DNA of 37,941 bases from Deltaproteobacteria bacterium (GCA_020845895.1 JADLEX010000065.1:1-37941), one strand, 5' to 3'; positions 1 to 37,941 are shown, counted from the stretch's first letter. Notes: generated by a model not told the origin, from the sequence alone. A program made the numbers and translations.

Positions 1-93
1 CGGCAAACCTCCCCCAGGCGAGGACTTGCCGGAAATCAGCTCCATCGCGATCTCGTACTTCCGCACATCGGTAAACTTGCTCGGTCTCGGCAA
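1..93 (-). CDS. Transposase-like N-terminus, cut by window edge
   Basis: A TTG start at 93 is preceded by GGAGG six bases upstream and opens a reading frame that runs off the left edge after 31 codons. The peptide starts MPRPSKFTDVRKYEIAMELI and continues with SGKSSP. A basic start, then a KYEIAxELISGKS helix, is the usual beginning of the helix-turn-helix part of IS3-type OrfA and related transposases. The family call rests on only 31 residues; the last visible residues (GGGLP) are not typical of the second HTH helix, so the copy may be frameshifted or of another HTH family. It reads away from the tRNA-Thr gene, about 150 bases from that gene's 3' end. Confidence 0.5.
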   Translation of the reverse strand, partial: MPRPSKFTDVRKYEIAMELISGKSSPGGGLP

Positions 94-204
94 AGAACAC
101 CTCCCGTGGGCGAACGCCGCCTGCCGGACGCGCCCTGGGCTCTGACGGCCCGACGCGCCGGACGCGGCGGCTCGATACTACCCACTTTCCGGTGTCTCGC
201 CTCC

Positions 205-233
205 AGAGGGGGACAGAATATGCCCCCCCCTCT
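205..233 (-). terminator. Stem-loop just downstream of tRNA-Thr
   Basis: An 8-bp perfect stem (AGAGGGGG at 205-212 with CCCCCTCT at 226-233) and a 13-base loop lie 8 bases past the mature 3' end of the tRNA. There is no T-run after the stem on the minus strand, so it may act as a processing or weak termination signal rather than a classical intrinsic terminator. Confidence 0.35.
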
Positions 234-240
234 TCGCCCG

Positions 241-313
241 AGCCACTGGAGGGTCTCGAACCCCCGACCTGACGATTACGAATCGTCTGCTCTACCAGCT
301 GAGCTACAGTGGC
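241..313 (-). tRNA. tRNA-Thr, anticodon CGT
   Basis: The minus strand folds into a full 73-base cloverleaf: acceptor GCCACTG paired with CAGTGGC, D-arm GCTC/GAGC, anticodon arm GACGA-TTCGTAA-TCGTC, variable loop AGGTC, and T-arm GGGGG-TTCGAGA-CCCTC with one G-T pair. The anticodon CGT reads the threonine codon ACG. The discriminator base is T and CCA is not encoded, so it must be added by the tRNA nucleotidyltransferase. A strong promoter lies just upstream (332-359). Confidence 0.96.
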
Positions 314-331
314 ACCCCAAAAACGGCGCGC

Positions 332-359
332 ATTATATCCGGAACGACTCCCGAATCAA
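332..359 (-). promoter_or_regulatory. Promoter of tRNA-Thr
   Basis: On the minus strand a -35 TTGATT (359-354) and a perfect -10 TATAAT (337-332) are 16 bases apart, 19 bases upstream of the mature tRNA 5' end. The stretch after the -10 is very GC-rich (GCGCGCC), as in stringently controlled stable-RNA promoters. Confidence 0.85.
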
Positions 360-377
360 GCCGCGATCGAGGGCGTA

Positions 378-406
378 TTGCCCGCACCGATCGCTTCCTT
401 TAGTTT
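378..406 (+). promoter_or_regulatory. Possible promoter for the acyltransferase operon
   Basis: TTGCCC (378-383) and TAGTTT (401-406) are 17 bases apart, 30 bases upstream of the ATG at 436. Matches to consensus are partial (4/6 and 3/6). It is divergent from the tRNA promoter. Confidence 0.3.
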
Positions 407-435
407 ACGCCGTCCCCGAGCGGTGGTCTGCGAGA

Positions 436-1671
436 ATGAGCGGCGCGAAAGCGGAACGGTTCCACGAAATCGACCTTTTGAAGGGGCTCGCCTGCTACCT
501 GATGCTGACCGGGCACGCCCTGCGCGCGCACCCGGCGGGATTCGGTCCGCTCGGCTTCGTGGACAAGATCATCATCTACGCGATGGACTTTTCCGGGCCG
601 GTGTTTTTCGTGGCTTCGGGCATGAACGTCTGTACGTTTTTCGACCGCAATCGCGCCAAGGCCGGGTTCGACGCATTCCGTTTCTACCTCGGCCAGGCGG
701 CGATCCTGTTTGTCCTCGGCTACACGTACAGCCTCGCCATCGGCAGCCTCGCGATCGGCATCCCGGACATCTTTCAGGGCGTGGCGGTCTGCACCTCCGC
801 CGTGTTCCTGGTGATGTACCTGCGCCTGCCGGGCTGGGCGTATCTGGTCGTCGCCGCCGCCGTGTACGCCGTCTATTGGCCGTTCCGTTTGGAACTCGAC
901 GCCATCACCGCCGTTGCGAACACGGTGCCGATGTGGACTTCCATCGAGACGTACGACCAGCCGATGTTTCAGACCGCCGTTGCGACCGTGAAGTCGCTCC
1001 CGCTGTGGAAACGGCAGCTCTTCGCACATTTCAGCTTCTTTCCGTGGGCGGTATTTTTTCTCATCGGCGCGGCGGTGTTTCGCACGCGTGGGCGCGTCGG
1101 CGAGATCCTGACCTCGCTCGTCTTCCTCGCGATGCTCGGCGCGTCCACCCTGCTTCCGCAGGCGTTCTTCAGCAACCCGGTCGAGCTATTCTTCCGCGGC
1201 GTGCCGGGATACGTCCTTCAAACGGGCGGCGGCGCCGGGCTCGCGTTTATCGTCGGACGACACCTGTACCGCGGCGCGGGCGGGAGTCGGATCGCACGGG
1301 CGATCGAGTTCGCCGGGCAGGAGTCGTTCCTGCTGCTGATCCTGCACTTCTTTCTCATCACCGTTTCGCTGATGTTCCTGCCCAAACTCCACATGTATGC
1401 GCGCGCCGTTCTCATCATCGCGGGCACCGCCTGGCTGCTACCGATCCTCGCAAGGCGGCGCGATCGGTGGGCGCTGGGCCCGGCGTTCGAGCGCAATGCC
1501 CTCGTGGTTCTCGGCGTGACATTCGCCGTGGGCATCTTTCTTTCCGCAGCTCCGCCGCTCTATATTCTTGCCCGACTCGTCGGTTTCGTGTCGGCCTTCG
1601 CCTTCGCGTTCGTGTTCGGATCGATACGCACGCGCTGGCGCGCGAAATGCCTGACGCCGAACGCCGCCTGA
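436..1671 (+). CDS. Multi-pass membrane acyltransferase-like protein (HGSNAT/DUF1624-like), copy 1
   Basis: A 411-residue integral membrane protein with about ten hydrophobic segments. Near the N-terminus it has EIDLLKGLACYLMLTGHA, with Asp13, Lys16-Gly17 and His27 placed as in the heparan-alpha-glucosaminide N-acetyltransferase / DUF1624 and related membrane acyltransferase families, which pass acyl groups across the membrane to sugars. The open frame extends upstream through the tRNA gene, but that part is not protein-like; the ATG at 436 (preceded by a weak GCGAGA) begins just before the conserved motif. It lies 16 bases before a clear paralogue (1688-2974) and upstream of a membrane glycosyltransferase, which suggests modification of a surface or lipid-linked glycan. 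Substrate unknown; the family call is from motif and topology only. Confidence 0.72.
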   Translation: MSGAKAERFHEIDLLKGLACYLMLTGHALRAHPAGFGPLGFVDKIIIYAMDFSGPVFFVASGMNVCTFFDRNRAKAGFDAFRFYLGQAAILFVLGYTYSLAIGSLAIGIPDIFQGVAVCTSAVFLVMYLRLPGWAYLVVAAAVYAVYWPFRLELDAITAVANTVPMWTSIETYDQPMFQTAVATVKSLPLWKRQLFAHFSFFPWAVFFLIGAAVFRTRGRVGEILTSLVFLAMLGASTLLPQAFFSNPVELFFRGVPGYVLQTGGGAGLAFIVGRHLYRGAGGSRIARAIEFAGQESFLLLILHFFLITVSLMFLPKLHMYARAVLIIAGTAWLLPILARRRDRWALGPAFERNALVVLGVTFAVGIFLSAAPPLYILARLVGFVSAFAFAFVFGSIRTRWRAKCLTPNAA

Positions 1672-1687
1672 CCGATCAGAGGGAACG

Positions 1688-2974
1688 ATGAACGCGCCAT
1701 CGAATCGGGATCTCGACATCGACCTCGCCAAGGGGCTCGCATGCCTGATGATGATCTACGGGCACATCGGGTTTCAGATGAACGTCGTCATCGACCGACC
1801 GCCCCACCTCGTCCCGAGCTGGATCTTCGCGGAAAGCTCCGTCGCCCTGTTTTTCATGGCGACCGGAATGAACGTGCTGCATTACGTCCAGCGCGCCGCA
1901 TCGAAAAAAGGATTCGGTCCCACCCGCGACTTCCTCATCACCAACGTCGCGCTTTTCTTTTTGGGATTCGTTTACAACGTCAACCGATACTCCGTCGGCC
2001 TGATGGATCTTTTTCAGGGGATCGCGGTCGCGGCGTTCGTCACCTACATCCCGTTCCGCCGGCAATGGCCCACGTGGGCGATCGTCGTCATCGCGCTCGA
2101 ACTGTTCGTCATCGCATTCGGGTTCGCGCTCACGCCCGATCCGTCGATCGGGAACGGTTACATCGCCGTTTCGGCAAAGGCATTTGCCGATTCCATGCGG
2201 CCCGGCGCCGCGCACCCGAACCTCATGGGACAGTACCTCGCGATGCTCGGCGAGTTGAGGGACCTGCCGCTCTGGCAACGTTTTCTGTTCATCCAGTTTT
2301 CCGCGCTGCCGTGGACGGGCTGCGCCCTGCTCGGCGGCGTGCTGATGCGTCACGCGCGGACGAAACGCGAAATCTGGCTATGGATCTTCTTCGCGGCGAT
2401 TCTCGCCTCGTCGCTGGCGTTTCCGTTTTTCCTGGCGCAGCACATGGTGGATTACTTTCATCGCGGCAAACCTGACTACGTGCTGCGTCATGTGGGAATC
2501 GCGGGGTTGTTCATCCTGGCCGCCCGACGTTGGTACACGGGACAGTGGCGCGCCGGGCGCTGGCTCGAGTTTATCGGTCGGGAGTCGTTTTTCGTCTTCG
2601 TGCTCCAGTGGCTGTTTCTGGAAGTCTCCACGACCATCGTGAAGAGTCCTCCGTCGTTTGTGATGATCGTCGGTCAAACCGTGGTGGTGATGAGTCTCAT
2701 CACGTTGACGACAAAAAAGCTCGCCGCGCGCCGAGACCGGGGTGCGGACTCGATGGCCTTCGCCAAGCGCTGGTTCGCAATCGCGATCGGCGTCGGTTTC
2801 GCCGCGTGGTGGATCGGGCGCGTTCCCAAACCGCCGCTCTACCTCAACGTCCATCTGGCGCACCTGATCTCCAACATCTCGAGCATCGCGTTCGCGATGG
2901 CGTTCCCGTCACTCAAGACGCTGATGCGCGGATCGAAAAAACCCCGTGGCGTGCCCGAGGCCGCGCATGCCTGA
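1688..2974 (+). CDS. Multi-pass membrane acyltransferase-like protein, copy 2
   Basis: A 428-residue membrane protein, start ATG at 1688 with AGAGGG well placed upstream. It shares motif order with its upstream neighbour: DIDLAKGLAC then GH (Asp12, His26), FFxATGMNV against FFVASGMNV, a DLFQGIAV segment against DIFQGVAV, LPLWQRFLF against LPLWKRQLF, and a C-terminal FIGRESFFVFVLQ against FAGQESFLLLILH. The two are therefore tandem duplicates of one membrane acyltransferase-like family. It ends with a basic tail. Its last 8 bases overlap the next gene, so the three genes probably form one transcript. No acceptor can be named. Confidence 0.72.
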   Translation: MNAPSNRDLDIDLAKGLACLMMIYGHIGFQMNVVIDRPPHLVPSWIFAESSVALFFMATGMNVLHYVQRAASKKGFGPTRDFLITNVALFFLGFVYNVNRYSVGLMDLFQGIAVAAFVTYIPFRRQWPTWAIVVIALELFVIAFGFALTPDPSIGNGYIAVSAKAFADSMRPGAAHPNLMGQYLAMLGELRDLPLWQRFLFIQFSALPWTGCALLGGVLMRHARTKREIWLWIFFAAILASSLAFPFFLAQHMVDYFHRGKPDYVLRHVGIAGLFILAARRWYTGQWRAGRWLEFIGRESFFVFVLQWLFLEVSTTIVKSPPSFVMIVGQTVVVMSLITLTTKKLAARRDRGADSMAFAKRWFAIAIGVGFAAWWIGRVPKPPLYLNVHLAHLISNISSIAFAMAFPSLKTLMRGSKKPRGVPEAAHA

Positions 2975-4670
2975 ACGCGTACGGCCCTCGGATCGCCGCG
3001 TCTTCTCGTTCGCGCTGGCTGCGATCATCTGCGCCAAGTTTGTGCTCGTGTTCCTCGGGGCGGGCAATCCGCAGAACCCGCTCGATTTCCTGCGTCCGGT
3101 CGATGACGCGTACATCTCGTACCGATACGCCGAGAACCTCGCCCACGGATTCGGGCTCGAATACAACCCGGGCGAGCGCGTCGAGGGCGGAACGTCGATC
3201 GCGCTCATCGCCCTGCTCGCGCCGTTTTCGCTGGCCGGCATCCGCCGGATCGATTTCGTGGCGGTCGTGCTCAGCCTGCTGGCGAGCGCGGGGACGGTCA
3301 CGTTGGCCTCGCGCTACCTGCGCGAACGCACGACGGGGCTGATCGGCCGGGCCGAGGCATTCGTGCTCGCGTTCCTGACGCTCTCCACGTGCGTGCTCGT
3401 CTGGGCGTGGGCGGGTATGGAGACGTCGATCTTCGCCTTCGTGTGGCTGGCGGGCGTGCTGCGCCATTTACGCGAGTCGGAGCGCGAGGACTGGCCGTGG
3501 GCAAGCGCTTTGCTCACGGTCGCGGCCGGCCTGCTGCACCCCGATGGCGTTTTACTCGCGCCGATCCTCGGCCTGTCCTGGCTGTTTCCGTTCACGAAGA
3601 CGCGGGCGGTGCGCGGCGTGGTTTACGGCGCGATCGTGGTGGCGCTGTTTGGCGGATACTGGCTCGCGCGTTGGACCTACTTCGGCTACCCGATGCCCAA
3701 CACATTCTACGCCAAAGTCGGCTCGGGAGCGGATCTGTTCCGCGCGGGATTCACCTACATTCGCGTCGCGGTGTTTTCGACGCTCGTCCCCCTCGCCACC
3801 GCGTTTTACGCACTCAAGACCATTAAGGGTTGGCGTTCGTGGCCGCGCGAGGTCTGGATCTTCCTGGGCGCGGCGACCATCTACGTGCTCTACGTAATGA
3901 AGGTCGGCGGCGACTTCTACCCCTTCCACCGGTTCTTCCTCGCGGCGCTCGTGCTCCTGACGCTCGCCGGGTGGCGGCTGCGCGGAATCTCGGGAAAAAC
4001 GTCCGGCGGTCCCGCAAGTCGGAAAGCGTGGGCGCTCGTCGTTCTCGCCATCGCGGCCATGAATGTCTGGTCGTATTTCTACACGTTCCAGGGGCTCATC
4101 CATCGCGATCTGCAGCGCGTCGTGAAGAATTTCGCGGCGACCGGCGTCGCGATGCGCGATTCGATGCCCGAAAACACCACGGTGGCGACGCTGCCCATCG
4201 GCGCGCTCGGCTTTTTCTCGAAGCTGCGCATCCACGACATGATGGGGCTTGTCGATCTGCACATCGCGCGACTGCCGCGCGACGCCACGCGCGGCGTGGT
4301 GGGCCACGAGAAGTTCGACCACGCCTACACGCTCTCGAAACGACCCGAGGCCATCGTCGTGCTGCCGAGCCTGTACACCGACGACAACGCCGGCTACGAA
4401 AAGTGGCTCAATGAGAACGCGCTCGCGCCGTCGCAGTACCGCATCTACGAGCAGAGTGCGCTTCGCGAAGAGTATCGCCTCGCGAAGCTGCCCGTGCGAA
4501 AGAAGCTGGTGGCGTATGGATTCCTGCGCAAAGAGCTCGTCGGCACGCCGGACTACGACAAATGGACTGCCATGAGCGACGCCGACAACGACCTGGCGTT
4601 CGCGACTCCGTCGCGCGCCGCGGCCCATCCGCTGCACGGCAAGTCGTTCGGCATCTGGACCTTCAAGTAG
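2967..4670 (+). CDS. GT-C type integral membrane glycosyltransferase
   Basis: A 567-residue polytopic membrane protein. The first loop has VDDAYISYRYAENLAHGFGL, then YNPGERVEGGTS (about residues 45-76), the signature of a large family of GT-C glycosyltransferases that use polyprenyl-phosphate sugars, including AftB-like arabinofuranosyltransferases. The Asp-Asp pair (46-47) is the expected catalytic/metal site. A later VGGDFYPFHRFF matches the conserved GGDF..RF loop of the same family. A soluble C-terminal domain follows the last membrane helix. The ATG at 2967 (GAGG upstream) is preferred over the GTG at 2946 because it overlaps the previous gene by only 8 bases. It ends 15 bases before the convergent giant gene. 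The transferred sugar cannot be told. Confidence 0.75.
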   Translation: MPERVRPSDRRVFSFALAAIICAKFVLVFLGAGNPQNPLDFLRPVDDAYISYRYAENLAHGFGLEYNPGERVEGGTSIALIALLAPFSLAGIRRIDFVAVVLSLLASAGTVTLASRYLRERTTGLIGRAEAFVLAFLTLSTCVLVWAWAGMETSIFAFVWLAGVLRHLRESEREDWPWASALLTVAAGLLHPDGVLLAPILGLSWLFPFTKTRAVRGVVYGAIVVALFGGYWLARWTYFGYPMPNTFYAKVGSGADLFRAGFTYIRVAVFSTLVPLATAFYALKTIKGWRSWPREVWIFLGAATIYVLYVMKVGGDFYPFHRFFLAALVLLTLAGWRLRGISGKTSGGPASRKAWALVVLAIAAMNVWSYFYTFQGLIHRDLQRVVKNFAATGVAMRDSMPENTTVATLPIGALGFFSKLRIHDMMGLVDLHIARLPRDATRGVVGHEKFDHAYTLSKRPEAIVVLPSLYTDDNAGYEKWLNENALAPSQYRIYEQSALREEYRLAKLPVRKKLVAYGFLRKELVGTPDYDKWTAMSDADNDLAFATPSRAAAHPLHGKSFGIWTFK

Positions 4671-4685
4671 GCCGGCGCGCTCAGA

Positions 4686-7600
4686 TCATCGTTTGTAGAT
4701 CTGCGAGAGCGTCTGCTTTGCGCCGATCACCGCCTCGTGCTCCGGCGGAAACTTCGCGATGAGTCGCTCGAGCAGTCGAACCGCCTGCGACTGGTCGCCG
4801 TTGTCCTTGAGCAGCATCGCAGCCGACGACAACGCCCATGCGGTGTCCTGACGGTCCGGCCACGTATCGAAGACGGTCTGGTACTCCTTCACCGCCGACG
4901 AAACCATCTTTCGCTGCGCATAATGGCTCGCGAGTCCCATGTGCGCGTTGATGAGGTCCTGATCCTTTGCGGCCTTGGCGGACAGGATCGCGCGGAACAC
5001 CGACTCCACGTCGCCCGCGGGTTCCTGTTGCCGGATCTGGGCGAGGTCGAATAGCGCGACGACCGACTGCGGCGCGTCGGGGAATTTCTTGGCGATCTCG
5101 AGCAGGATATCCGCGGCCGCCTCGTCGTCCCCACGCGCCAGTTCGTTGTGCGCCTGCCCGATCCGGGCCTGCAGGATCGTATTCCGATCCGCGTCCGGCG
5201 CGTCCTCGATCGCCTGAAACGCCGTCCTCGCCTCGTCGTAACGGCCGAGCCCGGACAGGCTCTGCCCCTTGGTGAAGTGCGCCCAGCGACGCCGTTCGGG
5301 ATCCTTCGTCTGTGCAAGTAGCGTTTCCAGCGACGCAAGAGCTTCATCCCATTGCTGCCGCTCGCGGTGTTTTTCGATCTTCTGCTGAAGAACGTTGTCG
5401 GCCGCGTTCCGATCGCCCGGGAAGCGTTCGCGCAGCAGCGCAAGATGCTCCTCGAAGCCGCGGATGTCGCCCGTCTCCAGATCGGACGCGATGGCCGCCT
5501 GAATCGCCTCGCTCGCGGACGGGTCCTTCGGCATCACGTTCGCCGCGGACAAAAACGCCGCGCGCGCCTTGGCCTCCTCTCCGGACGAACGCAGCAGGTG
5601 GCCGAGTCCGATCAGCGCGCGGGCGCGGGCGATCGGGGCGGCCTGCGCATCGTCGATCACCGCCTGATAGATGGCGCGCGCGTCCTCCGGCTTCTTCTTC
5701 TCGATGAACGCCTGCGCCAGCATGTTGCGAACGTGCGCGCGGTCCGAGTCGTTCTTCGCCTCCTTGAGCGCGGTCTGATACTGCGCGATGGCGTCGTCGA
5801 TCTTCCCGGATCGCTTCGCGACGTCGGCGAGCCCGAAACGCGCGTTCATCCGCGCGCTTTCCTGCGCCGTGGGACTCGCCAGCATCTGCTCGAAATACTT
5901 GCGGGCAGTCGCGAGATCGTTTTCGTTCAGGGCGATCTGGGCGAGACTCTGCGTCGCCCAGAGCGCGGTCAGCGAGCGCGGGGCGAGTTCGACCGCGCGG
6001 CGGTATGCCGCCTGTGCGTCCTTGGGACGATTCGACTGCTGAAAGATCCCGCCGAGCTCGGTCGAAAGACGAGCCTTTTCCGCGGCGTCGGTTTCCGCGG
6101 CGATCAGCTTGTCGAAGGCGTCCTTGGCCGCCGCGACGTCGCCCATCTCCGCCAAAATCTGCGCAACGGACGTCTCGGACTGGCGGCGAGTCTCGGGCGA
6201 TTTCGAGTCCTTCGCGAGCTTGCGGAAGAGGGCGAGGGAGTCGTCCAGCGCGCGCATTTTTCGCAGCGACTGCGCCAGTTCCCATGTCGCCTCTTCCCGC
6301 ATCACGGCGTCCGCCGAATTCGACTCCGAGACGGCGCGAAAGATCTTCGCGGCCTCTTCCGGCCGGTTCGCGTCCTGATGCAGCCTTGCGATGGCGACAT
6401 CGACCCGCAGGCTTTTTGCCGGGTCCGTGGTCGCCTTTTTCAATTCCTCCAGAGTGGCGAGCGCCTCATCCGTTCGACCCGCCTGTTTCAGCGCGTTCGA
6501 CAGTCCGTAATGCGCCTGCTCCGCCGAGGCCGCGCCGTCCGCGCGGGCGAGGAGATCGCGATACAGCTTGACCGCGTCGTCGAACCGATTTTGTTCGGCG
6601 TAGCACTGGGCCGCGGAACCGAGCGCCCACTCGCGCGACTCGGCGGTCGTCCCCTTCTCGGCAATGGCCAGAAACGCCGCGACCGCTTCATCGAATCGTC
6701 GCGCCTGACGCAGGGTTTCGGCCCGCCCGGCGGTCGCCTGATCGCGCAGACTCTGCTCGAGCCCGGAGTTTTTGAGCAGATCGTCGTAACTCCGAAGCGC
6801 ATCGTCGAAGCGATTGTTCTGCCGATGCAATTGCGCGAGTTGAAACGCCACGTTCGCTTTACGGCCGGGCTCGTTCGCCGACTCGACCACACCGCCCAGC
6901 AGTTTGGCCGCCTCGTCCGCGCGGCCCGTCGCAGACATCAACTGAGCGAGGGCGGTCTTGACGTCGGACTGATACGCGAAGTCGCCCGGAAACCGTTTCC
7001 CCATCTCCGTCAGGAGCTTTTCCGCTTCAGCGGTCCGATCGGCTTGGACGTAGGCCTGCACGATCTGCTGAACCACCTGAAACTGCGCGTTCGCCGGCAA
7101 CGCGAGGTCGAGATTCTTCCTCCACGCCGCCACCGCATCGTCGATACGTCCCGCGCGACCGGCGATCTGCGCGAGCCCGGAGTTCGCCGCCGCCAACGCA
7201 TCCGGCCGGTTCGCGAAATCCTTGCCGATCTCGCCCGCGAGTTGCGCAACCGCCGCCGCATCGCCCGCGTCCACGGCCAACGAGATGAGTTCCGTCAGCG
7301 CATTGAGCCGCGACTCGGGCGATTTCGCGGCCTTTGCCGCCTTCTCATAAGCCGCGACGGCGTCCGCGCGACGGTCCTCGCTTTTCAGCGTCCACGCGAT
7401 TCCCATTCGGGCCTGATCGGATGCCACTTCGTCATCGGAATAGTCCTTGGCGATCGCCTCGAAGGCTCGACGGGCTTTCTCCCATTCCCGCGCGTTGGAA
7501 TACGCCTGCGCGAGCGCAATCAGCGCCTGCTTGCGCAACGCGGGGAGCTCGGATTCCGCCGTCAACGGCTCGAGCGCCCGGACCGCCAAATCCAGCTTGC

Positions 7601-10600
7601 CGGTTCTCGCGAGCGATTCCCCGAGCACAAGCGACATCGCATCCGCCGTTCCCTGCGATCCGGGACCTTTCGCGCGGACCTCGGCAATCATGGTCGTCGC
7701 GGCATCGAGCTGCCCCTGCGCGACCATCACTCGCACCAGCGCGGTTCTCGCGCCCGACGACGTGCCGTCGTCCGTGGGCGTCGCGATGAGCGTCTCATAG
7801 TGCTTGCGGGCGCCGGCGAGGTCCCCCTTTCGTTCGAGCAACTGGCCGAGCGAAAAACGCGCCTGCGCCACCTCCACGATGCGACCGTCCCCTGCGTATT
7901 TCCCGATCAGCGATTCGTACGCATTGATCGCCGCGTCGGGACTGGCACCGCGGTCGTGGAACCCGGCAAGAGCGAGCATCAACTGCGCCTGCTCCCGAGG
8001 CTCCTTTTCCTGGGCGGACGCGGCCTCCAGCATCGACAGCGCCTCGGGGAACCTTCCCGAATCGGCGATTGCGTTCGCGAGCTTTTGAATCAGTTGCGCC
8101 CGCCCACCGACCTCGGTCGTTGGAATCGCGATCGCGCGATCGTATGCCGCGCGGACCGCGTCGAGATTTCCCCGCTGTGCCTCGATATCCATGATGCGCG
8201 AATACGCCTGACGAGCCGACGCGGGCGGCGCCGATTCCACGATCGCGCGAAACTCGGCGAGTGCCGCGTCGAAATCCCGGGCACGCGCCAGGCTCTCCGC
8301 CTTGGCCAACCGAACGACCGACAGATCGTCGGTGCGCGTCGGGAAACGATCCGCGAGGGTCTTCGCCACGACATCGAGATCGGCGATCCGGCCCTGATCG
8401 GCGTAGAGCATCTGCAGAGAACGCAGCGCGCCAAGCGCGACGTCCGCCTGCGGATTTTTCGCGACGTCGTTCCAGATGGCCTCCGCGCCGGCCACGTCGC
8501 CGGTCAGCCGGAGGTATTCCGCTTCTTCCGAACGCGTCCGCGCCGCGAGGACGGGATCCCCCACGTAACGCTTCGCCATCAGCTCGATCTGCTTCTTCCA
8601 TTCCGTCAGGTTGCGCGATTGGCGATAGACGTTGACGATGTTCAGGTCGGGGTTGAAGTTGAGATTCAGGTCCGTCGTGAGTTCGGAGACACGACGATAC
8701 TGCGCAACCGCCTCGTTCGCGTCGCCAAGTTCCCATGCGATATCGCCCAGGGTCTGTCGAATGGTCGACTGCATGTGAGGCGATTCTTCGGAATCGGCGA
8801 GGACTTCGTTGAGGAGCTCACGCGCCTTTTCGTGCTCGCCGCGATTCCGATAGACGCCAGCCAGCATGATGGCCGCGTTATTGCGCGCTCCCGCATCCTT
8901 CAGCGTTTCGCGAAGTCCTTCGAGAATCTTCGCGGCTTCGTCCAGACGGCGGGCCGCGAGAAGCACCGTCACACGGTCGATGGTGAGCCGCTGGGCCTGC
9001 TCGTCAACGGACTTCACGCGTTCCAGCGCCCCATCCAGAACCTTGAGCGCGTCGTCAAACCTGCCGATTTGCGTGAGCACCGCGGAGAGCGAGGATGCGA
9101 CACCCGCGATCTGCACCGGCTCCTTCGCGCTTTCGAGCAGACGCTCGTACCGGGCGACGGCGAGCTCCGGCGTGCCTCGATTTTTTTCGCCGTCGGCGAT
9201 GGCGTTCTCCGCGGCGAGAATCAGTTCGGTCTGGTCTGCGTAACGCTCCTTGACCAGCGCGAGCTTCGCCTGCGCGCCCTCGAGATCGCCCATGCTGACG
9301 AAGACCTCGATCTGCTGCGAGAGCACCTGCGCCGCGCGCTGAGGAATGTCGACGTTTTGCGCGAGAACCTCATCCAGCCGCGCGATGGCCTTGGGTCCCT
9401 GGCCGTGTTCTTTCCACAGTCGCGCGACACTGAGATTGGCGTTGAAAATCGCGTCGCTCGAAAACTGTCGCGAGCCGACGATCTTCATGTAGGCCGCTTC
9501 GGCGGCTTCGACGTCCCCACGCAGGACCTCGATCTGGGCGATCCGTTCCCAGGCGCGCGACGACTCCGGATACGCGTTCCACCGCTCGGCGAACGACGCA
9601 AACGCCGCGACGGACTTTTCGTATCGCCGTTCCTGAGCGAGGGCGTCGGCGAGACCGAGTTCCGCGGAAAACAGGCTGGCCTTGAGCTCCGGCCGGTCGG
9701 TCGTGCCCGCGACCACGAGATCGAAGTACCGGCGCGCATCGTCGATTTTGTTCTGCCCCAGGTACAGGTTGGCGAGCTGCACCCGGATATTGGCGACGCG
9801 AAAGGGATCATCGGGATACTTGGCGAGGATCAGTTCGTAATGCCGGATGGCGCGCGGGACATCCTGCTTCGATACCGCGTCGCCGGCGGCCTGTTCGAGA
9901 CGAGTGTAGGACCAGTTCGCGGGATCCCGGTACCAAAGCCACCCGTACGCCAGTACCGAAGCCACGATGACGGCCACGGCCGCCTGCGCGAGACGGCTCG
10001 TGCGCAGCGTGCGGCCGACACGCAGCCACAATAGGCTGCTCGTCTTCGCGCCGCGCTCGCGGAATGCGATCAAGGCCGCTTCGTCGTATCCTTTGACGGA
10101 CTTGAGAATCGCACCTTTCAGCGCGGCGTCCGCGAACTCGACGGCCTCGTGGCGGCCTCCCGAAAACTGCGCGTGCGCCAGATTCGCGCCGCGAAAGTCA
10201 ACGCGTTCGAGACGCGTGCTCGACCAATTGCTCTTGATCAGCGTTCCGCCGGAGAAGTCGCAATCCCGAATCTGCGACAGGAAGAAGTCGATATCCGTCG
10301 CGTTCGCCGACTGAGCGTTTACGTCGGCGAGTTCCGCGTTGATCCAGATCGACCGTTCGAGATACGCACCCCCGAGCCGTGCCCCTTCCCACGTCGTCTC
10401 GACCAGATCCGCACCGGTGAAATCCGCTCCCGCGAAGTCGACATTCGCAAAACGGCTCTTCGACGCGAGCGCGTCGCGCCACGCGGACTTTTCGCCTCGC
10501 ACGTTTTCGAGTTTGGCCTCGCGCACCTTCGCGCCGACGAGCGTCGCTTCGTCCAGCGTTGCACCGGTCAGGTCCGCGCCGTCGAGATCGGCCTTCTCCA

Positions 10601-10841
10601 GCTTCGCCCCGCGCAGGTTTGCGCCGGTCAGGTTCGTTTGGCGCAAATCGGCTTTCGAAAGGTCCGCGCCCGACAGATCCGCGCCGGAAAAATTGGCCTT
10701 ACGGAATTTTCCCCGCGAGAGATTTACCCCCGCGAGACGCGCGCCGGACACGTCGGAGCCGGCCCAGTTCGACCGCGAGAGGTCCTGCCCGGCGAGATCT
10801 CCGGCGCGAACTTTTTCCAACAGATTCGGCTCGATCGTCAT
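4686..10841 (-). CDS. Giant pentapeptide-repeat / transmembrane / multi-TPR protein
   Basis: An uninterrupted 2,051-residue protein. Residues about 16-248 are pentapeptide repeats (A-D/N-L-x-x units such as ADLSGADLSKADLRQTNL), which form a right-handed quadrilateral beta-helix. Residues about 284-304 form a single transmembrane helix preceded by Arg/Lys-rich sequence (RTLRTSR), so the positive-inside rule puts the pentapeptide domain in the cytoplasm and the rest in the periplasm. From about 325 to the end there is an almost unbroken run of TPR-like helix pairs (units with W/Y at the helix start, A-x-x-x-Y, and P at the turn), some 45-50 repeats by length. No catalytic domain is seen. The start ATG at 10841 has only a weak ribosome site (GAAAG). 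Composition matches the neighbours. It is probably a membrane-anchored scaffold for envelope or glycan machinery; that role is inferred from architecture and neighbours only. Confidence 0.85.
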   Translation of the reverse strand: MTIEPNLLEKVRAGDLAGQDLSRSNWAGSDVSGARLAGVNLSRGKFRKANFSGADLSGADLSKADLRQTNLTGANLRGAKLEKADLDGADLTGATLDEATLVGAKVREAKLENVRGEKSAWRDALASKSRFANVDFAGADFTGADLVETTWEGARLGGAYLERSIWINAELADVNAQSANATDIDFFLSQIRDCDFSGGTLIKSNWSSTRLERVDFRGANLAHAQFSGGRHEAVEFADAALKGAILKSVKGYDEAALIAFRERGAKTSSLLWLRVGRTLRTSRLAQAAVAVIVASVLAYGWLWYRDPANWSYTRLEQAAGDAVSKQDVPRAIRHYELILAKYPDDPFRVANIRVQLANLYLGQNKIDDARRYFDLVVAGTTDRPELKASLFSAELGLADALAQERRYEKSVAAFASFAERWNAYPESSRAWERIAQIEVLRGDVEAAEAAYMKIVGSRQFSSDAIFNANLSVARLWKEHGQGPKAIARLDEVLAQNVDIPQRAAQVLSQQIEVFVSMGDLEGAQAKLALVKERYADQTELILAAENAIADGEKNRGTPELAVARYERLLESAKEPVQIAGVASSLSAVLTQIGRFDDALKVLDGALERVKSVDEQAQRLTIDRVTVLLAARRLDEAAKILEGLRETLKDAGARNNAAIMLAGVYRNRGEHEKARELLNEVLADSEESPHMQSTIRQTLGDIAWELGDANEAVAQYRRVSELTTDLNLNFNPDLNIVNVYRQSRNLTEWKKQIELMAKRYVGDPVLAARTRSEEAEYLRLTGDVAGAEAIWNDVAKNPQADVALGALRSLQMLYADQGRIADLDVVAKTLADRFPTRTDDLSVVRLAKAESLARARDFDAALAEFRAIVESAPPASARQAYSRIMDIEAQRGNLDAVRAAYDRAIAIPTTEVGGRAQLIQKLANAIADSGRFPEALSMLEAASAQEKEPREQAQLMLALAGFHDRGASPDAAINAYESLIGKYAGDGRIVEVAQARFSLGQLLERKGDLAGARKHYETLIATPTDDGTSSGARTALVRVMVAQGQLDAATTMIAEVRAKGPGSQGTADAMSLVLGESLARTGKLDLAVRALEPLTAESELPALRKQALIALAQAYSNAREWEKARRAFEAIAKDYSDDEVASDQARMGIAWTLKSEDRRADAVAAYEKAAKAAKSPESRLNALTELISLAVDAGDAAAVAQLAGEIGKDFANRPDALAAANSGLAQIAGRAGRIDDAVAAWRKNLDLALPANAQFQVVQQIVQAYVQADRTAEAEKLLTEMGKRFPGDFAYQSDVKTALAQLMSATGRADEAAKLLGGVVESANEPGRKANVAFQLAQLHRQNNRFDDALRSYDDLLKNSGLEQSLRDQATAGRAETLRQARRFDEAVAAFLAIAEKGTTAESREWALGSAAQCYAEQNRFDDAVKLYRDLLARADGAASAEQAHYGLSNALKQAGRTDEALATLEELKKATTDPAKSLRVDVAIARLHQDANRPEEAAKIFRAVSESNSADAVMREEATWELAQSLRKMRALDDSLALFRKLAKDSKSPETRRQSETSVAQILAEMGDVAAAKDAFDKLIAAETDAAEKARLSTELGGIFQQSNRPKDAQAAYRRAVELAPRSLTALWATQSLAQIALNENDLATARKYFEQMLASPTAQESARMNARFGLADVAKRSGKIDDAIAQYQTALKEAKNDSDRAHVRNMLAQAFIEKKKPEDARAIYQAVIDDAQAAPIARARALIGLGHLLRSSGEEAKARAAFLSAANVMPKDPSASEAIQAAIASDLETGDIRGFEEHLALLRERFPGDRNAADNVLQQKIEKHRERQQWDEALASLETLLAQTKDPERRRWAHFTKGQSLSGLGRYDEARTAFQAIEDAPDADRNTILQARIGQAHNELARGDDEAAADILLEIAKKFPDAPQSVVALFDLAQIRQQEPAGDVESVFRAILSAKAAKDQDLINAHMGLASHYAQRKMVSSAVKEYQTVFDTWPDRQDTAWALSSAAMLLKDNGDQSQAVRLLERLIAKFPPEHEAVIGAKQTLSQIYKR

Positions 10842-10893
10842 GACACGCTTTCGGCCGCCCGGCGGCCCCCCGCAGGGTGGTGATGGATGTTTG

Positions 10894-10924
10894 ATTTTAT
10901 GGCGTCACGAACGCCCGAACGCAA
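10894..10924 (-). promoter_or_regulatory. Possible promoter of the giant gene
   Basis: On the minus strand TAAAAT (10899-10894) is a good -10; the best -35 is TTGCGT (10924-10919) with a long 19-base spacer. It sits in the 100-base gap between the GT2 gene and the giant gene, about 50 bases before the ATG. This gap otherwise holds only GC-rich sequence with short palindromes. Confidence 0.3.
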
Positions 10925-10941
10925 GCGGTGCCCGGCGTGCG

Positions 10942-11808
10942 TCACCGTTGCCCGCTCTGACGCCACGCGACGAATCGGGTTCCCGGGTGGAGCGGGCGCA
11001 GCCGGATTGCCGAACTCCAATGCGCGGCCGCGGTATTCGTATCACCGATTCCTTCGAGGGCCTTGGCCGCGACCACATGCAGGCTCCACAGGCGGCGGGC
11101 CTCACGGCGATCGGGTTTCGCCCCCGCATCGCGTAAGTCCTCCTCCACCACCGTCGCGCAGGCCGGATACATGACGGCGGCGAGTCGGCCGGTCTGCGTT
11201 CCATGGAGATGATAGACGCTCAGCGGTTTGGGATCGAACGCGATCGGCCCCGCCGCCGCGAGCCGCATCCACAGGTCGTAGTCTTCCGCCGGTTCGAAGC
11301 GATGGCGAAAACCGCCGAGGCGAGCGACGACCTCGCGGCGTGCCAGCACCGACGACGTCGGGATCACGTTGTCCGCCCGGAGCCGCTCCCGAATCGATCC
11401 CGCGAACGGGGGTTGACGGCTGAAGATCGTCTCCCCGCGCGCCCGGTCGCCGGCAACCTTCGCGTCCGAATAAACGGCCACGAGATCGGGGTTTGCGTCA
11501 ATCAGGCGCAACTGGCGTTCCAGGCGATCCGGCGCCCATTCATCGTCGTCGTCGAGAAACGCGAGCCACTCGCCGCCCGCCGCATCGATCGCCGCATTGC
11601 GAGCGAGAGCCGCTCCGGCTCCATTGTGGGTGATGATGCGAACGCGGTTCCGCCAGTGATCGGCGATCGAAGCGACCGATTCGCGCTCCGACTCGTGACA
11701 CGAAACGAGGGCTTCGTCGGCGGGTCGGTTCTGGGAAAACACGCTCGCCAGCGCGCGGCGCAGCATGTCGGGCCGGTTTCGGGTCGGAATGACGGCGCTA
11801 ACCCGCAT
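10942..11808 (-). CDS. Family 2 glycosyltransferase
   Basis: A 288-residue GT-A fold enzyme. The N-terminus (VSAVIPTRNRPDMLRRAL) and the DDDDEW motif at residues 86-90, which includes the DxD-type nucleotide-sugar/metal site, are typical of GT2 inverting glycosyltransferases. A later EDYDLWMRLA is the family's conserved acidic ED...W region. A C-terminal extension of about 80 residues has no clear motif. It has no membrane helix, so it should work at the cytoplasmic face. Its ATG overlaps the end of the upstream amidotransferase gene by 11 bases, so the two are translationally coupled. The donor and acceptor sugars are unknown. Confidence 0.88.
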   Translation of the reverse strand: MRVSAVIPTRNRPDMLRRALASVFSQNRPADEALVSCHESERESVASIADHWRNRVRIITHNGAGAALARNAAIDAAGGEWLAFLDDDDEWAPDRLERQLRLIDANPDLVAVYSDAKVAGDRARGETIFSRQPPFAGSIRERLRADNVIPTSSVLARREVVARLGGFRHRFEPAEDYDLWMRLAAAGPIAFDPKPLSVYHLHGTQTGRLAAVMYPACATVVEEDLRDAGAKPDRREARRLWSLHVVAAKALEGIGDTNTAAAHWSSAIRLRPLHPGTRFVAWRQSGQR

Positions 11809-13531
11809 CGCGGCGATGATCGGGAAAGTAGTTCCGGAACCACAATTCCAGACTCACGCGACTGTACCGACCTCGATCGAATTCTCCCCGCGGGCTGCCG
11901 TTGCCCGGCATTTCGATCCGCGCGGCGAGCGACGATTCGAGATCGCTCGCCCATTCGTCGAGGGGCCCGAAGAGCCAATCGTGAAACGGAACGACCAGCC
12001 CCTTCTTGTCGCGACGATCGAGAATCGCATCGGGCACGATTCCGCGAAGAGCTTTTCGCAAGATCCTCTTGGTGCCGTTTTCGTCGATCTTGCATCGCTC
12101 GGGCAGACGGAATCCGAATTCGATCAGCCGGTGATCGAGAAAGGGGCAGCGGTTTTCGAGCCCGACCGCGGCACAGGCGCGATCGTTCATGGTGAGGAGC
12201 GACGGCAGCGAAACATGGGCATCGAAATTGCCCATGCGGTCCACGAGCGGGGTATGCCGCGCGAACATTCGGCGTACGAGTTCGAAATGGGGGTCGGGGT
12301 GTTCGGGGCGATAACGGGCGACCAGTTCGAAATACCGATGGGCCGGGTCGCCGAACATGCGCGGATTCCAGAAGTACCTCGCGAGCGACTGGTACGAAGA
12401 CAGCTCCTCGCTGCGCGCGAGTCGGTCTTCCCACGCCATCAGCAGATAGCGAACGTACCCGCCGAAAACCTCGTCCGCGCCCTGTCCGCCGAGGATCACC
12501 TTGACTCCTTGGTCTCGCGCCGCCTCGGCCAGCATGAACTCCGCGATCACGGATGCCGTGGCGACCGGCTGGTCGAGATGGCGGATCACAGCCGGCAATT
12601 TGTCGCGAAAATCCCCGGCCGTCGGGCTGACAACCACTTGTCGCGCACCGATGTGTTTTGCGACGAGCTCGGCGTACGCAAATTCGTCGAACTTGGACCC
12701 GAGCGGAAATCGGCAGGTGAAGGCGATATCCGGCTTCGCGATGCACGCGATGGCGGCCGAGTCGATGCCTCCCGAAAGGAATATTCCGAGATCGACATCG
12801 GACATAAGGCGGATGGCGACCGCGTCCACGAGCAACGCACGCAATTCCTCGACGAGATCGCTTTCCGATCGCGTGGATGATTCGCCGTTCGGAATTTCCC
12901 AATATCGCCCGATCACCACATCGCGGCCGTCGAAACTCAGCGTATGAGCGGGCGGAAGTTCCTCGATGCCCTCGAACAGCGTATCCGGCGCGAGCGCCGT
13001 GTCCCAAACCCAGTACGATTCGCCCACCCGGGGTCGAGTCGAAACATGCGGTAACAAACCCTTGATCTCGGACGCGAAGAAAAATCCCGCATCCGTCCGG
13101 GCCCAGTACAGCGGTTTTTCGCCCATGCGATCGCGTGCGAGAAAAAGCCGAAGTCCATCCCAGATCGCGAAGGCAAACTGGCCGTTGAGGCGGTCGACGA
13201 CGCGCTCGCCCCACTCCTCGTAACCGTGGACGAGAACCTCGGTGTCGGTCCGCGTCGTGAAAACGTGCCCTTTTGCCGCGAGTTCGTCGCGAAGCGACCG
13301 GTAGTTGAAAATCTCGCCGTTGTAGACGACGTGTACGGTTCCGGTCTCGTTCGAGATCGGTTGGGATCCGGTCACCAGATCGATGATGGAGAGGCGACGG
13401 ATCGCAAGTTGAACCGGACGGTCACGCAACTCCCGCGCTTCGTCCGGGCCGCGATGCGCGATGGCGCGCGACATGGGATCGACATCGAGTGCCTCCCCGG
13501 GCCGCGTGTAGAACCCCGCGATGCCGCACAT
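11798..13531 (-). CDS. asnB: Asparagine synthase (glutamine-hydrolysing)-like amidotransferase
   Basis: A 577-residue protein with both AsnB domains. It begins MCGIAGF, so Cys2 becomes the N-terminal nucleophile of the class II glutamine amidotransferase; AHRGPD, YNGEIFNYRSLR and TDTEV follow as expected. The synthetase domain has the ATP-pyrophosphatase loop SGGIDS (253-258) and GGQGADEVFGGY (348-359). It would transfer glutamine nitrogen to an AMP-activated carboxylate. It sits between two GT2 genes. AsnB paralogues in exopolysaccharide clusters are common and are thought to amidate sugar acids or other glycan precursors, so this may not be the cell's asparagine enzyme. The upstream ribosome site is weak. 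The symbol marks the family, not a proven substrate. Confidence 0.88.
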   Translation of the reverse strand: MCGIAGFYTRPGEALDVDPMSRAIAHRGPDEARELRDRPVQLAIRRLSIIDLVTGSQPISNETGTVHVVYNGEIFNYRSLRDELAAKGHVFTTRTDTEVLVHGYEEWGERVVDRLNGQFAFAIWDGLRLFLARDRMGEKPLYWARTDAGFFFASEIKGLLPHVSTRPRVGESYWVWDTALAPDTLFEGIEELPPAHTLSFDGRDVVIGRYWEIPNGESSTRSESDLVEELRALLVDAVAIRLMSDVDLGIFLSGGIDSAAIACIAKPDIAFTCRFPLGSKFDEFAYAELVAKHIGARQVVVSPTAGDFRDKLPAVIRHLDQPVATASVIAEFMLAEAARDQGVKVILGGQGADEVFGGYVRYLLMAWEDRLARSEELSSYQSLARYFWNPRMFGDPAHRYFELVARYRPEHPDPHFELVRRMFARHTPLVDRMGNFDAHVSLPSLLTMNDRACAAVGLENRCPFLDHRLIEFGFRLPERCKIDENGTKRILRKALRGIVPDAILDRRDKKGLVVPFHDWLFGPLDEWASDLESSLAARIEMPGNGSPRGEFDRGRYSRVSLELWFRNYFPDHRRDAG

Positions 13532-13573
13532 CGTCAGACGCCCCGTCGCACGAAATCTCCGCCCCGTCGCAAC

Positions 13574-14320
13574 CTATCGGCCCTTCCCGAGCGCCCGGCA
13601 CGCCGGACCGATGCGAAACTCCCACAGCGCGCGCGGAATATCCGCGAGCGCCGACACCGCGAAACGCACCGGAGCGTTGATGAAACTCACGCCGGCCGCA
13701 CGTTCGTCGAAGACCACGGGCACCTGCCGGATGCGATGTCCCCGCCGGTGCGCCGCGATCGCGATGAAGTGCTGAAAGTGACGGAACGGACGGGAAAAAT
13801 CGAGGACATCGGTCATGGCCGACCGCGTGTAAAGCACGAATCCGCTCTTGTTGTCGCGCAGACGCGTCCCGAACAGCAGATTCAGCAACGCGGACAGCCC
13901 GGACGTGAGCAGCACGCGCAGCCGGTCGCGCCCGACCTGGTCGCGCCGCCAGCCCTGCACGAACTCGACGTTTTCGTTGTCCATCACGTCGACAAGCGTC
14001 GGAATGTCCTCCGGGCGGTACTGCAGATCGGCGTCGATCGTCACGAGGCGCGGTGCGCCCGTGGCCAGCAGCCCCGACCGCCAGCTTTCGACGATTCCCC
14101 GGTTTTTCTCGTGGCGCACCGGTTTCACCCAGCGATGGGCAGCGGCCTGCTCGCCGATTTTCGCCCACGTGTCGTCGTGGCTGCCGTCGTCGACCAGAAC
14201 CAGCTCGAACGAAATGCCGCGCCCGGACAGCGCCTGCCCGACGCGCTCCGCGAGCGCGCCGACGTTCGGACCCTCGTTGAAACACGGCGCAATGACGGCG
14301 AGGTCGACGGGATCGGCCAA
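13574..14320 (-). CDS. Family 2 glycosyltransferase, dolichol/polyprenyl-phosphate sugar synthase-like
   Basis: A 248-residue GT2 enzyme with IAPCFNEGPNVGAL at the start, VLVDDGSHDDTW (43-61) and IDADLQYRPEDIP with the DAD motif at 96-98. This pattern is shared with DPM1-type polyprenyl-phosphate mannosyl/glucosyl transferases, which make lipid-linked sugars for GT-C enzymes such as the one at 2967-4670. No C-terminal membrane helices are present, unlike ArnC/GtrB types. The start is TTG at 14320, with AAGGA 9 bases upstream. It is the first gene of the minus-strand operon that continues with asnB (42-base gap) and another GT2. It is divergent from sfsA across a 230-base gap. Confidence 0.85.
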   Translation of the reverse strand: MADPVDLAVIAPCFNEGPNVGALAERVGQALSGRGISFELVLVDDGSHDDTWAKIGEQAAAHRWVKPVRHEKNRGIVESWRSGLLATGAPRLVTIDADLQYRPEDIPTLVDVMDNENVEFVQGWRRDQVGRDRLRVLLTSGLSALLNLLFGTRLRDNKSGFVLYTRSAMTDVLDFSRPFRHFQHFIAIAAHRRGHRIRQVPVVFDERAAGVSFINAPVRFAVSALADIPRALWEFRIGPACRALGKGR

Positions 14321-14469
14321 TGGGAAGATTCCTTGGGAGACGTGGGAACTTCGCGCTGAGATTCAGCTTCCGTATGTATCAGGATTCGAAGCGGGGGATC
14401 AAGCGAACTGCACGTCACGCCTTCTTTCGGATGAGGCGTTACGAAGCGACCCGCACGACGAACGGCGCG

Positions 14470-14513
14470 CAGGTACGGACGGCGACACTTCCAGGTACGG
14501 ACGGCGCCACTTC
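14470..14513 (+). repeat. Two tandem 22-bp repeats upstream of the sfsA promoter
   Basis: Two direct copies of CAGGTACGGACGGCG[A/C]CACTTC (14470-14491 and 14492-14513) differ at one base. They end one base before the -35 hexamer at 14515. A period of 22 bases is about two helical turns, so a bound protein would sit on one face of the DNA next to RNA polymerase. They look like tandem binding sites for an unidentified regulator. Confidence 0.75.
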
Positions 14514-14514
14514 G

Positions 14515-14543
14515 TTGACACCCCGGGGGGCGATTCATAGGAT
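14515..14543 (+). promoter_or_regulatory. sigma70-type promoter of sfsA
   Basis: A perfect -35 TTGACA (14515-14520) and a -10 TAGGAT (14538-14543) are separated by exactly 17 bases. Transcription should begin near 14550, at or next to the GTG start of sfsA at 14551, so the message may be leaderless. The -10 overlaps the ATG at 14542, which argues against that ATG being the start when this promoter is used. Confidence 0.7.
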
Positions 14544-14550
14544 GCGCCGC

Positions 14551-15249
14551 GTGATTTACGATCCGCCGCTCGTCGCGGCCGTGTACTGCGAACGTCCGAA
14601 TCGCTTCACGGCTCGCGTGCGCGTGGGCGAAGCCGCGGTGGACGCCCACCTGGCCAACCCGGGGCGCATGGCCGAATTGCTCGTCCCCGGAGCGCGGTGT
14701 TATGTTCGACATCGTCCGGACCGGATCGGGCGTCTCCAGTGGGACGCCTGCTTGATTCGGCACCGAGGAGTCTGGGTCGGACTGCAATCGCATCTGGCCA
14801 ACGACCTTGTGGAAGAAGCGTTGCGGCGCGGAGCCGTGCCTTCGTTGTCCGAATACGACGTGGATCGCCGGGAAGTGCCGCACGGCGATGGGCGATTCGA
14901 CTTCGCGCTCCGGCACCGCCGGCGATCGGAACGATTGATGCTGCTCGAGGTGAAAAGCTGCACGCTGGTCGAGGGGCGCCGGGGGCTGTTTCCCGACGCT
15001 CCGACCACACGCGGCGCACGCCATGTTCGCGAGGCGACCCGGTTCGTCCAGGCGGGCGGTGAGGCGGCGATTCTGTTCTGCGTCGGTCGGCCCGATGCTG
15101 ATACGGTTTCGCCGAATCGTGAAACCGACCCCGATTTCGGGAGCGCGCTCGACGGAGCCTCGGCCGCCGGCGTTCGATTGCTCGCAGTGCGGTGTTCGGT
15201 TTCGCCGACGCGAATGACGGTTCGCGACGAAATTCCGGTGGTGCTGTGA
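14551..15249 (+). CDS. sfsA: SfsA, sugar fermentation stimulation protein homologue
   Basis: A 232-residue SfsA family protein (E. coli SfsA has 234). The sequence IYDPPL at the start, RPNRFxARV, HLANPGRM, GRFDFAL, LLEVKSCTLVE, GLFPDAPTTRGARHVREA and the AILFCVGR strand follow the SfsA order along the whole length. The EVK and nearby acidic residues are the nuclease-like core of this family, which binds DNA or nucleic acid; its real function is unsettled. The GTG start at 14551 is chosen because it aligns with E. coli SfsA (M-x-F/Y-x-PPL) and sits at the predicted transcript start; an in-frame ATG at 14542 is the alternative. The last four bases overlap a possible GTG start of the next gene. 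Confidence 0.9.
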   Translation: MIYDPPLVAAVYCERPNRFTARVRVGEAAVDAHLANPGRMAELLVPGARCYVRHRPDRIGRLQWDACLIRHRGVWVGLQSHLANDLVEEALRRGAVPSLSEYDVDRREVPHGDGRFDFALRHRRRSERLMLLEVKSCTLVEGRRGLFPDAPTTRGARHVREATRFVQAGGEAAILFCVGRPDADTVSPNRETDPDFGSALDGASAAGVRLLAVRCSVSPTRMTVRDEIPVVL

Positions 15250-15266
15250 CAAGTTCAGAGGGTGCC

Positions 15267-17135
15267 GTGACGAATCCGTGGAAAACACTCGGCTCTACCG
15301 CGTTGATGGCGCTGCTGCTCGCCGTCGCGGTCGTGCTGATGTACCCGGGCCTCGTTGATTTCGACCGTCGCGTCCCCGCGTCGGACGATGAGGCGGTCGT
15401 CGCCTGGCTCGACGCCTCGCTATTCGATCAGACGCTCCGGAGTTCGTGGCTTCGCGTCGGCGGTTTCCCTGCATATTACGCGGAGGTCGAGGGCGGACTC
15501 GCCGTCGGATCGCATCCCCGCGACGGCGCGGCGTCGCCCATCACGCTCGCGTTGCTGCGCCTCGACGCGATTGACGCGGTCAAGATCAAGACGCTTCTCG
15601 CGATCTGGGCGGGGGCAATGGGTGCGTATTTGATGGGCCGGCGGATGGGCGCGGGTCGCGCCGCGTCGTTCACGGCGGCCCTGCTGCTGCCCGCGTCGGG
15701 GTTCGTACGCGACGCGATCCACGCCGACCCCCTCTCCCTCCAAGCCCTGTTCGCCCTGCCCGCGCTACCAATCGTGCTCTACGCACCCGCGAACCCGGCG
15801 ACGATTCTGTTGTGTGCGCTCGCGGTGGTGCTGTCGTCGTTTCAGACCGGTTCGCTCGTCGCGTTCGCGCCGCTGGCGCTCGTTCTCGCGGGGCTCGCCC
15901 GCGCCCTGCGCGAGCCGGATCGACGCAGGACCGGAATCACCTTCGCGCTGCTCATCGCCGTTCACGCGCTGCTCATCGGCGCCATCCGCTGGCTGCCCGG
16001 CGTCGAGTTCTGGGACGCGCGGGAGATCGGTCACGCGATCCAGTCGATCACCGTTGCACCGGTGTCGCTCGCGATGCGCGCGTGGCGGTTGGCCGATGCC
16101 CTCGCCCCCGCCGGCGCCGTGTCGCTCGCCGCGATCCTGGCGCTTACGGCCCTCGGGTTCGCCAAGGACCGCGCGTCGAGATTCCTCATCGTGCTCGGCG
16201 CGGCGCTGCTCGCCTACGCCCTCGTCCCCGCCGCGGAACCCGGCGACACCATGGCTTCGCAAATCTGGTGGGTGATCCGCCCCTTCTCCAACCCGGCGTC
16301 GGCCGCGCCGATCTGGGCGCTCGCCATCCTCTCGGGCGTTTGCGCCATCGCGCTGCACGCGTTCTTCATCGCCACCCGGTCGCGGGCCGCGCACCTGGTG
16401 CCCATCGCCGCCGCCGCCGCGCTCGGCGCTTCGACCATGCACGCCGCACCGCCCCAGCGCGACGTTCCACTGCTTCGACCCGATCCGTTGCTCATCGGTC
16501 CGGTCCGGGAAGCGAAGCCGTTCTTCACGGTCCGTACCCGATTCTTCACCAATGAACTCGACCGGCCGATCGATCTGCACCCGACGCTGATCGTCGAAGA
16601 CGGGCTCGCGGCCCGCAACGCGGTCGAACCGTTCCGCGGACAGCGCCGGACTTCGCATCGCGTTCATGTGCAGGCCGGGCAATTCAAGCTCCGACGCAAC
16701 TCGCAGGATCGCGGCGAGGCATGGTTCCCCTATCGCAATGGCGATGTCCGTTCCGTCGTGGAGACGCCCGCCGGTCTGGAAATCCACGTGGTGACGCGAA
16801 AGGAACGCACCACCCTCGTCGTGAACCGCAACTTCGACGACGACTGGTCGGTGCTCATTGAATCCGCCGAAACACCGCCCCCGCCGGAACCGGAGATCCC
16901 CGAGGAGATCTTCGAACAACCGCCGGAGAGCGTGCCTCCGCTCGCGCTGCCCGAGCCTCGCGTTTTCCCCACGCGGGGTCTCGTCTCGACGCGCCTCGAC
17001 CACGCGGGCGAACAGGTCGTGACGCTGACCTATGCCGGCAGCATGTGGCGCTACGGGATGGGACTTTCGTGCGTGTCGTTGGTGCTGGCGTTGGCGTCCG
17101 CCGTCGGGTTTCTCGCACGCCGGGAGGATGCCTGA
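15267..17135 (+). CDS. Polytopic membrane protein, YfhO-like
   Basis: A protein of about 622 residues with an N-terminal signal-anchor, roughly ten membrane helices up to residue about 410, and a large extracytoplasmic C-terminal domain closed by a last helix and RREDA. The C-terminal part (VVNRNFDDDWSV, later TRLDHAGEQVVTLTYAGS, then a membrane helix) resembles the end of YfhO-type GT-C proteins, where a YPGW-like motif precedes a beta-rich domain. A proline- and glutamate-rich insert lies near residue 545. GTG 15267 has AGAGGG four bases upstream; a GTG at 15246 overlapping the sfsA stop is the alternative start. Its role may be glycosylation of lipids or polymers, but the usual YfhO N-terminal catalytic motif is not obvious. 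Confidence 0.65.
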   Translation: MTNPWKTLGSTALMALLLAVAVVLMYPGLVDFDRRVPASDDEAVVAWLDASLFDQTLRSSWLRVGGFPAYYAEVEGGLAVGSHPRDGAASPITLALLRLDAIDAVKIKTLLAIWAGAMGAYLMGRRMGAGRAASFTAALLLPASGFVRDAIHADPLSLQALFALPALPIVLYAPANPATILLCALAVVLSSFQTGSLVAFAPLALVLAGLARALREPDRRRTGITFALLIAVHALLIGAIRWLPGVEFWDAREIGHAIQSITVAPVSLAMRAWRLADALAPAGAVSLAAILALTALGFAKDRASRFLIVLGAALLAYALVPAAEPGDTMASQIWWVIRPFSNPASAAPIWALAILSGVCAIALHAFFIATRSRAAHLVPIAAAAALGASTMHAAPPQRDVPLLRPDPLLIGPVREAKPFFTVRTRFFTNELDRPIDLHPTLIVEDGLAARNAVEPFRGQRRTSHRVHVQAGQFKLRRNSQDRGEAWFPYRNGDVRSVVETPAGLEIHVVTRKERTTLVVNRNFDDDWSVLIESAETPPPPEPEIPEEIFEQPPESVPPLALPEPRVFPTRGLVSTRLDHAGEQVVTLTYAGSMWRYGMGLSCVSLVLALASAVGFLARREDA

Positions 17136-17164
17136 TCCAGGCGGGGTCCGAACGGATTTTCGCC

Positions 17165-17192
17165 TTGTCTGGTACGATTCTTGTGGTAAGAT
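17165..17192 (+). promoter_or_regulatory. Promoter for the yebC-ruvCAB operon
   Basis: TTGTCT (17165-17170) and TAAGAT (17187-17192) are 16 bases apart, in the 219-base gap before yebC. This leaves a 5' leader of about 155 bases. I see no recognisable riboswitch or clear terminator hairpin in it. Confidence 0.55.
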
Positions 17193-17354
17193 CCCGCCCG
17201 GCCGCGCGTTTTGTTCAAACTCAGCATCGAGGTTCGAGGACATCCCATCCGCCCATGCGGACGACGCCCGAAATCGCTTCCCGCACGAAACGTGCGAAGC
17301 TGCGGCGAAGTGCGTGTCCTTCTCCCTCGGAGTTGAATCGATCAGGAGGTTGCC

Positions 17355-18101
17355 ATGTCCGGCCATTCGAAATGGGCCACGATCAAGCGGAAAAAGGGCG
17401 CAAACGACGCGGCCCGGGGGAAACTGTTCACAAAGCTCATCAAGGAGATCTCGGTCGCCGCGCGGATGGGCGGAGGCGACATCGACGCGAACCCGCGCCT
17501 GCGCACGGCGGTGGACAAGGCCAAGGCCAACTCGATGCCCAAGGACAACATCGATCGGGCGATCAAGAAAGGCACCGGCGGACTCGAAGGCGTGTCGTAC
17601 GAGGAGTACACCTACGAGGGATACGGTCCCGGCGGCACCGCCATCATGGTGGACATCCTGACCGACAATCGCAACCGCACCACGGCGGAGGTCCGGCACG
17701 CGTTCTCCAAATACGGCGGCAACCTGGGCGAAAGCGGATGCGTGGCGTTCATGTTCAGCCGACTCGGTCAGTTCAGCTTCGACAAATCCTCCGTGGATGT
17801 CGCGAAGCTGGAAGAGGTCTCGATCGAGGCCGGCGCGCAGGACATCAAGGACGACGGCGATTCGGTGGAGATCTACACCGATCCCAGCGACTTCGAGACG
17901 GTGAAAAAGGCGCTCGCCGACGCGGGCTTTGTCGATCCCGAGGCCGAGGTGACGATGGTGGCGCAAAACACCGTCGAGGCGACGGGCAAGACCGCCGAGA
18001 CGCTGCTCAAGCTCGTCGACACGCTCGAGGACAACGACGACGTTCAGGCGGTGCACTCGAACTTCGACATCCCCGAATCCGCGTTGGAAGCGCTGAATTG
18101 A
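17355..18101 (+). CDS. yebC: YebC/PmpR family regulatory or translation factor
   Basis: A 248-residue protein of full family length. It opens [19 protein letters not shown], the family hallmark, followed by [16 protein letters not shown] and YEGYGPGG. YebC proteins have been described as DNA-binding regulators and, more recently, as ribosome-associated factors that relieve stalling at proline-rich stretches. The ribosome site AGGAGGT is strong and well spaced. It is the first gene of a plus-strand operon with ruvC, ruvA and ruvB, the usual order in many Proteobacteria, and overlaps ruvC by four bases. Confidence 0.96.
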
Positions 18102-18601
18102 GTTCGCGCCTTCGCGTCCTGGGCATCGACCCGGGAAGCCTGTTGTGCGGCTGGGGCGTGGTCGACGAGGTCTCGGGCGGTTACGCGCACGTGGATTGCG
18201 GCGTGGTCGAGGCGCCGCGCGGTGCTCCGCTCGCCGAACGGCTCGATCGCATCTACCGGGGACTGCGCGAAACGATCGAAGCGAACGCGCCGCAGGTGGC
18301 TGCGGTCGAGTCGGTGTTCTTCGCGGCCAACGTCAAGAGCGCCATCGTACTAGGGCAGGCCCGTGGCGTGGCGCTGCTCGCCGCGGCGCACAGCGGGCTG
18401 CCGGTCCACGAATACTCGCCGACGCAGATCAAAAAGGCGCTGGTCGGTTACGGACGCGCCGACAAGACGCAGGTCGCCGCCATGGTGCAAAGCCTTCTTG
18501 GGCTGCCGGAACCGGCGCAGGCCGACGCGTCGGACGCGCTCGCCGCGGCGCTGTGCCACCTGGCCTCGTACCGCTATTTGCAGATGGTGGAGCGCGATTG
18601 A
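18098..18601 (+). CDS. ruvC: Crossover junction endodeoxyribonuclease RuvC
   Basis: A 167-residue Holliday-junction resolvase (E. coli 173). The RNase H-like active site is complete: Asp11 in LGIDPG, Glu71 in AVESVFF, and Asp143/Asp146 in the QADASDAL segment. The DNA-binding loop region [21 protein letters not shown] is also present. The start is TTG at 18098, sharing four bases (TTGA) with the yebC stop, with GGAAG seven bases upstream. RuvC cleaves four-way junctions brought by RuvAB, whose genes follow. Confidence 0.95.
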
Positions 18602-18681
18602 CGGGCGCGCGGTTATGCGTTTGTGTGTGACGATTCAAGGCCGTGTCGCGCGTCGCGCCGCACGGCTCCCACGGGAGAACG

Positions 18682-19284
18682 ATGATCGCGCAGCTTCGCG
18701 GAACCGTGGCGGACAAGGCGGAGGGGCGGGTCGTGCTCGACGTGAACGGCGTCGGGTACGAGGTCTTCGTCGGCCTTCCCGCGTCGCTGCGCCTGCCGGA
18801 GCCGGGCGGCGACGCGTTGCTGCATGTGCGCACGATCGTGCGCGAGGATTCGATCACGCTTTATGGGTTCGACCACGTGCGCGAGCGGGACCTGTTCGAC
18901 CTGCTCAACGCGGTCAACGGCATCGGACCGCGCACGGCGCTCGCGGCGCTTGCGTCGCTCGATTACGAGCAGCTCGCGCGGGCGATCCGCGATCAGGATC
19001 TGCGCGCGCTCACCAAGATCCCCGGCATGGGCAAAAAGACCGCCGAGCGCGTGGTGCTGGAACTGCGCGAAAAGGTGGAGAAGCTCGCCCTCGCCCAGTT
19101 TGTGGACATGAGCGTCGGCGGTTTGCCGCCGGTGGCACGCGATGCGTTGTCGGCGCTCGAAAATTTGGGCTACTCGGCGGTCGAGGCGCAGCGCGCGCTC
19201 GACGCGGCGCTCAAGGCGCTGCCCGCGGACGCGGAGTTCGAGGCCATTCTCGCGCAGTCGCTGAAAAATCTGGGGCGCGTATGA
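18682..19284 (+). CDS. ruvA: Holliday junction DNA helicase subunit RuvA
   Basis: A 200-residue protein (E. coli 203). Domain I has MIAQLRGTV and [11 protein letters not shown]; the helix-hairpin-helix motifs [12 protein letters not shown] and [15 protein letters not shown] bind junction DNA; the C-terminal domain III ([22 protein letters not shown]) contacts RuvB. GGGAGAACG gives a good ribosome site for the ATG at 18682; a longer upstream frame is not protein-like. It follows ruvC after 80 bases and precedes ruvB by 28. Confidence 0.96.
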
Positions 19285-19312
19285 CAACTGGAACGAGCGT
19301 CGGAGAACGAGG

Positions 19313-20347
19313 GTGAGCGAACAGGCGTATCGCACGATCTCGCCGCGCTCCACCGGAGACGACGCCCGCGTGGAGACGTCGTTGCGCCCGCGATCGCTCG
19401 ACGAATACGTCGGGCAGAAGCAGGTGCTGGACAATCTGCGCGTCTTTATCACGGCGGCGAAACAGCGCGGCGAGGCCCTCGATCATTGCCTGTTTTCCGG
19501 ACCACCGGGGCTCGGCAAGACGACCCTCGCGCATATCATCGCCGGCGAGCTGGGTGTCGGGGTCAAGGTCACGAGCGGCCCGGTGCTCGAGCGCGCGGGC
19601 GACCTCGCGGCGATCCTCACCAACCTCGACCCCTTCGACGTACTCTTCATCGACGAGATCCACCGGTTGCACACCATCGTCGAGGAGATGCTCTACCCCG
19701 CCATGGAAGACGGCCAACTCGACATCCTCGTCGGCCAGGGGCCGTCGGCGCGCACCGTGAAGATGAAACTCAAACCCTTTACGCTGGTCGGCGCGACGAC
19801 GCGCGCGGGCCTGCTGACCTCGCCCATCCGCGACCGCTTCGGCATCGTCGCGCGGCTCGATTACTACACGCACGAGGACCTCGCGACGATCGTACGCCGC
19901 TCGGCGAAGATCTTGGGCTACACGATCAGCGACGACGGCGCGCACGAGATCGCGCGCCGGTCGCGGGGCACACCGCGCGTCGCCAATCGCCTGCTGCGGC
20001 GCGTGCGCGACTTCGCGCAGGTCGCGGGCGCCGGCGCCATCGACCGCGAACAGGCCGACCGCGCGCTCGCCATGCTCGGCGTGGACGACAAGGGACTCGA
20101 CAAGCTCGATCGGCGTCTCCTGGAGGCAATCGTCGAGTCGTTCGGCGGAGGGCCGGTCGGCGTCGAAACGCTCGCCGCGACGCTGGCCGAGGAGCGCGAC
20201 ACCATCGAAGATGTCGTCGAGCCGTTCCTCATGCAGCTCGGATTCCTGAAACGCACACCCCGCGGGCGCATGGCTACCGAGCCGGCGTACCGCCATCTCT
20301 CGCGCGTGCCCCCAAAGGGCTTTGTCGCGAGCCTGTTCGACGAATGA
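19313..20347 (+). CDS. ruvB: Holliday junction branch migration ATPase RuvB
   Basis: A 344-residue AAA+ motor. Walker A GPPGLGKT is at 63-70 and Walker [10 protein letters not shown] at 111-119; [16 protein letters not shown] carries sensor and arginine-finger residues, and [18 protein letters not shown] is sensor 2. The C-terminal winged helix ends with TPRGR and a PPKG motif as in known RuvB. The start is GTG with GGAGAACGAGG upstream. It forms hexameric rings on RuvA-bound junctions. Its stop overlaps the phosphatase start as ATGA. Confidence 0.97.
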
Positions 20348-20862
20348 CAAACTCCATCGACTGGCCGCGCGTTCGACGCGTTCTGCTGATCTGCACGGGC
20401 AACATCTGCCGTTCGCCGATGGCCGAGGGAATCCTGCGCGCCAAGCTCGAGGAGCATGGCACCGACGGTATCCTGGTCGAGAGTGCGGGCACACACGGCG
20501 GGGCGATCCCCGAGCCCTCGCCGCCCGCCGTGGACGTGTGCCTGGAGTCGGGCATCGACATCTCAAATCATCGCTCGCGCCTGCTGACCGGTGAGATGCT
20601 GCGGGAGGCCGACCTCGTGCTCTTCATGGACGCGGGACACGAGAATTGGATTGCGCGAAAGCACGCCGATCTCTCGCCCCGGACGTGGCCGATCACGGCG
20701 TTTCGATCCGATCGATACCGCAACGCCGAGGTCGCCGATCCCTACGGCATGCCGACCTCGTACTACCGGCGGACTTACGAAATGCTGGATTCGTCCCTGG
20801 ACCCGATCGCGCACGCGCTCGCGACCGGCCGCTGGAGCGAAGAGGAACTGGTCGAGGACTAA
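20344..20862 (+). CDS. Low-molecular-weight protein tyrosine phosphatase
   Basis: A 172-residue phosphatase. The P-loop CTGNICRS (Cys17 nucleophile, Arg23) follows the first beta strand as in all LMW-PTPs, and ADPYG supplies the general acid Asp132. SAGTHGGAI and a Ser/Asn-rich segment match the family. Such enzymes dephosphorylate tyrosine kinases that control exopolysaccharide export (Wzb-type) or, in arsenate-reductase relatives, reduce arsenate; the full tyrosine-phosphatase motif favours the first. It overlaps the ruvB stop by four bases, so it is translated with the ruv operon. Its stop TAA overlaps the stop of the convergent protease gene by four bases. Confidence 0.92.
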
Positions 20863-22022
20863 GCCGAGCGCGAAAGCCGCCGCGGCGCGAAGGCCCACAT
20901 CGAAAGTCCCGCGAACGCGATCAACACGAGCGGCAGAGACGAGCCGTCGTCCGCGCCGACCACCCCGCCGCAAAATCCGCCGCCGTCTTCGTCGTCCACT
21001 TCTTCTTCGTCCTCTTCGTCGACGTCGTCGTCCGTCAGCGTCGCGGGATCGACCTCGCTCACCTGCGAAACCGCGAGCGAGTAGGACTTCGCCGAAACGG
21101 ACGATTCCTCGAAGTCGGTCTGGATCTCGAGGTACGAAACCGTCGAGGGCACCGCCGACAGCGTGGGCGCGACACGGCAATCGCCGTCACACCGAGCTTC
21201 GCCCAGCAGGTCTCGCTCGCCGGTATAGACACGCACCCACTTGCGACGCGCGGGCTCATTGTCGGTGATTTCGATCAGCGGAAACGTGCCGCCTTGCGTA
21301 TTCAGTTTGAACACGTCGGTGTCGTACAGACGCAGGCTCGTCAGGTCGATTTCGTCGTACGGTCCGCGACCGAGAAAGAGCGAGTCGTTGGGCTCGAGCT
21401 CGTCGTCCGGCGGCATGTCGCCGTCGCAGTACGCGTCGGCATTCGCGCGGATGTCGTCCTCGTCCAAATCCGCCGCCACGATGCGCTCGTCGTAATACGC
21501 ATACATGGTCGCGTATTGGTCTTCCGAATGGCCGAGCCCCCACATATGCCCGGCCTCGTGGGTGAGCGTGTCGCGCAGATTGAGCACCGTGTCGCCGGCG
21601 AAGTGGTCGTCCCACGTCCAATCCTGCGCGTTCACGGAAATATCGCAGTCGAGCAGGTTTCCGCCCGCGTCGAAGTAGCACTGCGTGACGGCGAGGGTAT
21701 CCTTGCCGTAGCTCCAGTCCGAACTGTTCGCGAAGACGATGCTGTCGCCGTCGGGGTCCGACTCGGCGATCGAGGTGGTTCCGCCGTCGTTGAAGTCGAT
21801 CTCACAGAAGGTCTGGCGATCGTGGTCCCAGCGCGAAATCGCCGCGCGGGCTACGGTCGTCGCCCCGGGAAACAGATCCTCGATGGTGTCGCTGACGAGA
21901 TAGCCGACGGGAAAGTCCTTCCATCGGCAGGTACTCGAACCGCACTGCGTGAAGGTGTAGGCGTTCGCGGTTGTCGCAAGCGCGACAAGACTCGCCAGAG
22001 CGAGAAATACACGACGAATCAT
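20859..22022 (-). CDS. Exported metzincin (matrixin-like) metalloprotease with C-terminal anchor
   Basis: A 387-residue protein. An N-terminal signal (MIRRVFLALASLVALA, cleavage near ANA-Y) is followed by a catalytic domain with the zinc site HEAGHMWGLGH (155-165) and a Met in ATMYAYY (Met173) as Met-turn, both metzincin features; LDEDDIRANADAYC resembles the matrixin C-terminal helix. A beta-rich domain, probably a pre-peptidase C-terminal type, spans about 200-330. Then come an acidic DDD/EEE linker, a GGGFCGG motif, one hydrophobic helix (LPLVLIAFAGLSMWAFA) and RR. This Cys-Gly, helix, arginine layout resembles a MYXO-CTERM-like sorting signal. ATG at 22022 shares ATGA with the upstream gene and has AAGG upstream. 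Confidence 0.87.
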   Translation of the reverse strand: MIRRVFLALASLVALATTANAYTFTQCGSSTCRWKDFPVGYLVSDTIEDLFPGATTVARAAISRWDHDRQTFCEIDFNDGGTTSIAESDPDGDSIVFANSSDWSYGKDTLAVTQCYFDAGGNLLDCDISVNAQDWTWDDHFAGDTVLNLRDTLTHEAGHMWGLGHSEDQYATMYAYYDERIVAADLDEDDIRANADAYCDGDMPPDDELEPNDSLFLGRGPYDEIDLTSLRLYDTDVFKLNTQGGTFPLIEITDNEPARRKWVRVYTGERDLLGEARCDGDCRVAPTLSAVPSTVSYLEIQTDFEESSVSAKSYSLAVSQVSEVDPATLTDDDVDEEDEEEVDDEDGGGFCGGVVGADDGSSLPLVLIAFAGLSMWAFAPRRLSRSA

Positions 22023-22606
22023 TGCGCGACCTTGCTCCACTGCCGAATCTGGTCGAGAGAGACGGTCTTCGCGACCTCTCCGAGGCAAGTCTGACGGTCG
22101 GCGGAGCAGGCCGCGAGTTTCCTCGCGTTTTCCCGCCACGGATCGCGCACGACGAGCGGCGTCGCGTCCGTGGGATTCAGCACGGTGTAGCGCCCCTGAA
22201 AGAACCCGACGATGATCGCCGCGCCGCCCGACCCGCCGCGCTCGGCGGCCACGACCACCTCGTCACCGACCTCGAAGACCGGCGCACCCATCACGGCGAC
22301 GCCGATGTCGCCCACGGTTCCGCCGGGCACTTCCAGCACGAGTGGGTGGAATTTTCTTTTGTGCCCCGCCTCGATCGCGCCCTTGAAGACCTCGCTCACG
22401 TCGATCGTCACGACGGTGACGATCTTCGACGCGGCATTCACGCGCTCCTTCACCTCGACCGAAATCACGCGCCCGCGCGCCGCCACGTCGGCCTTGGCGA
22501 AGACCTGCTCGTCGGAGAGCGCAATCACCGACGTGGCCGACGCGGGGCCGGCCACGATTGCGTATGCGCAGGCAATCGCCGCGGCGATCGCGATTTGCCT
22601 TCTCAT
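22019..22606 (-). CDS. Exported protein of unknown function
   Basis: A 195-residue protein with a clear signal peptide (MRRQIAIAAAIACAYAIVAG, cleavage near ASA-T). The mature part is beta-rich: SDEQVFAKADVAARGRVISVEV, then VTIDVSEVFKG, LVLEVPGGTVGDIG and FEVGDEVVVAAE, a pattern seen in short secreted proteins that often sit next to matrixin-like proteases in Myxococcota-type genomes (recalled, not searched). Two cysteines near the C-terminus (ACSADRQTC) may form a disulfide. GAGG is seven bases upstream of the ATG. It overlaps both neighbours by four bases, so the three are made together. No function can be assigned. Confidence 0.8.
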   Translation of the reverse strand: MRRQIAIAAAIACAYAIVAGPASATSVIALSDEQVFAKADVAARGRVISVEVKERVNAASKIVTVVTIDVSEVFKGAIEAGHKRKFHPLVLEVPGGTVGDIGVAVMGAPVFEVGDEVVVAAERGGSGGAAIIVGFFQGRYTVLNPTDATPLVVRDPWRENARKLAACSADRQTCLGEVAKTVSLDQIRQWSKVAQ

Positions 22607-23934
22607 AAAAATCCTCGCTCGGTCAAAACACTGCGCAGATCGGGCTGTCCGATCTCTTGAAGTTCGTATTGTACGCGAAGCGCGGGTTTGGAGAAATCGA
22701 TCACCCGGCGCAGATCGATCGGCGTTCCGATCAGCACCAGATCGGCGTCGGACGCTTCGATGGTCGCGGCGAGATCGGCCACCTGTTCGTCGCCGTAGCC
22801 CACCGCCGGCAACACTTCGCGCAGATGCGGATACTTCGCGAACACGCGCGCGAGGTCGCCTTTCGCGAACGGACGCGGGTCGACCAACTCGCGCGCGCCG
22901 AGCTTCTTCGCGGTGATCGCCGCCACCCCGTACGCCATGTCGCCGTGCGTGACCGTGGGACCATCCTCGACGCACAGCACCCGCGCGCCGCGCACGCGTT
23001 CGGGCTCGTCGACCGTCATGGGGCTCGCGGCCTCGATGATCGTTGCCGAAGGATTCATCTCGGCGATCGACGCGCGCAGGGCTTTCACATCCTCGGGCCG
23101 CGCGGAATCGACCTTGTTGATGATCACGACCTGCGCTCGATACACATTGGCCGCACCGGGGTGGTAACGGCGCTCGTGTCCGATGCGGAGGGGATCGGCG
23201 ACGACGATCTCAAGATCGGGCCTGTAGAACGGCAGGTCGTTGTTGCCCCCGTCCCACAGGATCACGTCGGCTTCCTGCTCGGCTTGCGCCAGAATTTTCC
23301 CGTAATCGACTCCGGCATACACAACGCATCCGCGCTGGATGTGTGGTTCATATTCCTCGCGCTCTTCGATGGTGCACTCGTGCAGATCCAGATCGGCGAG
23401 GGTCGCGAATCGCTGCACGACCTGTCGGCGCAGATCGCCATAAGGCATCGGGTGACGGATCGCCACCACGTGCTTGCCCGCCGCGCGCAGCAGGTCTGCG
23501 ATACGCCGCGTGGTCTGGCTCTTGCCGCTGCCGGTGCGGACCGCACCCACCGCGATGATGGGAACTTTCGAACGAAGCATCGTCGCATTCGCGCCGATCA
23601 GTCGATAATCCGCACCCGCCGCGATAACACGGCTGCCCAAGGTCATGACGTGGTCGAAGGAGACGTCGGAATACGCGAACACCACTTCGTCCACCGATTC
23701 GTCCGCGATGATCTTCAGCAGATCCTGCTCGGGCTCGATGGGAATGCCGCCCGGATAGAGCGACCCGGCGAGCTCGGCGGGATAGCGGCGGTCGTCGATG
23801 CCGGGGATCTGCGTCGCGGTGAACGCGCGGACGTCAAAATCCGGGTTGTCGCGAAACACGCAGTTGAAGTTGTGGAAATCACGACCGCCGGCGCCGGCGA
23901 TCACCACGCGACGGGGCGCGCGCGTGTCCGACAT
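22603..23934 (-). CDS. Cyclic 2,3-diphosphoglycerate synthase-like GTPase/ATPase
   Basis: A 443-residue cytoplasmic P-loop protein. It starts with a Rossmann-like VVIAGAGGRDFHNFN, and contains the nucleotide loop GAVRTGSGKSQTTR (GSGKS at 135-139), a WDGGNNDLPFYRPDLEIVVADPLR segment and NKVD, the specificity-type motif of P-loop GTPases. This architecture is that of the archaeal cyclic 2,3-diphosphoglycerate synthase family (COG2403). In mesophilic bacteria the product is not established, so the enzymatic call is tentative. ATG 23934 is chosen because GGAGG lies five bases upstream; the longer open frame upstream reads through palindromic non-coding DNA. First gene of the protease operon, with an ATGA overlap to the next gene. 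Confidence 0.82.
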   Translation of the reverse strand: MSDTRAPRRVVIAGAGGRDFHNFNCVFRDNPDFDVRAFTATQIPGIDDRRYPAELAGSLYPGGIPIEPEQDLLKIIADESVDEVVFAYSDVSFDHVMTLGSRVIAAGADYRLIGANATMLRSKVPIIAVGAVRTGSGKSQTTRRIADLLRAAGKHVVAIRHPMPYGDLRRQVVQRFATLADLDLHECTIEEREEYEPHIQRGCVVYAGVDYGKILAQAEQEADVILWDGGNNDLPFYRPDLEIVVADPLRIGHERRYHPGAANVYRAQVVIINKVDSARPEDVKALRASIAEMNPSATIIEAASPMTVDEPERVRGARVLCVEDGPTVTHGDMAYGVAAITAKKLGARELVDPRPFAKGDLARVFAKYPHLREVLPAVGYGDEQVADLAATIEASDADLVLIGTPIDLRRVIDFSKPALRVQYELQEIGQPDLRSVLTERGFL

Positions 23935-24044
23935 GGGTTCCTCCATCGCCCGAGCGGTTCGCAATGGCAACGCTGGGGGCGAGCTCGTGGGAGACGCGAG
24001 AACTCGCGGGCTCGTCTTCGGAGAGGTTCCCATCCGATGCGGCC

Positions 24045-24072
24045 AAGCTAGACGAATAGCGTTTGTCGTCAA
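24045..24072 (-). promoter_or_regulatory. Possible promoter of the GTPase-protease operon
   Basis: On the minus strand TTGACG (24072-24067) and TAGCTT (24050-24045) are 16 bases apart. The -35 is good and the -10 weak. The leader of about 105 bases would contain the palindrome at 23995-24008. Confidence 0.3.
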
Positions 24073-24140
24073 GGCGCCGCGTTTACCGTGGGGAGGGACA
24101 ACGCATTCCTTCCGGAGCAGTCGCAGTTGTCCAAATATTT

Positions 24141-24353
24141 GGTTCTTCGCCAATGTCAGTGGATGCCTCGTTCCTCGGCCAATTGCGGCAGTCGCTTCGA
24201 GGAATGACGGGGCGAATCGTTTGCAAGCAGATCCGACGTATTTTCAGAGACTTCCCAAATCGTCTTTCGAGGCTTTCGTCGCGGTTCGACCTCCGCGTTT
24301 CTTCCTCGAAAGCCAGGGCGGTGCCCTCTACCCACTGACATTGGCAAAGAACC
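24141..24353. repeat. 213-bp palindromic MITE-like element
   Basis: The ends are 22-bp inverted repeats with one mismatch: GGTTCTTCGCCAATGTCAGT plus GG at 24141-24162, and its complement at 24332-24353. Inside are further inverted pairs: TTCCTCG 24171-24177 with CGAGGAA 24198-24204, and CTTTCGAGG 24264-24272 with CCTCGAAAG 24304-24312, overlapping GGCTTTCG/CGAAAGCC. A T-run (TCTTTTTTT) follows the right end directly. There is no open frame of note. This fits a non-autonomous transposable element or a structured RNA ending in a terminator. I see no clear target-site duplication. Confidence 0.65.
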
Positions 24354-24360
24354 TCTTTTT

Positions 24361-24444
24361 TTAGGCGCGGATCACCAGCGCCTGATCCCCCGCGAGCTGC
24401 TCCGGATCCGCCACCCGCTTGCGAAACGTCTCGACGCCCGCGCG
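24361..24444 (-). pseudogene. Possible C-terminal remnant of a lost gene
   Basis: After an in-frame stop at 24447-24445 the minus strand reads RAGVETFRKRVADPEQLAGD and QALVIRA, then TAA. The peptide looks like a natural protein end (amphipathic, balanced charge) unlike the surrounding frames, but is too short to identify. It abuts the palindromic element, which may have inserted near or disrupted the gene end. It could also be chance. Confidence 0.2.
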
Positions 24445-24620
24445 TCAACGCCGCGACATGCCCGCGACAATGCCGCGATCATGGGGATTTGGGCGCATGG
24501 GGGCAAGGGCGCGAAGACAGCCGGAGGTGCCTTCTTGCCGCTGCTCGTTCCGCGATGATGCGTTCCAGTACGATTCCGTCGAACCCCCGACCCATCTGGT
24601 CGCGCCGGGCGAATTCGGGT

Positions 24621-24648
24621 AATAACTGCCCGAACGGCCAAAGTTATT
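24621..24648. promoter_or_regulatory. Candidate operator of the TetR-family gene
   Basis: A perfect inverted repeat AATAACT (24621-24627) and AGTTATT (24642-24648), with a 14-base centre, lies 31 bases before the TetR start. It is AT-rich in a GC-rich surrounding. TetR regulators commonly bind such palindromes in their own promoter, so autoregulation is likely but inferred. Confidence 0.45.
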
Positions 24649-24679
24649 TCACCTCCGTTTACATTTCTCGCGAGGCCCC

Positions 24680-25315
24680 ATGACAGCGACCAAGGATACG
24701 CGCCGATCGACCAAGGGCAAAGCGCGCCGGGAGCAGATTTTGGAGAAGGCGGCGCGCGAGTTTGCCGCGCGGGGATACCACGCGACCACAATCGCCCACA
24801 TCCTCGACGGGTTGGGGATCGCGCGCGGCACGTTCTACCTCTATTTCGAAAACAAGCGGGCGATCTTCGACGAACTTGTGCAGTCGCTCATGGAGCGCCT
24901 CGCGGGAGCGATCCGCGTGATCGACCTGCATGACGCGGAACGGGACCCCCACGAGCAACTGCACGACAATCTCGTGCGCGTGTTCACGATCCTGCTGGAG
25001 AATCGCGGAGCGGCGAAGATCCTGCTCGAAGGCGGCGGCGGGGCCGACCCCGAGTTCGAGAAAAAGATCGACGAGTTCTACGCGCAGGCCCGGTTCCTGC
25101 TCAAGCGGTCGCTCGAGCACGGGCGCCGAATCGGCCTGCTGCGTCCCATCGATACCGGCTTTTTCGCCGACTGCGCCCTCGGCGCGGTGCGCGAGGTCGT
25201 GCGTCACGCGTTGTCCAAGCCGCCCGGCGAGATCGACGTGGCGCGGCTCGCCGCCCAGCTCATCGACTATCACACGCACGGTGTTTTCGCCGAAAAACCC
25301 GCGCCGACCGCTTGA
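24680..25315 (+). CDS. TetR/AcrR family transcriptional regulator
   Basis: A 211-residue regulator. The N-terminal helix-turn-helix spans about residues 16-62 (REQILEKAAREFAARGYHAT, IAHILDGLGIARGTFYLYF, ENKRAIF), a near-consensus TetR DNA-binding domain. The C-terminal half is all-helical and diverse; it should hold the ligand pocket and dimer interface. GAGG lies four bases before the ATG. It is 54 bases upstream of efp on the same strand, so the two may be co-transcribed, an unusual partnership. The ligand cannot be predicted. Confidence 0.92.
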   Translation: MTATKDTRRSTKGKARREQILEKAAREFAARGYHATTIAHILDGLGIARGTFYLYFENKRAIFDELVQSLMERLAGAIRVIDLHDAERDPHEQLHDNLVRVFTILLENRGAAKILLEGGGGADPEFEKKIDEFYAQARFLLKRSLEHGRRIGLLRPIDTGFFADCALGAVREVVRHALSKPPGEIDVARLAAQLIDYHTHGVFAEKPAPTA

Positions 25316-25369
25316 CGAAAAGCTCGTTCGCCGTTACGGGCTTGGCGCGATCCAAGATCGGGAGTTTTC

Positions 25370-25936
25370 ATGATCATCACCGCGACGCGAATCCGGGCGG
25401 GAAACATCATCGACATGAACGGCGATCCCTGCCGGGTGATGGCCGTGCAGCACGTGGTCACCGGGCGCGGCTCGGGCGGCGTGCAGACCAAGATGCGCAA
25501 CCTGCGCACGGGAACGCAGTTCGAGCAGCGGTTCCGCTCGTCCGAAACCGTGAGCGAGGTCGAGCTCGATCATCACGAGATGGAGTTTCTCTACCGGGAC
25601 GACTCCGGTTTTCATTTCATGAACACGCAAAGCTACGAGCAGATCAGCCTGACCGAAGAGGTGCTGGGCGAGACCGCGAAGTGGCTTCAGGAAAACCTGC
25701 GCATCGCGATGCTGTTTTACAACGAGCAGGTGGTGGGCGCTTCGCCGCCAAAGACCATGGTACTGCGTGTCGAGGAAACGAAACCGCGAATGAAGGGCGC
25801 CACGCAGACCGCCATGCCCAAACCCGCGAAGCTCGAGAACGGTGTCACCGTCGCGGTGCCCGAGTTCGTCGAGGCGGGCGACCTGATCCGGGTGGACACG
25901 ATCGAGGAGGCCTACGTCGAACGCGTGAAGGAATAG
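25370..25936 (+). CDS. efp: Elongation factor P, variant loop (TGRG)
   Basis: A 188-residue three-domain EF-P, which enters the ribosomal E site to help form peptide bonds at polyproline stretches. The KOW-like domain I is followed by YRDDSGFHFMNTQSYEQI and the C-terminal OB domain with KGATQT and the VxVPEFVEAGDLIRVDT signature. The tip loop of domain I reads HVVTGRGSGGVQTK, aligning without gaps to E. coli FVKPGKGQAFARVK, so Arg33 replaces the lysine that EpmA modifies. Arg at this place is also found in EF-Ps rhamnosylated by EarP (SGRN loop), though the rest of the loop differs. GGGAG gives the ribosome site. A short CGATC/GATCG hairpin precedes it. Confidence 0.94.
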   Translation: MIITATRIRAGNIIDMNGDPCRVMAVQHVVTGRGSGGVQTKMRNLRTGTQFEQRFRSSETVSEVELDHHEMEFLYRDDSGFHFMNTQSYEQISLTEEVLGETAKWLQENLRIAMLFYNEQVVGASPPKTMVLRVEETKPRMKGATQTAMPKPAKLENGVTVAVPEFVEAGDLIRVDTIEEAYVERVKE

Positions 25937-26170
25937 GCTCGTCCGGCCCAACCGGCTCGTTCGCTCTCATGCGTTCGGACGTTTGTGCCGATAGATTGCC
26001 GATCCTGCGCGCGGGGAAACGGGCGGGGCGCTTGCGTGCCCGGTCCGGTCCCGTGTTAGGATGTAGCGCGCGGAAAAGGGGATCGGCGTGGATCGCCCCC
26101 GGCACGAAAGGCCGGCGGCGGTCTGACAGGACCCCGGGACGAGAGAACCCGTTCAAAAGGAACGCCGGAA

Positions 26171-27667
26171 TTGGCTGCCGAGAAAAACTTCGCCCTTGAA
26201 CGCTATTTGCAGATCATCTGGTATCGCAAATGGCTGCTCGTGGTGCCGATCGTCACGATGGTGCTCGTCACGGGCGTCGGCAGCCTGTTTCTGACGAATA
26301 TCTACCGCTCGTACACCCTGATCCTCGTCGAGCCGCAGCAGGTGCCGCAGGAGTTCGTGACGTCCTCCGTCAGCATGTCGGTGGAAAAGCACATGAACAC
26401 CATCCGGCAGCAGCTTCTGTCGCGGTCGATCCTCGAACGCGTCATCAACGAATACAAGCTCTACCCCGATCTGGTCGCGCGCAACGTGCCGATGGAAGAG
26501 ATCCTCGAACTGATGCGCGCGAACATCGAGCTGCGCGTCGAGGGCAAGGACGCGTTCACGCTCTATTTCCAGGGTCCCGATCCGCACTTGGTCATGCAGG
26601 TGACCAACAAAATGGCGAGCCTGTTCATCGACAGCACCATGGCGACCCGCGAGCAGCAGGCGGGGGAGACCGTCGATTTCCTCGAAACGCAGGGCAAGGA
26701 ACTCAAGGCGACCCTCGACAATCTCGACCAGCAGATCCGCGCCTTCAAGCAGCAGCACATCGGCGAATTGCCCGAGCAGATGGAAGCCAACCTGCGCACG
26801 ATCGAACGGCTCCAGATGCAATTGCAGGTGAACTCCGATTCGCTGCGCAGCGCGCAGGACCGCCGCACGCTCATCTCGGCCCAGCTCGCCGAAATGCGCC
26901 AGAAGAGCGTGATCTCCGGCAAGGGTGGAGAGGTCGTCGGGGCGGATGTGCAGCTCGAGCAGCTTCGTGCCGAGCTCGCCAATCTCCAGCTTAAGTACAC
27001 CGACGAGCATCCCGACGTCATCAAGCTCAAGAGCCGCATCGCCACCCTGGAGAGGCGGCTCTCTGAACCGGTCGAGGACGGCGGCGGCGGCGCGGTCACC
27101 AGCAGCCTCGAAATGAGCCTGCGCGGCGCGGATCTCGAAATCCAGCGCGTCGGCGCGGAGCGCGCGAGCCTGCAGGGTCAGGTGGCGCTCTACCAAAAGC
27201 GCGTCGAGGGCGCGCCGCAGGTCGAGCAGGATCTGCAGGTGCTGACCCGCGATTACGAAAACACGCAGACCGCCTATCAGGACATTCAGAAGAAGCTCAC
27301 CGAGGCCAAGCGCTCAGCCGACATGGAGTCGAAGCAGAAGGGCCAGCAGTTCCGGGTCATCGACCCGGCCCAGCAGCCCAAAACTCCCTACAAGCCCAAC
27401 CGACTGTACATCGCCATCGTCGGGTTCGCCCTCGGCACGCTGATCGGCATGGGCGCGGTGTTTCTGGCCGAGCATTTCGACGACAGCTTCAAGGACCCCG
27501 AGGAGATGGAGGACGCGCTGGGCATGACCGTGCTCACGGCGGTCCCTCTCATCGACACGCAGGAGGACCTCGAGCGCCGGGCGCGGACGATGCAGGCGGC
27601 GATTGTCGTCGGCATCGTGCTGGCGGCGGGCCTCGTCGTCGTCGCGGTCGTGAAGTTCATCGTTTAG
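26171..27667 (+). CDS. Wzz/GNVR-type polysaccharide chain length determinant, XrtA/PEP-CTERM-locus type
   Basis: A 498-residue inner-membrane co-polymerase. A first membrane helix (about 21-42) leads into a Wzz domain containing VEPQQVPQEFVTSSVS, close to the family of chain-length determinants linked to exosortase (PEP-CTERM) loci. Long coiled coils (about 155-380) follow, then a PxxP-type segment (QPKTPYKPNR), a second helix (about 405-427), and unusually a third C-terminal helix (about 474-496). No tyrosine-kinase domain is fused. The start is TTG at 26171 with AAAGGAAC seven bases upstream. A putative extended -10 (TGTTAGGAT, 26054-26062) lies upstream in a 234-base gap. No exosortase or Wzx/Wzy gene is visible in the window. 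Confidence 0.85.
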   Translation: MAAEKNFALERYLQIIWYRKWLLVVPIVTMVLVTGVGSLFLTNIYRSYTLILVEPQQVPQEFVTSSVSMSVEKHMNTIRQQLLSRSILERVINEYKLYPDLVARNVPMEEILELMRANIELRVEGKDAFTLYFQGPDPHLVMQVTNKMASLFIDSTMATREQQAGETVDFLETQGKELKATLDNLDQQIRAFKQQHIGELPEQMEANLRTIERLQMQLQVNSDSLRSAQDRRTLISAQLAEMRQKSVISGKGGEVVGADVQLEQLRAELANLQLKYTDEHPDVIKLKSRIATLERRLSEPVEDGGGGAVTSSLEMSLRGADLEIQRVGAERASLQGQVALYQKRVEGAPQVEQDLQVLTRDYENTQTAYQDIQKKLTEAKRSADMESKQKGQQFRVIDPAQQPKTPYKPNRLYIAIVGFALGTLIGMGAVFLAEHFDDSFKDPEEMEDALGMTVLTAVPLIDTQEDLERRARTMQAAIVVGIVLAAGLVVVAVVKFIV

Positions 27668-27812
27668 GCCGCGCGCGCGGGCGAAGAACCGACCGTCCCC
27701 CCGATTCCGCAGGATCAACCCCCGGAAGACCATTCGACGAAGATGTGTCCGCGCTTGCCGAATCGGGCGTCGAATGCGTCGAGAGTGCTGGGTTGTGGAG
27801 GCGCCGGGCGTG

Positions 27813-27818
27813 TATACT
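27813..27818 (+). promoter_or_regulatory. -10 element of the Asp/Cys-rich secreted protein gene
   Basis: TATACT at 27813-27818, preceded by TG, is a near-consensus extended -10, 40 bases before the start codon. No good -35 is found at the usual distance. Confidence 0.45.
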
Positions 27819-27857
27819 CCCGAGAGTGCGGTCGAAAGAGACGCGAAGGAGCGAATG

Positions 27858-28790
27858 ATGACGAGTCGGAAAGTGATCTTGGCGACGATGATCGCGGCAT
27901 GCGCCGTGCTTTCGGTGGCGTCCACTCCCACGCACGCGGGTTTCATCGATTTCGAGAGCGGCGCCGACGGCCTGATCATTTACAGCCAGATCCCGGGCTT
28001 GGAGTTCACCAATACCGCGGGTTTCGACTGGCTCTACGGCGATTGGCGCACGAACACCTACAACGGCGCCTATCCGAACTGGGCCGTGGACGACATCTAT
28101 CCGTTCGAGACGCAGTACTATTCCAACGGCAACTTCTTCGCCTGGCTCGGCACCGATCAGGGGAACGGCAAGGTCACCTTCACGCAGTCCTACGCCACCT
28201 ACTTCGAACTGGGTTATTCGGTGAGTTCCGGCATCACCCTCACGGCCTACGACGAGTTCGGCGGCGTGCTCGATCAGGCTGTCGGCGTGACCAACAACCT
28301 GGGAACCGGAGTGATGGACACGCTTCGCGTCGAAGCGCCGGGCATGGCCCACGTGATCATTTCGGGTACGGGCAACCAGTGGCTCATCGACGACGTCTCG
28401 ACCGACGCGATCCAGGAATGCCTGATCGACGACAACTGTGACGACCACGACTTTTGCACCGGCGTCGAGACGTGCGTGAACTACCAATGCGTCGAGGGCG
28501 AGCCGGTGGTGTGCGAAGACGACGGCCTTTTCTGCAACGGCGAAGAGACGTGTTCGAATGTGTCGGAGTCCTGCGAGCATGCGGGCAATCCGTGTCCCGA
28601 GGGCGAAAGCTGCGACGAGGATGCCGACACCTGCGTTGGCGACGACTGGATGCCCGACGACGATGACGATGACGCCGACGACGATACATCCGAGGACCTC
28701 GTGAAAAACCCCGGCGCCGAGGAGAAGGACGACGAGGCCGGATGGCCCGAGGGCAAGATCACCGGTGGCTGCTGCGGTTGCGGCGATTGA
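27858..28790 (+). CDS. Secreted Asp- and Cys-rich protein
   Basis: A 310-residue exported protein. The signal peptide ends near THA-G (residue 27). Residues about 28-183 form a beta-rich, lectin-like domain beginning FIDFESGADG. Residues 188-259 hold some twelve cysteines in DxxFCTGVETC and GLFCNGEETC units, a disulfide-rich repeat common in secreted proteins of Myxococcota-like bacteria. An aspartate run (about 261-280) follows, and the protein ends GGCCGCGD, so with free cysteines but no membrane helix. Two adjacent ATGs exist; the second (27858) has AAGGAG at the better distance of six bases. The Asp run may bind calcium. Function unknown. Confidence 0.8.
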   Translation: MTSRKVILATMIAACAVLSVASTPTHAGFIDFESGADGLIIYSQIPGLEFTNTAGFDWLYGDWRTNTYNGAYPNWAVDDIYPFETQYYSNGNFFAWLGTDQGNGKVTFTQSYATYFELGYSVSSGITLTAYDEFGGVLDQAVGVTNNLGTGVMDTLRVEAPGMAHVIISGTGNQWLIDDVSTDAIQECLIDDNCDDHDFCTGVETCVNYQCVEGEPVVCEDDGLFCNGEETCSNVSESCEHAGNPCPEGESCDEDADTCVGDDWMPDDDDDDADDDTSEDLVKNPGAEEKDDEAGWPEGKITGGCCGCGD

Positions 28791-28839
28791 CCATGCTTGG
28801 GCGATGCCTACTCATGTGCGCTCGCCGAGACGGAAGATA

Positions 28840-28868
28840 TTGAATTTTTAGAAGCGACATGTCATGAT
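28840..28868 (+). promoter_or_regulatory. Promoter upstream of the small hypothetical gene
   Basis: TTGAAT (28840-28845) and CATGAT (28863-28868) are 17 bases apart in an AT-richer stretch, 42 bases before the start codon at 28911. Confidence 0.45.
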
Positions 28869-28910
28869 GGCGATGTAACGCTCGTCGGGGGACGAGCCGG
28901 GGAGTGCGCC

Positions 28911-29180
28911 ATGAAGATCGACGCCCATCCAATTTCGGGAGAACGGGTCAAGGCTCAGGCCAAACCCGCCGCCGCCAAGCGCGATCGGTCCGAGCCGTCC
29001 GCGCCCACGCGTACCGACTCCGTGGAGCTTTCGGACTCGGCCAAGTCCGCGGATGCGCCCCTCGCGTCGATCGATGACGCGCTCGCCCTTGTCGAATCAC
29101 TCGGGCCGTTGCCTGCGGACGCGGAGAGCGTCCACGCCGCCACGGGCGCGGATCACACCTGGGAGCTCATGCGGGTCTAG
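28911..29180 (+). CDS. Small hypothetical protein, weakly FlgM-like
   Basis: An 89-residue, hydrophilic, probably disordered cytoplasmic protein. The ATG at 28911 has GGGGAG six bases upstream. The middle DSVELSDSAK resembles the linker motif of FlgM anti-sigma factors and other small flagellar proteins, but the FlgM C-terminal helices that hold sigma-28 are not recognisable, and no flagellar gene is near. The C-terminus reads ADHTWELMRV. It is convergent with the ankyrin gene, 18 bases apart. The function is not established. Confidence 0.6.
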   Translation: MKIDAHPISGERVKAQAKPAAAKRDRSEPSAPTRTDSVELSDSAKSADAPLASIDDALALVESLGPLPADAESVHAATGADHTWELMRV

Positions 29181-29198
29181 TGGTTTAGGCCGCAGGCC

Positions 29199-30656
29199 TC
29201 AGTTTGTCCCGGTATCTCCGGCATCGCCGCCGGATGAATCCTTCGAATCGTCCTTCTTTTCCTCGGATTCGCCCTGCTCGTCCTCGGGCGGCGGGACATC
29301 CTGCACGTCGCCGAAATCCACCATCACCGGGTTGATGAGACTTCCGATCTCGCCATCGTCGCCCTCCGGCGGCGCGGGTGTTGGTGACGGGGTCGGTTCC
29401 GCCGCGGGAGCGTCCGTCGGCGCGGACGAGGCGTCGACCGGGGGCGTTTCGGCGGGCGCGGGATCGGGCACGAGACCTTCCATCAGATGGACGTTCTCGG
29501 GATTCGTCCCCGCCGCGGGTGCGGCTGGGCCTGCAGGCGCCCCGGGGGCCGCGGCCGGTGCTTCGGGCTCCTTCGGCGCTTTTTCCGGCTTGCTCAGGAA
29601 CACGCGGATGTCCTGAATCAGATCGGCCCGGTCCTCGCCCTCCGCGTATTGGAGCGGCGTGCGTCCGTGGATGTCCGAGAGCCCCGGGTTCGCACCGGCC
29701 TGCATGAGCAGTTCCACCGCGCGCACGTTGCGATGGTTCGTGAAGAAATGCAGGGCGGTCATGCTGGTGTCGATCGTCTGTTTGTTGGGGTCGGCGCCCG
29801 CCGCCAGCAGGAGTCTCGCGGTGGCCCGGTCGTTGCGGAACGCCGCTAGCAGCAGCGGCGTCATGCCGGTCTTGCTGTTCACCGCGTTCACGTCCGCCCC
29901 GGCCTCGATGAGCGGCACCACCGAAGCGATCTGCGTCTTGTCGGTCGCGACGTGTAGCGGCGAGGTGCCGTCGAGGGCGGGAGAATTCGGGTCCGCGCCC
30001 GCCGCGATCAGCGCCTTGATGGCCGCGTCCTTGCCCGACGCCGCCGCGCGATGGATCGGCAGGAAGCCGGCCTTGTCGGGGATTTTCAGATCGGCTCCGG
30101 CCTTCAGGAGAATGCCGATCACGTCCGCCCGTCCCTCCGCGGCGGCCATGCAGATCGGCGTTTCGCCCGTGCTGTCTTGTTTGTTCACGTCGGGAGTGTA
30201 GAGCAACAGGATCTCGACGAGGTTCGGGACGCCTTTTTCGGCGGCGTAGTGCAGGACCGTGTGGCCCTCGTTGTCGGCGAGGTTCACGTCCGCGCCCCCT
30301 TGCAGCAGGGCTTGGAGCGCGCCGCCGCGCCCGTGCCGCGCGGCCAGCATCAGTGCCGTGTAGCCGTGGTCGCGGTCGGGCAGGTTCACGCTCGCCTTGG
30401 CCTGCACCAGAAACATCACGCAGTTCGTGTAACCCCAGCGAGCCGACAGGTGCAGGGCGGATTGGCCCTCGTCATTCAGTTCATCGATGTTCTTGAAGTC
30501 CTTCTTGCGCAGAAGGTCGGCGAGCAGCGTCACGTCGCCGCGCTCGGCGGCACTGTGGATCGTCACGCGCTGGTTGTAGTCCCACTGGGCGGCCGCCGGA
30601 CCGCCGAGCATCGCCGCGGCAAACACCGCGATCAGCCATAACAAAATCTTTCGCAT
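29199..30656 (-). CDS. Exported ankyrin-repeat protein with Pro/Ala- and acid-rich tail
   Basis: A 485-residue protein. A signal peptide (MRKILLWLIAVFAAAMLGGP, cleavage near AAA-Q at 23) is followed by about ten ankyrin repeats from residue 28 to 355; units such as GxTPLxxAAxxGxxxxVxxLLxAGADxN are clear (TPICMAAAEGRADVIGILL, SPLHVATDK, TPLLLAAFRND). Residues 356-485 form a low-complexity tail rich in Pro, Ala, Glu and Asp with no membrane anchor. The protein should be periplasmic or secreted and act through protein binding. The ribosome site of the ATG at 30656 is poor. It is divergent from the ATPase/TPR module (83-base gap), so shared regulation is possible but not shown. Confidence 0.87.
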   Translation of the reverse strand: MRKILLWLIAVFAAAMLGGPAAAQWDYNQRVTIHSAAERGDVTLLADLLRKKDFKNIDELNDEGQSALHLSARWGYTNCVMFLVQAKASVNLPDRDHGYTALMLAARHGRGGALQALLQGGADVNLADNEGHTVLHYAAEKGVPNLVEILLLYTPDVNKQDSTGETPICMAAAEGRADVIGILLKAGADLKIPDKAGFLPIHRAAASGKDAAIKALIAAGADPNSPALDGTSPLHVATDKTQIASVVPLIEAGADVNAVNSKTGMTPLLLAAFRNDRATARLLLAAGADPNKQTIDTSMTALHFFTNHRNVRAVELLMQAGANPGLSDIHGRTPLQYAEGEDRADLIQDIRVFLSKPEKAPKEPEAPAAAPGAPAGPAAPAAGTNPENVHLMEGLVPDPAPAETPPVDASSAPTDAPAAEPTPSPTPAPPEGDDGEIGSLINPVMVDFGDVQDVPPPEDEQGESEEKKDDSKDSSGGDAGDTGTN

Positions 30657-30739
30657 CGAAGCGTGCAGCTTTCCCGCCCCTGAAAAAACGGCGCGACCGT
30701 ACCAAAACGCCGCCGCGCACGCAATGCGAGAGGTCAGCC

Positions 30740-32194
30740 TTGATTTTTCGGCGACCGGGGCCTATCAATCGATCGAGTTTCCAACCCGGAGCCGCGCACG
30801 TGATCGAGGACCGCATCCCGCTTTTCATCAGGGACTGCAACCCTTACGAGACCATCGACCCGACGGACCGTCGTTGGGTCGATCTCGACAAGAACGGCGT
30901 TCGCGGAGATATCTCGTCCACGGACGAACTGCTGGCGAAGGTCCTCGAAGCCGACAAGGCGGGCGAAAACGCCTCCATTCTGTTCTCCGGTTTCAGCGGG
31001 GGCGGAAAGAGCACCATCCTGCGTCAGGTGCGCAACCGGCTCATCGAGGAGAAATTCGATGTCCTCCTGATCGACAGCGAAGACTTCTTCAGCCTCGACA
31101 TGCCCGTCGAGACCTACGAGGTCCTCCTGACGATTGCCGGAGCCCTCGACGAGCGCATTGAGTGGCCCGATAAGGAAAAGCAGGGCTGGTGGAGCCGCTG
31201 GGCGAATTTCCTGACCTCGAATGTCGTCGTCGCCAACGTCAAGTTCAACGTCCCGCTCGTCGGAGAATTTCAGGGCGAAATCAAAAAGAATCCCGAATGG
31301 CGAGAAGCGCTTCAGGAGATGATCGAGCGGCAGCAGAAACAACGCCCCATCGTTGAGCTGTGTCGCGGATTCATTTCGGAAGCCATCGCGGCATGGCGCG
31401 ATCAACACCGCGGTCGACGCGGTCTCGCCATCATCTTCGACAGCCTCGAGAAACTTCGCGGGTCCGAGGCATCGAAAATCCGAAAGAGCATTGTGAACGT
31501 CTTCCACCGTTTCGGACCCGATCTCAACCTCCCCTGCCACACGATCTATTCGATTCCTCCCTGGCTTCGGTTCACGAAGACGTGGAACACGATTAACGGA
31601 CGATTCAGCGCGTTCGTTCAGCTTTCCATGATCATGGTTTCAAAAAAAGAGCAGAATCGAGAAGCTCTCGAGAAGGGCATGGGCCGAATCCGCGCGCTGA
31701 TCGAGACCCGCGTCCCCATTCGCGACATCTGGGGCGACATGGCGCATCGCCATCTCGACGATCTCGCCGCGACGTGCGGTGGATATCCGCGCGACGCTCT
31801 CCTGCTCATCCGTAACGTGCTCTCCGACTGGCGATCGGTCATCTACCCGGATCTGGCGCCGGAGCCGCGCCTCGCGAGGATCTTCGACCGCGCGTTCGCC
31901 CAGCTTTGCGAGCAGTACGACACGTCGCTCTGGAAGCCGGACGGGGAGATGCTGAGCGCCATCGAGGACTCGTTCGACGTTCCGCTCGGCGACGAGCCGG
32001 GTGTGACGGGCGAAAGCGAGGACAGCCTCGACGACCGGCGCATCGCGCGCCTCGCGGAACTCTTCGACAACCATTTCGTCATCTGTTACCGAAATGGCGG
32101 CGGGTCCTGGTGCGACGTGCACCCGATCCTGCGAAAGCGCTCGGACCGCTATCAGCGGATCAAGGCCGAACTGCGCGCGCGTCATGGCGGATGA
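30740..32194 (+). CDS. P-loop ATPase of a two-gene STAND-like module
   Basis: A 484-residue cytoplasmic NTPase. Walker A GFSGGGKST is at 84-92 and Walker B LAIIFDSLEKL at 229-239, where hydrophobic strand, Asp234 and Glu237 match AAA/STAND-type ATPases. SIPPWLRF and the HRHLDDLAATCGGYPRDALLLIRNVL helix set recall the sensor and winged-helix regions of Orc/STAND-like proteins. The C-terminal residues 400-484 form an added domain. No effector domain is attached. The TTG start (30740) has GAGAGG six bases upstream; a GTG at 30800 (GGAG upstream) would give 464 residues and removes a poorly conserved-looking N-terminus. The next gene overlaps by 11 bases. I recognise the fold class but no named family. 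Confidence 0.78.
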   Translation: MIFRRPGPINRSSFQPGAAHVIEDRIPLFIRDCNPYETIDPTDRRWVDLDKNGVRGDISSTDELLAKVLEADKAGENASILFSGFSGGGKSTILRQVRNRLIEEKFDVLLIDSEDFFSLDMPVETYEVLLTIAGALDERIEWPDKEKQGWWSRWANFLTSNVVVANVKFNVPLVGEFQGEIKKNPEWREALQEMIERQQKQRPIVELCRGFISEAIAAWRDQHRGRRGLAIIFDSLEKLRGSEASKIRKSIVNVFHRFGPDLNLPCHTIYSIPPWLRFTKTWNTINGRFSAFVQLSMIMVSKKEQNREALEKGMGRIRALIETRVPIRDIWGDMAHRHLDDLAATCGGYPRDALLLIRNVLSDWRSVIYPDLAPEPRLARIFDRAFAQLCEQYDTSLWKPDGEMLSAIEDSFDVPLGDEPGVTGESEDSLDDRRIARLAELFDNHFVICYRNGGGSWCDVHPILRKRSDRYQRIKAELRARHGG

Positions 32195-33476
32195 GCGCGC
32201 CGGCGTCGATCTGGGCCCGGCCGGAGAGGAAAACTGGGCTTCGCTGAAGTCCGCGCTGGAAGCCGAATCGGGGTTCGATCTCTTCTTCGTCATCTCCGAC
32301 AACCGGTTCGCGCGCGACGAGATTCGCCGCCGCGTGCGCGAAACCGCGAAACCACCGCTCATCGAGCGGATCTACGAACCACCGTCGGGGATATCACGAA
32401 TCGCGGGCGATCTGGTCGAAATCGCCGAAACGCTCGGCGACCGACACGCGATCTGGGTCGAGGGCCGCGGCCCGGGGCCCGAGATCGATGCCGCATGGAG
32501 GAAAGGGCTCGCGCGGCTCAATGAGCGGCGAAACACCGTCATCCGCAAATGCCCGCACGCGGTCCTGATCGCCGGGGACCGTGACTTCTACGCTCTCGTG
32601 TCGCGCCGCGCGCCCGACTTTTTTTCTGTGCGCTCGCGGGTGGACTTCTTTCCCGATCCGCCCATCGATCCGGCGATCCGGGAGACGCGGCCTTCATTCG
32701 GTTACGCTCCCCTCGCCCACGATTTGCAGCCACCATCATACTATCTCGAATTGGCGGCGGGTCTTGCAAACAACGAACGTACGGCCGACCTGGAGCTACA
32801 CGCCAAGATGCTCTTTCAGGCCGCCAGAAGCCACGAAATGCACGGTGACTGGGACGAGGCGCTCCGGGTGCTTCGCAACGACGTTCTCCCCACATTCGAG
32901 CGCCTGGGCGACGTGCGCGAGCGCGCGGTGACGATGGGCAAGATCGCGAACATCATGCAAAGTCGTGGCGAGCTCGACGAGGCCCTGCGCACTCTACGCG
33001 AGGACGTACTCCCCGCCTTCGAGCGCCTCGGCGACGTGCGCTCGCGCGCGGTGACGACGGGCAAGATCGCGGACATCCTGCAAAGCCGCGGCGAGCTCGA
33101 CGAAGCCCTGTGCATCCGCCGCGAGGAAGAGCTCCCCGTTTACGAGCGCCTCGGCGACGTGCGCTCGCGCGCGGTGACGACGGGCAAGATCGCGGACATC
33201 ATGCAAAGAAAAGGACTACATGACGACGCGATCGCGATGCGACGTGAAGAATGCAAGACTTATGAACAACTCCGGGATGCGGTCAGCCACGCGCAGTGTC
33301 AGTTCGAAATCGCGACGAATATGGCGGAGAGAGGCCGCGCGGAGGCTGCGAAGGAGGTTCTCGAACTCGCGTTGTCGGCTTATGCGGCGTTCAAGCGGCT
33401 GGGGCTGAAGGAATGGGTTGAAGGAATCGGTGGGGTTCTGAAGGAGATGGGTGTTCCACTCGACCAGATCGAGTGA
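32184..33476 (+). CDS. STAND-like domain plus TPR protein, partner of the ATPase
   Basis: A 430-residue soluble protein overlapping the ATPase gene by 11 bases. Residues about 18-155 look like an inactive P-loop-like domain: FDLFFVISDN strand, HAIWVEGRG, then GLARLNERRNTVIRK, PHAVLIAG and RRAPDFFSVRS (143-151). The combination LNxRRx plus hydrophobic strand plus APDFxSxRS is common in STAND-type TPR proteins of bacterial signalling and conflict systems; here it has no Walker motifs. Residues about 205-420 are TPR-like repeats, three of which are nearly identical with a period of 41 residues. There is little ribosome-site sequence before ATG 32184, so translation is probably coupled. Role: sensor or adaptor for the ATPase, by inference. 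Confidence 0.78.
   Translation: MADERAGVDLGPAGEENWASLKSALEAESGFDLFFVISDNRFARDEIRRRVRETAKPPLIERIYEPPSGISRIAGDLVEIAETLGDRHAIWVEGRGPGPEIDAAWRKGLARLNERRNTVIRKCPHAVLIAGDRDFYALVSRRAPDFFSVRSRVDFFPDPPIDPAIRETRPSFGYAPLAHDLQPPSYYLELAAGLANNERTADLELHAKMLFQAARSHEMHGDWDEALRVLRNDVLPTFERLGDVRERAVTMGKIANIMQSRGELDEALRTLREDVLPAFERLGDVRSRAVTTGKIADILQSRGELDEALCIRREEELPVYERLGDVRSRAVTTGKIADIMQRKGLHDDAIAMRREECKTYEQLRDAVSHAQCQFEIATNMAERGRAEAAKEVLELALSAYAAFKRLGLKEWVEGIGGVLKEMGVPLDQIE
32901..33212 (+). repeat. 123-bp tandem repeats inside the TPR gene
   Basis: In-frame units begin CGCCTSGGCGACGTGCGC at 32901, 33024 and 33147, a constant period of 123 bases (41 codons). The first 60-odd bases of units two and three differ at one base. 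Such identity in a coding repeat points to recent duplication or gene conversion. Confidence 0.8.
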
Positions 33477-33490
33477 GTCATAAAGGCACA

Positions 33491-33512
33491 GCACAGCCGG
33501 GGGCGGCTGTGC
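33491..33512. terminator. Bidirectional hairpin between TPR gene and gyrA
   Basis: A perfect 9-bp stem GCACAGCCG / CGGCTGTGC with a GGGG loop sits in the 62-base gap between two convergent genes. There is no T-run on either side, so it may work with Rho or as a barrier to 3' exonuclease. Confidence 0.5.
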
Positions 33513-33538
33513 CGCATGACGGAACCGGTTCGACCCAC

Positions 33539-36094
33539 TCAGACTTCTTCCGAGCCGTCGTCGGGTTCGTCTTTGCCCGCGTCTTCCATGCGCGCGTCTT
33601 CGGCGAACGGCGAACCCGTCTCAATCGGCGCGGGTGGATGTGGCGGCGCCTCGGGAAGGTCCTCGTCGCGATCGGGGTCTTCGAGGCGCGATACCGCGAT
33701 CAGCCGGTCGTCGTCGGCCAGATCGACCAGACGCACGCCCTGCGTATTGCGGCCGATGACGCTGATGTGCTCGACTTCGATGCGAATGATCTTTCCGCTC
33801 GCCGAGATCATCATCAAGTGCTCGCCGTCGCCGACCTGCATCACGGCCACCACGTCGCCGTTGCGCTCGGTGGTCTTGATCGTGATGACGCCGCGGCCGG
33901 CCCGGCCCTGGGTCGGATATTCGTCGAGCGGACTGCGTTTGCCGTAGCCGTTTTCGCAGATCGTCAGCACCGACTTCTCGGGTGCGATCACGCACGCGTC
34001 CACCACCGCGTCGCCCTCTTCGATCGCGATGGCCTTGACACCGCGCGCCGTACGGCCCATCGGGCGAACGTCGTCCTCGGCGAAACGAATGGACAAACCG
34101 CCGCGCGTCGCGACCAAAATGTCCTGCGTGCCGTCGGAAAGCCCGGCGAAAACGAGATCGTCGTCCTCCTCGAGGTCGAGCGCGATGATCCCCGCGTTGC
34201 GGACGTTGGAGAACGCCATCAGGTCGGTCTTCTTGATGAAGCCGCGCCGAGTGACCATGACGATGTAGCGGCCCTCGACGAATTCGCGGACCGGCAGGAT
34301 CGCCTGCACCTTTTCCTTGGCGTCGGACAGATCGATCAGGTTGATGACCGGCCGGCCCCGGCTCGCGCGGCCCGCCATGGGAATCTGATAGACCTTCAGC
34401 CAGTAGAGCTTTCCAAGGTTGGTGAAGACGAGGAAATAGTTGTGCGTGGTGGCGACGTAGAGCTGTTCGACGAAGTCGCCTTCCTTCGTCTCCATGCCGA
34501 TCACGCCCTTGCCGCCGCGCCGCTGCGCGCGGAACTCCGTGAGCGGATTGCGTTTGATGTAGCCCTCGTGGCTGACGGTGACGACCATGTCCTCTTCGGC
34601 GATCAGGTCCTCGACCGTGAATTCGCCGTCGTCGTCCACGATCACCGTGCGGCGCTCGTCGGCATAGCGTTCACGCAGTTCCCGGAACTCGTCCACGATG
34701 ATGCCGCGCAGCAGATTCGCGTCGCCCAGCACCTGCGCGAGCCACGCGATGCGCTCGAGCAGTTCGTTGTACTCGGCCTGTAGCTTCTCGCGTTCGAGGC
34801 CCGTCAGTCGCGCGAGGCGCATGTCCAAAATCGCCTGCGCCTGCCGGTCGGAGAGCGTGAAACCGGCCATGAGGGCGTCGCGGGCCTCGTCCTGCGTGCG
34901 CGAGGCGCGGATCGTCGTGATGATCGCGTCGATGTGGTCGAGGGCGAGCAGCAGTCCTTCGAGGATGTGCGCGCGCGCCTCTGCCTCGCGCTTCTCGAAT
35001 CGGCACCGCCGCGTGACGACCTCTCGACGGTGCTCCAGAAATTCCTCGAGCATCTCCTTGAGCGAAAGCGTCCGCGGCCGCCCGCCGACGATGGCGAGCA
35101 TGTTGATGCCGAAGGTGATCGAGCACTGCGTCAGACCGTAGAGCTGGTTGACGATGACGTTCGACGCCGCGTCGCGCTTGAGGTCGATGACGACGCGCAG
35201 ACCGTCCTTGTCCGACTCGTCGCGCAGATCCGAAACGCCCTCGATCCTCTTGTCACGAACGCACTGCGCGATCTCCTCCATGAGCCGCGCCTTGTTGACC
35301 TGAAACGGCACCTCCGAGATGACGACCGACTCGCGCTCGGTCTTCGGGTGCGTCTCGATGTCGATCTTCGCGCGCACCGTGACCTTGCCGCGCCCGGTGG
35401 CGTATGCCTCGTAGATGCCCTGGCGTCCGTAGATGAAGCCGGCCGTGGGGAAGTCGGGGCCGGGGATGTGGGCGATGAGGTCGCGCAGCTCCATCGCGGG
35501 GTTTTCGGCCAGCGCGATGAGCGCCGAGAGCAGTTCGCCCAGATTGTGCGGAGGGATTTTGGTCGCCATGCCGACGGCGATGCCCTCGGAGCCGTTCATG
35601 AGCAAGTTGGGCACGCGGGTGGGCAGAACGGTCGGTTCGAGCTTCTTCTCGTCGTAGCTCGGCTTCCAGTCCACGGTCTCTTTTTCGATGTCGGCCAGAA
35701 TCTCGGACGACACGCGCCGGAGACGCACCTCGGTGTATCGCATGGCCGCGGGGGGATCGCCGTCGATCGAGCCGAAATTCCCCTGCCCGTCCACGAGCAG
35801 GTATCGCATCGAAAAGTCCTGCGCCATGCGCACGAGCGAATCGTAAATGGCCGCGTCGCCGTGTGGATGGAGCTGACCCATGACGTCGCCGACCACGCGC
35901 GCCGACTTCACGTACGACCGGTTGTAGTGGTGCGACGCCTCGTGCATCGAATAGAGGATGCGCCGGTGAACGGGCTTGAGCCCGTCGCGCACGTCGGGCA
36001 GCGCGCGACCGACGATGACGCTCATGGCGTAATCGAGATAACTCGACCGGATCTCGTCCTCGATATTCGTCGCGATTTTCTGGTCGGAAACCAT
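33539..36094 (-). CDS. gyrA: DNA gyrase subunit A
   Basis: An 851-residue type IIA topoisomerase subunit. The winged-helix catalytic part has [16 protein letters not shown] and Tyr120 in AMRYTE as the DNA-cleaving tyrosine. The GyrA box QRRGGKG (524-530) and six-bladed C-terminal domain identify GyrA rather than ParC, so it can wrap DNA and introduce negative supercoils with GyrB (not in the window). The quinolone region reads [11 protein letters not shown]: Ala81 stands at E. coli Ser83 and Asp85 at Asp87. The C-terminal tail is acidic and Pro-rich (about 50 residues). ATG 36094 precedes the family N-terminus; a longer upstream frame is not protein-like. Confidence 0.97.
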
Positions 36095-36182
36095 GTTCGT
36101 CCGATCTGGGTGGTGAAGCGACGCGGCAACCGGAAACGGCCGCCAAACGGCGCGCGCCCGTGTTTCGCGTTCGTGGCGCGCC

Positions 36183-36211
36183 TTTGTACGAAACGCCGCG
36201 CGAGGGGTCAA
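36183..36211 (-). promoter_or_regulatory. gyrA promoter
   Basis: On the minus strand TTGACC (36211-36206) and TACAAA (36188-36183) are exactly 17 bases apart. The leader would be about 80 bases. The region between this and the FadL gene is divergent and GC-rich. Confidence 0.6.
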
Positions 36212-36276
36212 GTTGGCCGGCGGGCCGATGAACTGGGGCTTGCGTGCCGTTCCGGGATTCTGATAAGGCCGGGGGA

Positions 36277-37581
36277 GTGATCAAACGTCCGACCACTTGG
36301 CTTGTCGTCGCATTGGCGCTCGCGTTCGCTCGCCCCGCCGAGGCGCGGAACTATCAGAACTACCCCATCGGCGAGCGGGCGGCGGGGATCGGCGGCGCGT
36401 ACATCGGCATCGCCGACGACGCCTCGGGCGCGTACCACAACCCGGCCGGGCTCGCCCTCGCCGGGTACAACCAGTTCAGCCTGACGGGCACGGTGTACGG
36501 CTACTCACGGACGCGATACGAAAACGTCGCCATCTTCGGCGCCGACGGCACGAGCGGCAGCCTCGAAACATTTTACGCGAACCCCAATTTTTTCGGCACG
36601 GTCTATCGCCTCGACCGGGCGGACGACGCCGCGCCGACCTTCGCGTTTTCGATCGTCACGCCCGACTTTTCCGTCACGCACAGCCAGCTCGATCTGGAAG
36701 GCGGAGTGGTCACCGCCGCGTCCGACGAGCGCGTGCAGACGTACTGGTTCGGGCCGTCGTACGCGCGACGGCTGTCGAAAACCGCGGCGCTCGGGGCGAC
36801 AGCCTATGGGCTGTTCGGGCAAGAGCAGTACGACTCGCAGTGGTCCGGCAAGATCGGGCCCGACGAACTCGACGTGCTCGACGACCGGATCCGGCTGATG
36901 GGCTTCTCGTCGGAAGATCGCCAGACGCTCGGCGTGCTGGCGTGCGTCGGGTTGCTCGCGCACTGGAAAGACGCGCGGCTCGGCCTCGTGGCGCGCTCGC
37001 CCTCGGCGCAGGTCTGGGGGAAGGGGCGCTACCTCTTCGAGTCGCTCTCCACGTATCAGGGACAGACCTTCGATGACGATGCAAACACGAAGTTCGCGCC
37101 CCGCCGCGTGGAACCGGCCATGCTCGGCGCGGGCGCGTCGTACGCGCTGGGGCCCGTGGTATTGGCCGCCGACGCCAAGTATCACACGGCGGCGTCTTAC
37201 GACGATGCGGACAAGTCGTCGGTGAAGCAGAAAATCGAACTGCGTCCTGTGGTGAACGTGAACCTCGGCGCGGAATGGAGCGTGAACCGAACGGTCGCGC
37301 TGCGCGGCGGGTTCTACACCAACGAGTCCGCGCTGCGCGCCGACCCCGCGAACGACACCCCCGCGATCGACATGAACGGCCTGACCGCCGGCGTCGGCAT
37401 CCTGCACAAACAGACGACGTTGAACGCGAGCATCAATTACAACTGGGGATCGGGTGAGACCTTCGTCGATTCACTGTCGGTCGAAAACGGCGACATCGTG
37501 ACGACGAGCCGCCGAATCGACATCACGGTCGAGGCCACCAACATCGTCCTCTCCACGACCTATCGATTCGGCGCACGGTGA
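36277..37581 (+). CDS. FadL/OmpP1/TodX family outer-membrane protein
   Basis: A protein of about 434 residues with a signal peptide ([20 protein letters not shown], cleavage near AEA-R). The mature start [20 protein letters not shown] followed by [15 protein letters not shown] is the hallmark of the OmpP1/FadL hydrophobic-compound transport porins: an N-terminal plug segment with the NPAGL motif, then alternating beta strands to a terminal strand ending in Phe-Gly-Ala-Arg (TTYRFGAR), with the aromatic close to the end as in outer-membrane barrels. GTG 36277 puts the positive charges directly before the hydrophobic core; a GTG at 36244 is the alternative. It probably takes up fatty acids or hydrocarbons, or another hydrophobic compound. 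Confidence 0.85.
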
Positions 37582-37642
37582 CAGATGGAACGGTTCTACG
37601 CCCGTGGGGTCGTGGGTCAGTTTTGCGCCGAGCGATTCGATT

Positions 37643-37779
37643 GTCATTCCGTCCGGAGCGATGCGGAGCGGAGAGCCAGCCCTGAGCGAAGTCGAAGGGA
37701 ATCCCTTTGATTCGCGAAGTGGGAAGGGATTCCTCGACTCTCCGCCTCGCCGTCGCTTCGGCGGATCGCTCGGAATGAC
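37643..37779. repeat. Palindromic dispersed repeat with GTCATTCCG ends
   Basis: Ends are GTCATTCCG (37643-37651) and CGGAATGAC (37771-37779). Inside, GGAATCCCTT (37698-37707) pairs with AAGGGATTCC (37724-37733), and CCTGAGCGAAGTCGAAGG is present. Elements with this core (AGCGAAGTCGAAGGGAATCC style) are scattered through many bacterial genomes and give spurious peptides. It is a non-coding, REP/MITE-like repeat. Confidence 0.75.
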
Positions 37780-37852
37780 GTCGCACGCGTTAAACTGACC
37801 CACTACCTTTTCGTCCCCAAATCCGCGATTGATTTTGATCGGCAATAAAAAA

Positions 37853-37911
37853 CCTCGTTGAATCCGGTAGGATGGCGTTGCTGAGACGCTCCGCAGATTT
37901 CACCAACGAGG
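37853..37911 (+). promoter_or_regulatory. Leader inverted repeat covering the ribosome site
   Basis: CCTCGTTG (37853-37860) is complementary to CAACGAGG (37904-37911), which includes most of the ribosome site GAGGTG (37908-37913) of the next start. A smaller GCGT/ACGC pair lies in between. Folding would hide the ribosome site. Confidence 0.45.
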
Positions 37912-37918
37912 TGATTCC

Positions 37919-37941
37919 ATGATCGCGCAAACCGTCCTTCC
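37919..37941 (+). CDS. Start of an unidentified gene, cut by window edge
   Basis: ATG at 37919 has GAGGTG five bases upstream and opens MIAQTVLP before the window ends. Eight residues do not allow a family call. A transposase is possible given the repeat nearby, but nothing visible decides this. Confidence 0.4.

Follow-up and report, generated by a model that had tools for sequence, protein, structure and literature searches.

The 37,941-nt stretch of DNA analyzed here (the window) encodes one very large protein, which we call Long, that joins pentapeptide repeats, a membrane helix and a long array of TPRs in a single chain, and the question this locus raises is what such a chain might do in the envelope. 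It is an open question how envelope-crossing machines set or gauge the spacing of the two membranes, and Long bears on it.

Long is the product of one intact gene

Positions 4686–10841 form one intact ORF on the minus strand, with its ATG at 10841 and its stop codon at 4686–4688, and the codon-position GC of its 2,051 codons (0.69/0.46/0.80) is coding-like. Below, G000 denotes the source genome of the window, and G000–G006 the seven genomes of its phylum, all of which carry an orthologue. We ruled out Long being an artefact or fused ORF, given the intact orthologues of ~2,050 aa in G001, G003, G004 and G005, and likewise rejected the idea that the gene is a pseudogene. A scan of the region for promoters and terminators gave no more matches than were found in shuffled sequences.

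Reading from its N-terminus, the 2,051-aa chain comprises a pentapeptide-repeat β-helix that is predicted to be cytosolic (residues 15–250; 10092–10799), a basic juxtamembrane linker with a GY.E...ERGA motif conserved in five orthologues (residues 251–282; 9996–10091), a single transmembrane (TM) helix predicted to be N-in/C-out by the positive-inside rule (residues 283–305; 9927–9995), an array of ~46 TPR-like α-hairpins with a period of ~37.4 aa (residues 312–2035; 4737–9908), and a C-terminal helix whose 16 residues form a peak of conservation in the TPR part (residues 2036–2051; 4689–4736). A preliminary description of this DNA had proposed a single 2,051-residue protein of pentapeptide repeats, one membrane helix and 45–50 TPRs. 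Both the single chain and this layout held up by Pfam, hydrophobicity and AlphaFold; we add the strand, which had not been given, and the TPR superhelix that was put at nearly 1,700 residues measures ~1,740 aa.

The TPR array is a regular solenoid

Beyond the N-terminal domain, Pfam matched the rest of Long to TPRs (PF13432, E = 8.2e-61), and a profile built from the family placed 38 TPRs in register at a spacing of ~37.5 residues, with the gaps between them falling at multiples of the period. AlphaFold models were obtained for residues 1–700 (aligned with one homologue) and 1201–2051 (single sequence), with mean pLDDT values of 87.1 and 82.5, respectively; pTM was ~0.5, and the models therefore do not fix the global shape of Long. 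The modeled hairpins recur every 37.6 residues over residues 312–699 and every 37.4 ± 0.6 residues over 1213–2036, which would make a total of ~46 hairpins and one terminal helix, the exact count being extrapolated by register across residues 701–1200, outside the models. Hairpins run to the last residue of the model, the C-terminus having no further domain, and this all-helical end leaves no C-terminal barrel of the BcsC/PelB/PgaA type.

By profile matches and hairpins Long falls within the TPR superfamily, with a repeat of 37–38 aa rather than 34, and it scored below the thresholds of several named families: the XrtA/PEP-CTERM TPR protein PrsT (TIGR02917; 155.7 bits vs. 312.2), PorW/SprE of type IX secretion (NF052312; 200.8 bits summed over repeats vs. 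250), LapB (PRK11788; 81.3 bits vs. 363) and full-length CpoB (PRK10803; 75 bits vs. 383, Long having 2,051 aa vs. ~260 aa). The YbgF/CpoB cut-off (TIGR02795; 90.1) was exceeded at 188.8 bits, but this score adds up matches from six stretches along the array. A viral structure library yielded only generic pentapeptide and TPR matches to Long.

Long and a shorter paralogue mark one uncultured phylum

The host phylum, FEN-1099 (Ca. Lernaellota), is uncultured and diderm, and the window is assigned to it by way of G006, which falls into the same class; this GTDB phylum is also named Ca. Lernaellota or Podoxiota (PMC13248872, PMC11382960). All seven genomes encode both Long and a paralogue that is built alike but shorter, at ~970–1,000 aa (1,288 in G000). 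The long and short forms separate as clades with support of 100/99, which most likely places the duplication before the known members of the phylum diverged.

Using a profile of the pentapeptide-TM-TPR architecture, we found that members from the phylum scored down to E = 1.3e-50, while the best match in 379 other genomes was 7.8e-40, with the matches listed covering the pentapeptide part only, and none reached 1e-42 in 291 and 77 further genomes from two pentapeptide-rich phyla. Among the pentapeptide ORFs of other phyla (loci L042–L062), one had a single TPR match and none had an array. The architecture had been called unusual at the outset, and this view survives the search for homologues: it is confined to the phylum among the ~740 genomes sampled (a slightly overlapping set, not all bacteria), and we found no publication on it. 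As a pair, Long and its short paralogue are a protein signature of the phylum.

The length of the array is nearly constant

In the five orthologues that are intact, the part of Long following the TM helix measures 1,749, 1,746, 1,757, 1,749 and 1,744 aa, and it is on these five that length constancy rests, since the assemblies interrupt the gene in G002 by frame breaks and in G006 by a split between contigs. Pairs of TPR parts at 21–30% identity differed by 4–16 gaps that together spanned 6–31 residues, with none above 6. As a control, a TM-less giant TPR family of ~2,700 aa from the same phylum, compared by the same procedure at 29–33% identity, showed 43–52 gaps spanning 167–579 residues, the largest single block having 95 residues and many blocks being repeat-sized, although one low-identity family makes this a thin comparison. 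The outer part of the short paralogue is also steady, at 691–702 aa in six of the seven genomes; the copy in G000 (L028:6023-9889, G000:C60) has one extra block of 295 residues, corresponding to ~8 repeats or roughly one superhelical turn.

Conservation in Long peaks in the pentapeptide and juxtamembrane region and again at the extreme C-terminus, where the last 16 residues have a pair identity of 0.57 compared with 0.26 on average for the TPR part (second among its 1,727 windows). Conserved ends on either side of a variable, length-constant middle are, judging by sequence, what one would expect of a spacer joining two docking sites, though the conserved C-terminal residues may be only a solenoid cap, which is the simpler reading of that peak.

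The strongest competing explanation is that the fixed length is a mere folding constraint of a tightly packed solenoid, so that Long would be a scaffold of arbitrary length and no ruler. Scarce indels may indeed reflect folding, as a regular 37.4-residue period may tolerate them poorly, and a giant TPR protein with a barrel-like C-terminus (outer-membrane) is also fairly constant in length. The thinness of the control leaves further room for this explanation, but that control family, whose repeats are similar, does gain and lose blocks of repeat size, and the 295 residues taken up by the G000 short paralogue mean that such arrays can change by whole repeats; we regard a pure folding constraint as a plausible minority position. 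The control family, a third giant TPR protein of the phylum that has neither a TM helix nor a signal peptide, is encoded at L089:4096-12171 (G000:C57) and has relatives in G003, G004 and G005.

Glycan genes flank Long in some genomes

Long had been described as lying between glycan genes, and we found such genes on both sides of it. Upstream on the same (minus) strand are a family 2 glycosyltransferase (GT2) directly adjacent to Long (10942–11808, with a start that may be at 11766; PF00535, 9.9e-26), which occupies the same place in G001, G002 and G003; an AsnB-like glutamine amidotransferase/Asn synthase present in all seven genomes (11798–13531; PF00733, 1.1e-76; TIGR01536 above cut-off); and a second GT2 (13574–14320; PF00535, 6.1e-20) with a weak likeness to polyprenyl-phosphate sugar transferases, its best NCBIfam match being below cut-off. 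Convergent to Long on the plus strand is a ten-TM protein (2967–4670) that weakly resembles GT-C arabinofuranosyltransferases (AftB-like NF041481, 8e-5, far below cut-off) and is possibly a GT-C type glycosyltransferase; a neighbor of Long in G001 is 54% identical to it. An Acyltransferase_3 family membrane protein (1688–2974, plus strand; PF01757, 2.2e-9) has a related gene at 436–1671, and a tRNA-Thr (CGT) at 240–313 on the minus strand overlaps the long upstream form of this ORF (106–1671), which therefore probably starts near 436.

Comparing neighborhoods across the phylum gave a divided answer. The GT2-AsnB-GT2 block lies directly upstream of Long, in the same order, in G000, G001, G002 and G003, which represent two families, but it is only loosely associated in G004 from a third family (~5 kb away on the other strand), and in G005 and G006 it is found elsewhere in the genome, unlinked to Long. 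The link to glycan genes is therefore not obligatory; given the conserved upstream position in two families it is more than nearness alone, and as far as gene order indicates it is likely, but not general across the phylum. Other neighbors include an SGNH-type hydrolase gene after Long in G004 and G006 and beside the broken copy in G002. The short paralogue in G003 follows a closely packed, single-strand series (L031:3452-12646, G003:C34) of GT2, B12-radical-SAM, radical-SAM/SPASM, GT2, radical-SAM and GT2 genes, and in other genomes (e.g., families f1 and f3) it sits beside unrelated genes.

Long could instead be a general envelope hub, as LbcA or XrtA-type TPR proteins are, gathering many clients along its TPR groove with the glycan genes incidental. 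LbcA gave the highest query-normalized TM-score (0.37) among the Foldseek matches listed, and the unlinked block in G005 and G006 and the unrelated contexts of the short paralogues in f1 and f3 would suit such a role. The array is, however, variable in its middle and conserved at its ends, and the GT2-AsnB-GT2 adjacency is kept across two families and loosely in the third, which makes this hub rather unlikely in our estimation. LbcA resembles Long as an envelope TPR superhelix and structural match, whereas it is a lipoprotein adaptor of the protease CtpA with 523 residues in the solved chain and neither a TM helix nor a pentapeptide domain.

Several further features were recorded. The window encodes a chain-length determinant ~15 kb from Long (26171–27667, plus strand) that passes the NCBIfam cut-off of the XrtA-system model TIGR03007 (296 bits), a protein of 609 aa that has nine predicted TM segments and matches no Pfam family (15306–17135, plus strand), and a 485-aa protein consisting largely of ankyrin repeats (29199–30656, minus strand). 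Elsewhere in G000, a second giant TPR protein (L083:4629-9998, G000:C31), with relatives in G001, G002, G005 and G006, has 1,760–1,790 aa, a signal peptide and a barrel-like C-terminus; it is preceded by genes for a DUF2334 protein, a membrane GT2 (74–85% identical between genomes) and a GH8 protein, and from its gene content the cluster looks like a synthase-dependent exopolysaccharide system.

Long as a candidate trans-envelope scaffold

Our preferred reading, to which we give roughly even chances, is that Long, anchored in the inner membrane, acts as a trans-envelope scaffold in which a fixed spacer separates two docking ends, and that it probably serves the assembly of surface glycans. On the inner face, partners would dock on the pentapeptide rod in the cytosol and on the basic juxtamembrane segment; the chain would cross the inner membrane once, and the ~46 TPR-like hairpins would form a periplasmic superhelical arm held at a fixed length, whose conserved last helix would dock distally to a second partner, which may lie at the outer membrane or be a periplasmic enzyme. 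We infer the extension of the superhelix, the docking and the glycan role; the linked GT2-AsnB-GT2 genes suggest that the organized process could be assembly or transfer of a surface glycan. An earlier proposal that Long organizes polymer assembly thereby gains glycan genes upstream in most genomes, while the organizing role itself stays conjectural.

Proteins of the TamB/YhdP/AsmA type have an N-terminal inner-membrane anchor and a very long periplasmic arm, the far end of which docks at the outer membrane. Long is like them in its inner-membrane anchor and long arm, and might similarly dock at the outer membrane, but its arm is a TPR-like α-solenoid and not a β groove, it lacks DUF490, and it has an extra cytosolic domain. 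The TPR scaffolds of exopolysaccharide export (PgaA, PelB, BcsC and AlgK) bind enzymes and polymer and have been proposed as hubs between inner- and outer-membrane parts (PMC9384988). They share with the predicted form of Long a periplasmic α-solenoid linked to glycan genes; they are, however, outer-membrane porins or lipoproteins with 8–19 repeats, whereas Long has an inner-membrane anchor, ~46 repeats (more than twice as many), no barrel and a cytosolic pentapeptide domain. The 9.5 repeats of AlgK rise 70 Å (PMC9384988), and were the rise the same in Long, 46 repeats would extend ~34 nm, which is an estimate only, as AlgK is Sel1-like and the period here is 37.4. Long would belong among the envelope TPR scaffolds, and what is new here is its length constancy, conserved ends and linkage to a glycan block.

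A bolder version of the scaffold, which we think unlikely, makes Long a phylum-specific ruler, in which the fixed 46-repeat arm would span the periplasm from the pentapeptide platform to an outer-membrane partner, couple cytosolic glycan enzymes to the surface and set or match the width of the envelope, with the short paralogue measuring a second distance. Since the repeat number is nearly invariant despite the drift in sequence, the most conserved parts lie at or near both ends, and a paralogue of different fixed length accompanies Long, a spacer or ruler function is directly testable via repeat number.

Topology of Long

Residues 284–302 are the only strongly hydrophobic 19-residue region of Long (KD 1.93; next best 1.31), and AlphaFold modeled a long helix at 283–305 with two short helices before it. 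The 25 residues preceding the TM helix contain seven positive and one negative charge, and the 25 following it three positive and four negative; the N-flank is the more positive in every homologue. This charge bias predicts the pentapeptide part on the inner side and the TPR part on the outer side of the inner membrane; the genome encodes Omp85 proteins and is hence diderm, in line with the cytosol-membrane-periplasm arrangement proposed earlier. Four C-terminal cysteines (C..CC..CW) are common to six of the seven short paralogues, two being missing together in G003, which is as expected of disulfides in the periplasm; VKOR was found in three of the seven genomes. The low cysteine content of the TPR part of Long was dropped as topology evidence, the TM-less giant TPR protein being about equally low.

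A reversed orientation, or a lack of translocation leaving the TPR arm cytosolic as in LapB-like proteins, appears improbable: translocation of a 1,746-residue arm is an assumption and TM hydrophobicity is only moderate across homologues (KD 1.46–2.6), but both the flanking charges in all homologues and the cysteine pattern of the short paralogues speak against it.

The pentapeptide domain and linker

The N-terminus of Long matched PF00805 (E = 3.6e-39), and 42 of its 47 pentad centers are hydrophobic, compared with a maximum of 25 in 2,000 shuffles. AlphaFold modeled residues 15–250 as a right-handed helix with one strand per five residues (pLDDT mostly 80–97), so that the domain has the pentapeptide-repeat fold, as originally suggested. 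The top Foldseek match to this fold was 3du1 (HetL); HetL and other soluble pentapeptide-repeat proteins have it in common with Long but are without a membrane anchor or TPR arm, and Long scored 98.4 bits against the 260 required for the HetL pentapeptide family (NF047416). That the domain mimics DNA as MfpA and Qnr do, tethering gyrase or the chromosome to the envelope, is very hard to credit, despite sequence matches to pentapeptide proteins including these two, since its net charge is near neutral rather than acidic in all long and short members (+1 to −9 over 165–240 residues) and GyrA is encoded at 33539–36211, 23 kb from the Long gene.

Within the linker, residues G251, E254, E262–A265, R274 and R277 are invariant in five orthologues, and the short paralogues align more loosely to the motif. 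In the G005 orthologue the pentapeptide part is degenerate and lacks 64 and 12 residues, which speaks against the scaffold.
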